Assembly: GCA_037447655.1 (NCBI GenBank)
Contig: JBBHKE010000597.1
Location: forward strand, 86,083-150,082
Source of the DNA: Zygnema cylindricum
Lineage: Eukaryota; Streptophyta; Zygnematophyceae; Zygnematales; Zygnemataceae
DNA: 64,000 nt
Direction of reading: 5' to 3'
Positions 1-64,000 of the stretch are shown here, piece after piece; position 1 is the first letter of the stretch; each line of letters opens with the position of its first letter. A program made the translations under genes and the position numbers. Below the pieces are notes generated by a model that did no database searches, had not been told where the DNA came from, and saw only the letters and a program-made list of their open reading frames with translations.

Positions 1-145
1 AATTGTTTGCGTGGGTGCTTGTTTGCGTGAATTTGAAGACTTCCTGAGTGATTTGATTATTAGATTTGGCGGTGGGAATTTGCACACTGACCCTGAGTAG
101 GGTCCGGCATCTAGTTGCATTCGGATAAGAGGACTGTCTGTTTAC
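1..145 (+). other. Leader of gypsy element A, 5' end outside window
   Basis: No coding sequence is recognised here. The stretch precedes the first plausible gag ATG at 146. It is probably the untranslated leader or the end of the 5' LTR of element A. I could not identify a primer-binding site or LTR boundary with confidence. Confidence 0.35.
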
Positions 146-1515
146 ATGCCAACAGACTGGAACAATTTACCATTTCCAGCTGGTACCACTAGGAGCTCCA
201 GTCTTTACCGTGGACCGGATCAGGATTTGATTCCGGCCCGCTCACCTCCTGTCCAGCTTTAGATCATACTGGTCAGTCTGCTCAGTCTTAGCTTACGGGT
301 TCACCCGACTCTAGATTTGGTATTACCACAACATATAGATCTACATCATCTATCTCCTCATCCTTTTCCCATAGCTGGGGGGAAGATTCGGATATAGACT
401 CCTTTGATATCCGGGATCTAAATCTACCACCTTCGCTTTTGCTTTTGAGCGGAAACATACACACAAACTCCGATTCCTATTTTGGGGATATGGCCTCGCC
501 CATAGACACCGGAGGAGGTAGAAATCAGTTTTGTTTTTCAGGTCTCAAGGACATTATGTCCTTGTCACATTTTCAAATGCTTTTTGATACCGAGATGCGT
601 GATCTCGCATTCCGGTATCAAGACCGTTATGATTTACGGGTTGCTTTTTCGTTACTTGGGCGATACCTTAGGGGATCTGCCCTATCCCTATATACACGGA
701 AATATGCGGCAATTTGTGCTATGACAGAAATGGCACCCGCATATTCTGGATCTTTAGCCATAACAGGCAGTCCATAAATTCTTTTCCAAGCTGCGGTACC
801 CGCAGTTTATGACTCTGCAAGTAACAAAATTTCACCGGAAATACCTGAGGTCCCTCATCAGTTCGCCGTTGCGGCTCGGGCAGCAATTCCAGCTCGCCCT
901 GCAATGCTGGTTCCACTAAGGGATCCGGTATCGTTTGTCTTCAGTTTATTATAGGAAGAGTACCGAATGCAGAATCCCGATCAGGTTAAAGAACTAATGA
1001 ATTTTGAACGTCGCTCAGGCGAAACCGCTCCGGCATTGCGAGCACGTATGGAAACATTACGTGAAGCACTGCCAGATCTCATGTCAGACGCAGAGGCAGT
1101 TCAAAAATTTGTGGGGCAATTTCCCACCCAATCTCGACGTTTCATTCAAAGCCATTTGACTGAGGCATATGGCCTCAAATTTACCTTCGAGCAGGCTGCA
1201 GAGTATGCCGTACGGTATGAAATGCAGACCAGCTGGTGGGACGCTCATGAGCGACCCAAATCTTCTCCTAATGCAAACCCGAATCCTAATCCTAATCCAC
1301 GCAACCCATGGCCCAATCCGAGACCCCCAAGGACTCCAGCCATGGGAACATTACCAACAAACCCTAATGTTCGTATATGTTTTCGATGTGGTAACACTGG
1401 TCACGACGCACGTAGCTGTCCGGATAAGACCGCCACATGTACTCATTGTAATCAAACGGGTCATTATGTACATCGATGTCACATTAAAAATCTCGATTTC
1501 AGTTATCAAAATTAA
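146..1515 (+). pseudogene. Ty3/gypsy element A gag (capsid plus two CCHC zinc knuckles), broken
   Basis: Gag, the RNA-binding structural protein. A reading frame opens at an ATG at 146 and stops at 260. A second frame is open from 292 through a Ser-rich stretch into a retrotransposon-gag-like region around 540-700. It is broken by stops at 775 and 949. The last part, 967-1515, is Arg/Glu-rich, then Asn/Pro-rich, and ends in two CCHC knuckles: CFRCGNTGHDARSC followed by CTHCNQTGHYVHRC. Spacing C-x2-C-x4-H-x4-C is intact in both. The next block (protease) continues in the same frame, so gag and pro were probably one polyprotein. The gene cannot make full-length Gag as it stands. Confidence 0.8.
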
Positions 1516-2578
1516 ATCAAAAGCGGTGGTATACCCGCTCGCTCGGCAAATTTGATCACTCCACCCAAAGGAGTGGAGAAAGACAACCCTCCAAAAATCA
1601 GCAGAAGGGACCGAGAGAAAGCCGAGATGTAGGCCACCGTAGCGACTATGATGAAGGAGCAGTTTGCCGCGCTTATGTTGCAGGTCAAACCGCAATTAAT
1701 CGGAATGGCTCGAACTGTGGTCCACATGCCCTCTTTTGCTAGGCGATCTCTTCGGAAGTCCACTGTTCAACAGCGGGCGGCTCAGTTTAAAGGGACTCCC
1801 GATCATAATCGTGAGTCAAAATCCATTAACACGCGTATCCCACTATCATTTGCTAAAGAACCCCGCTCCCCTATTCCAAAAACGGCTTCAAGCATCACCG
1901 TTGAAGCATTAACTATATTAGAGAGGAACATACAAGACACATATAAGGTCAAAGAACGGTTGTCCATCTTGTCCACCATGCTTCTGGAGATGGATAACAA
2001 CGAAAAAACTATAGATCTAACTCCTTCAGCAGTTGCGTTACAAGCATTACAAAGCCATCGTAGTGCTCTCTCCCTTCAAGCTATTACTCTTGAAGAGCGA
2101 TCTAGTCTCACTCCTCACATCAGTTTTCTAGATAACAAATTGGGCGTGTTCACAAGTAATGGGTTTGCTCCGGTACTTCCCCTCATGGATACAGGTGCAA
2201 AGCCAATTATCCTTGGTTCTGATTTTGCCATCAAAATAGGTCTTACAGCAGATAAGCTACAACCCACTACCACACGTCTATTGACTTCCGCGGGTACCAC
2301 AGAGCTAGTTCTCGGTATTACGATAGACCCAATTTGTTTTCAGTTTCAGAGTCAGTCAGCGACGGAATTCGCAGAAATTTATGCTCACGCCTTGGTCACG
2401 AAGTGTAGTGACTATGAATGCTTGGTTGGTCAAGACTTTATCTTCCGAGTTGGGGGGGGGGGTTGATATGCATGATCAAACATTTTCGTACAGACCTAAC
2501 AATTTTCCGGAATGCAAAATTTGCTTACCCTTATCTCGGCTCGACAACCCATGCCAACTACGGCACATTCGGCGCTGA
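1516..2578 (+). pseudogene. Element A linker and aspartic protease, broken
   Basis: Retroelement aspartic protease, which would mature the polyprotein. Frame 1 continues from gag with a stop at about 1630, then runs open 1648-2466. The active-site loop is LMDTGAKPIILG near 2187-2220, with the catalytic Asp-Thr-Gly kept. The second conserved block is LVGQDFIFRVG near 2420-2455. An 11-base G run at 2452-2462 then shifts the frame. The flap-end motif VDMHDQTFSYRP resumes in frame 2 and stops at 2576. About 150 residues between the zinc knuckles and the active site match nothing I know. The G run is either a slippage lesion or a site where homopolymer length decides the frame. Confidence 0.8.
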
Positions 2579-3806
2579 TCTTGCCAGCCTATGCCGCAGT
2601 TGGCATAGGTGTAGACATCCTTGAATCTCTAACAACGGATGAAATCTACCCCAGATTCCCCAAGTTTACCATAATTATTTAGTAAACCCGGATTTACCAT
2701 TGACTCTTTAGATTTTGACCGACTATATAAATTTACTATACCAATTCCTTTATTTAGTATGCCAGATCCACCCTCCGGTGCAATAGATCCTTCCGAGTTC
2801 TTGCCCATTAAGTGGACATCGGTCAAATTACAACCTCACCAAAACGGTCTCGTTATCTTAGACCTTTTTTCGAGAATAGGGACTTCACTTCTCTCTTGCC
2901 TTCGGAACGGTCTTCTGATAAAACCTTACTATTCCGTAGATATTGATCCTTTAGCCAGGCGCGTTTAGTTGCACCACTGTCAAGTCTTGCACGAACAACA
3001 TCCTCATCTCTTACCCCAGTCTGTGTTCCACGATATGCATTCGGCGTTGGCACAGGATATTCGGCTAATAGGGAATAATCATTTAATGGAAATTGAACCA
3101 ATTGATCTCCTCTTTGCCGGATGGGAATGTCAGGGTATGTCTAGGGCCGAGAAAGGTTTAGGTCTTGTAGATCCGCGCACTAAGCTGTTCTTCGAGGTGG
3201 TTCGTCTGATCCATTTATTCCAAAAATTGGATCGTCCTTTTGGATACATCTTAGAGAATGTAGCAGCTTACAATGACCCCCGACCTACGGGCCTCGCAGA
3301 TTTTAAACGCATTGAATCGTTAATTGGACCACCACTGATCATTGATGCCGCACGCCACGGTTCACTGGCCCACTGGGTTCGTTCCAAGTGGACTAACCTG
3401 GTGGACATGGGTCGGCTCCGAGAAGCTAACCTTGCTGTCCGTCCACCTAACCTTTCCATTCAGGATGCACTTCTTCCATTTCATAAGGTCCAGACATGTA
3501 TCAGACAGACTATCCTCTTGCATTTGGTCTTAACATCCCGGGCCAACCACTACGTGCACTGCCTACACTAGTTGCATATCCACATTCTCACGCATACTCT
3601 AACAATGGACCGGGCATGCTTCAGAATACTCATAGAAGCAGCTTAGAAGAACCTACTGCCACAGAACGAGAACATCTCTTACATTTCATCTCAGACACTA
3701 CTGCTGCTCCGGACTCACCGAGAGGAAGCGCTGCACCTTACTTGGTCGTGTCATGGATCCCCAATCACTGTCATTTGTCTTAGGCGTGGGGTTCGCCGCT
3801 GGATGA
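2579..3806 (+). pseudogene. DNA cytosine-5 methyltransferase domain (Dnmt3-like) inside gypsy element A, frameshifted
   Basis: C5-cytosine methyltransferase placed between protease and reverse transcriptase. Frame 2 carries the SAM-binding motif I, ILDLFSRIGTSLL (about 2858-2896). An acidic SVDIDPLARR follows, then a TAG at 2966. Next come the catalytic-loop motif AGWECQGMSRAEKG (about 3119-3160), motif VI YILENV (about 3245), and a motif-VIII-like GSLAHWVRSKWTN (about 3360-3397). The frame then moves to frame 1 near 3500 for PTLVAYPHSHAY and EPTATEREHLLHF (motif IX-like). It moves to frame 3 near 3717 for motif X-like RCTLLGRVMD, ending at 3804. Catalytic Cys is present, but the usual Pro-Cys is Glu-Cys here. 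It is inactive as read, with one stop and two frameshifts. The Ala-His-x-x-Arg motif resembles Dnmt3/DRM more than Dnmt1. Confidence 0.88.
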
Positions 3807-3965
3807 TATGCACAGAACCGTCCGTCTCAATCAGCTGGGGGGGGGCATACACCATTTAAACACACAGCTTCCAAGTCCTCACCTTCTCTTCGAGGTACAA
3901 TTTTTCAGCTTGCTCTTTTTCCTTTTCCCGCTAAGTCTGACACAGATCACACTATTTATGATTTT
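3807..3965 (+). other. Spacer with G run between methyltransferase and RT of element A
   Basis: Non-coding as it stands. It contains a 9-base G homopolymer near 3837-3845, a second G run at a domain border of this element. It is probably decayed linker coding sequence. Confidence 0.4.
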
Positions 3966-4905
3966 TTGGAACCTAGTCACATGAGTTGGTCTCTCCCAGC
4001 ATACACGGCCGCTAGATCTCAAGTACCGCTACGGGCATCACCACACTGGACAGCTGCCTTTCTGTCTAGAAGTTGGCATTATGCAGTAAATTGTTTGCAT
4101 CAGCTTCCTGTCGAGTATGAGTTGGGTCACTCCTTGATAGGAGATGAACAGCCAGCATTTGCACAAGCCATGGAAGCCATGACCATTAACACGCCTGAAA
4201 AATCGACATGGAAATTCGGAACTGGACTAACCGAAACTAAACACGAACTGTTAGATGAAGTCATAAACCAAAACGTAGACGCATTTGCTTTCTCCATGAA
4301 AGACTTAGGTCGACACACCTTTTACAAAATATCTATTGACTTGGAAGATGACAGACCTATATTTAAGCCCAAGCATCGTCTATCCGAAACCGAATGGGAG
4401 TCCGTAGACAAACGATGCGCAGAGTTAGAAGAGGCAGGTCTGATTTATAGGTCCGATTCCACTTTTGCGGCACCCACCGTCATGCCTCGTAAGAAAGACG
4501 CGGAGGGGAATTTTACAGAACGTCGCATGTGTGGGGACTATCGAGAACTGAATTCACGTACAATCCAAGACCGACATCCAATGCCGTTGGCCGAGGACAT
4601 TTTTGATCACGTGGGCGGAGCTAAATATTTTAGCAACCTATATCTGCGACGGGGATTTAATCAAATCGAAATAGAAGAAAAAGATCTACACAAAACTGTT
4701 TTTTGGGGTAATGACGGACGTTGGGAATGGGCGGTTATGCCCTTTGGACTGAAGAATGCACTGGCAGTCTTCCAAAAAGTCATGGACTCAGTCTTAAGGG
4801 GGTGGAATTTTGCCCGTTGCTATATCGCCGATCCTATCATCGCTTCAGCCTCTATAGAGGAACATGCATTGCATATAGAGTGGGTGTTGTAGGAATTAAA
4901 AAAAA
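3966..4905 (+). pseudogene. Element A reverse transcriptase, catalytic aspartates lost
   Basis: Ty3/gypsy RT palm and fingers. Recognisable blocks in frame 3 are the DDRPIFKPKHRLSETE entry, RMCGDYRELNSRTIQDRHPMP, YFSNLYLRRGFNQI, MPFGLKNALAVFQ and CYIADPIIAS. In active enzymes the third reads L-D-L and the last Y-x-D-D. Here the first catalytic Asp is Tyr, and the YxDD box is Y-I-A-D-P. This RT would therefore be dead even without the TAG at 4890. Just after that stop, an 8-base A run (about 4897-4904) shifts the frame, and the thumb continues in frame 1 from 4906. The methyltransferase lies directly upstream and RNase H directly downstream. Confidence 0.9.
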
Positions 4906-5706
4906 GTGGGACTTAAATGTCATCCTGCCAAATGTACCTTTGGGGCCGAAGGGGTCCCATACCTTGGGCATTTTATCTCATCTGAGGGAATTACTCCGGT
5001 AGAAGTCAAAGTTGAAGCAATTAGTAAACTACCGGCTCCAACTGATTTGATTAGCCTGCGTGCATTTTTAAGGTTAGCCAATTATTACCGGCGGTTTGTT
5101 CCTAGTTTCAGCACGCTTGCATCTCAATTAAATGAACTCTTGAAGAAATCAGTCCCGTTCACGTGGGGACCCTCTCAGATTGAGGCATTTCAGGGATTAA
5201 AGGACGCACTGTCTACCGCTCCCATCCTCCGTCCCCCAAATCATAAATTCTTGTTTTGTCTAAAAACTAAGTTTGGTAAGCCCGGTATTGCCGCTATCCT
5301 AACTCAACGCGAACTCCCAAGTGAGGAGTACGTGGTTGCTTACGCCAGTAGAAGCAACAATAAAGCGGAATCAAATTACAGTAGTTACGAGGGAGAATGC
5401 CTTGCCGCAGTTTGGGGTATTGTGCATTTCCGACATTATCTGTATGGCAAGCCTTTTACCCTTCTTACTGACCATCAACCATTGCATTGGCTCATGACCA
5501 ATGAAAAGTTATCTGGCAAATTAGCCCGTTGGGCTCTTATTTTACAGAAGTATGACATGGAAATAATCCATCGACCCGGGCTCCTCAGTTTGAATATCGA
5601 CGGCCTCTCAAGGAACCCTTTGCCCCACTCCAATTATAACAGTGTACGACAGGATTTTGATGACGTATCAATTGCCTCCTTATCAGCCAAAGCACATTTG
5701 ATTTAA
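4906..5706 (+). pseudogene. Element A RT thumb and RNase H
   Basis: Continues the pol polyprotein in frame 1. LKCHPAKCTFGAEGVPYLGH is the end of the RT palm and RAFLRLANYYRRFVPSF is the connection. RNase H follows, with YVVAYASRSNNKAESNYSSYEGECLAAV split across adjacent blocks, then LLTDHQPLHWL and NIDGLSR. The usual first catalytic T-D-A-S is replaced by L-K-T-K, so RNase H is also probably inactive. A TAA at 5704 interrupts the frame. The following 100 bases stay open in the same frame into integrase, so this was one ORF. Confidence 0.88.
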
Positions 5707-6813
5707 AGTTTTGCCGCACCGACAAACCACAAAACCGAACACGATCCATGGCGGGACAGTGCTTTAATTTTTTTTCTATCTACTCAGTCTTTTCGGGCGG
5801 GCACCCCACCAATGGAAGAGGAGCGTGTTTGTAAGAGAGCCCAAAGTTATTTATGGATGGGGGGCTCACTTATTCGTCTTCTCTCAGATGGAAGTCACTG
5901 GCATGTCCCACTGCCACCGGAGCGACTATCACTAATCAATCTAATTCATACTGACCTTGGACACTACGACACCAAACGGACTTTGAGTCTGGTACAGGCA
6001 TGGTATTGTTTGTCCGGCATGCAGGCTGATGTGGCGGCTGTGTTGGAGGAATGCAGCACATGTGACCGGCTACGAACTTCATTTTCTAACCGACAGACCT
6101 CCCTTCAGTCCTTGCCTATTCGTGGTCTCTTTTAGAGGTGGTCGTGTGATCTTGCAGGTCCCTTTCCCATTTCCCGGAGGGGCAAACAATACTTCATGGT
6201 AATGATCGAGAATTTCAATAAATGTGTGGAAGTTGTAGCACTCTCGCAGAAAACTGCCAAACTTACCACCGTAGCTTTCAAAGAGCACGTGCTCCTACGT
6301 TATGGAGCCCCTGCAGAAGTACTTACTGACCAAGGAACCGAGTTCCGTGGCGGATTTCAAGAGATGCTGGACGAGGCGTTAATCGATCATCGACGGACGA
6401 GCAGAGATCATCCTCAAGCAGACGGTTTGGCTGAGAGAGCTGTACAAACCTTTAAGCGTGCTTTGCGTAAACATTGCTTAGAAAAACAGATTACGGTGTG
6501 GGATGAATCATTGGGATATATTGTCATGGGTTATCGCATGTCTGTACTGGCCAGCTTGGAAAATTTCAGCCCCTACTATGTGTTGTTTGGTCGAAAACCA
6601 CTACTAGGTAAGAATGTACAGAAAGTCGCGAGCTTACCTCTACCTTTTATATATGATTCTTTGTTTTTGGAAGAACTAACTAACCGAGCATTCCTTTTTG
6701 ATAGAGAAATGCCCATGGCTTTTGAAAACTTTTAGATTGCCCAACATCGCGACCTCTTATGGTTTGCAACAACTCGCTGTGGCAGTTACCGGCCACTACA
6801 AAAACCCTTTCGG
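5707..6813 (+). pseudogene. Element A integrase (HHCC, DDE core), two in-frame stops
   Basis: Retroviral-type integrase in frame 1. The zinc-binding HHCC region is in 5940-6070 (H-x4-H in HTDLGH, later CSTC). The catalytic core includes DLAGPFP (about 6145), VLTDQGTEF (about 6320) and the Glu in HPQADGLAERAVQTFKRAL (about 6410-6460), so the D,D,E residues are all present. TAG at 6133 falls between the zinc finger and the core. Another TAG at 6733 falls before the C-terminal domain. A related integrase on the minus strand (20341-21339) has Tyr where 6133 is a stop. The frame continues into the PHD-bearing C-terminus. Confidence 0.9.
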
Positions 6814-7218
6814 GTGGGGGATTACGTTTATTTGCGACGACAAACTTTTGATACACTCGACACGGATGTTTCAGCTCACATCTTGAGGATAACAAAAATT
6901 GACCCGAATGGATTATTAAGCTCACAAGAGGCCGACACGCAAACTTTGTGGGAGCATTCAAAGAATTGTGCCCCCTGCTATCTACCCGATCTTTCCCACA
7001 CCATTGACCCATGGCGGATGGCGATTACCGAGGCCACTGAGTGCCACTTATGCCTGCGATCTGATGGAGAAACAACAATGCTCCTTTGTGACTATTGCAA
7101 TCTGGGATTCCATGTGGAGTGTTTGGTTCCACCTCTGCACACTATCCCGGCTAGACAGTGGTTTTGCCACGAGTGTCACGACCTACCGGCTGTCCTTACC
7201 AGCGTCCCTGCAGACTAA
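6814..7218 (+). pseudogene. Element A integrase C-terminal domain fused to a PHD finger
   Basis: The last 134 codons of pol, open in frame 1. Residues 1-60 are the integrase C-terminal barrel (GDYVYLRRQTFDTLDTD and ILRITKIDPNGLL, then NCAPCYLPD). Residues 78-125 form a C4HC3 PHD zinc finger: CHLC, then LLCDYC, then HVEC, then WFCHEC. All eight ligands are present in the usual spacing. PHD fingers read histone H3 tails, so this module could steer integration to marked chromatin, taking the role a chromodomain plays in chromoviruses. That role is inference. The PHD itself is clear. Confidence 0.85.
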
Positions 7219-7223
7219 GGAGT

Positions 7224-7236
7224 TGGGGGGGGGGGG
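7224..7236 (+). other. Polypurine tract of element A
   Basis: A G homopolymer of about 12 bases lies five bases after the pol stop codon and directly before the LTR-like repeat. This is the expected place for the plus-strand primer. It is unusual in being pure G. Confidence 0.6.
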
Positions 7237-8475
7237 AATTCCATCCTTACTTACTTGATCTTGTTTTTTCTTTTCTTTCCTGGCTAAGTCCATGTGTTAG
7301 GAATAATTTGTTTCTTTTCCGGCAAATTTATTTATTATTTCTTGCAGTATATATGATTTGTTCTCTGATTGTGGTCATAAATACTGTACATATGTAATGG
7401 TCATTCATTTGCTGGTGTTTTTTGGCGACCCACGCGGGATGTGATGCATGCCATTCACGGTTGTACTGTCATGCACGACAGCTGTCATGCCGTAAGATGT
7501 CAGCAGGAATTGTGATTAAATCATGTACTAATTGAAGTTTCGGTGACATGACTAGTACATACCCGAGGGTACAACTAGAGATTCGTACAGGACAAAGGTC
7601 GAAATATACTCTCGTACGGAACTACGGGAACACAATCTGAAATCAGTGTGGAACTGGACCACGGTACGGCATCAGACGTCAGGAATTCAAACGGCCACAA
7701 ACGGAACTGGACCACGGTACGGCATCAGACGTCAGGAATTCAAACGGCCACAAACTTGACAGGTGTCTAAAGTCATGAACCCTTGGAGGTTCATGCATCA
7801 TTTTTGCTTAGTTTAGGGAGGGCTTTTATCCTCGAGGTGTAGATGTAAGGCAGTCGGAGGCGGCCATGCAGCGGTCGTCTCTTGAAACTGGCAGCGTTTT
7901 AACATAGAAGCCTGCCTACTCAGAGACATGTAGGAATTAGTGTAACCGTACAGATTAGTGAAAGCATAGAATAAATGCCATTTGGCAAGATAGAAACGTT
8001 TGCAAATTAAGTACGCGAATCCAACATTGGAAGGTTGTCGTTTTTTGACAAGCATTATTCTCGGGATTTGTCGAACTCTACTGTTAGGGTTTCACCTGAA
8101 TATTTAGTGACAGGCTAGTTTTTGAGTTAGGGTTTTTCCTTTTTCAGACCCATAGTTTCATGCTTGTAATTGTCTCTGAGCTTCTCCTTTATTTGTATTA
8201 AGACCTTACCTAATCTACCGGCGTAAGCCAGCCTGCAAGGTTTCCCTCCAGACTATTTTCTACTTGCTGTGATTTGTGAATTGTGTCTGTGGACTTGGCG
8301 TTTTCTTGCTGTCTAGACGCTGACAGTATGGGCTGGTACTCACCTTGTCTGGCCTTGGAGGAATGCCGGTTATCTCGGCTCTTTCATCCAGCTAAGGAAG
8401 GGTTCTTACCAGCTGATTCAACTCCTATAGGGAATATTGATGACTTCAGGGCCTAGTGGCTACTGTTGCAAATAT
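7235..8475 (+). repeat. 3' LTR region of element A plus short leader-like segment
   Basis: The first 246 bases (7235-7480) recur almost unchanged at 8476-8708. Within this block there is a TATA-like stretch near 7346 and a perfect 53-bp tandem duplication (7651-7703 and 7704-7756). The right boundary of the LTR is not clear. 8330-8455 holds a small open frame starting MGWYSPCLALEE that could be a leader remnant. A possible reading is LTR, short internal remnant, second truncated LTR. No other gene is seen. Confidence 0.5.
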
Positions 8476-8708
8476 GGAATTCCATCCTTACTTACCTGAT
8501 CTTGTTTTGTCTTTTCTTTCCTGGCTAAGTCCATGTGTTCGGAATAATTTGTTTCTTTTCAGGCAGATTTATTTATTATTTCTTGCAGTATATATGCTTT
8601 GGTCACAAATACTGTACATATGTAATGGTCATTTATTTGCTGGTGTTTTTCGGCGACCCACGTGGGATGTGATGCATGCCATTCACGGTTGTACTGTCAT
8701 GCACGACA
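8476..8708 (+). repeat. Second, truncated copy of the element A LTR start
   Basis: Direct repeat of 7235-7480. It ends abruptly at GCACGACA, where the minus-strand gypsy B begins. The junction at 8708/8709 cuts both elements, which suggests a deletion or illegitimate join. Confidence 0.65.
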
Positions 8709-10247
8709 TGGGAGTAAATGAGAAAGGACCTATAGCTTTCCCGTTGTGGTCCCTCTGATTCATTTTATGCTTGTCCTATCTTTGCATCGAGGTGGAATTG
8801 CGGAGTTTGCGACCATTGTCTCCTACCCCAACATCCTAAGCCTCGGAAAGGGAAGTTCGGGTATGGTGGCCATTTGGGGGTTCCAAATCACATGCCAAAA
8901 AATCATCATCATTAGCACTCGCTGTACTTTGAAGCTCAAGCTCCGTAAGTTTTTGGAACAACTCCTATTTCAGTTTTTGGAGTCTTTGTGCTGGCGTGAG
9001 CGGAGCAAGTCGAGAAGAAGATCCCAAGCGGAGGGCAGCCAACTCTGCAGCCATTGCGGTTAGTTGCTGACTCTGCTGCTGGATGATGAATTCCGGTGTA
9101 AGTCTTGTTGTAGCCACCGATGTTTGCTCTGGTTCCTCCTATGTAAGCGGATCTCAGCGTCCCCAAGGATAGAGGAGTTTAAATGGAAGAGGGATAACGT
9201 CAGTTTCTCCTTTTCCAGTGAATAGGGTGAACTGGATCATTTATTTAGGAACTCCATTCTTTCGGAAACATTGCGTTTCTTTATGCTTGAGGAAGCCGCA
9301 AGCCTTGCATTTCGTTCCTTCGAACGTGTATTTACCGTGGACTTCATTTAAGATCTAGTCGTCATCAAACTTTGGAAATTTGATTTGTCGCAGCTAGTAT
9401 TGCGACATTTTGTCGGTTTCTCCTCGAAGAGTCGGACGGTAAGTGTCCTTGGTTACTTGCGTCTTCTCTCTCCCCCCTTCCCTTTTTAGCCTTTCTTGCT
9501 GCTTGCGGGTCCTTTCTGCACGTTCTTTCTCCCATTACTTTAGCTTGAAGGCCTGCTCCGGTTTAAGTTTCCGTGTGCAGTGCTTCCACCCATGGCTTGT
9601 TTGGTGACAATTTAGGCAATTGTAAAGAAAAACTCTTTCGTGTACTCCCATTGCTAGTTCTGACACGCAGTCAGCTACTTGCTTCCCTCTAAGCTTCCTC
9701 AAAGCTTGAAGTTCAGCCTTTTCCTCCTCACTCAAGAAGGTCTCCCCGGCGAATCCTGCAAAATTTGTGCCGGACTTGCCGGTCACGACTTTCTCCCTTG
9801 CTTCACTATGGACGAAATAGTTGTACAACTTTATCGCCACCAACAAAATTTCCTTGGCCGAGGGATTAATGTCCTGAATTAATTGTCTGGCAATCCAATT
9901 ATCCAGAGTAGTGTGCCCGGTGGGCCTGAATGAATTATGGACTGCGATGAAATATTTGGCTGCCATAGCCGGATGATCAATAGTGGATAGCTTTGTCTTC
10001 TGACAAATGTTGGATAGTCGCTTAAAGAGGGTCTGTGGAGTCTTGTTCTTCAAACATCGGAATTCCGTGAATTCCTAGATTGCAAACTCGTTCTTTTTGG
10101 TATAAAGGAGTCTTTAGATGTTAAGCAGAGTGGTACAAGGATGGGGATTATGAACCATGCGAGTTGGTGCTTGGGCTACATGAATGGCTTGTAGCAGGTT
10201 AACATAGGCACCTCATTGTGCTTGTTGTTTCAAGTTTTGGGTGAAGG
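8709..10247 (-). pseudogene. Gypsy B gag C-terminal half with CCHC knuckle, truncated
   Basis: Minus-strand gag of a second gypsy family, collinear with element C at 25238-27560. It has a capsid-like block (TPQTLFKRLSNICQKTKLST, IQDINPSAKE) and a zinc knuckle CLNCHQTSHGWKHC near 9580-9640. Further on are a second Cys-rich stretch and a Gln/Leu-rich segment predicted to be coiled coil. It is interrupted by stops. It is truncated at 8709 before protease, so any methyltransferase that B carried is lost. It is useful as the empty-site reference for the insertion in element C. Confidence 0.75.
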
Positions 10248-10470
10248 TACATCGCGCATCGTTATTAGTGTCAAAGTTTAAATAGCGTAAAAAAAAACAA
10301 TAGTGTTATTGATTCTAATTTAGTGTCAGAAACATGGCAGATTATGGTCCATGTCCTTAAATAGAGTTGCTAATTTAATTTCAAAAATCATGTATACTAA
10401 TTGCGAGAAAAAATCAAGATTTTAAGAACCCAAATTAGAGTTAATAACACTAATAACGATGCACGGTGTA
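10248..10470. mobile_element. TA-flanked MITE (Tc1/mariner-like) inside gypsy B gag
   Basis: A 223-bp AT-rich insertion with terminal inverted repeats: left TACATCGCGCATCGTTATTA, right ending in TAATAACGATGCACGGTGTA. The uninterrupted gag of element C near 25046-25060 reads across the insertion point with a single TA. Here TA is present on both sides, so a TA duplication is directly supported. It has no coding capacity. The ends share CACCG with the array at 16697-17884 but differ internally. Confidence 0.8.
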
Positions 10471-12991
10471 GCACTCACAGGAGTTGCAGCCGCCGCTGCC
10501 AGGTCAGCCTTCGCTTGTAGAACTGCCGCATCAAAGACTGGATCTGAGATCTTGATGCTAGGAGCCATCAAAAGAGGTTGACGCTCCTTGTAATCTGCCT
10601 ATGCCCCTCCAAAAAGTTAGTTGACTATCATGGAGAAGAGGGTTGTCTCGAAGTCATCTGGAATGGCTCCTCCCCTATACTTATTGATTTCCGATTGTGT
10701 GAAAGATTTCCACAACAATTCGAAATCTAAAAATGCGATCCTGGAGCTATCTCGTGTAAAGATCCGGATTTACCCCATTTCTTCTTCTTCCTCTGCAGTA
10801 TTGGTGAAATGGGAAGAGGAAGGCCCGGTGGGACTGACAAACTGAGCAGGCGAGATGACTCCCTTGTCCTCTTCCTCAAGACCAGAACGGTCTCCTCTCC
10901 TAATAAAAGGTGTTACCCTTAGAGGTGTGGATCCCCCTCCCACAAAAGAAGTACCCGGGCCTAAGAATATGGTCAAGGGAAGGATGTTCCACCCTGGTAG
11001 GACCCCTGGTCCTCTTAGTGCGGAGGGACCGCTGGAAGACCTTGCTCTCGAAGAAGATGCTTGATTTCCTACTCCTCTATCTCCAACTACGTATTGTTCT
11101 TCCCTGAGAATTTTCTCCACCGATGGAATGAGGAGATTAGGTCTAGGTCTTTTGGGAAGAGGTGGTGTCGGAAAAGGGGACGATTGGAAGCTTTGAAGAG
11201 AAGGTGTCTGTCTCTTGATAGGTGTTTGTTACCTAAGCCATCTCCGGGAAGTCTCGAGAGGAGGAGTTCCTAAACTGGAAGATGGGGAACGCCGGTGAAG
11301 AGGTGAATAATCATCGTGTCGCTAGGGTAAAAGTGGTGGATTCGGTGACCCACGTAACACTGCAGCAGGAGAAAGTGCTGGCGAAGGCAGGGAGGTGAGA
11401 CAATCTTCGGGCTCTGTAGTAGGTCTCGGGGATGGAGAAGAATGCGGCGGAGGAGGAGAAGGTGAGAGCTCGGGAGATCCTCATGGAGAGGTGGAAAGAG
11501 GTGTGGACGCCCTCAAGGGAATGTGAATCCTCTCGTCCGGTCCTAACTCCACCAAAGCCTCCACGGTAGTAGACACCTCCACCGAGAGAAAGGTAGTCTC
11601 TCCACGAGGAGCCGAAGCGAGTTCATAAGGTAAATTTGCACCCAAACCCTTCACATTAAGTCTTGTGTTTCCCTCCCCTTTCCATTGAAAAGGAGGCTCT
11701 CGGCTTGGCTCCAAGGACAGAGGAGAAGTCCTCGCAGGTGGCGCTTTGGAATGCGACCCTTTCTTTGGTGTAGGAGGAATCTTCTCGCTGAGAATCCTAC
11801 TTGTCCTACGTCGAGCTTCCCTAATAAGCGTCAATTCATGTTCCCAAACCTTTCGCCTTTCTTCCTCTACGGCCTCCTAATCTACAATGGTGGGTTTGGC
11901 CCCCGCTTAGCCTATTCCTGGGATTTTAGAACTTCCACTAGTCATTTGGCTTTTTCAACCACTTTGGTAAGATCCGCTATCTCCATCCCCGAAATTTCGG
12001 GATCATCAGGACTGGTCTGCCACCTTCCCTCAAACAAATCTTTGGGTCCGTACCCAGAATCTCTTGATTTGTCGGTTTGGATCTCCAAACCCATCGGCAT
12101 GGCGAACACGCGTTGCTGTAGGAGCAGGTCTCTCGGTTGAGGTTGACAAAGTAATTGGGGACATCTCCTCCTTGGGAAGGGGTGCGAATCTCCCCTTGCT
12201 GTCTCGGTGGTCAAACCTCTTTCCCCTCAATGGATCTGGTGCTTTTCTCTCGATACCCCCTTCTCCTCTACGAGGCCGCGAAGAGGTGCGTCCTCGAAGG
12301 GTCTCTTGGCTGTGATGTCCTGAGAGGAAGATGGGGGAGGGGGAGAATATAGAGCTCTATGTGTTCAGTCCTCCATTGACTGTTAAGAGCAGCTCTTCGA
12401 TGAAATGCTCAAAATCTCCACCACCCCTCCCACGAGTCTAACCACTTTGACTCGATCTGTCCGAGTCACTCTTTGTACAAACTCTTTAATCACCTTCAGC
12501 TCATGGAGGTAGTGAAGGACAAGGAGTTCTTTACGACTTGGGCGACGTAGATCCGTCAAAATTGCGCGGTCAATCTGAATCTCATCCCCAGGAATCTCAA
12601 ATCTGGTGTGAAGCACGACATGTAGAAGAGGACCCAAATGGGGCTCCCTCCGAGCCTACTGCTTTGGCCAAGCCTTGGGAGACACTCCGTTCCTTTCCTG
12701 GGCCTCATCACGGACTTCCCTCTTTTCCTCAGCATATGCCCTGGCGACCTCCACCAAGGAAGGGTAATGTTCTGGAGTCAGACTTGGAGGAGGTGGAGGG
12801 GAAGAAGCACCAGCCGGTACCTTGGCCGGAGAATGAAAGACAATCTCCATGGGTTCAGACTCCACGGACCTTTGAGAATGTCCCTCCTTTACAAGCCTCT
12901 CATGCCAACCCTGCTCTCCAGATCCGTTATCTAGAGTCACTCCTCCCGACATGATGACATAGGTAACGAGAGAAAGAGTAATGAATGTCAC
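10471..12991 (-). pseudogene. Gypsy B gag N-terminal part, long and low-complexity, broken
   Basis: The minus strand from an ATG near 12991 down to the MITE encodes a Pro/Ser/Glu-rich protein collinear with element C 22630-25060. Shared blocks include PSLTPEHYPSLVEVARAYAE, TLIREARRRTSRIL, DERIHIPLRA, SPAQFVSPTGPSSSHFTN and a LQ-rich capsid part. Several stops and frame changes break it into pieces (12656-12991, 11481-11834, 10770-11120). This N-terminal region of more than 700 residues is unusually long for gag. I recognise no enzyme domain in it. Confidence 0.7.
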
Positions 12992-13139
12992 TAGAGCTCA
13001 CTTCCAAAAAGAGAGCTTCCAAAGTTAAATCACCTATCTCCTCTAATCCGAGCAGACAGGTGGTGCTTTTCACTACTCTGCTTCCCCTACAATAAGTCGA
13101 TCGCACTTGTTCCCTCAAAAACCACTGTCCTGATCTAAG

Positions 13140-14243
13140 GGGTTTCAGTTTACTCCGGGATGGTCACTCCAAAGCAAAAAGAACTCCAGATGAAGACACA
13201 AATGCACTACCACATAGAAATATATAGGTCATTGGTTTGGCTTTCCAGATTTAACAATATCACCTCACCCCAGAAAAGAGAATAAAAGAAAGAGAATGTG
13301 AAATATAGCGAAGCAAGCTTAACATACCCTAGCAATAAAGGATGACAATGAGATAAAGCAGATCCCTCTCCCGATTGTATCGTAAATAGGTATGGTGCTC
13401 CTTCAACCTTCGATGTCCGCAACTTGGAACCGACTAGACTCTTCTCGGTTTGAAACAGCAAAAAGTCCGAAAATCACCCAAAAAGCAGATAGTGCCAACC
13501 ACCCGCCCAGACTGTGATTCCCAGAATAGACAGATAAAAAAAAACAAGATGGTAATAGAGTCGAAAGAGAACAAAGATTTTCCAAAAGAAGGTTTGTTGG
13601 AAATTCTGAGGGTTTTCATAGGAGACAGTACTGATAAGCAACTTGTCTACTTTGACCCCAAGTGGCTTATACATCAAAGTTTGTCAAATTGCAGGTCGAA
13701 AAATCAAAGCTATGCTATTAACCAATGAGCGACAAGCAAGTGAAATTGAATAGACATAAGACAAAAATAATCTGTTTTTTACTTGGGGCAAAAAAATTTG
13801 CTCCGGACTCTAGCTAGATCAGTAGCCGGAAGTTATTATTTGGTCCACTATTAAAAGACAAAGTCGTTAAAAAGACACTAACTTGCCAGACTTTGACCTA
13901 ACGTAATTAATGGACCAAAAGTCAGGCGAGCCTGAGCTAAATTCCTACTGACGGCTAACAGTATAATCTAGATGCATATCCGGAAAGTTACGTGGCAATC
14001 CATAATGTACCCCCCTCGGAGGCTGTCGGAAACTGGTCCCATGTAACTGAATTGCAATCTTTGAAACAGTAGAACTTGGTCATTCGGCCTCCGTTAGACA
14101 CAAAATAAAGTGTGTTCCGCTCAATTTAGGAAAAACAAGGATCACGTCCGGCTTGGTGCACTCACTCCTCCATACTTTGACAAACGTAAATGGTAAAAAG
14201 GGCCCGGAAATCCTTGGTGATATACAGGTGTGCCTGAAAAGCA
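13140..14243 (-). repeat. 5' LTR and leader of gypsy B (inverted copy of 21340-22440)
   Basis: Reverse complement of 21340-22440 over about 1.1 kb with frequent point differences. The outer end reads TGCTTTTCAGG on the minus strand, giving a canonical TG start at 14243. Homology with the other copy stops exactly there. The inner LTR edge and primer-binding site are not certain. Confidence 0.75.
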
Positions 14244-14776
14244 CACGAGCGTGACATCTATAGACGAGCAAGGTGTACATTTGCTAAGTTACTCACACAA
14301 TGGGGAGGGAACAACAGCTCAAAACATGGTAAGGGATGCTATCGATGCCGTGGGTGATGAAGCAGGTTACACAATCAAGCGTAAGGTGTCTCACCTATTA
14401 CCACTACGTTCTCAATCTAGGGGTACACGGGGTCCTCGTGTGGATCTAGTTTTTCAACATGGCGCGGCGAGAACATTAAAGGACATAATCCTCACACACC
14501 CTGCCGGATCCCATGTTTCCTCGCGCGCAACATTACATACTGGTGTTACAGCTCGGGATGCAGCGGCTTCGAAAGAACGTGACTACGCGCACTAAGACCG
14601 AGCTGATACTTTCACACCATTTGCTTTAGAGGTATTGGGGACCTTAGACTCGTCTTTTGACATTTTTTTGCCCGATTGCGCTCAACGATCTTTCAAAGTC
14701 AAAGGGCCGAGAAGCCCTTCTCCAGCTCTCATGTCAACTTTCTATTGCCAACGCATCTTTGTCGCCCTTTAACGTT
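14244..14776 (+). pseudogene. Fragment resembling the C-terminal domain of a non-LTR retroelement protein
   Basis: Open from 14230 to 14595, continuing in frame after one TAA to about 14770. Visible blocks are MVRDAIDAVGDEAGYTIKRK, PRVDLVF, RTLKDIILTHPAG and, after the stop, FTPFALEVLGTL and QRIFVAL. This order (R-x-D-L-V, then a D-hydrophobic strand, then PFALE-x-LG) resembles, from memory, a domain at the C-terminus of some algal and oomycete LINE-like polyproteins. It may be a restriction-enzyme-like fold. I am not sure of the family. The upstream part is cut by the LTR of gypsy B at 14243. Confidence 0.45.
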
Positions 14777-15572
14777 CCCAAGCTTCGTCCATTATCCAAC
14801 AGAGCACGGTGGTGACTGATGGCCGAGGACTGCGAGACTAACCGTCTCGCCACCCGGCACATATAGACAATTTCCATAACTTTGATCTTTAGTTGGGCTT
14901 AGTTTGAGGCTTTAGCGGCTAGGTTAGTTCGTAGTGTTTAAAAAGTTTGGTTTTGTTGTACTTGCTTTTTTTCTTTCCTTTTAGGCTTTCATCCATTTTT
15001 GTTGTGTTTTTAGTCCTTGATGTTGGTCTTTAACCTTTGTTGGTCATCAATACTTTTTAGTGACAATCATGTTTTTTACTTTGATTGTATTACCATCGCG
15101 TTATTGGAAATAGAATCTAATTTACAATTGGTGACGCCAACAAAAACAGCGACAATTGTAGACGTTTAGATTTTTGTAACTTTTGAGACATTGTAGATGT
15201 TTAGGGTTATGTGACATTGTGACGCCATGCTCACTTGTGACAACGTCAATATCACAAATTCAAGAAATTTCCGCCATGGTTATCCAATTTTGTTTTTTTT
15301 GACTTTTTTCATTCGACTTAGCATAAAATATACTTAGAGGTAGTCAAAAGAATTATTTTTCAAATATCTTTCATTTCATACCACTATTGTCATGCCTCAT
15401 TTTAAAAAGTGAGAAATAAAAGCGATAATGTAAAAGGGAGAGGGGAGAGGCGACGACGGCGCAAACTTCTGGAAAGGACCCCCATGAATGAAAGTGGAGG
15501 TCCGAGACCCTGCAGATTTTTTTCCTTAAATGCTTGTCTTTTCTGTACATACACGTGACAGGTAGTGAGAAA
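14777..15572. other. Unassigned AT-rich sequence
   Basis: No gene is recognised. T-rich tracts follow the LINE-like fragment and could be its 3' untranslated region. Nothing else can be supported. Confidence 0.3.
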
Positions 15573-15663
15573 AATAGCGAGTGCTCTCCCTCGTCATAAA
15601 ATTTTCCCTCTCGTGTGACGCGTGCGTGGACCATTTTTCATTCGTTGTTTGGGCAATACTTTC
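15573..15663 (+). repeat. Left copy of 91-bp direct repeat flanking the TRIM
   Basis: Starts AATAGCGAGTGCTCTCCC and ends TACTTTC directly against the 5' LTR. A near-identical 90-bp copy lies at 16175-16264 directly after the 3' LTR. It is far longer than the 5-bp target duplications normal for LTR elements. Confidence 0.8.
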
Positions 15664-15768
15664 TGTTGGATTGGCAAGTGAAGCCGGTCTAATATGGGGT
15701 AGAATATGGAAATAACTATACTCAAGCCGCTCTTAATAAATGGGTACAAACCCGCCAGTCTCTACATC

Positions 15769-15840
15769 GAGCTGGTTGCACAGTGGTAGTGCGTTCGCAC
15801 TTGAAGTGAAAGGTCCCAGGTTCGAACCTTGGCTGGCTCA
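15769..15840 (+). other. tRNA-like module with pol III A and B boxes inside TRIM LTR1
   Basis: A 72-base segment folds as a cloverleaf. The acceptor stem is GAGCTGG with CTGGCTC (seven pairs with wobbles). The D stem is GCAC/GTGC with loop AGTGGTA. The anticodon stem is TTCGC/GTGAA. The T arm is CCAGG-TTCGAAC-CTTGG. Box A (TTGCACAGTGG) and box B (GGTTCGAACC) are in normal spacing. The anticodon loop ACTTGAA lacks the usual U33, so I do not call a functional tRNA. Confidence 0.75.
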
Positions 15841-16053
15841 ATTTTCCTAAGTGTAGGACATGCCGAATCCCGGATTTCTAGAAAATCTATTATTGTATCA
15901 AAGCTAGCGCGATTGCGGATGGTTTGACCGGCTTTCCCGTGAGGGGGGGTGTTGGATTGGCATGTGAAGCCGGTCCAATACGAGGTAGAATATGGAAATA
16001 TCCATACTCGAGCCGCCCGTAATAAATGGGTAGGGACCCGCCAGTCTCTACAT

Positions 16054-16126
16054 CATGCTGGTGGTATAGTGGTAGTGTGTTCACAGCTGTAGTGAAAGGT
16101 CCCAAGTTCGAACCATGATTGGCTCA
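16054..16126 (+). other. tRNA-like module inside TRIM LTR2, degraded
   Basis: Same position in LTR2. The D arm and the T-loop core (AGTTCGAACC) persist, but stem pairs are lost. Confidence 0.6.
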
Positions 16127-16174
16127 ATTTTCCCAAGTGTGGGACATGCCGAATCGAAGATTTCTAGGAAATCT

Positions 16175-16264
16175 AATAGCGAGTGCTCTCCCTCGTCTTA
16201 AAATTTTCCACTAGTGTGGCGCGTGCGTGGACCATTTTTCATTCGTTGTTTGGGTGGTACTTTC
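16175..16264 (+). repeat. Right copy of the 90-bp direct repeat flanking the TRIM
   Basis: Matches 15573-15663 with about six differences, ending at the same TACTTTC. Confidence 0.8.
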
Positions 16265-16696
16265 CCTCAATTCCAGTCGCAAAGCGATTTCTGATGATTT
16301 TATTTGACGGGCTGGATTCTCTTGCTCGGGGGTCAAAAAAAGGAAAACGCCAAAATGCGTTCACATGATGACAAACATAAAGTACATTCAAAGTATCGAC
16401 GTGACGTTTGCTGTACTTTTAAAGAATTGATTTTTTTGTACGTCTAAAGTTTTTATCGTACCAAATTGCGTTTTGGGTGAAAACGACAAAAAAAAGTCGA
16501 TACTATATTACATGGGGACATACCCTAACCAGTTTTTCCGGTTTTTGGGAAAAATGACGTGGCTCATGACTACGGGCTTTGCTCACTCAGTGAGCCAAAA
16601 TCGACCATTTAAGGGTCGTTGACTTGCGAAATTTGGCGTGCGGAATCTTAATGGTTTCGTAATGATTGCATTTTTATCCTCGAGAAATCTGTGGAC
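16265..16696. other. Unassigned intergenic sequence
   Basis: AT-rich with several short T runs. No gene or element end is recognised. Confidence 0.3.
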
Positions 16697-17261
16697 TACA
16701 CCGCCAATCGCTATAAGCGTAATGTATACTAATTCCGTCTCGCCTTTTTTTTTTCAAATTCTCAAATACCACAACTTTTTCTTTTCTTTTCTTTACACCA
16801 TTTGGGGTTTTTTTCCAAGTACCGTACAAAACGAAAGGATGTTGTCTTTTAAATAGTGTCGTGTACGGTTAGCGTCTGACCGTACAAAATCGTACCTTTT
16901 TAAGTGAAAAAGTATAATTAATGAGTTTTAGTAACCGCCGACGCATGAGAATATACGCTATAAAAAGGGGGTGAAATCAGGCTGTCAAATATCACGTTCG
17001 CACATATTCGTCCTGCAACCATGTTTCGAATGTGTGAACGTACGATTTGTGTACGATTTGTCATATTTTGTACAAATACCTATATTAGTGTAAGCATGTT
17101 TGTGACCGACATTTATATTTTTCAAAGACCCAAATTAGAATTATTAAAAAATTAGAATGTATGTTTTTTTTCAAAATTTTCAAATTCTTAATTAGGGTAA
17201 ACCACGGTAATTATTCATATACGCTAAAGAAACCTCTAAGCTAATAGCGATTGGCGGTGTA
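16697..17261. mobile_element. Longer MITE-like element with the same terminal repeats
   Basis: Begins TACACCGCCAATCGCTAT and ends ATAGCGATTGGCGGTGTA, inverted copies of each other. It is 565 bp, against about 201 bp for the three following units. It could be a longer relative or a unit carrying an insertion. No transposase ORF is seen. Confidence 0.65.
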
Positions 17262-17274
17262 CAATACAATACAG

Positions 17275-17884
17275 TACACCGCCAATCGCTATTAGAGTTT
17301 ATAACGCTAATTCGGTGCCCCTAAATTTTGACCCCAAAACCTGAAATAGAATTAATAACGCTATTAAAGTACGTGGATCATAATCTGCCACGTCTCAGGC
17401 ACTAAATTAGAATCAATAACGCTAATTTTTTTTTGACGCTATTTAATCCTTGACTCTAATAGCGATTGGCGGTGTACTGTACACCGTCAATCGCTATTAG
17501 AGTATATAACGCCAATTCGGTGCCCTTTTTTCAAAAAAAAAAACCTGAAATACAATTAATAACGCTATTTAAGTAGGTGGACCATAATCTACCACGTCTC
17601 ATGTACTAAATTAGAATCAATAACGCTAAATTTTTTTTGACGCTATTTAATCCTTGACTCTAATAGCGATTGGCGGTGTACTGTACACCGCCAATCGCTA
17701 TTAGAGTATATAACGCCAATTCGGTGCCCTTTTTTGAAAAAAAAAAACCTGAAATACAATTAATAACGCTATTTAAGTAGGTGGACCATAATCTACCACG
17801 TCTCATGTACTAAATTAGAATCAATAACGCTAAATTTTTTTTGACGCTATTTAATCCTTGACTCTAATAGCGATTGGCGGTGTA
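17275..17884. repeat. Tandem array of three about 201-bp MITE units with shared inverted ends
   Basis: Units are 17275-17476, 17480-17680 and 17684-17884, separated by CTG, with a period of about 204 bp. Each starts TACACCG(C/T)CAATCGCTAT and ends ATAGCGATTGGCGGTGTA. TA at each outer end fits a Tc1/mariner target site. Units 2 and 3 are almost identical. Unit 1 is more diverged. Adjacent ends form long perfect palindromes at the junctions. Confidence 0.8.
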
Positions 17885-18289
17885 CTAAATTTCTGTACTG
17901 ACGCGCGTTTTTAACTTCTAAAAATAAAAACAGGAAAATAGAGCTGCCCGACATAACTTTAAGGAAATTTCGAATGAAAGAAATTGAATCGCCCAATTTG
18001 AGATTACCCCAAGTAAAAAATGAGACGAGTAAGAAAGCCGGAAAAAAATGTTTTTTCACATACTTTTATTTTTACCATATTTTTTTTTTACTTTTATTTT
18101 TACCATATTTTTTTTTTTCACTTTGTTTTTACTGGTGACCTGGCGCATTCACTGTGGCCAAAACTGTGACAGCTGTCATCGCATCAGCAAAAAATATTGT
18201 CAACGCTAAAATCGACCCCATTTGACTTTACCACTTTTGCCCCTCGACTGGGACAAATATCCAGACGCCGCCGCCTTGAAACCCAGACG
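17885..18289. other. Unassigned AT-rich sequence between MITE array and gypsy G
   Basis: Contains a repeated TTTTTATTTTTACCATA-like stretch at about 18063-18120. No coding sequence is recognised. Confidence 0.3.
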
Positions 18290-18345
18290 ATAATTAATAA
18301 CGCCAGCGATGCGACTATTGGAGGGATCTTTATGCATGATTAGGG
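18290..18345 (+). pseudogene. Gypsy G RNase H, left piece
   Basis: Frame reads INNASDATIGGIFMHD, the catalytic strand of a gypsy RNase H with the first T-D altered to N-N, up to TAGGG at 18341-18345. The rest continues after the solo LTR at 19395. Confidence 0.65.
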
Positions 18346-19394
18346 TGTAGAAACTAATGGTTTTAAAGTATTTTCTAGGTCTGGATAGAAATAAAGAAGC
18401 CGAGGCAGTCTACCTCTAACTTCTCTCTCCAACTCTCAAACTTGTCGCAGTCACTGAGAAATTGGAGAGGAAGCTAGAGCCATGGCTACCTAGGCTATCT
18501 TGAGGTTTACGGGAAATTTATACTAGTTTAGGGATTATTTACTAAAAGGATTATGCCGCCGACAGGATTTGATCCTGGAACCTGCCGGCCGACAGATTGT
18601 AGATAGCCGGTAGCCTTAGCCGTTAGGTCTAGAAGTAGTCTTACGTTGCATATAGTACGATATTTATATAAACATTAATACGTAGGTTAAATCATTTAAC
18701 TGTAACTGTGTACGGTATACATAGAGCAGGTAATGTATAAGTACGGAATACGGTACATGCACAAAATCAATACCGCCCATTTTATTTCGTAAGTGAAACG
18801 AATACCGCGCATGTATTTATTACGGCTACGATTAAATTAGATTCTAATCGGACGGCCGGAATTAGCGCCGAGATCGCGGAAGAAGATTTCGGCGGTTTGT
18901 GGTCATCGCCACATCGGATGACGCGTGGCGAAATTACATTGGATCGTGGAATCTCCGGAGATTATGGCACCGAATCCGGATATGACATGTGTCGACATTT
19001 GGGACATGTCGTACAATGTTCGTACATAAAGTACACCGGCAGCTGTACTTTTGCGTACGGAACTGTATTTTGATTGGTTCCGTACATCAGTAGATAGAGT
19101 CTGTGAGAGAGATAGGACTTAGAAAAATTAGGAGATAGGACCCTCTCTCCCAGAGAGCTTCTGTACAAAAGGTCAACTTTGACCCTTCATAACTTACTGC
19201 TCAGGGGAGCAAATTCAGAGATTCTTTTTGCTATCGACTCAGGGGAGTCTTGTCTTCACAGGGGTGAAGGTGGTTAGAGTTTTTGTCTGCCATGGTGGCA
19301 GTTATTTTTGCTTAAACACAAAGGGTTAAGGATTATCCTAGAGGCTTCTTGGAAGCTGTCCACTCTGAGGACTTATGGAGGTCTCAGAGTTTCA
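18346..19394 (+). mobile_element. Solo copia LTR (J family) inserted in gypsy RNase H
   Basis: 1049 bp, from TGTAGAAACTAATGG to CTCAGAGTTTCA. Flanks are TAGGG and CAGGG, a 5-bp target duplication with one change. Joining the flanks restores the RNase H reading, so the LTR is a clean insertion that lost its interior by LTR recombination. It carries a tRNA-like module on the minus strand near 18553-18635. Confidence 0.8.
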
Positions 19395-19729
19395 CAGGGC
19401 AAGGGCCTTCAACCCGTTGCCTACGACAGTGAAAAACTAAAGGCATCGGAATTTAACTGGGCCACGCATGAAAAGGAGACAATAGCAATTATTAATGCGT
19501 TGGAAGTTGGAAATGCTACGTGCAAGCGAAGCGGATCACCATCATCACCGATCACCACGCCTTACAATATCTTCAAACACAGCCAAAGCTGTCAAAGAAA
19601 CATGTGCGATGGATGAAGATTCTTCAGACCTTCGGACCACAGTTAACTATTGAGTCTAAACCGGGTAAGACAATCCTCACAAATGCCCTTTCGAGAAGAC
19701 CAGGAGTGGCTGTGCCAGTGATGGAGTAG
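19395..19729 (+). pseudogene. Gypsy G RNase H, right piece
   Basis: Continues as QGKGLQPVAYDSEKLKASE and FNWATHEKETIAIINALE. A one-base frame change follows near 19515, then RITIITDHHALQYLQTQ and SKPGKTILTNALSRRP to a stop at 19727. This is a different gypsy lineage from A by sequence. No RT or integrase remains, because the element is cut by the LTR of element D downstream. Confidence 0.75.
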
Positions 19730-19734
19730 GGTTC

Positions 19735-20115
19735 TCAACCATCGAAGAATCGAAGCGAAATTTTTGTGAGCAAGGACACCACAGCGTTAACAAAGCACAG
19801 GATCCGAAAATCAACTCAGTGACAAGTCTTGTGCGTGTCTGATTAACTTGAGGGAAGGGCCCACAGCCCAGAGTCTTCGGCATTGGAGTCCTCCAAATAA
19901 ACCTCGAATGCGAATGCTTCCCAAAAAATGATGATCATGCCCATTGCTGCCCACATCACTCCCTTGGATATGCATGCAAAATACGAGAGAGGCATGAGCA
20001 TGGAATAGGGATGAGGGTAGGAGGAATGCGAAAGTTATCCCCTCCTCCTTCCTTTCCCCCCCTGGCCGGGGGAAGGGATTAGGGTCTTGGCAATCCGGCT
20101 GATATCCCAATTTCC
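19735..20115 (-). repeat. Probable 3' LTR remnant of gypsy D
   Basis: Lies downstream, in minus-strand sense, of a purine tract AAGAGGGGGGGGAAAT at about 20105-20120, itself just after the PHD finger end of element D. No second LTR copy is available, so the assignment rests on position only. Confidence 0.4.
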
Positions 20116-20595
20116 CCCCCCTCTTAGTCAACCTGGACTAAGATGTGAAAACAATTACCCACTCGATTTGCAGTTTCCACAAAACCAGATGCTAGAGTGT
20201 ATATGATGTGGCTCCTAAGAGGAGGGGAGACAGGCTGAATGCAAACAGTGACCACATTGATGGCAGACCAATAGGTGGTGCAGCTAGGAAGATTGATTGC
20301 AAGGTGAGGAACAAGAGGGAGGATCGGCACAGTAAGCTAAGTGGAAAGTTGGTTCGTCTTCCAATCCCCGAAGATGGCAGTGGGCCACATTCATGTGATT
20401 ATTTTTAATTGGTCGACCATCTTTCCCCTCCAAAGTAAGAACCCCTTTGTTGGACACCTCGACCACTTTCAATATTACTCTCCTGACATAAATATCCAGC
20501 GTGTCTTTCTTCTGTTGCATTCGATATACAAAGTCTCCCAGCATAAATTGTCGCTGTCCGGCACATAATTCCCACTCCGGCGCTGAGAATACCAC
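20116..20595 (-). pseudogene. Gypsy D integrase C-terminal domain and PHD finger, frameshifted
   Basis: The minus strand encodes the same C-terminal arrangement as element A. GDFVYRMQQKKDTLDIYVRR and VVEVSNKGVLTLEGKDG form the barrel domain. A PHD remnant follows, with LLVCHQCGHCLHSAC, then after a frame change WFCGNC. The C-x2-C-x4-H-x2-C core is intact, but the first Cys pair is irregular (C-x3-C). Stops near 20275 and 20220 break it. Confidence 0.75.
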
Positions 20596-21339
20596 AATTG
20601 ATCTCGGTGTTGAGCCGCTTGCAAATTGCCCATGGCGAGAGGCATCTCTCGGTGAAAACCTTGGCCCTGTCAGCGATCAATTTTTCTACTGTCCCCTTGT
20701 CATCCATCTCTGGTAAGACCACCGCCTGGGCCGATGCAGCTCCGGGCAAGATGGGATGTCGTTCAAATAGAATGAAATAAGGGCTTTAGGAGTGGTGAGA
20801 AGTCTGCCCGCAAAATCTGTAACTTATAGCAATCCAAGGAACTTTTCAGTCCCACTCCCCCAAATCTTCTTCCACGGCATATTTTCGTAGTGACCGCTTC
20901 ACTGTCTGTACGCACCTTTCAGCTTAACCGTCGGCTTGAGGGTTGTCACGGCTGGTCAGCCGCTGGTCGACCAAGCATTTTTCCAAGAGGTTGGAAAATT
21001 CTTCGGCAAATTCGGAGCCTTGGTCGGTCAGAACTTTCGCAGGCGCTCCCAATTAGGCCAACACCCTTTGCAAAAAGGCATCTGTAATTGCCTTAGACTC
21101 CTTCCGGGACAAAACACCCAACTCGATCCACTTGGAAAAATGTTCAATCATGACCACCACAAAGCGGTTCCTCTACCTGCTGGTCGGAAAGGGTCCCAAA
21201 AGATCCAACGACCACCGATAAAACATCCCTCGGATAGGCAGCGAATGAAGCTCTGTTCCGCCCTTTTTGTCAAAAGTTGCCTTAACGCGATCGCATGAGG
21301 AGCAAGTTTGCACAATTCGGTTGACTTGTCAAGCTCTTT
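20596..21339 (-). pseudogene. Gypsy D integrase core, cut by element C
   Basis: Minus-strand integrase. CSSCDR closes the HHCC finger near 21290. LPIRGMFYRWSLDLLGPFP follows, then VLTDQGSEF and RDNPQADG with a TAA, then AERCVQTVKRSLRKY. The three catalytic acidic residues are present. Stops include a TAG after the glycine-rich turn, TAA before GAPAK and TAA before AERC. The zinc finger is truncated at 21339, where the LTR of element C starts. C therefore inserted into this integrase. Confidence 0.8.
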
Positions 21340-22440
21340 TGCTTTTCAGGCATACCTTTATATCATCAAGGATTTTCGGGCCCTTTTTACCATGTACGCT
21401 CTTCACAGTACGGAGGAGTGAGGGCACCAAGCCGGACGAGATCCTTGTATTTCCTAAACTAAGGGGAACGCACTTTATTTCGTGTCTAACGGAGGCCGAG
21501 TGACCAAGTTCTACCGTTTCAAAGATTGCAATTCCGTTACTTGAGACCAGTTTCCAACAGCCTCCGTGGGGGGTACATTCTGGATTGCCACGTAACTTTC
21601 CGGATTTGCATCTAGATTATGCGGTTAACCGTCAGTAGGAATTTAGCTCCGGCTCAGCTGACTTTTTGTCCCTTAATTACGTTAGGTCAAAGTCTGACAA
21701 GTTAGTGTCATTTTCAGGACTTTGTCTTATAATAGGGGACTAAATAATTACTTCCGACCGTGTATGTAGCCGTAGTCTGGAGCATAACTTTTTGCCCTGA
21801 GTGTAGTACGGATTATTCTGTCTTATGTCAGTTCAATTACCATTGCTTGCCGATCATTGGTCAATAACGTAACTTTGAATTTTGGATCTGCAATTTGACA
21901 AACTTTGATGTATAACGCACTTGGGGTCGAAGGAGACAGGTTGCTTTTCAGTACTGTCTCCTGTAAAAACCCTCAGAAATTCCAACAAACCTTCTTTTAG
22001 AGAATCTTTGTGCTGTTTCCACTCTATTGCCATCTTGGTTTTGGATCTGTCTTTTGCGGAAAACATAGTCCGGGCGGGTAGTTGGCAATATCTTCTTTTT
22101 TGGGTGATTTTGGACTTTTTGCTGTTTTAAACCAAGAAGAGTCTGGTCGGTTCCGAGCTCGGGACACCGAAGGTTGCTGGAGTACCATACCTTTTGACGA
22201 TACTCTGGAGAGAGGGTCTCCTTTTTCTCATTTTCATCGTTGATTGCTGGGGTATGTTGAGCTCGTTTTGCTACATTTCACATTTTATATTTTTTATTCT
22301 CTTTTATGGGGCAAGGTGATATTGTTAAATCTGGAAAGCCAATCATATTTATCTATATTTATATCTACGTGGTAGTGTATTTGTGTTTTCATCTGGAGTT
22401 TTCTTTGCTTTGGAGTTACTTTTCTGGAGTAAGCTGAAAA
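21340..22440 (+). repeat. 5' LTR and leader of gypsy C
   Basis: Starts TGCTTTTCAGG at 21340, immediately after the integrase of D. It is homologous in inverted orientation to 14243-13140. The LTR to leader boundary and the primer site are unclear. TGGATCAGGACAGTGG near 22445 is one candidate. Confidence 0.7.
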
Positions 22441-22629
22441 CCCCCTGGATCAGGACAGTGGGTTTTGAGGGAACAAATGCGTTAGACTTCCCGTCGACAA
22501 AGCACCGTACTGAAAAGCCACCTGTCTTCTCGAAATAGAGGGGATAGGAGCTTTCACTTTGGAAGCCCTCTTTTTCGGAAGCGAGCTTTAGTTTTATTCA
22601 CCACTCTTTCCCCCTACACCTTTGTCATT

Positions 22630-25387
22630 ATAGGGGGAGGGGAGACTTCGGATAACGGATCCGGAGAGCAAGGTCGACCGGAGAGGCCCATGCTGGAAGG
22701 GAAATCGTTGAGGTCCGAGGAGTCGGAGCATATGGAGATTGTTTTTGGATCGCCAGCCAAGGAACCGTCTGGTGGTTCTCCTTCTCCTCCACCTTCCAGT
22801 CTTACTCCCGAACATTACCTTTCTTTGGCAGAAGCCGCTAGGGTCCATGCTGAGGAGAGGAATAGGGAGTTTCCCAAGGCTCGGCCAAAGACGCAAGCGT
22901 AGAGGGAGCCCCATGTGGGCCCTCTTCGCGAGGTCGGGCTACATACCCGATCGAAGATTCCCCGGGCCGAGATCAAGATTGACCCCGCGGTTTTCATCAA
23001 CACACGTCGACTAGGGCGTAACGAACTCCTTCCCCTTCACGACCTCCATGAGCTCAAGGTGAAAAAGGAGTTGGTGCAGAGAGTGGCGCGGATAGATTGA
23101 GTCAGAGTGGTTAGACTCGTCGGAGTGGTGGTGGAGATTTTGAGCAGTTCTTCGGAGAGCAGCTCTTCACAGTCGGTGCCAGACCGGTCCCAGAGGGCTC
23201 CCTATTCTCGCCCTCCCCCATCTTCCTCTCAGGACACCGCAGCCAACCGACCCACCCGGGAAGGTACCTCTTCTCGGCCTTGTAGAGGAGAAGAGGGTAT
23301 CAAGAGGGGCGCACCAGATATAGTGAGGGGAAAGAGGTTTGACCACCATGACAACAAGGGGAGATTTGCACCTTTTCCCAAGGAAGAGACGTCCCTGACT
23401 CCCATTCCACCCTCCACCAAGAGACCTGTTCCCAACACAACTCGTGTCCGCCCTGCCAAAGGGCTCTGGAGATCCAGACCTACTGATCCCGAGGTTTCGG
23501 GTATGGGACGAGCAGATTTGTCCGAGGGATGGTGGCGGACCAGACGTAATGATCCCCATTTTCCGGGAACTAAGATAGCGGATCTTACCAAAGTAGTGGA
23601 AAAAGCCAAGGAACTAGTGGAGGTTCTGAAATCCCAAGGACAAGCTAGGGCGGGGGCTGGACTTGTAACGGTAGATTGGAAGGCCTTAGAGGAAGAGAGG
23701 CGAAAGGCATGGGAACAGGAATTGACGCTAATTAGGGAAGCTCGGCGTAGGACAAGTGGGATTCTTAGCGGGAAGATTCCTCCTACCTCACAGATAGGGC
23801 CGCCTTCAGAAGCTCCAGCAGTGGGAACTTCTCCTCCTGTCAGTTCCAAGCCTGAAATGCGTTCTTTGGAGCCAAGCCAGGAGCCTCCTCTTCCGCGGAA
23901 AGGGGAGGAAAACACAGGACCTGATGTGGAGGGTTTGGGTGCATATCACCTTCTGGAAACACTTCGGCTCATCGGGAACAGACTACCTTTGTTACGGTGG
24001 AGGTGTCTACTGCTGTGGAGGCTTTAGTGTAGTTACGACCTGACGAGAGGATTCACATCCCTTTGAGGGCTCAGACACCCCCTCTCCCTTCTCCCAGAAA
24101 ATCCCCGGAGCCCCCATCTCTTGCTCCTCCACCTTATTCCTCTCACTCCCTGGAACACGCCACAAGTCCCCGGAACTGTCCCGATCCCTCTCCTTCGCCA
24201 TCTGTTTCTCTTGCTACAGTTGTCCGTGGGTCGCCTGGTCCGCCTGTGTTGCCCTACAAATACGACGTACCTGCCTATTTATCTCCTCACCGACGCTCTC
24301 CTTCCTCCAGCTCCGAAACTTCCCCTCCTGAGACCTCTAGGAGGGGAACCAGGAGACAGACACCTTTCCCTGCAAGGGCTCTGCTGTCTCCTTCTAAATC
24401 CCCTTCTCCGTCTCCGCCACCAGCCATTCCTCAAAGGCATGGGAACAAGCCGCGCCTCCACATCCAATCGGTGGCAACCGTTCTCCGGGATCCACAATAT
24501 TCTGCTGGATATAGAGGAGTAGTGGGGGACATCTTACCTCCAACTATCTTTTCCGGCGCTGGTACTTCCTCATTGGGAGGGGGATCCACACCACAGGGGG
24601 CCGCACCTTCTAGCAGGGAAGGACCCGGTTCCGATCTTGAAGAAGAGGATACGAGAGTCACCTCGCCCGCTCAGTTTGTTAGTCCCACTGGGCCTTCCTC
24701 TTCCCATTTCACCAACTCTGTAGAGGAAGAAAAGGAAATGGGGGATATTCGGATCTTTACCGGAGATAGCTCGGGGATTGCATTCTCAGATTTCGAGTTA
24801 TTGTGGAAATATTTCACCCAATCTCAGATAAACAAGTACCGGGGGGGAGCCATTCTGGATGACTTCGAAACCACCCTCTTCCCCATGATGGTCAACTACA
24901 TGTCTGGAGGGGCGTTGGTAGATTACAAGGAGCGTCAACCTCTTTTGATGGCTCTCAGCATTAAAATCTCAGATCCAACCCTTGGTGCCGTTGTTTTGCA
25001 AGCGGAGGCTGACTTGGCCGCGGCTGCGGCGACCCCTGTGACTGCTACCTTTACACAGGGCATGAAACTACAGGCGCAAGGAAGTGCCTATGTTAACCAG
25101 CTGTAGGCGATCTAGGAAGCCCAAGCAGCAACTCGCATGGTGGCCAACTGAAACCCTTCTACCAAATATCTAGACTCCTCTACACAGAGAGGAACGAGTC
25201 CGCGATCAAGGAATTCACGGAATTCTGATGTTTGAAGAACGAGACTCCCCAGACTCTTTTTAACGGACTCTCTAGTCTTTGTCAAAAGACATAGCTGTCC
25301 ACGATTGATCTTCCGGCAATGGCCACAAAATATTTCATCCCCGGCCGTAATTCCTTCGGGCCGACAAGGCAAATTGCACTGGACAAT
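22630..25387 (+). pseudogene. Gypsy C gag, long N-terminal region and capsid, broken
   Basis: Frame 1 from about 22690 with stops at 22900 and 23098, open 23107-24027, then a shift into frame 3 (24063-25106). The first 450 residues or so are charged and Pro/Ser-rich. 24063-24700 is a Pro/Ser-rich run. From about 24740 a capsid-like domain reads MGDIRIFTGDSSGIAFSDFE, then ILDDFETTLFPMMVNYMSGG and DPTLGAVVLQAEADLAAAAA. Tags at 25104 and 25113 interrupt it, and capsid homology to B continues to 25387. No enzymatic motif is seen in the N-terminal region, so its role is unknown. Confidence 0.7.
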
Positions 25388-25942
25388 TATTGAAAAGTAA
25401 GCTTTAGTAAGCCTTAGAAATTTGAGTCTAGAACTTAGAATATTTTTGGAATACGAACTGTTCAATATTGACCAAATTTAGTGTGGATTTTTTGTAGTAT
25501 CTACACGAATTGATATCTTTAAGTTAATTAGTGTGTAGGGCCGCCAATGAATGTAGACGTGATAAGAATCACCCGAATTTTTAGGGTATAGATATTGTTA
25601 GTGGAAAATTCTGGTTCAAACACTTAGATTTTCGTCAATAGGGTGTTTGGTGAACCATGTACATACGTTTTAGATGTTTTCTAGATATTTTAGATGTTTT
25701 CTAGATCTTTTGAGTATTTAGTTCAATTAGAATTGATCAATTCAATACAGAATGTACATTCTACACAAGAGTTAAGGAAATGAGAGCACTGAGTGCAGTT
25801 TAAGGTGTTTTATGCTCTATTGTCTCTAATTTGCTTGTAGTACATGTTTGTGTGGTTGAAAGACCTCTTTCTTTGGGAGTAACATATCTTACAATATAGA
25901 TCTAGTCTTTAGGCATTTCTCTTTGGGTTTGCTTCCGTTAAC

Positions 25943-26161
25943 ATGTCTGATAATGGGTCAGCTCCTGTTGCAAGTGCTCCTATTAGCCCTAGTGCTCCAC
26001 CTGCTGGTGCAAGTGTGACTCCTAATGGGAGTGGATCGCAGCCGAGTCTTAATGCCCATGACCTTCAACAGGTTATGGGCCCACCGCCCAAATTGCTACC
26101 CCCCTTCACGGGAAAGCCGGTCAAACCATCCGCAATCCCGCTGGCTCCGATACCATGTTAG
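25943..26161 (+). CDS. Copia-like gag start within the LTR, reading into the TRIM segment
   Basis: A 72-codon frame that starts in the putative LTR. It is Ser/Ala/Pro-rich, then reads LQQVMGPPPKLLPPFTGKPV. The QVMGPP part is encoded by the primer-binding site and matches the gag starts of copia elements E, H and J. It ends at a TAG formed at the TRIM LTR boundary. It is only a gag remnant and I assign it no function. Confidence 0.5.
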   Translation: MSDNGSAPVASAPISPSAPPAGASVTPNGSGSQPSLNAHDLQQVMGPPPKLLPPFTGKPVKPSAIPLAPIPC

Positions 26162-26207
26162 ATTTCCTAGAAATCCGGGATTCGGCATGTCCCACACTTG
26201 GGAAAAT

Positions 26208-26278
26208 TGGGCCGGCCAGGGTTCGAACCTGGGACCTTTCACTCAGCTCCGAACGCACTACCACTGTGCCACCAACTC
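26208..26278 (-). other. tRNA-like module in the TRIM LTR of the chimeric insertion
   Basis: Minus-strand equivalent of 15769-15840. It has GAGTTGG against CCGGCCC as acceptor, D arm GCAC/GTGC, and T arm CCAGG-TTCGAAC-CCTGG, now fully paired. Box A and box B are intact. Confidence 0.7.
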
Positions 26279-26386
26279 GATGTAGAGACTTGCGGGTCCG
26301 TACCCATTTATTACGGCGGCTCGAGTATGGATATTCCATATTCTACCCTGTATTGGACCGGCTTCACGTGCCAATCCAACAACAAT

Positions 26387-27796
26387 AGGATTCTCGGACT
26401 CGCAATTCAGGACATTAATCCCTCTGCCAAGGACATTTCTCTGGTGACCATGAAGTTGTATGACCACTTCGTCCATAGTGAGGTAAGGGAGAAAGCCGTG
26501 ACCGGCAAGGCCCGAGCAAATTTGGCAGGATTCGCCGAGGAGACCTCTTTGAATGAGGAGGAACAGGCTGAACTTCAAGCTCTTTGAAAGCTTAAAGGGA
26601 AGCCAGTGGCTAACAGCCGGTCAGAGCCAGCTATAGGAGCAGATGAGCAGGTATTTCTCTATAATTGCATGAATTGTCAACAACCGGGTCATGGGTGGAA
26701 GCATTGCTCCAGAAAACTTAAACCGGAGCTGGCTTTGAAACTTAAAGAATGGGAGAAAGAACACGCAGAAAAAACCTTGAAATAGCAAGAAAGGCTCAAG
26801 GGGGGGAGGGGAGAGGACAAGACACTGGTAACCAAAGAAACTTACCGTCCAACTCCACGGAGCGAAACCTCTAAGATGTCCCAACTTCCCAAGTTTGATG
26901 ACGCCCTAATCTCCAACGAAATCCTGAGTAAATATACTACCGAGGGCGCCAAGTGCGAAACTTGTGGATTTTTGGGGCATAAGGAAGGGCAATGTTTCTA
27001 GAAAAATGGAATATCTAAGGAAATGATGCAGTTTGCTTTATTTACTGGGGAAGGGGAAACCGCCGTTATCCCTCTACCTCTCCAACTCCTTTACCTGTGG
27101 GGGCGCCAACTTATGCCAACACCGGAAAGACCTGAGCGAGTTCTGGCTGCTCCGACAAAGTTTACGCCGGAGATCATTATACAGCAACAAAGTCAGCAGT
27201 TAGCCGCGATGGCTGCAAAGTTAGCTGCCCTCCGCTTGGGATCTTCTTCCCGGCCTGCACCTCTTACAGCAGCCGAACGACTCCAAAGGCAAAGACAAGA
27301 GTTGCTACAGAAGCTCGCGGAGCTTGAGATTCAAAGCACAGAGGGTGCTAATGATGACGACTTATTGGGCTAGGATTTGGAACCTCCAAATGCCCACGAT
27401 GCCCGAAGCTTCCCGTCCGGAGCTTGGAATGTTGGGGTAAGAGACAGTCATCGCCAACTCTGCAACTCCACCTCAATGCAAAGACAGGACTGGCACAAAA
27501 TGGGTCAGAGAGATCACAACCGGAAAGCTACGAGGCCTTTGTCATTTACTCCCCGAGCCGTAATGTTGAACAACGACATCGGCTTAGGAATCAAGCCCAC
27601 TCACCAGCCATCTCTTCCTACCAAACCTAAGTTGCCTCTCGGTTTCAAAAATTACAAGAACAAGAAAGAGCACCGAGAGAAGGAAGCATTGGAACAAGAG
27701 AAAAAAGACAATCAGGACTGGTTTGAGAAATATATGGCCGAACGCCCGGAGAATGATGCTCCCCAAACACCTCTTGTTCCTGATTCTGGCTCATAG
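26387..27796 (+). pseudogene. Gypsy C nucleocapsid region, two zinc knuckles and charged linker, four in-frame stops
   Basis: Frame 2 resumes gag after the insertion (LAIQDINPSAKD). It carries two CCHC knuckles: CMNCQQPGHGWKHC at 26666-26707 and CETCGFLGHKEGQC at 26954-26995. A Gln/Leu/Ala-rich segment (27170-27350) with heptad-like spacing then suggests a coiled coil. Next is a basic and acidic linker to 27796. Stops are TGA 26585 and TAG at 26783, 26999, 27371 and 27794, all without a frame change. The whole gag-pro-methyltransferase block of C stays in frame 2 from here to 29612. Confidence 0.75.
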
Positions 27797-28633
27797 AGTG
27801 AGAAAGAGGGACCAGATAAGGATCAACAGGAACCGAACTCATCTCCATCTTCACCAAAAGCAACACTTCCCTCCTCCAAGCCGGCGGTCATGCTAGTCCG
27901 GCACCTCATGCCCTATGCTCTCACACACGTGAAGACTCGAGCCTCGTCCCACAACCTGCCCGAAGAAATCCTCATTCAGGCATTGGGAGAGGAGATCCAC
28001 TCTGGAAAGGGGGGGGTAGACAAGACCACTCCGCCAATCACATTATTTTTGTCCACCGATCGTAAAACCCCTATAGTGGATAGGGACTACAATGCCTTAT
28101 CCGTGGCTCTCATAGTGAACAGAACCGGGACCTTCAAGCTCAACGGATACGGGGGATACCTGGACGCTGTGGTCAACACCGGAGCTCTCCCCAACCTCAT
28201 TACCACCTCCGCTTTGCAGAAGATGCCCGAGGAACTCCAGCCCGAAATCTGTAAAAGCAACATCTGCTTAAGCATTGTAAGTAGCGGCAGTCAACCAGTC
28301 CATGGGATAATCAAGGCCATTGATATCGAGTTTTCGGATGACGGAGGCCAACGGTTAAAAATTGAGCTCCCGTTCTTGGTGGTGGAAGGGACTCAATTCG
28401 AAATTCAGTTGGGAATGGCCACCTGGACCCGGCTCAATATGAGTTTGAGCGTGTGGAAAGAACAGTGTACCGTTCGGGACCCCAAAAATCCGGAAGGAAC
28501 CAAAGTGGTTGTTCCTCTGGATTTATGGAACCGGGGAAAGACAAATGTCCCAGTGTCTAGATGCTACCCGGTGTACACAACATCATCTCCGACGGAAGTG
28601 TTTGGCAGTTCCACCGATATCGCCAAGGAAATC
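27797..28633 (+). pseudogene. Gypsy C aspartic protease-like domain, active-site Asp changed to Asn
   Basis: Frame 2, open from 27797 to the TAG at 28634. The active-site region is YLDAVVNTGALPNLI near 28160-28205, where the family has D-T-G. The catalytic Asp is Asn, so this copy is inactive. Downstream strands include SSGSQPVHGIIKAIDIEF, LPFLVVEGTQFEIQLG and MATWTRLNMSL, corresponding to the flap and the second hydrophobic block. It lies immediately upstream of the methyltransferase, the same order as in element A. Confidence 0.7.
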
Positions 28634-29612
28634 TAGCAATTCCCAATTTCCAGGCGATGGGAAGAGGAATATTAGAATAGATTATTACAGGTAGCAAAAC
28701 TCCGGTGGGGAGTGGATCAGGCATTTTCAGCCTTGATGTTGAAGGAATCTACCTCACCGTCTAATGCTTCTAAACGCAAGAGCAGTAACAATAAATTCAA
28801 TCGACAAGTGGTGTCATTCGCAGTTCCCGATTCCGGACTGCGTATTTTATCTCTATTTTCAGGAATTAGTTTTGATTTGGAAGCGGTCTTGAAAACAAGA
28901 TATCAGGTGGAGTCATACACAGCCGTGGAAGTATCTCCCGAGGCTAGGGTGGTTAGCGAACATCGCCTCCACCAACTTCATCATCTATATCCTCAACAGT
29001 TTCCAGTATCAGCCTTCTCCAAAGCTTACCGTAGTCTTCCCCACAATGTAGAAAACATCATCGCGACCCACATGGCCAGTTTGGGAAGAGTAGATTTGGT
29101 TTTGGCAAGCTGGCATTGTCAGGGATACTTCCTAGCAGGACAAGGAAAAGGGCACCAAGACCGCAGAAGTGGAACCTTTTTTCGGTTGATCGCGATAATC
29201 TCGTGGCTTCAACAGCTCCAAGACACGCCGGTGGGGTACGTTCTGGAAAATGTCCACCCGGGAGATGATAAACGAAAACAGGTTGCGGACAGCTGGAATC
29301 ACATAACCCGGATTTTAGGGGCTCCATTAGTTTTTGACGCCGCACAGCTGGGATCCCTGGCACACCGAGTCAGGGCATATTAGACCAACATGATCCCGAT
29401 TCCACTCCTCCGACAACTGTTGGAGAAGGAAATCCCCGACCCGCAAAATTCTGTCCAGCAAATACTTAGGGAAGGTAGAATAGCCACACCAATGACTCGA
29501 CCCGACCGCCCACCTTTCTTTCGGTGCAACAGACTTGGATTCCAAAGGAAAGACCTCCAAACATTGGTCTCTTTCCCTCATAGTCACGCATATCGGTATG
29601 GAGCTGCGGGAA
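28634..29612 (+). pseudogene. DNA cytosine-5 methyltransferase domain (Dnmt3-like) in gypsy C, truncated
   Basis: Second methyltransferase copy, frame 2. Motif I is LRILSLFSGISFDLEAVL (about 28840-28890), followed by YTAVEVSPEARVV. The catalytic loop is LASWHCQGYFLAGQGKGH (about 29103-29155), where Pro of the usual Pro-Cys is His. Motif VI is YVLENVHPGDD (about 29238). A Dnmt3-like GSLAHRVRAY follows, then a TAG at 29381 where Trp is expected. The target-recognition part continues to LQTLVSFPHSHAYRYGAAGM near 29600. Sequence then switches to a copia LTR remnant, so motifs IX-X, RT and integrase are lost. Sequence differs widely from the element A copy, so these are separate lineages sharing the architecture. 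Confidence 0.87.
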
Positions 29613-30046
29613 TGATTTTTTACAGTCTAAAATTGACATGTGTCGACTTATTGGCCATGTCGTACAGTGGTCGTACAAAAAGTACACCGGCACCTGTACC
29701 TTTATATACGATAAATTATTATGATTGGTGTCGTATTTCAGTAGATAGAGTTTTAAAGAGAGATAGGACTTAGAAAAATTTTATAGATTGGACCCTCTTT
29801 CCCAGTGAGCTTCTGTACAAAAGGTCAACTATGACTGTTCATAACTTAATGCTCAAAGGAGCAAATTCAGAGATTCTTTTTGCTATCAACTTAGGGGAGT
29901 CTTGCCTTCACATGGGTGAAGGTAATAAGAGTTTTTCTTTGCCAAGGAGGCACTTATTCTTGCTGAAACACAAAGGGGTCAGGGTTATCCTAGAGGCTTC
30001 GTGTGAGTTGCCTACTCTGAGGTCTTATGGAGGTCTCAAAGTTGCA
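29613..30046 (+). repeat. 3' portion of a J-family copia LTR
   Basis: Matches the distal half of the J LTR and of the solo LTR at 18346-19394, from a GACATGTGTCGAC block to the terminal GGTCTCAAAGTTGCA. The left side is truncated against the methyltransferase of gypsy C. Confidence 0.7.
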
Positions 30047-30442
30047 ACGTGTCGAAGGAATATTAACTCGCTCGCTTAATGTAAGAGTCTCTTTCATTAA
30101 TCCACTTTGACCTATACACTATGACCTTTGTGGACTGATGTCGATTCCTAATCACTTTGGAGAACTCTATTTTGTCATGTTTATAGACGATGCACCCTGG
30201 TTTTGCCACTTTTTCTCGTTCGTCAAAAATCCGAAACATTCCAAATATTTCAACCGTACAAGTCATTAGTCGAAAACTTGCTTGACAGCCGCATTAAATG
30301 TCTCAGAATTGATAATGGCGGGGAATACTTCTCCACGGAATTTTCCAATTTTCTCACCACTCACGGAATTATACACCAATCAACGGTTCCAAATATCCCA
30401 CAACAAAATGGAGTTTGAGAGAGGTACAACCGTTTCGTCATT
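30047..30442 (+). pseudogene. Copia F integrase core, left piece
   Basis: Ty1/copia integrase. DLCGLMSIPNHFGELYFV and MFIDDAPWFCHFFSF lie at about 30130-30210. After a frame change come LRIDNGGEYFSTEFSNFL, THGIIHQSTVPN and PQQNGV with a TGA. Catalytic Asp of DLCG and Asp of DNGGE are present. It is cut at 30442 by the LTR of element E and continues after 37979. Confidence 0.8.
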
Positions 30443-31450
30443 TGCAATTTTTTGTCCTCTTTTGGACTACATAATTCAGGAAGCCTTTAGATAGTTTTTA
30501 ACTACCCCACTTCAAGCCACAAACACTGCTGCCCAAGAAGGCAAATTGACGATTTGACTAAACCCCTGTGCAGCTTGGACTCCTTTGAGTCCGTAGCAAA
30601 AAGAATCACTAAAAACGACCAACCAACGGATAAGTTATGAGCCGACAAAAATGCCAATTTTATACAAAGCTCTCGTAGAGAGAGGTGACTACCTACCAGA
30701 ATTTTCTAAGTTCTAAACCATCTAACAACCCGTATCTACTGAAGGTCAAACCAATCACATGATTGTAAATTACAAGAAGGTACTACGGCCGATGTCTTTT
30801 CTATACGACATGTGTACAACAAAGCCACTGAGTGGACGCGTGTCACCCTTCCACTCGTCGATATGTTCCCCAAAATTCTTCTAACCGAATGTTATATGTC
30901 CACGTGGCGCCAGGTCATGCTACGTCTATGACCGCCAAAGTGACCATTCCGCGATCTCGGCAGTGATGTATGTCGTCGGATTAAATCCGACATTAAATGT
31001 CAGTCGTCAAAAACAAATGTCCGATTCATTTGTTTTGTGCGAAATGAAGTCCGCACCTAACTTTAACTACTTCTATGTTTCTTTGTTCACATTTCATTTA
31101 ATGGGTTTCAAAACCATTGTACATGTTTAAATATGTATTTAACACTATGTACTTTAACGGACTTTTACGACAGACTGGTTAGAGCAAACAGCTACTCCGT
31201 ACTCTACCGGTCGGAAGTTCGAGTCTTGCAGGACTCAATCTTTTGTTGAGAGTGATATAAGTCACTCTTTAGTCCTGCCTGTTAAACTAAAGCAGCCATG
31301 GCTCAACCACCCTCTGTATCCTTCAGTGACTACAACAAGTATGGTGGCTAGAGAGACGAGGTGGAGACAGGCTGTCCGCCCTTTTCTTTTCCTTGTTATA
31401 CTTACATATTTAGCCCTAGAAAATACTCTTGAAATATATTAATTTCAACA
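30443..31450 (-). repeat. 3' LTR of copia E with tRNA-like module at 31169-31236 (+)
   Basis: 1008 bp, the same length as the 5' LTR. On the plus strand (antisense to the element), 31169-31236 has a D-arm-like CTGGTTAGAGC, a T-loop GTTCGAGTC and an overall tRNA length. Box B is strong; box A is partial. Confidence 0.8.
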
Positions 31451-31914
31451 CTCCCCTTATTTTCTAGTCTAATTTTAACTTCAGTTTTATTCCACCTTTT
31501 TCTCTGCAATATTTTTATTTGGGAGAGGGCACTAGTTTTGTCATCATATTAGCTACCATTTCCTCATCAAATTTATATACAAGATTCACAATCTTACTCT
31601 CAACTTTCTCCCTCACAAAACTCAATCTTATGTCCATATGCTTAGCCTTGTAATGTTGTTTTCGATTAGTTGCAATTGCAATGGGAGCTTGAATATCACA
31701 AAACACTTCATGCACTCCCTTCTTCATATACCCCAATTCTTGCAACAAGGATTTGACCCACATTAACTATTTCACAGCAGAACAAGAGGCCATGTACTTA
31801 GCCTCCATAGTAGAGTGAGCAACCACCTTTTGTTGCTTGCTAATCCAACAACAAGCACCTTCCCCCACATACAACACATACCCAGAAGTGCATCTTCTCA
31901 TAGGTGCATCCCTA
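31451..31914 (-). pseudogene. Copia E RNase H C-terminal part
   Basis: Minus-strand frame encodes GYVLYVGEGACCWISKQQKV, STMEAKYMAS, then MWVKSLLQELGYMKKGVHEV and ANMMTKLVPSPK. This is the end of a copia RNase H. A stop precedes MWVKS. The N-terminal strand lies on the other side of the solo LTR. Confidence 0.8.
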
Positions 31915-33094
31915 TGAAACTCTAAGACCTCCATTGGCCCTCAGAGTAAGTAGATCCAAAAGAAGCTTATCTAGATAGTGTCGACTCCAAGTTGATATAA
32001 ACCCAAATGACTGACACGTTGACAATTACAAACCCATTATAGCTCCACCCTTGTGAAATAAGACTTTGTGTGTGCTAAGTTCCACCACAGAATGCAAAGT
32101 TAGAATATGAGATTTGGACACATTCACCCACTTTGACTTTCCCTTAGAAATACCGCCACCCTGGCAGACAGAAACTCTGACCGACTACATCTCTATGTAG
32201 CCTGGACTCCCCTGTGTCCGCAGCAAAAGGAATCACTGAAAATGGTCAAGTAAATTGATAGTTATGGCTGCCTAAAGTTAGCCATTTATAGAAGATGCTC
32301 TCTCACAGAGAGGGTCCTATCTGCCAAATTTTTCTAAGTCCTATCTCCCTCTAAAACGCTATATACTGAAGTACGATACCAATCAAATTATTGTGTCGTA
32401 CAGAAAAGTACAAGTGTAGGTGTACTTTCTATACGGCCATCGTACAACATGGCCAAAATGTCGACACATGTCATCTCCAGATTCGTTCACGTTATCCTCG
32501 GAGATGCCGCAATCCAATGTCATTTTGCCACGTGTCATTCTATGTGGCGATGACCGCAAACCGCCGAAATCTTTTTCCGCGATCTCGACATCCTTTTCGG
32601 CCGTCCGATCAAAACAATTTTTCGATTATAAACGTCATAAATACGTGCGCGGTATTTGTTTCGTGTTGGAAACAAATGTCAGTATCCGTTTCATATACAT
32701 TAAACCGTACTTCGTACTATCTATAACTCTATCTATGCACTACGTATATATTTCTAGTTAAATGATAAAGTCTACGTGTAACTAATTGAATAATTATCAA
32801 ACCTTATATGTCTTAATATTAGTGATAGACTAAACAGTTAAAGCTACCGGTTATGATTGATTGACAGAAAACAGGTACCAGGATCAATTCCTGGTTCCGT
32901 CAACTAACTTCTGGTAAGTCTACCTAATTACCCCCTGTCTTCTCTTGAGAGCTTAGGCAGCCATGGCTCTAGCTCCCTATCCAGCCTTCAGTGACTACAA
33001 CAAGTGTGGGGGCTTGGAGACGGGAGTTAGAGGCAGACTGCCTCTGCCTTTTTCTATCCTATTAACGGACCTAGAAAATAGACAAATATCAACA
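31915..33094 (-). mobile_element. Solo J-family copia LTR inside RNase H of element E
   Basis: 1180 bp in reverse orientation, from TGAAACTCTAAGACC to AATATCAACA on the plus strand. Flanks CCCTA and CTCTA are a near-identical 5-bp duplication. Removing it restores the RNase H sequence S-D-A-S-Y into A-P-M-R-R-C-T-S-G-Y. A tRNA-like module (T arm CCAGG-ATCAATT-CCTGG) lies on the plus strand near 32836-32905. Confidence 0.8.
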
Positions 33095-34560
33095 CTCTAT
33101 AACTGGCATCACTCCGAGTAGTGATATCAGTATGCTCCACTCCTAAATGCAAACACACCCCTCTCTGGTTCCTACGAGATATCTAATGACTCTCTTGGCT
33201 GCCTCCCAATTTTTTTTCCTAAGATCGTTGAGACTCCTACTGAGGACTCCTACTGCTTCCGCTATATTCGGCCTTGTATAGTTCATAGAGTAGATCAAAC
33301 TTCTTACGACCAATCTATAACGAATAAACTTCAAAAACTCTCTCCTCTAGACTCATGTGATCATCTAATATTATCACTCCTCCTTCTACACTCCCATCAC
33401 TTACTTTCTTCAAGTCTATCAAAGTAGTAAAATTGTTTGCCTTTTCCATTTGGTATTTCTCAATTATATTACCTATTGCTTCTTTCTTAGTAAGTTTGAT
33501 AATCCTTTTCCCCCTATCTCTCTCCATTTGGATCCCCAAAATATATCTTGCCTCCCCTTAATCCTTCATATCAAATCTGCTTCTAAGATCTTTTTTTAAC
33601 TTATTAATCTTTTCCAAAGATTTACTCAACACAAGCAGATCATCCACAAAAATTGCAATAAAAATGACACCATTCTCATCTTCAAACATATAGATAGAAT
33701 GGTGAGAGCTAATCCGGATATATCCCTGATCGGTGAAAAACTTATCAAGTTTCTTATTCCATTGTCGCGGAGCCTGCTTTTGTCCATATAAGGACTTGAT
33801 GAGCTTGGAAACTTTGTTCACTTCTACATCCTCCACAAATTCCTCTGGTTGCCTCATGAAAATTTCTTCCTCTAACTCACCATTAAGAAAGGCAGTCTTA
33901 ATATCCATCTAGTGCATTTCCATGTCTTCCGCTGTTGCCAAACTGAGAAGAATCCTTACTGATGGGAACTGAACAACAGGAGCAAAAGTCTCCTTATAGT
34001 TAATCCCTTCCTTTTGGGTGAACCCTTTTGCTACCAATAATAAGCCTTATATCTCTCAATGGTATTATCTGGGTTCAATTTTAGTTTAAACACCCTTTTA
34101 CAGCCAATTGGATTTTTGTCCGGAGGACAGTCCGCTGCTTCCCAGGTAATTGCTTCCATGATAGAGGCCATCTCATCATTTATGGCTCTAATTCATCTGT
34201 CTTTTTCTGGACTGTTTACTGCCTCCGAGTATGACTGAGGCTCATCTGGGTGAGATTACTTAGTTACCTTTTGAGCGGCATGTTTTTCCTTAATCCTTTT
34301 GCTGCTCCTTCTCCCTCCCTCAAACTCCGAAGCTGGAATGGTGAGAAGCCTTCGATTTCTCCTTACTCTCTTATCACCTCGCCTATCCATGGAACACGGT
34401 TCTGGTTCCTCCTCTTTTGTCTCCTCAAAGTCCATTGGAAAATGTGAAATTTCGAGAGGATCTCATGTGTCTTAGATTTCCCCTGAATGTGGAATTCCTG
34501 TTTCAACTCATGTCCATTTCGAGAAAGATGGAGTCCTCCTCACCTTCGGAACCAAATCTG
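33095..34560 (-). pseudogene. Copia E reverse transcriptase
   Basis: The minus strand holds linker and RT. IRAINDEMASIMEAITWEAA lies near 34190. MDIKTAFLNGELEEEIFMRQ, KSLYGQKQAPRQWNKKLDKF and FIAIFVDDLLVLS lie in 33558-33908. The FVDD catalytic pair is intact. Downstream, LGIQMERDRGKRIIKLTKKE and NIAEAVGVLSRSL complete the domain. Frames are broken around 33540, 33910 and 34040-34100. A Ser/Glu/Arg-rich linker to integrase lies at 34260-34560. Confidence 0.82.
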
Positions 34561-35248
34561 ATTCTTATTCTTTCGTATATTTAAAGGGGTCAAATGACTT
34601 CACTTCATCCATGACAACTAGGTGCTTGACCAAAATGATATCTCTCTTTGCTAAGTCATACACTTTATACCCCTTGACATCCTCATCATATCCTACAAAT
34701 TATCCAGGTTTTCCCTAAGCATCTAGTTTTTAGTTTTTCTTATCCGTATCAAGACTGTAAACTTGGCTACCGAATACTTTAAGGTGAGAGATATATGGTT
34801 TCCTTCCAACCCATCTCTCATAAGGTGTCATTCCCTTTTCAGCTGAGGTAAGGACTATATTCTTAATGTAGTGTGCACAGTTTATGGCTTCTGCCCAAAA
34901 TCCCTTTCCTATTTTCTTGTCAGCCAACATACTACATACACTATCTCCTAGTGTTTGTTTCAAACTTTCAGCTACCCTATTTTGTACCGGGTTATATGGT
35001 ACAATTTTCTAGTGCAAAACTTCCTCATCTCTTAAGTATTCATCAAACAAGTTAGAGGTCCCATTATCACCTATTATTCTCTTAATGGGGGTTCCATGGA
35101 ACTTCTCACTCCAGGCTTTATATTCTTTGAAGGTAGTTGATGTTTCAGACTTTGTTTTTAGGAAGTAGACTCTAGAGTATCTAGAGCACTCATCGGTTAT
35201 TATCAACATAAACCACTTTCCTCCAACCTAAGGTACTTTTGTAGGTCC
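34561..35248 (-). pseudogene. Copia E integrase
   Basis: Minus-strand blocks are LIITDECSRYSRVYFLKTKS, IIGDNGTSNLFDEYLRDE, KQTLGDSVCSMLADKKIGKG, YERWVGRKPYISHLKVFGSQ and VGYDEDVKGYKVYDLA. The second catalytic Asp (D-N-G) is kept. Several single stops interrupt the frame. It runs directly from the GAG-pre-integrase domain upstream. Confidence 0.8.
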
Positions 35249-36045
35249 CTAGATATCTGTGTGGACCAGATCTAGTACTTTGTCACCTCTACATGTGGCG
35301 GCTTTGGGAAAGGGAAGTTTATGAGCCTTACCTTGAGCACAGCCACTACAATCATCCATCATTTCATTATTACCACATTGAATGCCTTTTACTACCCGAA
35401 GCTTTTTCATTTCCCTCAACCTATCAAAGGGCACATGCCGCGATCGCTTATGCCAAATCATAAACTTAGGAACACCGACATAGTAAGCATTCTTCTTTTC
35501 ATTACTCAAGTTAAGTCTAAACATTTATTGGCTACCCTTACATGCCGTGAAGTTAACTTTATCCCCATAATTAGCTGTAAAGACTCCATTTCTAGTGAAG
35601 GTATCAAATTCTTTGTTATTTTACATAGACATAGAGACAAGATTTTTACACAGTTGAGGAATGTAGAGTACATCTAAAAATGTGAGTATAGAAGTCTTAT
35701 CCTCCACTAAGACTTTCAAATCTACTGACCCCACTAGATCTCTTGTAACCACTCTCCCATCCCCATACTGTATCTCTACAGTAGGGATCTTTCGTAGCTT
35801 AGTGAAGAGGTCATTATCACGACACTTATGAATGGATGCACCTGAGTTGATGATCCATTTTTCCTCTGGAGCTTCCCGAATTTCTCCAAGGGCACACTTT
35901 TGTCTCTAAGGGATCTCCTTCTCCTCTAGACTTTCGTCAAGCAAAAGCTCCCTATCCTCCTCAAAGGACTCGTCCTCGGTTTTTCTGTCACTTTTGTGAC
36001 CATAAGTGCCTTTTTCTTCCCTACGGAAGAACCCTTTCTACGGTT
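35249..36045 (-). pseudogene. Copia E protease and GAG-pre-integrase domain
   Basis: Minus strand. The protease active site reads WIINSGASIHKCRD near 35850, so the catalytic Asp is Asn. The body KLRKIPTVEIQYGDGRVVT and ILTFLDVLYIPQLCKNLVS follow. The pre-integrase zinc region is FMIWHKRSRHVPFDRLREMK, then MDDCSGCAQGKAHKLPFPKA, ending LVHTDI just before integrase. Confidence 0.8.
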
Positions 36046-36990
36046 CTATTGGAGCCTCAGCTTCCTTTGCTTGACACAATCCACGATAAAGTGTCCCGAA
36101 TTTTTGCAAAAGTGACAAAGGTCCTTTTGGGCCCTTGGTCCTCCAGGCTGATCTCTTTCCCTTTTGTACGATTTCTTCGGGTACTTCGTCCATCGATCCC
36201 CTCCTACAGCTAGAGCTTGAATGCTCTTTCCTCCTCTCCTAATCTCCATGGTGTTTTCTTTCACAAGTATCATTCTGACCACTTTATTCCACTTCCATGA
36301 ACTATCAGTCATTTCCTCTACTTGGTACACTATGTTGTTGTACTTGTCAAGTAACTTCATGATGAGAGTGTTAACTTTCATCTTTATTGAACCTCTCCAC
36401 CTGGCACTTTCTATCTCCATATACAAACAAAAAAGATCATCACAATAATCTAACATCTTCCCTCCATTGTAAGTGTAACTCGCTAGCTTTTGCTTAGCCA
36501 GCTAAAGCTCCAGAATAGTACTTGCTATATAGATCTCCACTATACTCACCCACAACTCCTCGGCCTTGTAAATGTGAAGGTGAGGGGTGGCCAAAGATTG
36601 AGTGAGGTGCTTTAGAATGAAGTTCTTGGCAGCCATGTTTACATCTTCCCACATTTGAGTATCGTTCTACACGGTCTTCATTGATGCAGCTGCCGGTGCC
36701 GTGGTAATAGGAGTGAGGGCTGTCTCCTTCCTTTTTCCTTTTTTGGACACATTACTATCCCAATCATCTGCCTCCTCTACTAAAGCAGTTGTTGCTGCAA
36801 AAATCCTTACTCCTATAAATCCTGGTGGAATTCTCAAAGGTGGACGTTTCACTTGTCCACTTACGATACCCCAGTATCGTTTTTCGCACAAAGCCCCCAT
36901 CATCATGGCTTCCCAATAGATTAACCCAGATCCATTAAAGGTGGGTACCCTAGAGGGTGGGCCCATAACGTGCAATTATGTGTCCTCCAT
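36046..36990 (-). pseudogene. Copia E gag, starting inside the LTR
   Basis: The minus-strand ATG at 36990 lies 20 bases inside the LTR. The frame reads M-E-D-T, a TAA, then LHVMGPPSRVPTFNGSGLIY. The H-V-M-G-P-P codons are the primer-binding site (36956-36970). After breaks the frame resumes with a UBN2-like gag body and the zinc knuckle CHFCKNSGHFIVDC near 36080-36120. Element H, a close relative, lacks the TAA, so it is a recent lesion. Confidence 0.8.
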
Positions 36991-37978
36991 TGGACTACAG
37001 AATTCAAGAAGCCTCTAGATGTTTTTTAAATAACCCACTTCAAGCCATTACCACTGCTGCCCAAGATGTCAAATTGAGAGTTTGACTGCACCGATATGCA
37101 GCTTGGACACCCCTAAGTTTTGTAGCCAAAAGAATCACTGAAACGGCCAACTAGCTGATAAGTTATGAGTAGGCAAAAATGCTCATTTTATACAAAGCTC
37201 TCTTAAAGAGAGGTGACTACCTTCTAGATTTTCCTAAGTCCTAAACCCCTCTCACAACCCCAATCTACAGAAGTACGAACGAATCACATGACTATAAAGT
37301 AGAGGAAGGTACTACGGCCGATGTCTTTTCTGTACGGCTAGTGTACGACAAGGCCATTGAATGGACGCGTGTCACCCTTCCACTCTTCCGTATGTTCCCC
37401 GAAATTCTTGCAACCAAATGTTATCCTTCCACGTGGCGCCAGGTCATGCCACTTCCATAAACGCCAAAGTGACCATTTAGCAATCTCGGCAGTGATGTAT
37501 GCCGTCGGATTAAATCCGAAATTAAATGTCGGTCGTCGAAATAAATATCGAATTTATTTGTTTCGTGCAAAGTGACTTCTGCACTACAACTTTAGCTACT
37601 TCTATGTTCATTTATTCACATTTTAGTTAATCAGTTTCAAGACCATATACTAGTTTAAATATGTATCAAACACTATGTACTTTCACGGACTTCTACAATA
37701 GTCTGGTTAAAGCAAACGGCTACGTTGTACTCTACCGGTAGGAGGTTCGAGTCCTGCCAGACTCAACCTTTTGTTGATAATGACATAAGTCACTCTTTAG
37801 TCTTGCCTATTTAACTAAAATAGCCATGGCTCAACCACTCTCGCTATCCTTTAATGACTACAACAAGTATGGTGGCTAGAAAGAGGAGGTTGAGGTAGAC
37901 TGTCCGCCCTTTTTTTTTCTTTGTTCTAGTGATTTATTTCAACCTAGAAAATACTCTAGAAATCTATTAATTTCAACA
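36971..37978 (-). repeat. 5' LTR of copia E with tRNA-like module at 37697-37764 (+)
   Basis: Same length as the 3' LTR. The tRNA-like module has CTGGTTAAAGC and GGTTCGAGTCC, a closer match to box B than the 3' copy. A (CT)-rich stretch lies near 37890. Confidence 0.8.
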
Positions 37979-38483
37979 TCATCAACATAACACGTTCTAT
38001 TTTGCACTTCGCAAAACTGCCCACCACGGAATTTTCCTATTTTTCACCAATCACGAAATTATTCACCAATCAACGTTTCCAAATACCCCACAGAAAAATA
38101 GAGTTTCGGAGAGGAACAACCGTACTCTCATCAACATCACACGTTCTATGTTAAACTTTGCACAACTGCTCACCACATTTTGGGCAGTATATGTCACGAC
38201 TGCCAACTATCTACGCAACCTCTAACACAATTCCGCCTTTGTAGGTGTGACCCCTTATGAAGCATGGACAAACATCAAACCAGACGTCTCTTCCTCTAAA
38301 TATTTGGCTGCAACGCTTGGGTTAAGAACCTTACGCTGGTGGGAATATGGTGAAGTAGGGCGACAACCGGGGTTCTCGTTGGTAACGCGACAAAATCTAA
38401 AGCCTATCGAATTTGGCTCTTACACAAACGCCAGGTTATCTTAAGTCATAGCGTCATTTTCAACAAAGCTCCTGTTGAAATCT
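37979..38483 (+). pseudogene. Copia F integrase, right piece, with internal tandem duplication
   Basis: Continues F after element E. The block TCATCAACAT(A/C)ACACGTTC is present at 37979 and again near 38128, with a stretch like 30340-30430 between, so roughly 150 bp is duplicated. The frame then gives LLTTFWAVYVTTANYL, GVTPYEAWTNIKPDVSS and, near 38410-38480, QVILSHSVIFNKAPVEI, the C-terminal integrase region. There are several stops and shifts. Confidence 0.7.
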
Positions 38484-38820
38484 GAGGTTTTATTTTATTT
38501 TCTAGGTCAAAATGTAGAAATATAAATGGTCCTATTTGGCAATGAGGCTCTGCTTTTCCCTCTCTACAGTCTCCATACTTGTCATAGTCATTTAAGACTA
38601 GTGAGAGAGAGATAGAGCCATGGTTGCTTAAGTAGCCGGAAGAAGATAGGGGGATCAGCCCTTGCAAAAAGATGACGGACCAAGGATATGATCCTTGTCC
38701 CTAGAGACTGCTGGACTAGCCGGCAGTCTTATCCTATAGTCTAGTACAAGTGTTCGGATATACAAGTTTGAAAAACATATAAACAGATACTAGTGGACTA
38801 AGTCAATTGACAGAATTATG
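38484..38820 (+). repeat. 5' portion of a J-family-like copia LTR
   Basis: Shares the TTTTCTAGGTC start region, the GAGCCATGG block and the antisense tRNA-like module (near 38672-38745) with J-family LTRs. It is truncated on the right against copia H. Confidence 0.6.
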
Positions 38821-39720
38821 AGACTTTAAAATAAATTCCTGGGCAAAATTCTCCTCATAATCTATCCCCTCCTTTTGGGTGAACCCTTTTGCTACCAACC
38901 AAGCCTTTTATCTCTTAATGGTATTATCTAGTTTCAGTTTCAATTTAAATACCCACTTGCACCCAATAGGTTTTTTGTCTGGAGGACAGTCTACCAGCTC
39001 CCAAGTATTAGATTCCATGATAGAAGCCATCTCATCATTTATGGCTCTGACCCATCAGTCTTTCTTTGGATTGTTCATTGCACACCTGGGTGAGATAGCT
39101 TCGTTACCTTGTGAGCAGCCTGTTTTTCTTGTAGTCTTTTGCTGCTCCTCAGTCCTCCCTCAAAGTCCGAAGCTCGAATTGTGGGAAGTCTTAGGTTCCC
39201 CCTTACTGTCTCATCGGCTCCCCTATCCAAGGAAGCCGGTTGTGGCTCCTCTTCCTCTCTCTCCTCAGAGTGTGTATAAACATTAAGAGATTCCTCTATA
39301 TCTCCCACATCTTCGATCTCCCGTGAATCTGCTATCACGTTTTCCTATGTGTCCTTTTTGGGAAGATCTAAGTCTTCCTCACTCTCGGACTCAAAGCTGA
39401 TTTTGGTTTTTTTAGTGTATTTGAAGGGATCAATTGACTTTCCTTCATCCATGACAACTAGATGTTTTACCACAATGATATCTTGTTTAGCTATATCATA
39501 AACTCTATATCCCTTGACATCCTCATCATATCCCACAAAATATCCCGGTTTCCCTTTAGTATCTAGATTATAGTTTTTCTTATCTATGACTAAATTGTAA
39601 ACTTGACTACCGAATACTATCAAATGAGAAATATCTAGTTTCCTTCCAACCCATCTCTCACAAGGTGTCACTCCTTTAACAGTTGTAATGAGGACTCTAT
39701 TGTTAATGTAATTAGCACTG
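38821..39720 (-). pseudogene. Copia H integrase C-terminus, linker and RT start
   Basis: Minus strand: PCERWVGRKLDISHLIVFGS, then YFVGYDEDVKGYRVYDIAKQ, an acidic linker with RLPTIRASDFEGGLRSSKRL, then RAINDEMASIMESNTWELVD and IGCKWVFKLK, which begin the RT. The rest of RT is lost at 38821. Element J interrupts the integrase at 39720. Confidence 0.8.
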
Positions 39721-40962
39721 TGTTGATATTTGAGTATTTTATAGGTCTGTATTAGGATAGAAAAAGAGCTGAGGCGGTCTGCCTCTAACTCCCCTTTCCA
39801 AGCCCCCATACTTGTTGTAGTCACTGAAGGCTAGATAGGGAGCTAGAGCCATGGCTGCCTAGGCTCTCTAGAGAAGACAGGGGGTAAATTAGGTAGACTT
39901 ACCAAAAGTTAGTTGACGGACCCAGGAATTGATCCTGGTACCTACCGTCCGTCAGTCCTCAGTAGCCGTTAGCTCTAGCCGTTATGTCTAGAACAGATAT
40001 TACGACATATAGGGTTTGACAGATATATAAATTGTTATATGTAGATTAATCCGTTTAACGGCTAATAGATACTTAGTACATAGATACAGTTTAATTTAGT
40101 ACGAAGTACGGAATGGGGGCAGAACGGATACCGCGCATTTGTTTCGATAGCGAAACAAATACCGCGCATTTGTTTCGACAGCCAAACAAATACCGCGCAT
40201 TTGTTTCGATAACAAAACAAATACCGCGCGTCGAATTTCAGCGGCTAGGATTGTAGCCGGTTTTGATCGGACGGCCACGATAGGTGCCGCGATCACGGAA
40301 CATGTACTTTTGGCGTTTTTCAGCCATCGCCACGTAATGTGACACGTGGCGCGACAATGTTGGATTGCGGCGACTCCGGAGATTGCGGAAACAAATCCAG
40401 CTATGACACGTGTCGACAATGTGGCCATGTTGTACAATGGCCGTACAGAAAGTACACCGGCACCTGTACTTTTATGTACGACACAGTAATTTGATTGGTG
40501 CCGTACTTCAGTAGATAGAGTTTTAGAGGGGGAATAGGACTTAGGAAATTTTGGGTAGATAGCTGTCTCTCCCAGAGAGCACTTTGTATAAATGGCTAAC
40601 TTTGGGCAGCCATAACTATCAATTTACTTGACCATTTTCAGTGATTCTTTTTGCTCCGGACTCAAGGGAGTCTAGGATACACAGGGGTGTAGTCGGTCAG
40701 AGTTTTTGTCTGCCAGGGTGGCTGTATTTCTAAGGGAAAGTCAAAGTGGGTGAATGTGTCCAAATCTCATATTCTAACTTTGCATTCTGTGGTGGAACTA
40801 AGCACACAGAAAGTGTTATTTCACAGGGGTGAATCTATATTGGGGTTCTGACTGTCAAGGGGTCAGTCACTTGGGTTTATATTAACTTGGAGTCGGCACT
40901 ATCTAGATTAGCTTCTTTTGGATCTGCATACTCTGAGGGCCAATGGAGGTCTCAGAGTTTCA
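39721..40962 (+). repeat. 5' LTR of J, with antisense tRNA-like module and 31-bp repeats
   Basis: Minus-strand tRNA-like module at 39912-39994 with T arm CCAGG-ATCAATT-CCTGG. At 40126-40230 three to four units of about 31 bp alternate GAAACAAATACCGCGCATTT with TTTCGATAGC. Because each unit carries GCGCATTTGTTTCG and CGAAACAAAT, it can also fold on itself. Confidence 0.85.
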
Positions 40963-42832
40963 GGTTATGGGCCCACCATCTAGGGAGCCTATGTTCGATG
41001 GAACAGACTTCACCTATTGGGAGTTTACGATGGCGGGATTGCTTTTTGAGAAACACTTATGGGGAATTGTTTCGGGACAAATGAGATGTCCGCCACCTGG
41101 CTTTGGAGGAGCTTACTATGGAGATTCATCTGAGGCTGCCCAGAATATCATTCGGAGCTCAGATGCAACGGAAGGTGAAGGGAAGAATCTTTCCGTGGAT
41201 GGGGAAATAGGGGAGAAGGAAAAAAGGACACCTATGGTGAGGGGAGCTAGGCTCTCAGTTATGGTACCACATGTAGGGATTAAAACTGAAGAAAATGACA
41301 CAAAAATATGGGAATACAAAAACACTATAGCAAAACATCTCATACTTAGATATGTGTCTAAGTCGATAGCTATCACTCTTTTAAGTCTAACCAAGTCTTC
41401 AGAGATATGGGAAGTACTAATTCAGATTTATAAGAGTGAGACTATTCAGAGGCAGCAATTAGTAAAACAGGAAATAGATGCCTATGTTTATAAAGGCGGT
41501 AGCATGATAGAGTTTTGCAATGATATTGCTGCGTTATATGCTGAGCTAGCTAGTGCGGGATATGTAGAATCTGAGGAGAGTAAGATTTATACACTACTTA
41601 TGAAACTCCCAAGCGAGTACGAAAACATTATTTATCGTATGCAGGCAATGGATGGCTCCTCATGGACTTGGAGCTTTACCATGGGGATAATTCTTGTGAG
41701 GGAAAGCACTTTGGAGCTTCGTAGGGGAAAGGATAGGGTCAATGCATTTTCAGCTGGTGGTGATTGGCGGAAGCGTGATGAGAGGAACGGCGGTGACGAG
41801 CGGAAGCGTGATGAGAGGAACGGTGGTGACGAGCGGAAGCGTGATGAGAGGAAGAATGACAAAGGTAAACCTTATCGGAACTTTGGTGGAAAAAGAGGGA
41901 GAAGAAAAGACACGGGAGCTTTGAAAAAAGGGGTTTGCTTCTTTTGTAGGGAACCGGGTCATTATATGGAGGAATGCCCTTGTTTGGAAAAACTTAGAAG
42001 TTGGAATGTGGATGAGGAGGACGAAGAGGAAGAGGAGAAAGAGGATGAAGAAAAATTGGAGCTTCTTCACATCGGTAGAATGGGGAAGAGAGAAAAGTAC
42101 ACAGAAATTGGACGAAGGCAACAGTGTGCTTTTGGAGGTATAAGGGAAGTAAAGAGAGAGGAGATACTTGAAGAAGTTCAAAATATTGAGGATAGTTTCA
42201 TAAATATTTTGGAAACAGAAAACTGGTCGGAAAGGGAGACTTCAACGGATTCCGAGGAAAGGGGAGAATTAATTCTAGAGGGGGTTTTAAAAGATAGGGG
42301 AGAAGAGAAATATTTATTGGGAATTAAAATAGAAAGTGATAGTGGAAAGAATTCCATGGGAGACAGTGAGGGAAGTTCAGAAAATGGGGTAATTATCATG
42401 GATAAAAATATGATTACGGAAGATGTAGATCTTATGAGGAACTTAGTGGGGACTAGTGGTTTTTGGGAATATTTGGAGGTGGATGAATTTGACATCACTA
42501 CTTGGTGTGATGTCTCTTGTGAAGATGTGCCTGTAAAAGGGTTATCATCCGGGTATGTGTTGAAGGTTGGGGATGGGGCTGGTTGTTTGAATTTCAAGAG
42601 GGAAAGTGGATTTAGTGTGGATGGAAAAGGGAACAGGTGGATAAAATCTTTGCTCGGGTTTAAGAAAAATGGGATGTTAAATAAAATATGTGATACAATT
42701 ATCATTTCAGTTCATTTTATCCACTGTGTTAAATACTTAAGTTTTATGAAAGGAAAAGGAAAAAGGAAAAAGAAAAAGAAAAAGGGGAGGGGGTGTTTGT
42801 TTACTTGTTTGTGGAAGTTAAAAGAAAAATAG
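40943..42832 (+). CDS. J ORF: Gag-nucleocapsid fused to remnants of RT and RNase H, 629 aa, intact
   Basis: The only long undamaged ORF in the window. The ATG lies 20 bases inside the LTR. Residues 7-12 (QVMGPP) are encoded by the primer-binding site. Residues 13-290 are a UBN2-type copia Gag body, with a short repeat of R-N-G-G-D-E-R-K-R-D-E near residues 275-300. The zinc knuckle CFFCREPGHYMEEC lies at about 332-345. An acidic stretch follows, then the pre-protease sequence CAFGGIREVKREEI. From about residue 450 the frame carries short pieces that match RT and RNase H of relatives: YLLGIKIESD, NLVGTSGF, YLEVDEFDIT and LSSGYVLKVGDGAGCLNF. They lack catalytic centres. The tail is Lys-rich. 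It is probably an internal-deletion derivative that kept an open frame and could supply or poison Gag particles; that role is inference. Confidence 0.85.
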   Translation: MEVSEFQVMGPPSREPMFDGTDFTYWEFTMAGLLFEKHLWGIVSGQMRCPPPGFGGAYYGDSSEAAQNIIRSSDATEGEGKNLSVDGEIGEKEKRTPMVRGARLSVMVPHVGIKTEENDTKIWEYKNTIAKHLILRYVSKSIAITLLSLTKSSEIWEVLIQIYKSETIQRQQLVKQEIDAYVYKGGSMIEFCNDIAALYAELASAGYVESEESKIYTLLMKLPSEYENIIYRMQAMDGSSWTWSFTMGIILVRESTLELRRGKDRVNAFSAGGDWRKRDERNGGDERKRDERNGGDERKRDERKNDKGKPYRNFGGKRGRRKDTGALKKGVCFFCREPGHYMEECPCLEKLRSWNVDEEDEEEEEKEDEEKLELLHIGRMGKREKYTEIGRRQQCAFGGIREVKREEILEEVQNIEDSFINILETENWSERETSTDSEERGELILEGVLKDRGEEKYLLGIKIESDSGKNSMGDSEGSSENGVIIMDKNMITEDVDLMRNLVGTSGFWEYLEVDEFDITTWCDVSCEDVPVKGLSSGYVLKVGDGAGCLNFKRESGFSVDGKGNRWIKSLLGFKKNGMLNKICDTIIISVHFIHCVKYLSFMKGKGKRKKKKKKGRGCLFTCLWKLKEK

Positions 42833-42850
42833 ACTAGAAAATAAGGGGAG

Positions 42851-44091
42851 TGTTGATATTTGAGTATTTTATAGGTCTGTATTAGGATAGAAAAAAAGCT
42901 GAGGCGGTCTGCCTCTAACTCCCCTTTCCAAGCCCCCATACTTGTTGTAGTCACTGAAGGCTGGATAGGGAGCTAGAGCCATGGCTGCCTAGGCTCTCTA
43001 GAGAAGACAAGGGGTAAATTATGTAGACTTACCAAAAGTTAGTTGACGGACCCAGGAATTGATCCTGGTACCTACCGTCCATCAATCCGCATTAGCCGTT
43101 AGCTCTAGCCGTTATGTCTAGAACAGATATTACGATATATAGGGTTTGACAAATATATAAATCGTTATATGTAGATTAATCCGTTTAACAGCTAATAGAT
43201 ACTTAGTACATAGATACAGTTTAATTTAGTACGAAGTACGGAATGGGGGCAGAACGGATACCGCGCATTTGTTTCGATAGCGAAACAAATACCGCGCATT
43301 TGTTTCGACAGCGAAACAAATACCGCGCATTTGTTTCGATAGCGAAACAAATACTGCGCGTCGAATTTCAACGGCTAGGATTGTAGCCGGTTTTGATCGG
43401 ACGGCCACGATAGGTGCCGCGATCACGGAACATGAACTTTTGGCGTTTTTCAGCCATCGCCACGTAATGTGACACGTGGCGCGACAATGTTGGATTGCGG
43501 CGACTCCGGAGATTGCGGAAACAAATCCAGCTATGACACGTGTCGACAATTTGGCCATGTTGTACAATGGCCGTACAGAAAGTACACCGGCACCTGTACT
43601 TTTATGTACGACACAATAATTTGATTGGTGTCGTACTTCAGTAGATAGAGTTTTAGAGGGGGAATAGGACTTAGGAAATTTTGGGTAGATAGCTGTCTCT
43701 CCCAGAGAGCACCTTGTATAAATGGCTAACTTTGGGCAGCCATAACTATCAATTTACTTGACCATTTTCAGTGATTCTTTTTGCTGCGGACTCAGGGGAG
43801 TCTAGGATACACAGGGGTGTAGTCGGTCAGAGTTTTTGTCTGCGAGGGTGGCTGTATTTCTAAGGGAAAGTCAAAGTGGGTGAATGTGTCCAAATCTCAT
43901 ATTCTAACTTTGCATTCTGTGGTGGAACTGAGCACACAGAAAGTGTTATTTCACAGGGGTGAATCTATATTGGGGTTTTGACTGTCAAGGGGTCAGTCAC
44001 TAGGGTTTATATTAACTTGGAGTGGCACTATCTAGATTAGCTTCTTTTGGATCTGCATACTCTGAGGGCCAATGGAGGTCTCAGAGTTTCA
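42851..44091 (+). repeat. 3' LTR of J
   Basis: Direct repeat of 39721-40962, same features. Antisense tRNA-like module is at 43042-43124 and 31-bp repeats are at 43256-43360. Confidence 0.9.
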
Positions 44092-44096
44092 CACTG

Positions 44097-44416
44097 TTGA
44101 TGGCTTTTGCCCAAAATCTTCTTTCTATATTGTTATCGGCCAACATACTACACAAACTATCTCCCAATGTCAAGTTAAACCTCTCAGCTAGCCCATTTTG
44201 TTCTGGATTATTCGGTACAGTTTTCTTATGCTAAACTTTCTCATCTCTCAAGTATTCTTCAAATCGGTTAGAGGTGTACTCTCCCCCAATATCACTTTTT
44301 ATTCACTTAATGGGGGTTCCGTACAACTTCTCACTCCAAGCTTCGTATTCTTTGAAGTTCTTTGGTGTTTCATACTTTGTTTTTAGAAAGTAGACTTTAG
44401 AATATCTAGACCAATC
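44097..44416 (-). pseudogene. Copia H integrase core
   Basis: Minus strand: WSRYSKVYFLKTKYETPKNF, then IKSDIGGEYTSNRFEEYLRD and EQNGLAERFNLTLGDSLCSM. Catalytic Asp in S-D-I-G-G-E and Glu in L-A-E-R are present. Stops sit before I-K-S-D and before H-K-K-T. It lies between J and a solo LTR, both of which interrupt this integrase. Confidence 0.8.
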
Positions 44417-45470
44417 TGAAACTCTGAGACCTCCATAAGTCCTCAAAGTGGACAGCTTCTAAGAAGCCTCTAGGATAACCCTGACACCTTTGTGTTTCAG
44501 CAAAAACAACTGCCACCCTGGCAGACAATAACTCAGACCAACTTTAACCTTGTGAAGGCAAGACTCCCCTGAGTCGATAGCAAAAAGAATCTCTGAATTT
44601 GCTCCCTTGAGCAGTAAGTTATGGAGGGTCAAAGTTGACCTTTTGTGCAGAAGCTCTCTGGGAGAGGAGTCCTATCTCCTAATTTTTCTAAGTCCTATCT
44701 CTCTCACAGACTCTATTTACTAATGTACGGAGCTAATCGAATTACAGTTGCGTACACAAAAGTACAGCTGCCGGTGTACTTTCTGTACGGACACTGTACG
44801 ACATGGCCTAAATGTCGACACGTGGTATGTCCGGATTCGCTCCCTTAATCCTCGGAGATGCCGTGATCCAATGTCATTCCGCCACGTGTCATCCGATAAG
44901 GCGATGACCAAAAACCGCCAAAATCCTCTTCCGCGATCTCGGCGTTAATTCCGACCGTCGGATTAAATTCACATTTAATCGTAGCCGTAATAAATACATG
45001 CGCGATATTCGTTTCATTAAAGAAATTAATGCGCGGTATTGGTTTCTTATCCGTACCGTAACTCGTACTTTTACATTACTGGATCTATGTACCCCGTGAA
45101 CAGTTACAGTTAAATGAATTATCCTACCTGATAATGTTTAATTATTTATCAAACCATATAGTACGTAACACTAGCTCTAGACTTAACGGTTAAGGCTACC
45201 GGCTACCGGCTGTTTGCTGGCCGGTAGGTACAAGGATCAAATCCTGTGGCCAGCACATACCTTCTAGTAAATAAACCCCTAATTAATATATATTTCCCGT
45301 AAACCTCTGGATAGCCTAGGTAGCCATGGCTGTAGCTCCCTCTCAAATTTCTTAGTGACTGCGACAAGTTTGAGAGTTGGAGAGAGAAGTTAGAGGTAGA
45401 CTGCCTCGGCTTCTTTCTATATTTCTATTTAGACCTAGAAAATACTTAAAATGCACCATTAATTTCTATA
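44417..45470 (-). mobile_element. Solo J-family copia LTR inside copia H integrase
   Basis: 1054 bp in reverse orientation, starting TGAAACTCTGAGACC on the plus strand. Perfect duplication CAATC is at 44412-44416 and 45471-45475. The other terminus is TATA, so its TG start has mutated to TA. A tRNA-like module at about 45176-45258 (+) has GTTAAGGC, then GGATCAAATCC. Confidence 0.8.
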
Positions 45471-45475
45471 CAATC

Positions 45476-46190
45476 ATCAGTAATTGTCAGCATATACCTC
45501 TTCCCCCCAACTGAAGGTACTCTTGCTAGTCCCTTGATGTCTATGTGGACTAGATCTAGTACTTTATCACCTCTATAAGTGGCTGTTTTGGGAAAGGGGA
45601 GTTTGTGAGCCTTACCTTGGGCAAAGCCACTAGAATCATCCATCATTATCTCCAAACTGAATTCCTTCTACTACACCCAGCTTCTTCATTTCCCTCAGCC
45701 TATCAAAATGCACATGCCCCTATCGCTTATGCCAGATCATCAAGCTCAAGACACCACCATAGTAAGCACTGTTCTTTTCATTACTTAGGTTAAGCCTAAA
45801 CATTCCTTGGCTACCCTTATCTGCTATGAAGTAGACTTCATCTTCGTACTAAGCAGTAGCTGAAGAATGTAGAGCACATTTGCGAAGGTAAGTATAGATA
45901 CCTTACCTTCCACTAAAATTTTCTGATCAACCAAGCCCACTAGATCTTTGGTAACTACTCTCCCATCCGTATACTCTGTTTCTACAGTAGGGATCTTTCT
46001 AAGCTTAGTGAAGAGGTGCATGTCACGACACATATGCATGGATGCTCTTGAATTGATGATCCATCTTTCCTTTAGAGCTTCACGAATGGCTCCAACAACA
46101 CACTATTGTTACCGAGGAATCTCATTCTCCTCCAAATTCTCGTCAAGGAGAAGCTCCCCATCCTCTTCCTTAGAAGACTGGTCCTCCTCA
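45476..46190 (-). pseudogene. Copia H protease, pre-integrase domain and integrase start
   Basis: Minus strand. The protease active site is WIINSRASMHMCRD near 46045; the family D-S-G is N-S-R, hence inactive. Then KLRKIPTVETEYTDGRVVTK follows. The pre-integrase region is MMDDSSGFAQGKAHKLPFPK, with both Cys of the usual C-x2-C lost (S-S-G-F). It ends LVHIDIKGLARVPSVGGKRY. Confidence 0.8.
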
Positions 46191-47202
46191 GTCTCTCCTT
46201 TCACTCGTGTGACCACAAGTGCCTTCTTCTTCCCTCCGGAAGAACCCCTCCACGGTTTCTTGGAGCCTCAACTCCGAGAGCTTGATGCAATCAGCTATGA
46301 AGTGTCTCAGCTTTTTGCAAAATGGCAAAGACCCTTTAGTGGCCTGGGTTCTCCAGATTGTTCCCCTTTTAAGTTGTTGTACGACTTTTCGGATCTTTCC
46401 TCCACCGGTCCGTTTAGGCAACTAGAGCTTGAACGCCCTTTCCTCCTCTGCGGATCTCAATGGTGTTCTCCTGCATGAGTATCATTCGGACCACCGTGTT
46501 CCACTTCGAAGAACCATCATCCATTTCTTGCACTCGGTACACTATGATTTCATACTCTTTAGGCAATTTCATGATGAGGGTGATAACTTTCATCTTCATA
46601 ATGCCTGTCCATCCAACACTTTCCATCTCTATGTATAGACAAGAGAGATCATTACATTAGTCTAACATCTTCTTTTCTTTGTAAGTATTACTCGTTAACC
46701 TTTGCTCAACCACCTGGAACTCTTGAATGGTATCAGCTCTATAAATCTTCACTAAAGTCATCCTCAACTCCTTCGCCTGGTAGATGTGAAGATGAGAGGT
46801 CGCCAAAGCTTGAGTGAGGTGCCTCAAAATGAAATGCGTGGCATTCATGTTGGTGTACTCCCACATTTGAATATCATTTTTTTTAGACTTCACGGCCACC
46901 GCTTCGAGTGTCGTGGCGAAAGTAGTGAGAGGTATCTCCTTTCTTTTCCCCTTTTCGGACACACTGCTCTCCCCATCATCTGTCTCCTCCGTTGGAGCAG
47001 ATGCTCTAGCAAAAAACCTCACTCCTCCAAACATTGGTGGGGTTCACTGAGATGGACGTTTCACTTGTCCACTAACAATACCCCAGTATCGTTTTTCACA
47101 GAATGCCCCTGTCATCATGGCTTCCCAGTAAATGAACTCAGATTTGTTGAATAAAGGCACCGTAGAGGGTGGGCCCATAACCTGCAATTTTATGTCCCCC
47201 AT
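46191..47202 (-). pseudogene. Copia H gag, starting inside the LTR
   Basis: The minus-strand ATG at 47202 is 20 bases inside the LTR. MGDIKLQVMGPPSTVPLFNK continues through the PBS at 47168-47182 without a stop. The Gag body runs through 46657-47034 and 46414-46626 with frame changes. The knuckle is degenerate, FCKKLRHFIADC. Confidence 0.8.
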
Positions 47203-48161
47203 TTGAATTGCAAAATTTAGGAAGCCTCTAGGTAGTTTTTCACAAACCCACTTTCTACTAGAACAGCTGCTACCCAAGCAGGCAAATAGACAATCTGACT
47301 GCACCCCTGTGCAGTCTGGACTCCTTTGAGTCCACAGCAAAAAGAATCACTGAAAACGCCCAATCAGGCGATTAATTATCAAGTGGCAAAGATGCCAATA
47401 TTTATACAAGCTTGTTAGGAGTGAGGCGGCTACCTCCTCAATCCTCTAAGCCCTGAACCCCTCCCACAACCCCTATCTACTTATGTACAAACAAATCAGA
47501 AGACTTTATTGTAAAGAAAGGTACAACGCCGATGTACTTTCTGTACGGTCTGTGTACGACAAGGCCATGGAGTGGACATCTGTCTCCTCCAGACTTGTCC
47601 TCCCGCTCCCGAGATTCCTGCTTCCCAATGATATCTTGCTACGTGTTGACAGGTCATGTCACATCCAAAAATCGCCAAGGCGGCCATTCCGAGATCACAG
47701 CAATGATGAAGGTCATTGGATCAAAACGGGCTTTTAATGCGAGCCGTTCAAAATAACAAATATTTGGTACATTTGTTTCGTGCGTACTAAAACTCAACTA
47801 GTTTCTAAGTCCTCGATTTGTTATTGCGTTAATCTAATTAATGATCTAGCTTATGTTTAAATACCTATCAAACCCTAAGTATCTTAACGGACTACTACGA
47901 CAGACCGGTAAGAGCTCTAGTCGAAGGTTCGAGTCCTGCAGGACTCAACCTTTTTGTTGAGAGTGACTTACATCACTCTTTAGTCCTCCCTATGGAGATG
48001 AGGCAGCTATGGCTCCACCAGCCTCTCTCTCATTCAGTGACTACAACAAGTATGACGCCTAGAGAGAGAAGGTGGAGACAAGTTGCCTATGCTTTTTCTT
48101 TTAGCTATTCTAATCAATTAAGACCTAGAAAATATCTCTCCTAAATCTAGTGATTTCAACA
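47183..48161 (-). repeat. 5' LTR of copia H (E family) with tRNA-like remnant
   Basis: 979 bp. Plus-strand ends are TGCAATTTTATG and ATTTCAACA, matching the E LTRs. A shortened tRNA-like module with GGTTCGAGTCCTGC lies near 47895-47948. It abuts the RT of copia K, so H inserted there. Confidence 0.8.
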
Positions 48162-49330
48162 TCACGTAAACTCCAGAACCGGACGTAGGCCATACACATA
48201 CGAACTTGGACGTAGGCCGTACAAATCCGAACTTCAACAATGCTTGATGAAGTCTCAAATACCACGTGGGCGGCGCATGTTTCAAACCCTATAACGACTT
48301 TCCCACACGCCATACATTTCTTTCCTGCGAATGAGACATGCTTTGCGGTAACTTCATATACACCTCTTACTCCAATTCGCCATTCCTAAACGTCGTTTCC
48401 ACGTCAATTTGATGGACGTGCTTCTTTCCCATAGCTGCAAGTGCAATAAGAATCCGCAGTGAGTCAAACTTCACCACGGGAGCATAAGTCTCCTTAAAAT
48501 TGATTCCCTCACGTTGTTGGAATCCCTTACAAACAAGCCTTGCCTTCTACTTAATAAATTCACCCGAAGCTCCGGTCTAGGTCTTGAAGACCCACTTTGC
48601 GACAATCGCCTTTTTCCCCTCCAGTAATTTCACTTCCTCAAAAGTTCGATTTTCAACCACCGAATTAAATTCTTTCTCCCACGCTGATTTCCACTTACTC
48701 TCCCAATCGGCCGGCCTCATTGCCTCGCCATAAGATTGAAGATCGCCGGTCATATTTTCCGTAAGTGATTGCTATAAAAGAAACTCCGTCTCCTTAGGAT
48801 CGGAAAGGAAATAATTTGAGTTTGATGCATTTTTCCCTTTTCGATCGTGAGTGAGTTTCTCTTGTTTCTTCCCTTTTGTACTCCGAGAGATCCTTCTAAG
48901 AACTTGCACCTCCTCCTTCTCCTCTTTCTCTTCCTCGGATTCAATTTCAACTTCTTTCTTACTTGATTTAGAACTTGATTTAGAGCTTTGCGATTTCCGA
49001 ATGTCAAAAGGCACTTGGGAATCCAAAGACTCGTTACTCTTTCTTACAAATTCGATGTCAACCGATTTATTCAATTTATTTTTCTGTTTTTTCACATTCG
49101 GTTCCTCATCAGATTTCGAATCGTTATTGTACCGAAAACTATCAGTATCACTCTCCTCATAAAAATCCAAATTTTCCTTAAATTTCCCAACGGAATTCAT
49201 GGCGGATTTGAGATCATCATAAAAATCCACATTCCGAGATTCTTCCATGGTGTGACGAGCCGGTTCATACACTCGGTAAAATTTCCCCTTCGCAATATAA
49301 TTAATAAAAATTCCTGGCCAACTCCTTAGT
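48162..49330 (-). pseudogene. Copia K RT N-terminal half and integrase-RT linker
   Basis: Minus strand. RT blocks [41 protein letters not shown] and HQIDVETTF lie in 48360-48620, then GLKHAPPTWYLRLHQALLKF at about 48230-48290. The YVDD box lies beyond the H insertion and is absent here. 48772-49272 encodes a Ser/Glu/Lys-rich acidic linker of about 160 residues. Confidence 0.75.
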
Positions 49331-50880
49331 GCAAATTTCCCCTTATGTTTGAGCCCCCATGATTAACTTTATCTCATCATTTGCCGCAGCAATCCACTGA
49401 TCTTTTGCAAGAACGGCAAACTTTTCTTGAATGGTAAGAGGCTCCCCTATAATTGCAAAATAAGCGGTCACCTCTCAGCCGGCTGCTTTGTCTTCTTCCC
49501 CCTGGAGAGTTTGAAGCGGGAACTGTTGGTCCCCTGTTCTGTCTTGGAGGAGGGGGAGGAGGAGGATGAGGAGGAGGAGGTGGGTCTGTAGCATCTGCAA
49601 CAACAAGGGGATTTGGTGCCCAATGACATGAGGAAGTTTATATGTAGAGGAAGGGGAGGAAGCTCATGATGTCTTGAAAAGAATCGACTAAAGGATGATC
49701 TTCCCCTATATTTTCTTTTTCTTTTCTGCCTTATTCAAACTAAAGACATCAACTGATTGACTCTCTTTTTTAAATCTAAACATTTCTAGCCATCTGCATT
49801 GTACATTTAGGAGAATTATACACTCTATATCTTACAGATTCATCATCATAGCCCAAAAATATTCCAAGGATAGATTTTGGGTTAAGCTTCCAATTTGGAA
49901 CATTATCTAACATAAAGCATTTACTCCCAAATACTCTAAAGTGACTAACATTCAACTTTCTTCTTGTCCACATTTCATAAGTTGTTTTATACTTTATAGA
50001 TCAGGTTTTTATTCGGTTTCTAATGTATGAAGCACACTGAAAAGCCTCCCCCTAAAATTTTGGATCTACACCTCTATCCATCATCATAGATTAGCACACT
50101 CACTAAAAGTCTTAGTGAGTCTATCAGCAACACCATTATGTTTAGGAGTGTACGGAATAGTAAACTCACGTGGAAATCCATTTTCTTTCAAATAAAAAGT
50201 AAAAGCATTTGATAGATACTCTCCGCCGTTGTCACAGCGCAAAGCAAGGATCGGTTTTTTGTGAAGTTTCTCCCCTCAGATCCGGAAATGCTTGAAATGT
50301 GTAAAGACCTTGCTATTCTTTTTCATAAAGTACACTCGGCTGAACCGTGAGTTTGTCCGTCAATGTGACAAGGTATTTGGTGTCACCGATGGAAGGAAAT
50401 TTCGGCCGGTCCCCATACATCCGAGTGGATAAGGCCGAGAAGATCCTTAGCTCGGTGATCTGAAATTTGAGGTAGAGGAAGCTTATGAAGCTTTCCGAGA
50501 GCACAACCATCAGAGAAATGGGACTCTTTCTGACTAAGCTAAACACCTTCTATCATATTAGTTTTTACTATCATTCCAGTCTGTCATTTTGCACATGCCT
50601 AAGGCTTTTATGCCACAAAACCTTCTCAAAAAGGACACTAGAGTACACAAAATAAGCTTTATTAACCATATCCATCCGGTACAACATGTTTGGGTCTCTA
50701 GTTCGAACTAAGGCTACTCTCCTATCGTTAATTATTATCTTTTTGCCTAAGCTTTGCAGAACATTAAATCCTTTATTTTTTGCAACCGAAGTATAATTTT
50801 TTTTTTCTTAAATTTTGGCACATGTAAAACATCATGCAAAGCTTTTTACAGCTTTGCCATCTATCTCAAAATTAAGATTT
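49331..50880 (-). pseudogene. Copia K integrase and pre-integrase domain
   Basis: Minus strand. MWTRRKLNVSHFRVFGSKCF with FLGYDDESVRYRVYNSPKCT (49776-49973) is the integrase C-terminal region. The core at 50000-50330 is heavily decayed. SDGCALGKLHKLPLPQISDH-like sequence near 50470-50520 marks the pre-integrase zinc region. A purine-rich block at 49530-49590 is low complexity. Confidence 0.7.
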
Positions 50881-51969
50881 AGCATTTGCTTCCAATGTGG
50901 CAACGCAAGCATAAAAGATATGACGAGTAGGGATCGGTGTCATATCCTTGAAATATGATTTGTTCCAACACATATATGAGGAGCTCTCGGAATCCATAAT
51001 TCACCCAAGATCTTTCTCTCCCTCCATCATTTTGGCGAGAGCAAAAAAATCAGTGTCATTGGTTTTAGGGAAACTGATAAACTCACATTTCTCCTTCTCC
51101 ATCTTTTTCATCGGTTTGGTTTCTTTCGCTGAAAATGTTGCAATTTCGATCGGAGGCCTCGGTGTCAATTGAGTTCCTTTTACTTTCCATCTTTTTGATA
51201 ACAGCTTCTTTCACACGATGTTATATACAAGGGACAAGATCTCCACAAGTGACCATTATAATAGTAATAAACACATCTTTCATATTGCTAAAAAGACTGA
51301 TTTCTTTATAATTTGCTCTCTTTGAAACTGAGCATTATAAGCTACGGGTTTTCTAGAATTGAATGACAATTGAGTGGCTTCTTCCTCTAACACATACTCC
51401 ATAGGTGTAGCTAGATTCTTGTTAGATTTATGTAGCATTTTTAGTTTATCTAAGGCTTTTTTATTCTCATTAGGAAGCCCCATTACTATAATCATTGCCT
51501 GGTGATATTAAGTAAAAGAACCCCTGAGCGTGCATATTCTGCTAATAATAGTCTAAATTTATTACAATGCTCCACCATAATTCCGCCTGTATATTTATAT
51601 TTGCAGATCTGCCCAGCAGTATAATCTTTTCATGTTGTGCATTAGCTCTAGAATATATCTTTTTCAAAGCATCCCAAATTTTTGATGCTTTAGTAGACTC
51701 GATTTAGGACATATGCAACTCTTCGAGATGATAAATTTTATCAAATGAAGTTCATGCTCAATCTTTTTATCATAATTGGCATTATTTTCTGCTAAAGATC
51801 CATTAACAACATTAAAAAACTTCACTTGTACACAGTAAGACCTGACAAGATCTACCCAATATAAGTATACTCTTCTATCAAAAACCTGAATTTGTGAAGG
51901 CGAGCCTGTGACCTGTGGTTTTGAGAAAACTACGGGAACTGAAGACAATGGGGATACACGTGTAGTCAT
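50881..51969 (-). pseudogene. Copia K gag and protease start
   Basis: The minus-strand ATG at 51969 lies inside the LTR. The frame gives KPQVTGSPSQIQVFDRRVYL, where Q-V-T-G is the mutated primer site. Gag fragments continue at 51280-51495 (LATPMEYVLEEEATQLSF). A protease remnant WIMDSESSSYMCWNKSYFKD lies near 50950-51010, with D-S-G changed to D-S-E. No zinc knuckle is clearly visible. Confidence 0.65.
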
Positions 51970-52763
51970 CTCGGAATTAAAACAAACAAGAAGCTTTCAC
52001 CAAAACCGGTCTGAAAACAACAACTTCAAGAGTTGATAACTCACAAAGCAGAGACAGAATAACTCTGCCAATCCACCACCATGTAGATAACAACAAGAGG
52101 AGCACCGAGAAAAGAATATACATAATTAAGCTTACAGATCTCAGAAATATTTACAGATAAAATGACAAAAAACAACATAAATGGTTTTTAATACAAATTG
52201 TTCCTAACTCAAAAAATGACTAAGTCCTATTCATGGACACTAAAGCTTCACTAATCATTGTACGGAGGCATACTTGTTGTAATCCTATCAACCTGACACA
52301 CCTAATATTGTGCTTATTCCCGAAAATACAAGGTATGTCATTTTCACCACATTCTAAGCTAATTAACTAATTAGCTAAGTGACAAACGTCTCTTCTACGA
52401 ATATCTACACCGACATTAGATTTGGAATGCGACGTAGAATTATCATGAATCTAGACCTTGTTTAGTCACCATTTGTCGGCAGTCTGCGTCCGCCATCGAC
52501 TAACTAAATTCGGCAAAGTAAATGTGCCTCCACATGTCTTCACGGTCTTCTTGTATATTCGTACTTCTCACAGAAGATATTCCAAAGCATATGCTCCAAC
52601 TTGGTGACACGTGTCCACGGAGTGAACAATAACGTGAAATCCTTACTTAACCCTCAAACTAATTCAGGTTCATACTGAAACGCACCACATTATTTTAAGT
52701 CTTCAAACTCTCTCTCCCTCACATTCCATTGCATAGGGAGTACTAATGCTTTCCACAACAACA
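51914..52763 (-). repeat. 5' LTR of copia K
   Basis: 850 bp. Minus-strand ends are TGTTGTTGTGGAAAGC and CCACA. It is an inverted copy of 53194-53677 (LTR of L), so K and L belong to one family in head-to-head orientation. Confidence 0.75.
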
Positions 52764-53193
52764 CTGCTTGAACAACAAACTTCAGAAGGTGACAACTCAA
52801 TCTACTATGGAGGCTGGGTACATGGCAGCTAGCTCAACAGTCAAGGAGTTATTTTGGGTAAAAACTCTATTTCAAGTGATTCGTTACTTTGGGTAAATTC
52901 TCTCTTTCAAGTGATTATTTTAGGCAGTCTAGACCTCAGATCGCGTGGTCTGACAATTAGGCTGTTATGGCGATTGCATCTTACCCTAGCCATCACTTCA
53001 AGAGCAAACACATTGATATCAAGGTGCATTTTGTGAGTGAGAAGGTTATGGGAAGAGTTCTAAAACTGAGGTATTTACGAGATGAGCAAACTGTTGTTAA
53101 TATGATGACTTAACCCTTGCCTGCACCTTAATTATTATTTTGCAGAGAGGCACGTTGTTTAATTGGGTAGCATAGTCTAAAGCTTTATGGTAA
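52764..53193 (+). pseudogene. Copia L RNase H C-terminus
   Basis: Plus strand: VTTQSTMEAGYMAASSTVKE, then LFWVKTLFQV, SYPSHHFKSKHIDIKVHFVS and VVNMMT near the end. A 38-base stretch (TTTTGGGTAAA..TTTCAAGTGATT) is duplicated in tandem at about 52850-52925. Only the 3' end of L is in place. Its upstream part is missing where it meets the LTR of K. Confidence 0.7.
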
Positions 53194-53677
53194 TGTTGTT
53201 TTGGAAAGCTTTAGTCCTCACTATGCCTCGGGTGTGAGGGAGAGAGTTTGAGGACTTAGAATAATTTGGTAAGTGTGGTCCATTATGAACAGGAATTAGT
53301 GTGACAGTAACAATAGGAGTTCATGGTAACACTCACTCCTTAGACAAACGTTAACACTTAAAGCATACATTCCGAAATATCCTATGTGGGAGAACAAATA
53401 TACACAAGGCACATCTACAGTGGCGAATTCTGATTGATGGACAGCGGACAGAGGTCATAGGCAAATGTTGACGAAAAAAATAATAGGTTCATGATAATCC
53501 TAAACCGCATTTTGAATCTTATACAGGTGTACATAATTGTAAAATAGACATTTATCATTTAGCTAATTAATTAATAAACGTAGAATGTGCTGAAAATGAC
53601 ATACCTTGTATTTTCGAGTATATGCACAATATAAAGTGTGTCAAGTTGTTACGAGTAGGGCAGGTATGCCTCCGTAA
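53194..53677 (+). repeat. 3' LTR of copia L, cut by element M
   Basis: Starts TGTTGTTTTGGAAAGC. It matches the LTR of K in inverted orientation until CCTCCGTAA, where the LTR of M begins at 53678. Confidence 0.7.
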
Positions 53678-54748
53678 TGTTGAGATTTGAAATCTTTAGT
53701 TCAGTAAATTAAACTATAAGAGGACACCAAAAAGACTTAGAATATTTTCTAAGTAGTTGTATGTAATACTTACCTATATTATTATAACAGTAGCAAAAGT
53801 ACAATAGAGTGTATTGTACCTCTGCAGGTTTTACGGAGTGGCGTCAACACGCGTCACGCAAAAGACAATTGGAATCGCCGGAACAGACGGAAAAAATTAG
53901 GTCCGGATATCTCATAAAAAAATATATAGTACCGGGATTTTTGGAGTCATACGGATATCTTGGAAATATATTGTACGGAACATTTTTATGATCATTAAAT
54001 GGAGACGTCTGGATATTTCGGATATGTGTTGTATGATATGATTTATGATCATTGATTTTGAGTGGTGTCGACGGACACGATTCACCTGGGACCACAAGCA
54101 TGATTCACGTGGGACCGCAAGTGACGAGACGTGATTTACGTGGGACCACAAGTGACGAGGCGTGATTCACGTGGGATCACAAGTAACGAAGCACTCAGGT
54201 GCTTCGTACTACACTACGACAGTCGGCTAGACTTTCGCAACTATCGTGACTAAGCACCTATAACATTTTGTACGGTTCGCCATCTGAAAATATTTGAATA
54301 AGCATTGGTTTGTAGTTTCGTGTAATAAAAATTTGTGTTTTACTAATTAGGTTTTTGGAAAATAATAATTAGGTTTTTCGAGGTACTCACGATACAGTAA
54401 AGTACACGCTGGATGCTTTGTTGTTAATCAAGATAGTTATGTAGTACGGTCACCCGAATTAGTGTGACCAGTAGATACTCACTGTGAGTATATAGTTTAG
54501 GACTTAGCCAATTTTGAATCATCCAGTTTTGGGAATATGATTTTCTAAGGGCATTTTTTGGGAAACTTCTGGACATCATATCTTATGGTTTACTAAGTCA
54601 TTTGGGCTAAAATTTTAAGAACTATTAGTTTACTATATTGTGTATCACTTTGGCAAATTTGATGCACATTAGCCTTATGAGTCATATTTTGTGTCAGATC
54701 AAAGTTGGCTGTTGAGTAGGTGCTTTGATAATTTCTGTTGTTTTTCAT

Positions 54749-55986
54749 GTCTACTTCCACTACTACTGCTGGTTCTCCTGGTGCAACGGTGGATGTAGAA
54801 CAGCAGGTTATGGGCCTTTCGTCAAGAATTCTGATCTTCAATGGCCAAAAGTATGCGTACTGGGCGGCAATGGTTCAATCGTCGTTTCAAACTGTTGAAT
54901 ATTGGGGGTCTTAGATGGCTCCATTGCTGAAACGATCCAAGTTGGGCAAGAAAGAATTCAATGCCAAGGAACAATCTAATTCTTTATATTTCAGAAAATT
55001 TGGTCATGTCTCGACTAAAAATGAAGAAGGAGAGCGAGATTTGGACATCACTGAAATCCGCTTTTGAGAAAACAATTGTTCAAGAAGAGCTCTTGGTGGC
55101 TGGAAAAATTTGGGGATACAAATACTTGGGGGGAACTATGGTGGATTGTTGTGACAATTTTTGTGCAATCATTCATGCTCACTCTTCTGTTGGGGGGTCA
55201 TTTCCTAAGTTTCAACAAGCAGCTGTGCTTATTAGAGGTCTATTTAGTAGCATGAAAGGTGTGATTTTTCAGTTAAAGAGTCATGATGAAGCTAGCTAGT
55301 CATTTCAGTTAGCGTATAATCTTATATTGGAGGAAGAGACTAATACTAAACTCCTTAAAAGAGAAAGAAAGGTGGAAGCATTTGCCACTGACTTTGACAA
55401 AAGAAATCAGATTAACAAGAACAGGAGTCAGTTTTACCAAAATCAAAATCAATTTAATCAGTTTAATCAAAGGCATAATAGGCCATCTTCTACTACTTGT
55501 TTTTATTGTTTTGACAAGGGTTATGGATAAAGTTATGGTCCTAAACTGAAAAAAGCTAATGAGACACGTTTATATAGGCTAGTTTGACAGCAAAGCCAAT
55601 ATCACAAAGGTTTTTTTGGAAATCCTACCAGTGGAAATGTAATTTTTTTGGCTTCTGCAACTAATGCAAATGAGTCTCTAAGCTATAATGAGCAAGAGGA
55701 GGCGGAGTTATTTGCTATGGCCGCATCCATGGAGGGTCTAAAGGATGCAGGATGGATCATGGACACGGGAGCGTCAGCCCACATGTGCATAAACAAGGTG
55801 GCTTTTATGAATCTGCAGCAAACCTCTCCAAAGAGTTTCTACTATGCTTGTGGCATGAGTGTTCAAACTTCAGCTCAAAGTGATGTATCTTTGATGGTAG
55901 ATGTGGGGGGAAAGTCGGTAGAAAAAACCCTTCACAATGTTTTTATATTAGAAACTTTAAGAAAAATCTTTTTTCTACATCATTAG
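54749..55986 (+). pseudogene. Copia M gag and protease
   Basis: Gag starts within the LTR at 54749. The first 19 residues are Ser/Thr/Gly-rich, then VEQQVMGLSSRILIFNGQKY over the primer site. A TAG at about 54912 and frame changes follow. 54961-55299 is Gag body. 55327-55530 is Asn/Gln-rich and ends in a half knuckle (CFYCFDKGYG) lacking the His-Cys half. Protease is 55648-55986 with an intact active site WIMDTGASAHMC. Confidence 0.8.
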
Positions 55987-57300
55987 TGGAGAGCAAAGGC
56001 TTTGGAGTCGTTTTGAAAGGAGGTAGACACGTTGTTAGCAAGAAGGGAAAGTTGCAATAACAGAAACTATGGATGCTAGCAAAATATACCGGATGGACAT
56101 GGCTGAAAATAAAGAAAATGATGTTTTCTACTCAAGTGTCCAATCTAAAAATGAGTTGTGGCATAAAATATTAGGACATATGAATTATGATAGTCTTAAG
56201 TAAATGGTGAATTCGAGAAAAGTTGAGGGAGTTTCTCACTGTTCTCATCCTATAAAATCATGTGATGGTTGCTCACTTGGCAAGATCCATAGATTGCCAT
56301 TCCCACAGGAAACAAACCACAGATCGGAGAAAGTTCTACACCTAATCCACTCTAATGTTCTCAGTCCTTCATAAGTGGCTTCGGTTGGAGGCGTCCACTA
56401 TATAGTGACATTCACAAATGACTACACGAGGTTCACCAACTTCATGCAACATAAAAATGAAGTGTTTACTCACTTCAAACACTACAAAGCGTGGGCGGAA
56501 AAGCTTCATAGAGTTCCAATCTTGGTGCTGAGATCACACAATGGGGGAGAATGCATATCAAAGGAATTCGTAGAATTTCTCCTTCAATCACAATCACAAT
56601 CTTACAGTTCGATATACACCAAAACACAATGGTGTTTCTGAAAGATTAAATAGGACTATGGTGTTTCTGAAAGATTAAATAGGACTTTGAAAAAAAGTGC
56701 TGTAGATAAAGGGCTAGATTTGAAATTCTATGCTGAAGCACTTAACTATGCTGTTTATATTAAGAATAGAATTGCTTCTAGATCCATTAGCACAACACCT
56801 TTTAAGCTTTGGACAAGAGAAAAACCTGATGTTAGTCACTTCAAAATCTTTGGCAGGAAGTGTTTTATTCTAGATACTTCACAGGATAGATGGAAAATGG
56901 ATGCTAAGGGCTTATCGGGAATTTTTATGGGGTATGATGATAATGCAAAAGATTATAGAGTTTTTTTATTTTTGAGAAACAGAAAGTGATTTTATCTAGG
57001 AATATCCAGATTAAAGAAGATTTGGATTCCGTTGACTTATTTAAAGTGCCAAACCAACCAGCAAAGGAACAACAGGTATATGTCATTTATCACCATACAC
57101 AGCGAGTTTACTTTCCACCGCCAAGTGAGACTAGTATTCCTTCATTTCTCGTTGTGCCTTCTCAGGATGCTTCACACCAAGTTCCGACTCAGATGGAACG
57201 AACTATTCCACCGCACAACCAACACAAGTTGCAGTTTAGACAAGTCAGTCAAATCAGAGGTTGCCGATGATTTTAGCCTCAAATTATCCGGGGGGAAGAA
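55987..57300 (+). pseudogene. Copia M pre-integrase domain and integrase, catalytic residues lost
   Basis: Pre-integrase: NELWHKILGHMNYDSLK, then CDGCSLGKIHRLPFPQE. The integrase core has LIHSNVLSPS, where the first catalytic Asp is Asn, and LRSHNGGECISKEFVEF, where the second is His. A perfect 29-bp tandem duplication at 56629-56686 disrupts the frame. The C-terminal part 56687-56989 reads EALNYAVYIKNRIASRSIST, then GRKCFILDTSQD and FMGYDDNAKDYRVF. Integrase is therefore doubly dead. Confidence 0.8.
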
Positions 57301-58443
57301 GATCTAGCAGTCTTTTGCAAGCAAGCTCTCACTTTGCTTTTTCTGCAGCTATAGAGGAGCCTCTAACGATCCAAGAGGCCTTCTCATCACCTGAGAGAAA
57401 TCAGTGAATCAATGCGGCAAACGATGAAATAAAGTCTATTATGGAGGCACAATCATGGGAGCTGGTGGATCTTCCTCCATGCAAAAAAGCCATCAGCAAC
57501 AAATGGGTATTCAAGGTGAAGTTGAATCTGGACAACACCATTAAAGGTATAAGGCCAGACTAGTGGCCAAAGGGTACAATCAAAAAGAAGGTATTGATTT
57601 TGAGTAACCTTCTCTCCATTTGTTAGATTTCCTACTGTCAGAGTTTTGCTAAGTCTAACAGCTATAGAGAATATGGAAATACAACAAATGGATGTTAAAA
57701 CTGCTTTCTTTCATGGAGAGTTAGAAGAGACGATTTACATGAAACAACTTCATATGTATGTAGAAAATAGAAAGGAGCAAATGGTGTGTAACCCATGAAA
57801 TCTTTGTATGGGCTAAAACAAGCCCCTAGACAATGGAATTTGAAGTAAGATTAGTTTTTGACTGGGCGAGGTTTTAAGAGAATTAGCTCAGATCTTTTTG
57901 TATATGTTCTACAAAGGGAAGATAAGATAATTTACATTGCCGTATCTGTGAATCTTTATAAATAAATGCGTCGATGGATGGGCAATGCATGCGGCTTTAA
58001 GTTTGTTTGGATGAAGACCCGGTGAAGCGAAATATATCTTAGGTATAATGGTAGAAAAGGCGAAAAGGGGCGTTATGTTAGGAGAAGCGATAGGTAACAT
58101 CTTGAAACATTTGAAATGAAAGATGTGAAAGGATCCGTATCTCCTATGGAATATAGGTAGAAATTGGAAGGAATTAATACAAATTTAGGCATAATGGTTG
58201 GTGAGAGTCTAGAGACAAAGGAGGAACAGTTTATGGCTTCAAATCCATATAGACATGTAGTTGAAAGTCTTATATATTTTAATAATTGTACAAGACTCGA
58301 CATTGTAGCAGTTGTGGGAGTCTTGAGTTGAAGTTTGCAGTATCCTAAAAGGGCAGACTGGGAAGCAACGAAAAGGGTGTTGAGATATCTTGTATGTACT
58401 CGAAATCTCAAGCTTGTACTCAGAGGTGGAGAGGTGAAAATAC
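57301..58443 (+). pseudogene. Copia M reverse transcriptase, heavily decayed
   Basis: Blocks are NDEIKSIMEAQSWELVDLPP, KWVFKVKLNLDNTIKG, then RFPTVRVLLSLTAIENMEIQ, QQMDVKTAFFHGELEETIYM and, after many stops, KRADWEATKRVLRYLVCTRN. The YVDD region is not recognisable. It ends at the hAT-like insertion. Confidence 0.75.
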
Positions 58444-59546
58444 TTATGTTGGTTATCAGGCAGTTTCATATCGCGATAATTTTGATATTTGATATATCAA
58501 ATATCGATCGAAGAAAGTCCTCGATATATCGTACTGCGACCAACATAAATTATCGCGATATATATTGCGATATATTGTATTTTGTAAAATACAATTTTTA
58601 TTTAATATGTTGTTTTAGGGATAACAACAATTTTTCTGAAACGGGACGTACGACGTGATTTTCGTTCCGTGACTTAAAAGGTAACGCCGCAAAATGTAAC
58701 CGACGAAAAAATACTAATATTGTAACCGGCGAAAAAGTACTAATACTGTAATACTAATTCATATAGTTATTTATTTAATACGTACTACGGTACAGAACTT
58801 CACATATGAAAACTTGAAACCCACTCTAATTTAGTCAAAGTATGATGTGAAAAAAAATGCAGACTGTTCGTTTTAGGCATGAATTTTAATTATTATTTTT
58901 ATTCAATATTTTATAAAGTGTATAAAATGTGATATTTTATTCTTATTTTTATTAATCATTTTTTGAAGTGTACAAAATGTGAGTTTAATTATTATTCTTA
59001 TTTATTATTTTTTAAAGTGTATAAAATGTGAATTTTTATTCTTATTATTATTAATTATTTTTTGAAGTGTACAAATTGTAAAATCTTATTCTTATTTTTA
59101 TTAATTGGAGTAGCAGTAGCTACTACTACCTGCTGCAGTAGCATTGCCAGCAGCTAGTAGTCTATTGGCAAAAGCAGTAGCTAATACTAGCATCTGCAGT
59201 AGCACTAGTTCTGGCTGCAGCGGCACGTAGTTCTAGCAGTTGCAGCTAATCAATTCTCAATTAATTAGGTTCTCAACTAATCCATTTACACTTTCCGATT
59301 CGTAGTTTCCATGAAAAAAAAAATCAACCACCACCACTTTGAAACTTGTCTTTCTCTTCTTCCAAGAATTGACTAGCAAGATTTTTTCTATTTTTTTAGA
59401 AGCTTCGATATATCAGCGATACGATATATCGGCGATACATCGCGATAATTTGAAATTCAATATATCAAAGCGATATATCGATTATCGGGTACCAGAAATT
59501 TGATATATATCGAATATCGGAACAAGGTCCTCGATACCCAACACTA
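58444..59546. mobile_element. hAT-like non-autonomous DNA transposon in copia M
   Basis: 1103-bp insertion with a perfect 8-bp duplication GAAAATAC (58436-58443 and 59547-59554). Ends are TTATGTTGGTTATC and GATACCCAACACTA, imperfect inverted repeats with 11 of 14 matching. Removing it rejoins RT to RNase H of M. Near both ends there are clusters of TATCGCGATA and TATATCG motifs. It has no transposase ORF. Confidence 0.8.
58870..59105. repeat. Four tandem about 60-bp AT-rich repeats inside the hAT-like element
   Basis: Repeating unit built around AAGTGTATAAAATGTGA and TTATTCTTATTTTTATTAAT. It is followed by a CAGTAGC-rich stretch (59105-59250). Confidence 0.65.
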
Positions 59547-59554
59547 GAAAATAC

Positions 59555-60041
59555 AAACGTGGAGCGATGCTAGCTATGGGGACATGCCAAGCCGGAAATC
59601 TACAACAAGTTTTGTTCTTAAGATTGAAGATGGAACTTGTTGTTGGAGTAGCAAATTACAGAAGGTTACAGCTCAATCCACAATGGAGTTTGAATACATG
59701 GCTGGTCCTTCGGCCCTTAAAAAGCTCATGTCGGTTAAGTTTATTCTACATGAACTTGGGTATATGCAAACGTGTCATTTGTCTATTTGGTGTGATAACG
59801 AAGGAGCCATTGCCATTACCTCTAACCCTAGCCATCATTTTAAAGGCAAACACATAGATGTGAGATTTCACTTTGTCAGGGAAAAAAGTACTTTCAAAGG
59901 TCATTAAATTGTGCTATTTACCGGATGAGAAGATGGTGGGTGACATGTTAACAAAAGCCCTTCCTTTCCTGCTCCTAAATTGCAGTTTTGCACAGAGGCT
60001 ATTGGACTAACTGAGTAACTGAGTCTAAAGATTTAGGGGAG
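59555..60041 (+). pseudogene. Copia M RNase H
   Basis: Frame from about 59560: A-S-Y-G-D-M-P-S-R-K-S-T-T-S-F, then KVTAQSTMEFEYMAG, FILHELGYMQTCHLSIWCDN and HHFKGKHIDVRFHFVREK. The frame shifts near 59900, after which VGDMLTKALPF appears in another frame. The first catalytic Asp is present. Confidence 0.75.
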
Positions 60042-60776
60042 TGTTGAGATTTGAAATCTTTAGTTTAGTAAATAGAACTATGAGAGGAGACCAAAAAGAC
60101 TTATAATATTTTCTAAGTAGTTTTATGTAATACTTATTTTTATTAGTATTACAGTAGCAAAAGTACAATAGACAGTATGTACCTCTGTAGGTTTTACAGA
60201 GTGGTGTAGACACGCGTCACGCAAAAGACAATTGGAATCGCCAGAACAGACAGACAAAATCTGGTCCAGATATCTCGGAAAATATATGGTACCGCGATTT
60301 TTTGAGTCATATAGATATCTTGGAAATATATTGTATGGAACATTTTTATGATCATTAAAAGAAAACGTCCAGATATTTTGGATATGTGTTGTACGATATG
60401 ATTTATGATCATTGATTTCGAGTGGTGTCGACGGATGTGATTCACCTAGGACCACAAGCATGATTCACGTGGGACCGCAAGTGACGAGGTGTGATTTATG
60501 TGGGACCACAAGTGACGAGGTGTGATTCACGTGGGACCACAAGTGACGAAGCACTCAGGTGCTTCGTACTACACTACGTCAGTCGGCCGGACTTTAGCGA
60601 CTACCGTGACTAAGCACCTGGAACATTTTGTACGGTTCGCCATCTGAAAATATTTGAATAAGCATTGGTTTGTAGTTTAGTGTAGTAAAAATTAGTGTTT
60701 TATTAATTAGGTTTTTGGAAAATAATAATTACGTTTTTCGAGGAACTCATGGTACAATAAACCACAGGCTAGATAA

Positions 60777-61216
60777 CCACTGTGTGTTGCCATGTGTCAA
60801 CGCGGGCTACCCAATCACATCATCTTTTTATCATCTTCCTTCCAATTATGCAGCGCGCCAAATCATATGTGCGCCCGTAATATTTTACTTATGAATGTGC
60901 CCCATTTTGATCTATTCTGTTAAATGATTATCTTAGGAACTGTTTATTTCAAAATCACACCCATATGTGTATCGGATCTTCTACAACAAAATGGATAAGG
61001 TTGATCATTGGTACGGCTACTAGGAATTGCGTAGGGCTACGATAGAATCTTTTTAAATCCAATCTCTTTTGGTAATTCCAGCTTGTCTCCTTTCTCTTCC
61101 TCCTTAGCTACCACAATAACAGCCATGGTCTACCTCTCTCTCTCAACTGCGATTTCTAGAGTCTGGTAAAGTAAACATTGAAGAACAAATTTCAATCTTT
61201 TTCTTCAACATGGTGT
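60777..61216. other. Unassigned sequence between M and N
   Basis: No gene or LTR boundary is recognised. The right part may be the 5' end of copia N gag in a decayed state. Confidence 0.3.
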
Positions 61217-61925
61217 ACAAGCATTGGAAGCTGGAACTGATTGGAGTAAGCGTGGTGATCGCTTTTCTGGAAATGATTACAAAATTTTCGTTGGGAAAGG
61301 AATAGAGGAAGGTGGTTTTGATAAAAAAAAGGGGACAAGCATTGGAAGCTGGAACTGATTGGAGTAAGCGTGGTGATCGCCTTTCTGGAAATGATTACAA
61401 AATTTTCGTTGGGAAAGGAAGAGAGGAAGGGGGTTCCGATAAAAAAAGAGGGGACCTCCGGAAGAAGTATTCCAATTTTGTAGGAAACCTGGGCATAACA
61501 TGGCAGTTTGCAACCGGCTTACAGCTCTAAAGACCAAGGATGGGAAAGCTAATGTGAACCAACGCCCTTCTGGAAATGATTACAAAATTTTCGTTGGGAA
61601 AGGAAGAGAGGGAGGGGGTTCCGATTAAAAGGGGAGGGGGCCTTCGAAAGAGGTATGCCATTTTTGTAGGAAACCAGGGCATTACATGGCAGTTTGCAAC
61701 CGGCTTGAAGCTCTAAATACCAAGGATGGGCAAGCTAATGTGAGCCAATGGGAGAAAAAAAAGGCTTTTTTTAGACAAGGTTCATGGAAATGAGGATGAG
61801 GAGTCATCTGCGGAGGATGAGGAGTCGGTCGAACTTCTTTTGAATAAGTAGGATAGAAAACATATTGGAATTCCGAGAAAGCATAGATGTGCCTTTGGAG
61901 GAGTTCGTGAGAAATATGAGGAATG
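61217..61925 (+). pseudogene. Copia N gag with duplicated zinc-knuckle module
   Basis: A 118-bp unit (61217-61334 and 61335-61452) encoding QALEAGTDWSKRGD and SGNDYKIFVGKG is tandemly repeated. A third partial copy occurs at about 61568-61640. Two knuckle copies follow: FQFCRKPGHNMAVC near 61470, first Cys lost, and CHFCRKPGHYMAVC near 61650, intact. An acidic stretch and RCAFGGVREKYEE end the segment, as in the ORF of J. Two adjacent stops follow. Confidence 0.75.
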
Positions 61926-62590
61926 ATGAATCATCGACTCCATGGCATCAATGCACATGTGCAGAGATTAAAGGTTGTTTGCAAAACTCATGAAAATTCT
62001 ATCAGTTGAGATTGAGCTAACGGGTGGGCGGATAATAACAACTAGCCTAGCTGGGTCATTTGATCTCACACTGTTAGTGGGTGGGAAAGCATCAATTGTA
62101 ACCTTCTCAGAAGTATTGTATATCACAAAGTTAAGCAAAAATCTGATCTCAACTTCTGTGTTGGATAACAAGGATTTTGACACCAATACTTGCAAGGTAA
62201 TTTCAAAGATTAGGTTTACTTCATAAATGAAAAAGGAAAGCACAAGATGTTTCGCATTGTTTTGAGTAATGGCAAACAAGGATTTGTCTATACTTCGTCA
62301 ATAATGAATCTGGAATAAAATATTGTGGCATGTTCATATAGACAGACTAAGGGAAATGAGTTTTAAGGGAACTCCAGAATAGATTAAGATTGGGGGTGAA
62401 ACGAAAATGAATGATTGTAGTGGATGTGCACAAAGGAAGATACGCATGTTGCCATTTCCCAAAATTGCTAGTTTTAGAGGGGAAAAGGTACTAGATTTGG
62501 TACATAGTGATGTCTTGGGACTAGCTAGAGTCATATCTGCTTGGGGAAAATGGGGGACTAGCTAGAGTCATATCTGCTTGGGGAAAAAGG
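61926..62590 (+). pseudogene. Copia N protease and pre-integrase domain
   Basis: The protease active site is IIDSMASMHMCRD, Gly of D-S-G replaced by Met. Then KLMKILSVEIELTGGRIITT and LYITKLSKNLISTSVLDN follow. Pre-integrase: WHVHIDRLREMSFKGTPE, then MNDCSGCAQRKIRMLPFPKI. It ends LVHSDVLGLARV with the first integrase Asp kept. A 36-bp tandem duplication (GGGACTAGCTAGAGTCATAT unit) lies at about 62517-62588. Confidence 0.75.
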
Positions 62591-63627
62591 TTTATGATAG
62601 CCATCACTGATAATTAGTTGTGGTATTCTCAATTCTACTTTATAAGGACTAAGTCAGAAGCATTCTCCATTTTAAAAGAATATAAGGTATGGAGTGAGAA
62701 GATCCATGAGACACCTATTCCACAATAAAGACTGATAATGGGGGGGGGTATACTTCAAAGAAGTTTGAGAAGTTTTTTAAAAAATAGGGTATCTAACACC
62801 AGTTAACTGTTCTTTATAATCTAGAAATAGGACACTTGGAGGCAGTACGAGGTGCATGATAAGTGATAAGAAAATTAATTATAAGTTTGGGCCGAGGCTC
62901 TGAATTATGCCAACAATCTCAAAAATAGATTTTTTACATCAATAGTGAAAGATGTAAGTCTTTATAAAAGGTGGACTAGAAAGAAGCCAGATTTGTCACA
63001 CCTTAAATTCTATAGAAGTCAGATTTATAGTTTGAATAATGATAAATCTATGTGGAAAATGGAAGAAAAGGGAAGTCTCGAATATCTAATGGGATATTCA
63101 GATGATGTAAAAGGATATAAAGTCTATGATTTAAAACAGAAAGACGAGATTCTAATGAAAGACTTTGTTGTAATGAATGTAGGGAAATCATATAATCCTT
63201 TCAAGTTTGACAAGGAAGTGAAAATCAGGATTGTTGCGAATGACAATTCAGAAATAGAATCACAAATTTTGATATCCGAAACGGTTCAAGGATCAAAAAA
63301 TGAAGGAGGAAAGGAGAAACAACCGGAAGTGGGAATTCTAGAGGAAACCAAACTCCCATTAGACACAGAGATCAGGGGAGACATCCTCAAAAGAAGTGAG
63401 ACCGAGGAAGAATACAAGAAAGTGCAAAAACCAGGTGGAAAGAACCCAAAAATGTCGTCCATATTTTCCTTAGAGTTCAAAGAGGAAGGAGAATGAGTAA
63501 AAGACTGCAAAAAAAACATGTTATTAATAAACTCACAAAGATGTCACATCCAAATCCTCAAACTTATTAGAAGGCTATCAACGGAAAAGAGTGTGATAGA
63601 TGGATAGTTGCATAAAATGATGAAATT
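62591..63627 (+). pseudogene. Copia N integrase, acidic linker and first RT codons
   Basis: The integrase core (62600-62860) is broken: FYFIRTKSEAFSILKEYKVW, then a G run at 62741-62748 destroys the D-N-G-G-E region. The C-terminal part 62945-63496 reads YKRWTRKKPDLSHLKFYRSQ, then LMGYSDDVKGYKVYDLKQKD. About 120 charged residues follow. The RT start W-I-V-A, stop, N-D-E-I at 63600-63627 is cut by an LTR. Confidence 0.75.
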
Positions 63628-64000
63628 TGCAATTCTGTGTCCTCCATTGGACCACAGAATACAGGAAGCCTCTAGATAGTATTTAACTAACCCACTTTAA
63701 GCCACAACCACTGCTGCCCAAGAAGGCAAACTGACAATTTGACTGCACCCCTGTGTAGCCTGGACTCCCTTGAGTCCGTAGAAAAAAGAATCACTGAAAA
63801 AGGCCAACCAGGCGATAAGTTATAGGGTGGCAAAGATGCCAATTTATACAAACTCTCAGAGAGAGGACTATCTACCTAAATTTTCCTAAGTCCTAGTTTT
63901 TCCTACTTCTCTCTCACAGCTCCTATCTACTGCCTGTACGAACCAATCACAAAACTGTATAGTACTAGAAAGTACTACTGCCGATGTACTTTCTGTACGG
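63628..64000 (-). repeat. E-family copia LTR, partial, running off the window
   Basis: Plus-strand start TGCAATTCTGTGTCCTCC matches the inner end of the E and H LTRs. On the minus strand it encodes the start M-E-D-T-E-L-Q, as expected for a gag that begins in the LTR. It inserted into the RT start of copia N. Confidence 0.75.

What the first reader, a model, noticed from the sequence alone, without database searches (positions are those of the whole stretch)
2750..3806. Gypsy retrotransposon A carries its own DNA cytosine methyltransferase
Seen: methyltransferase motifs I, IV, VI, VIII, IX and X in order, embedded between protease and RT. Known: I recall C5-methyltransferases in retrotransposons being reported from Klebsormidium and Symbiodinium. 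Inference: the element may have methylated its own copies, either to limit damage or to hide from host silencing.
Basis: partly seen in the sequence, partly recalled or inferred. Interest (0 to 1): 0.9.

Follow-up and report, generated by a model that had tools for sequence, protein, structure and literature searches.

The report
Gypsy retrotransposon with DNMT3-type methyltransferase
A jumping gene that copies itself through RNA carries a gene for a DNA-methylating enzyme related to animal DNMT3; this kind of element was reported in 2018 from an alga, and here it is a large family with unbroken copies, an added chromatin-reading finger and an unusual way of sitting in the DNA.

Summary

The kind is known: KnitGypsy-Dnmt3 of Klebsormidium (PMC5890265) shares Gypsy domains, unrearranged Dnmt3-type enzyme and A-coding-B-A-B repeats. 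Beyond the text I read there: exact 4-bp target duplications at TG...CA ends in 5 of 8 readable copies, so the DDE integrase inserts this permuted form; a PHD finger; Glu for Pro before the catalytic Cys in one subfamily; and public relatives with the enzyme before the integrase. Self-methylation is plausible but unshown; KnitGypsy's domain gave no methylation in yeast, which its authors call inconclusive.

The parts
292..1512 (+). Element A gag region (broken), two CCHC zinc knuckles near 1375-1510
   Evidence: PF00098 4e-5; matches gag of open copy L009 (97% identity over 955-1512)
1633..2463 (+). Element A aspartic protease region
   Evidence: PF13650 E=1e-3, below its cut-off; 92% identical to L009 protease region; aligns to protease of P0002 at 3e-27, which passes PF13975's cut-off
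2786..3821 (+). Element A DNMT3-type C5 cytosine methyltransferase domain, broken here by one in-frame stop (2966-2968) and two frame changes
   Evidence: PF00145 1.2e-9; DNMT3A 1e-10; limits from alignment to L009 3932-4969
3807..4889 (+). Element A reverse transcriptase
   Evidence: PF00078 4.6e-13
4900..5703 (+). Element A RNase H
   Evidence: PF17917 5.1e-32
5707..6732 (+). Element A DDE integrase (H2C2 and rve)
   Evidence: PF17921 4.4e-10, PF00665 1.3e-10
7042..7176 (+). PHD finger at the C-terminus of the polyprotein
   Evidence: PF00628 2.4e-10; C4HC3 pattern found in 10 of 20 fetched loci, all A-type
7225..7236 (+). G run directly before repeat B1, polypurine-tract-like
   Evidence: read from sequence; a G run precedes B1 in all ten copies printed
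7235..7480 (+). Repeat B1
   Evidence: 90.7% identical to 8476-8708
7482..8475 (+). Repeat A2; its partner A1 lies outside the window at G000:C451:84132-85074 (L029:1050-1992)
   Evidence: 86.6% identity by BLAST, 90.8% over ungapped columns
8476..8708 (+). Repeat B2, right end of element A (ends ...CACGACA)
27797..28633 (+). Element B protease region (second methyltransferase element)
   Evidence: 72% identical to the equivalent region of L012 and L013; no Pfam hit by itself
28676..29620 (+). Element B DNMT3-type methyltransferase, decayed (catalytic motif reads SWHCQG) and cut off near 29620 by another repeat
   Evidence: PF00145 2.9e-4, just under cut-off; 37% identical to element A's; 60-64% to L012/L013/L022/L023

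Best explanation
Element A is a dead copy of a large Ty3/Gypsy family in which a DNMT3-type DNA cytosine methyltransferase is a regular domain of the polyprotein, between protease and RT, followed by RNase H, a DDE integrase and a C-terminal PHD finger. Shown here: identity of the domains, the place of the enzyme in 20 of 20 fetched loci (chosen by the enzyme), open copies, purifying selection, DNMT3-like predicted fold, A1-ORF-B1-A2-B2 repeats, TG...CA ends and 4-bp target duplications. Inferred: the enzyme, made in the same polyprotein as RT and so present in the same particle, methylates the element's new cDNA or its integration site during or just after reverse transcription, so that the copy looks like host DNA or goes quiet early. 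Reverse transcription yields repeats of order B-A, and the integrase acts on the B|A junction (CA-GC-TG) of a circular form, which leaves the permuted A-ORF-B-A-B insertion. The PHD finger probably steers the integrase to chromatin. Likelihoods: identity and place of the enzyme about 0.97; DDE insertion of the permuted form about 0.9; DNA methylation of its own cDNA or insertion site as the selected role about 0.5; circular intermediate about 0.5.
Against: No activity or methylome data. In the A subfamily and in 17 of 20 public relatives that show the motif, the Pro of the catalytic Pro-Cys is Glu, which could impair or change catalysis. The KnitGypsy domain gave no methylation in yeast, called inconclusive by its authors because human DNMT3B also failed. 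C/T differences between A1 and A2 are only mildly raised at CG (90/911) and CHG (50/426) over CHH (113/1742), and A-type copies keep CpG near expectation, 0.80-0.96. Window element A itself shows no target duplication. How many copies of this RT clade lack the enzyme is unknown, since that search did not complete.
Confidence: 0.6

Rival explanations
1. The enzyme acts on RNA (the genomic RNA or a tRNA primer), not on DNA, as DNMT2 does on tRNA; methylation would stabilise the packaged RNA or aid priming.
For: C5 methyltransferase folds can switch substrate (recalled); tRNA methyltransferases of the DNMT2 type are among the profile's PDB matches (9hgm 9.8e-8, 4h0n 1.3e-7); the altered catalytic motif of the A subfamily; no DNA methylation by KnitGypsy's domain in yeast.
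Against: The closest family is DNMT3 by a wide margin (4.5e-23 against 9.8e-8), a DNA enzyme; the B subfamily keeps the canonical Pro-Cys.
Confidence: 0.15
2. The domain no longer catalyses methylation; it is kept as a DNA- or RNA-binding or assembly part of the polyprotein.
For: Glu for Pro before the catalytic Cys in all 14 A-type loci in which the motif pattern was found, and in 17 of 20 public relatives.
Against: Catalytic Cys, motif VI Glu-Asn and motif VIII Arg-x-Arg are invariant in 11 of 11 aligned enzymes, which a binding-only role would not need.
Confidence: 0.15
3. The enzyme serves to limit the element: it methylates and silences its own new copies so that the host is spared, a self-restraint that spreads with the host.
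For: Proposed in PMC5890265 (section 11); in that paper CHG and CHH methylation is found on KnitGypsy-Dnmt3 copies (section 9).
Against: The family has at least 150 close copies with very young ones (L009 A1/A2 100% identical over 931 bp), so restraint is incomplete; self-silencing needs selection at host level.
Confidence: 0.15
4. A host methyltransferase gene or pseudogene happened to be inserted into one Gypsy copy; not a property of the family.
For: The copy in the window is broken.
Against: Same place in 20 of 20 fetched loci of two subfamilies and in public relatives P0002 and P0003; purifying selection.
Confidence: 0.01

Closest known systems
KnitGypsy-Dnmt3 (Klebsormidium nitens; de Mendoza et al. 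2018, PMC5890265)
   Same: Gypsy domain composition, Dnmt3-class enzyme without rearrangement in the pol frame, intronless copies under purifying selection (Ka/Ks<0.2 there), A-coding-B-A-B repeats (sections 9-11 and legend passages read).
   Different: Other host. Copy count (at least 150 here), 4-bp target duplications with TG...CA ends, PHD finger and Pro-to-Glu change are not in the text I read ('PHD', 'proline' and 'split' give 0 hits); its sequence, figures and supplements were not at hand, so it may share some of them.
SymbioDIRS-Dnmt3 and SymbioLINE-Dnmt (Symbiodinium; same paper)
   Same: Retrotransposons with a DNMT; two SymbioDIRS domain orders reported, as I find two orders among Gypsy relatives; A-B-A-B repeats in SymbioDIRS.
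   Different: Tyrosine-recombinase or LINE elements, not DDE-integrase Gypsy.
DNMT3A/DNMT3B
   Same: Best match by sequence profile and fold; co-linear motif order.
   Different: About 20-25% identity; no PWWP or ADD domain found in the element; Glu-Cys instead of Pro-Cys in the A subfamily.
Orchid Gypsy elements with an AlkB-type m6A demethylase (PMC9289625, abstract and passages read)
   Same: A Gypsy element with a captured nucleic-acid-modifying enzyme.
   Different: RNA demethylase in an additional open reading frame; not a methyltransferase.
VIPER/Ngaro/PAT-like tyrosine-recombinase elements (PMC6681497, passages read)
   Same: Repeat order A1 at the 5' end, B1-A2-B2 at the 3' end.
   Different: Use a tyrosine recombinase; here a DDE integrase with target duplications, and no tyrosine recombinase found in L009.

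Membership tests
KnitGypsy-Dnmt3 kind | Gypsy domain composition with a Dnmt3-class enzyme in the pol frame | tested here: met
KnitGypsy-Dnmt3 kind | A-coding-B-A-B repeats | tested here: met
   A1-ORF-B1-A2-B2 read in 7 of 20 fetched loci (L009, L011, L015, L016, L017, L024, L025) and the window element; 13 loci not resolved or not fetched at both ends, L019 among them with A1 and one B only
[quoted passage not shown]
   median dN/dS 0.18 in 23 A-type pairs, range 0.07-0.57, and 0.26 in 6 B-type pairs; pairs with dS <=0.05, >=1.2 or undefined were dropped. Four-fold sites 0.61-0.70 different against residues 0.17-0.24 in the nine between-subfamily pairs of five copies
KnitGypsy-Dnmt3 kind | Same sequence clade as the Klebsormidium elements | not tested
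   the Klebsormidium sequences were not at hand
DNMT3 methyltransferases | Closer to DNMT3 than to DRM or bacterial enzymes | tested here: met
   profile against PDB: DNMT3A 4.5e-23, DRM 1.1e-10 (partial match), HaeIII 4.3e-10
DNMT3 methyltransferases | Catalytic Pro-Cys of motif IV | tested here: inconclusive
   Cys kept; Pro kept in 5 of 5 B-type loci, Glu in 14 of 14 A-type loci in which the pattern was found (1 A-type locus, L028, not found)
DNMT3 methyltransferases | De novo DNA methylation activity | not testable with these tools
   needs an assay
DRM methyltransferases | Rearranged motif order | tested here: not met
   motifs I-IV-VI-VIII-IX-X in order
Ty3/Gypsy LTR retrotransposons | RT-RNase H-DDE integrase order | tested here: met
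Ty3/Gypsy LTR retrotransposons | Conventional LTRs at both ends | tested here: not met
   no B repeat upstream of A1 in 4 of 4 copies compared (L009, L024, L025 and the window element); ends are A1 and B2
Ty3/Gypsy LTR retrotransposons | Short target duplication at TG...CA ends | tested here: met
   5 of 8 copies with both ends read are exact (L009 TTGG, L015 AAGG, L016 CCCT, L017 CCCC, L024 GTGG), 2 match at 3 of 4 bases (L011, L025), the window element does not
DIRS/PAT/Ngaro/VIPER tyrosine-recombinase elements | Tyrosine recombinase | tested here: not met
   no PF00589 at E<=0.001 in the 2395-codon frame of L009, which fills most of the space between A1 and B1

The most novel reading that the evidence does not exclude
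An ancient green-lineage Gypsy clade took in a DNMT3-type enzyme once, kept it while it moved between two places in pol (protease-MTase-RT and RNase H-MTase-integrase), and pairs it with a PHD finger on the integrase: one polyprotein with both a DNA-methyl writer and a chromatin reader. Its DDE integrase inserts a circular form by cutting an internal CA-GC-TG junction, giving A-ORF-B-A-B insertions with 4-bp target duplications, and much of the clade uses a Glu-Cys instead of Pro-Cys catalytic motif that would be a new C5-methyltransferase variant.
Probability: 0.35. Interest if true: 0.75.

Novelty: new member of a known kind. Interest (0 to 1): 0.52.

Why it matters
DNA methylation is how many hosts silence such elements; an element that carries the silencing enzyme itself, keeps it under selection and has very young copies turns that around. 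The genome here has subfamilies with canonical and with altered catalytic motifs, and open copies, so the 2018 question of what the enzyme does for the element can be put to a test. The target duplications also indicate that A-ORF-B-A-B repeats, usually taken as a sign of tyrosine recombinases, can be inserted by a DDE integrase.

Tried and rejected
A chance or host-pseudogene origin was rejected. Membership in DRM was rejected by motif order. Phage and plasmid enzymes: the listed hits are about 30-50% identical over part of the domain (4 plasmid records; 20 of 65 phage records shown), ordinary distant C5 enzymes and no close source. Viral contigs: 9 pattern matches, none confirmed as relatives. 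I tried nesting of element A inside a B-type element: B-type gag (minus strand) abuts the right end at 8709, but the 1049 bases left of A1 showed no B-type sequence except 81 bases at their far end, so I make no claim. By eye no tRNA primer site is evident directly after A1. DNMT1 and CMT do not appear in the profile's PDB list, nor DRM in the rows; these absences are no proof. In one search the row L011 of the integrase tree was read in a wrong frame (18 stops); I dropped it and built the tree again without it, adding L018. Papers that report a PHD finger in a Gypsy polyprotein: searches; I recognised none in the listings; PMC3286476 and PMC5408684 (passages) mention PHD only for a host gene and in a reference on CR1-like non-LTR elements; a PHD after a Gypsy-like integrase is known in one Ginger1 DNA transposon (PMC2836005, passages).

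Not answered: the genome search failed as busy; it answered twice. So the survey of RT copies without the enzyme, the count of B-type copies (not repeated), the host's own DNMT3 and the RuBisCO search to place the host were not done.

Full report
What was claimed.

The observation. The three frame segments are real. Window 2969-3568 matches PF00145 with E=1.2e-9, 38.5 bits against a cut-off of 22, and NCBIfam's dcm superfamily at 7.6e-10, under that model's cut-off. Among solved structures the best are DNMT3A (1e-10) and DNMT3C/B, far ahead of HaeIII and HhaI (0.01 or worse). The copy is broken: one in-frame stop and two frame changes inside the enzyme, more elsewhere.

A second element in the window. 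Window 28676-29380 also hits PF00145 (2.9e-4, just under cut-off) and is 37% identical to the first enzyme (9e-29). It follows a protease region (27797-28633) and is cut off near 29620. It belongs to a second subfamily, B.

The host genome. The window is G000:C451:86083-150082 of an assembly of 352,776,454 bases in 2,689 contigs. PF00145 gave 123 scored matches of 782 candidates. The piece 2969-3568 gave 1364 candidates, of which the best 150 were scored, all at E<=3.2e-78 and, apart from the window's own copy, 63 to 93% identical; by my count of the rows 56 of 150 have no stop inside the match. These are lower bounds for the family. I fetched 20 of the PF00145 places, picked mostly for long open frames, as 10-kb loci. 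All 20 have the enzyme between protease and RT; 15 are A-type, 5 (L012, L013, L020, L022, L023) B-type. Since they were chosen by the enzyme, this shows where it sits, not how many copies lack it. L009 is open for 2395 codons with RT, RNase H, H2C2, rve, PF00145 (2e-11) and PHD (1.5e-9) in one frame; of two B-type frames scanned, L012 shows a weak PHD (2.4e-4, under cut-off) and L013 none.

Selection. Median dN/dS for the enzyme is 0.18 in 23 A-type pairs (range 0.07-0.57) and 0.26 in 6 B-type pairs; for RT 0.25 in 20 A-type pairs and 0.14 in 6 B-type pairs; RNase H (0.09) and integrase (0.12) are lower in the A-type, and RNase H (0.43) and integrase (0.42, 3 pairs) higher in the B-type. Pairs with dS at or under 0.05, at or over 1.2, or undefined were left out. 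Between A subfamilies dS is saturated, so I counted four-fold sites: in the nine between-subfamily pairs of five copies, 61-70% differ in the enzyme and 61-73% in RT, while only 17-24% and 18-25% of residues differ. The enzyme is held about as tightly as the polymerase.

Ends and insertion. The repeats are A1-ORF-B1-A2-B2. In L009 A1 and A2 are identical over 931 bp and B1/B2 99.6% identical. No B lies upstream of A1 in 4 of 4 copies compared. For the window element A1 lies outside the window at C451:84132-85074. The ends read TGTCATGC... and ...GCACGACA in most A-type copies, and the inner B1|A2 junction reads CA-GC-TG in 8 of the 10 copies printed (L023 has CA-AC-TG, L026 differs). With the ends set by eye at TG and CA, 8 copies have both ends in hand (7 of the 20 loci and the window element): exact 4-bp duplications in L009, L015, L016, L017, L024; 3 of 4 bases in L011 and L025; 1 of 4 in the window element. 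The five exact ones are the five with the most similar A1 and A2 (100, 99.6, 99.6, 96.9 and 95.4%; L024 is 94.6% by BLAST with gaps), against 93.8, 90.8 and 87.3% in L025, the window element and L011. Not readable: in L010, L023 and L026 no A1 was found in 1.9 kb upstream, in L020 it runs off, L013 shows no repeats within 2 kb, L019 has A1 and one B without A2 and no duplication; for L012, L014, L018, L021, L022, L027 and L028 no flanks were fetched. No tyrosine recombinase was found in L009. So a DDE integrase inserts a form that looks like a circle of a B-A repeat element opened at B|A; the circle is inference.

Relatives elsewhere. The polyprotein-length searches found P0002 (gag-protease-enzyme in one frame, 45% identical to element A's enzyme) and P0003-P0010. 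First order: P0002 and P0003 have a protease match before the enzyme (P0003's under the cut-off), the fragments P0011 and P0024 look the same by eye, and P0004 has the end of the enzyme before RT. Second order: P0005, P0006, P0007, P0009 and P0010 have the enzyme, or part of it, before the integrase and PHD; P0008 has RT and RNase H before it; P0007 and P0008 also have a G-patch after it; the fragments P0020 and P0025 end in an integrase part. PF00145 itself passes its cut-off only in P0007 of this group, so for the rest the enzyme rests on the matches and the alignments. No single protein shows RT, enzyme and integrase of the second order together. The trees of the enzyme and of integrase plus PHD both split the two orders (98/94 and 100/99 support), which fits one old clade; there is no outgroup, so one or two captures cannot be told. 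The only named relative is P0019 from Closterium sp. NIES-54, a zygnematophyte alga. The host of the window is therefore probably a streptophyte alga, but this was not tested.

Does it methylate itself? C/T differences between A1 and A2 of six copies (one of them, L009, without any difference): CG 90/911, CHG 50/426, CHH 113/1742. This mild excess fits plant-like methylation of the copies but cannot tell who made it. A-type copies have CpG observed/expected 0.80-0.96, B-type 0.55-0.67.

What is known. PMC5890265 (abstract, sections 9-11 and passages read) reports KnitGypsy-Dnmt3: Gypsy domains, Dnmt3-type enzyme in pol, DIRS-like repeats (A-coding-B-A-B), purifying selection, CHG and CHH methylation on copies, and no activity in yeast, which the authors call inconclusive. 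PMC12344493 (passages) repeats that DNMT3 members sit in retrotransposons of streptophytes and dinoflagellates, naming LTR Copia and DIRS families. [quoted passage not shown] My searches for follow-up listed no paper whose title or shown abstract reports more of the Gypsy kind; I did not read all of the papers listed. So the finding is a new member of a known kind, with details that I did not see in the text of the 2018 paper.

Verdict. Real, well preserved as a family, and mostly anticipated in 2018. The target duplications, the PHD finger, the Glu-Cys motif and the two domain orders add to it.

Noticed in passing
window 27797-29620 (+): Second Gypsy element with a DNMT3-type methyltransferase (subfamily B), decayed and truncated by another repeat.
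   Followed up: yes
window 7042-7176 (+): PHD finger at the C-terminus of the Gypsy polyprotein; its pattern is found in 10 of 20 fetched loci and in P0004-P0007, P0009 and P0010.
   Followed up: partly
window 8710-14256 (-): B-type gag relative on the minus strand that abuts the right end of element A; the 1049 bases left of A1 do not continue it.
   Followed up: partly
G000:C783:159200-171700 (L044, L019, L045): A copy with A1-ORF-B only, no A2-B2 and no target duplication; a deletion or a one-repeat form.
   Followed up: no
P0007 404-438, P0008 903-943: G-patch next to the methyltransferase in the second domain order.
   Followed up: no
window 40937-42829 (+), 48775-49362 (-), 62885-63493 (+): Copia-type gag frame of 631 codons (PF14223 6.7e-16) and two retroviral SH3-like domain matches.
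   Followed up: no
window 17336-17947, 40092-40260, 43222-43390, 58880-59105: Tandem repeats of about 204, 31, 31 and 50 bp.
   Followed up: no
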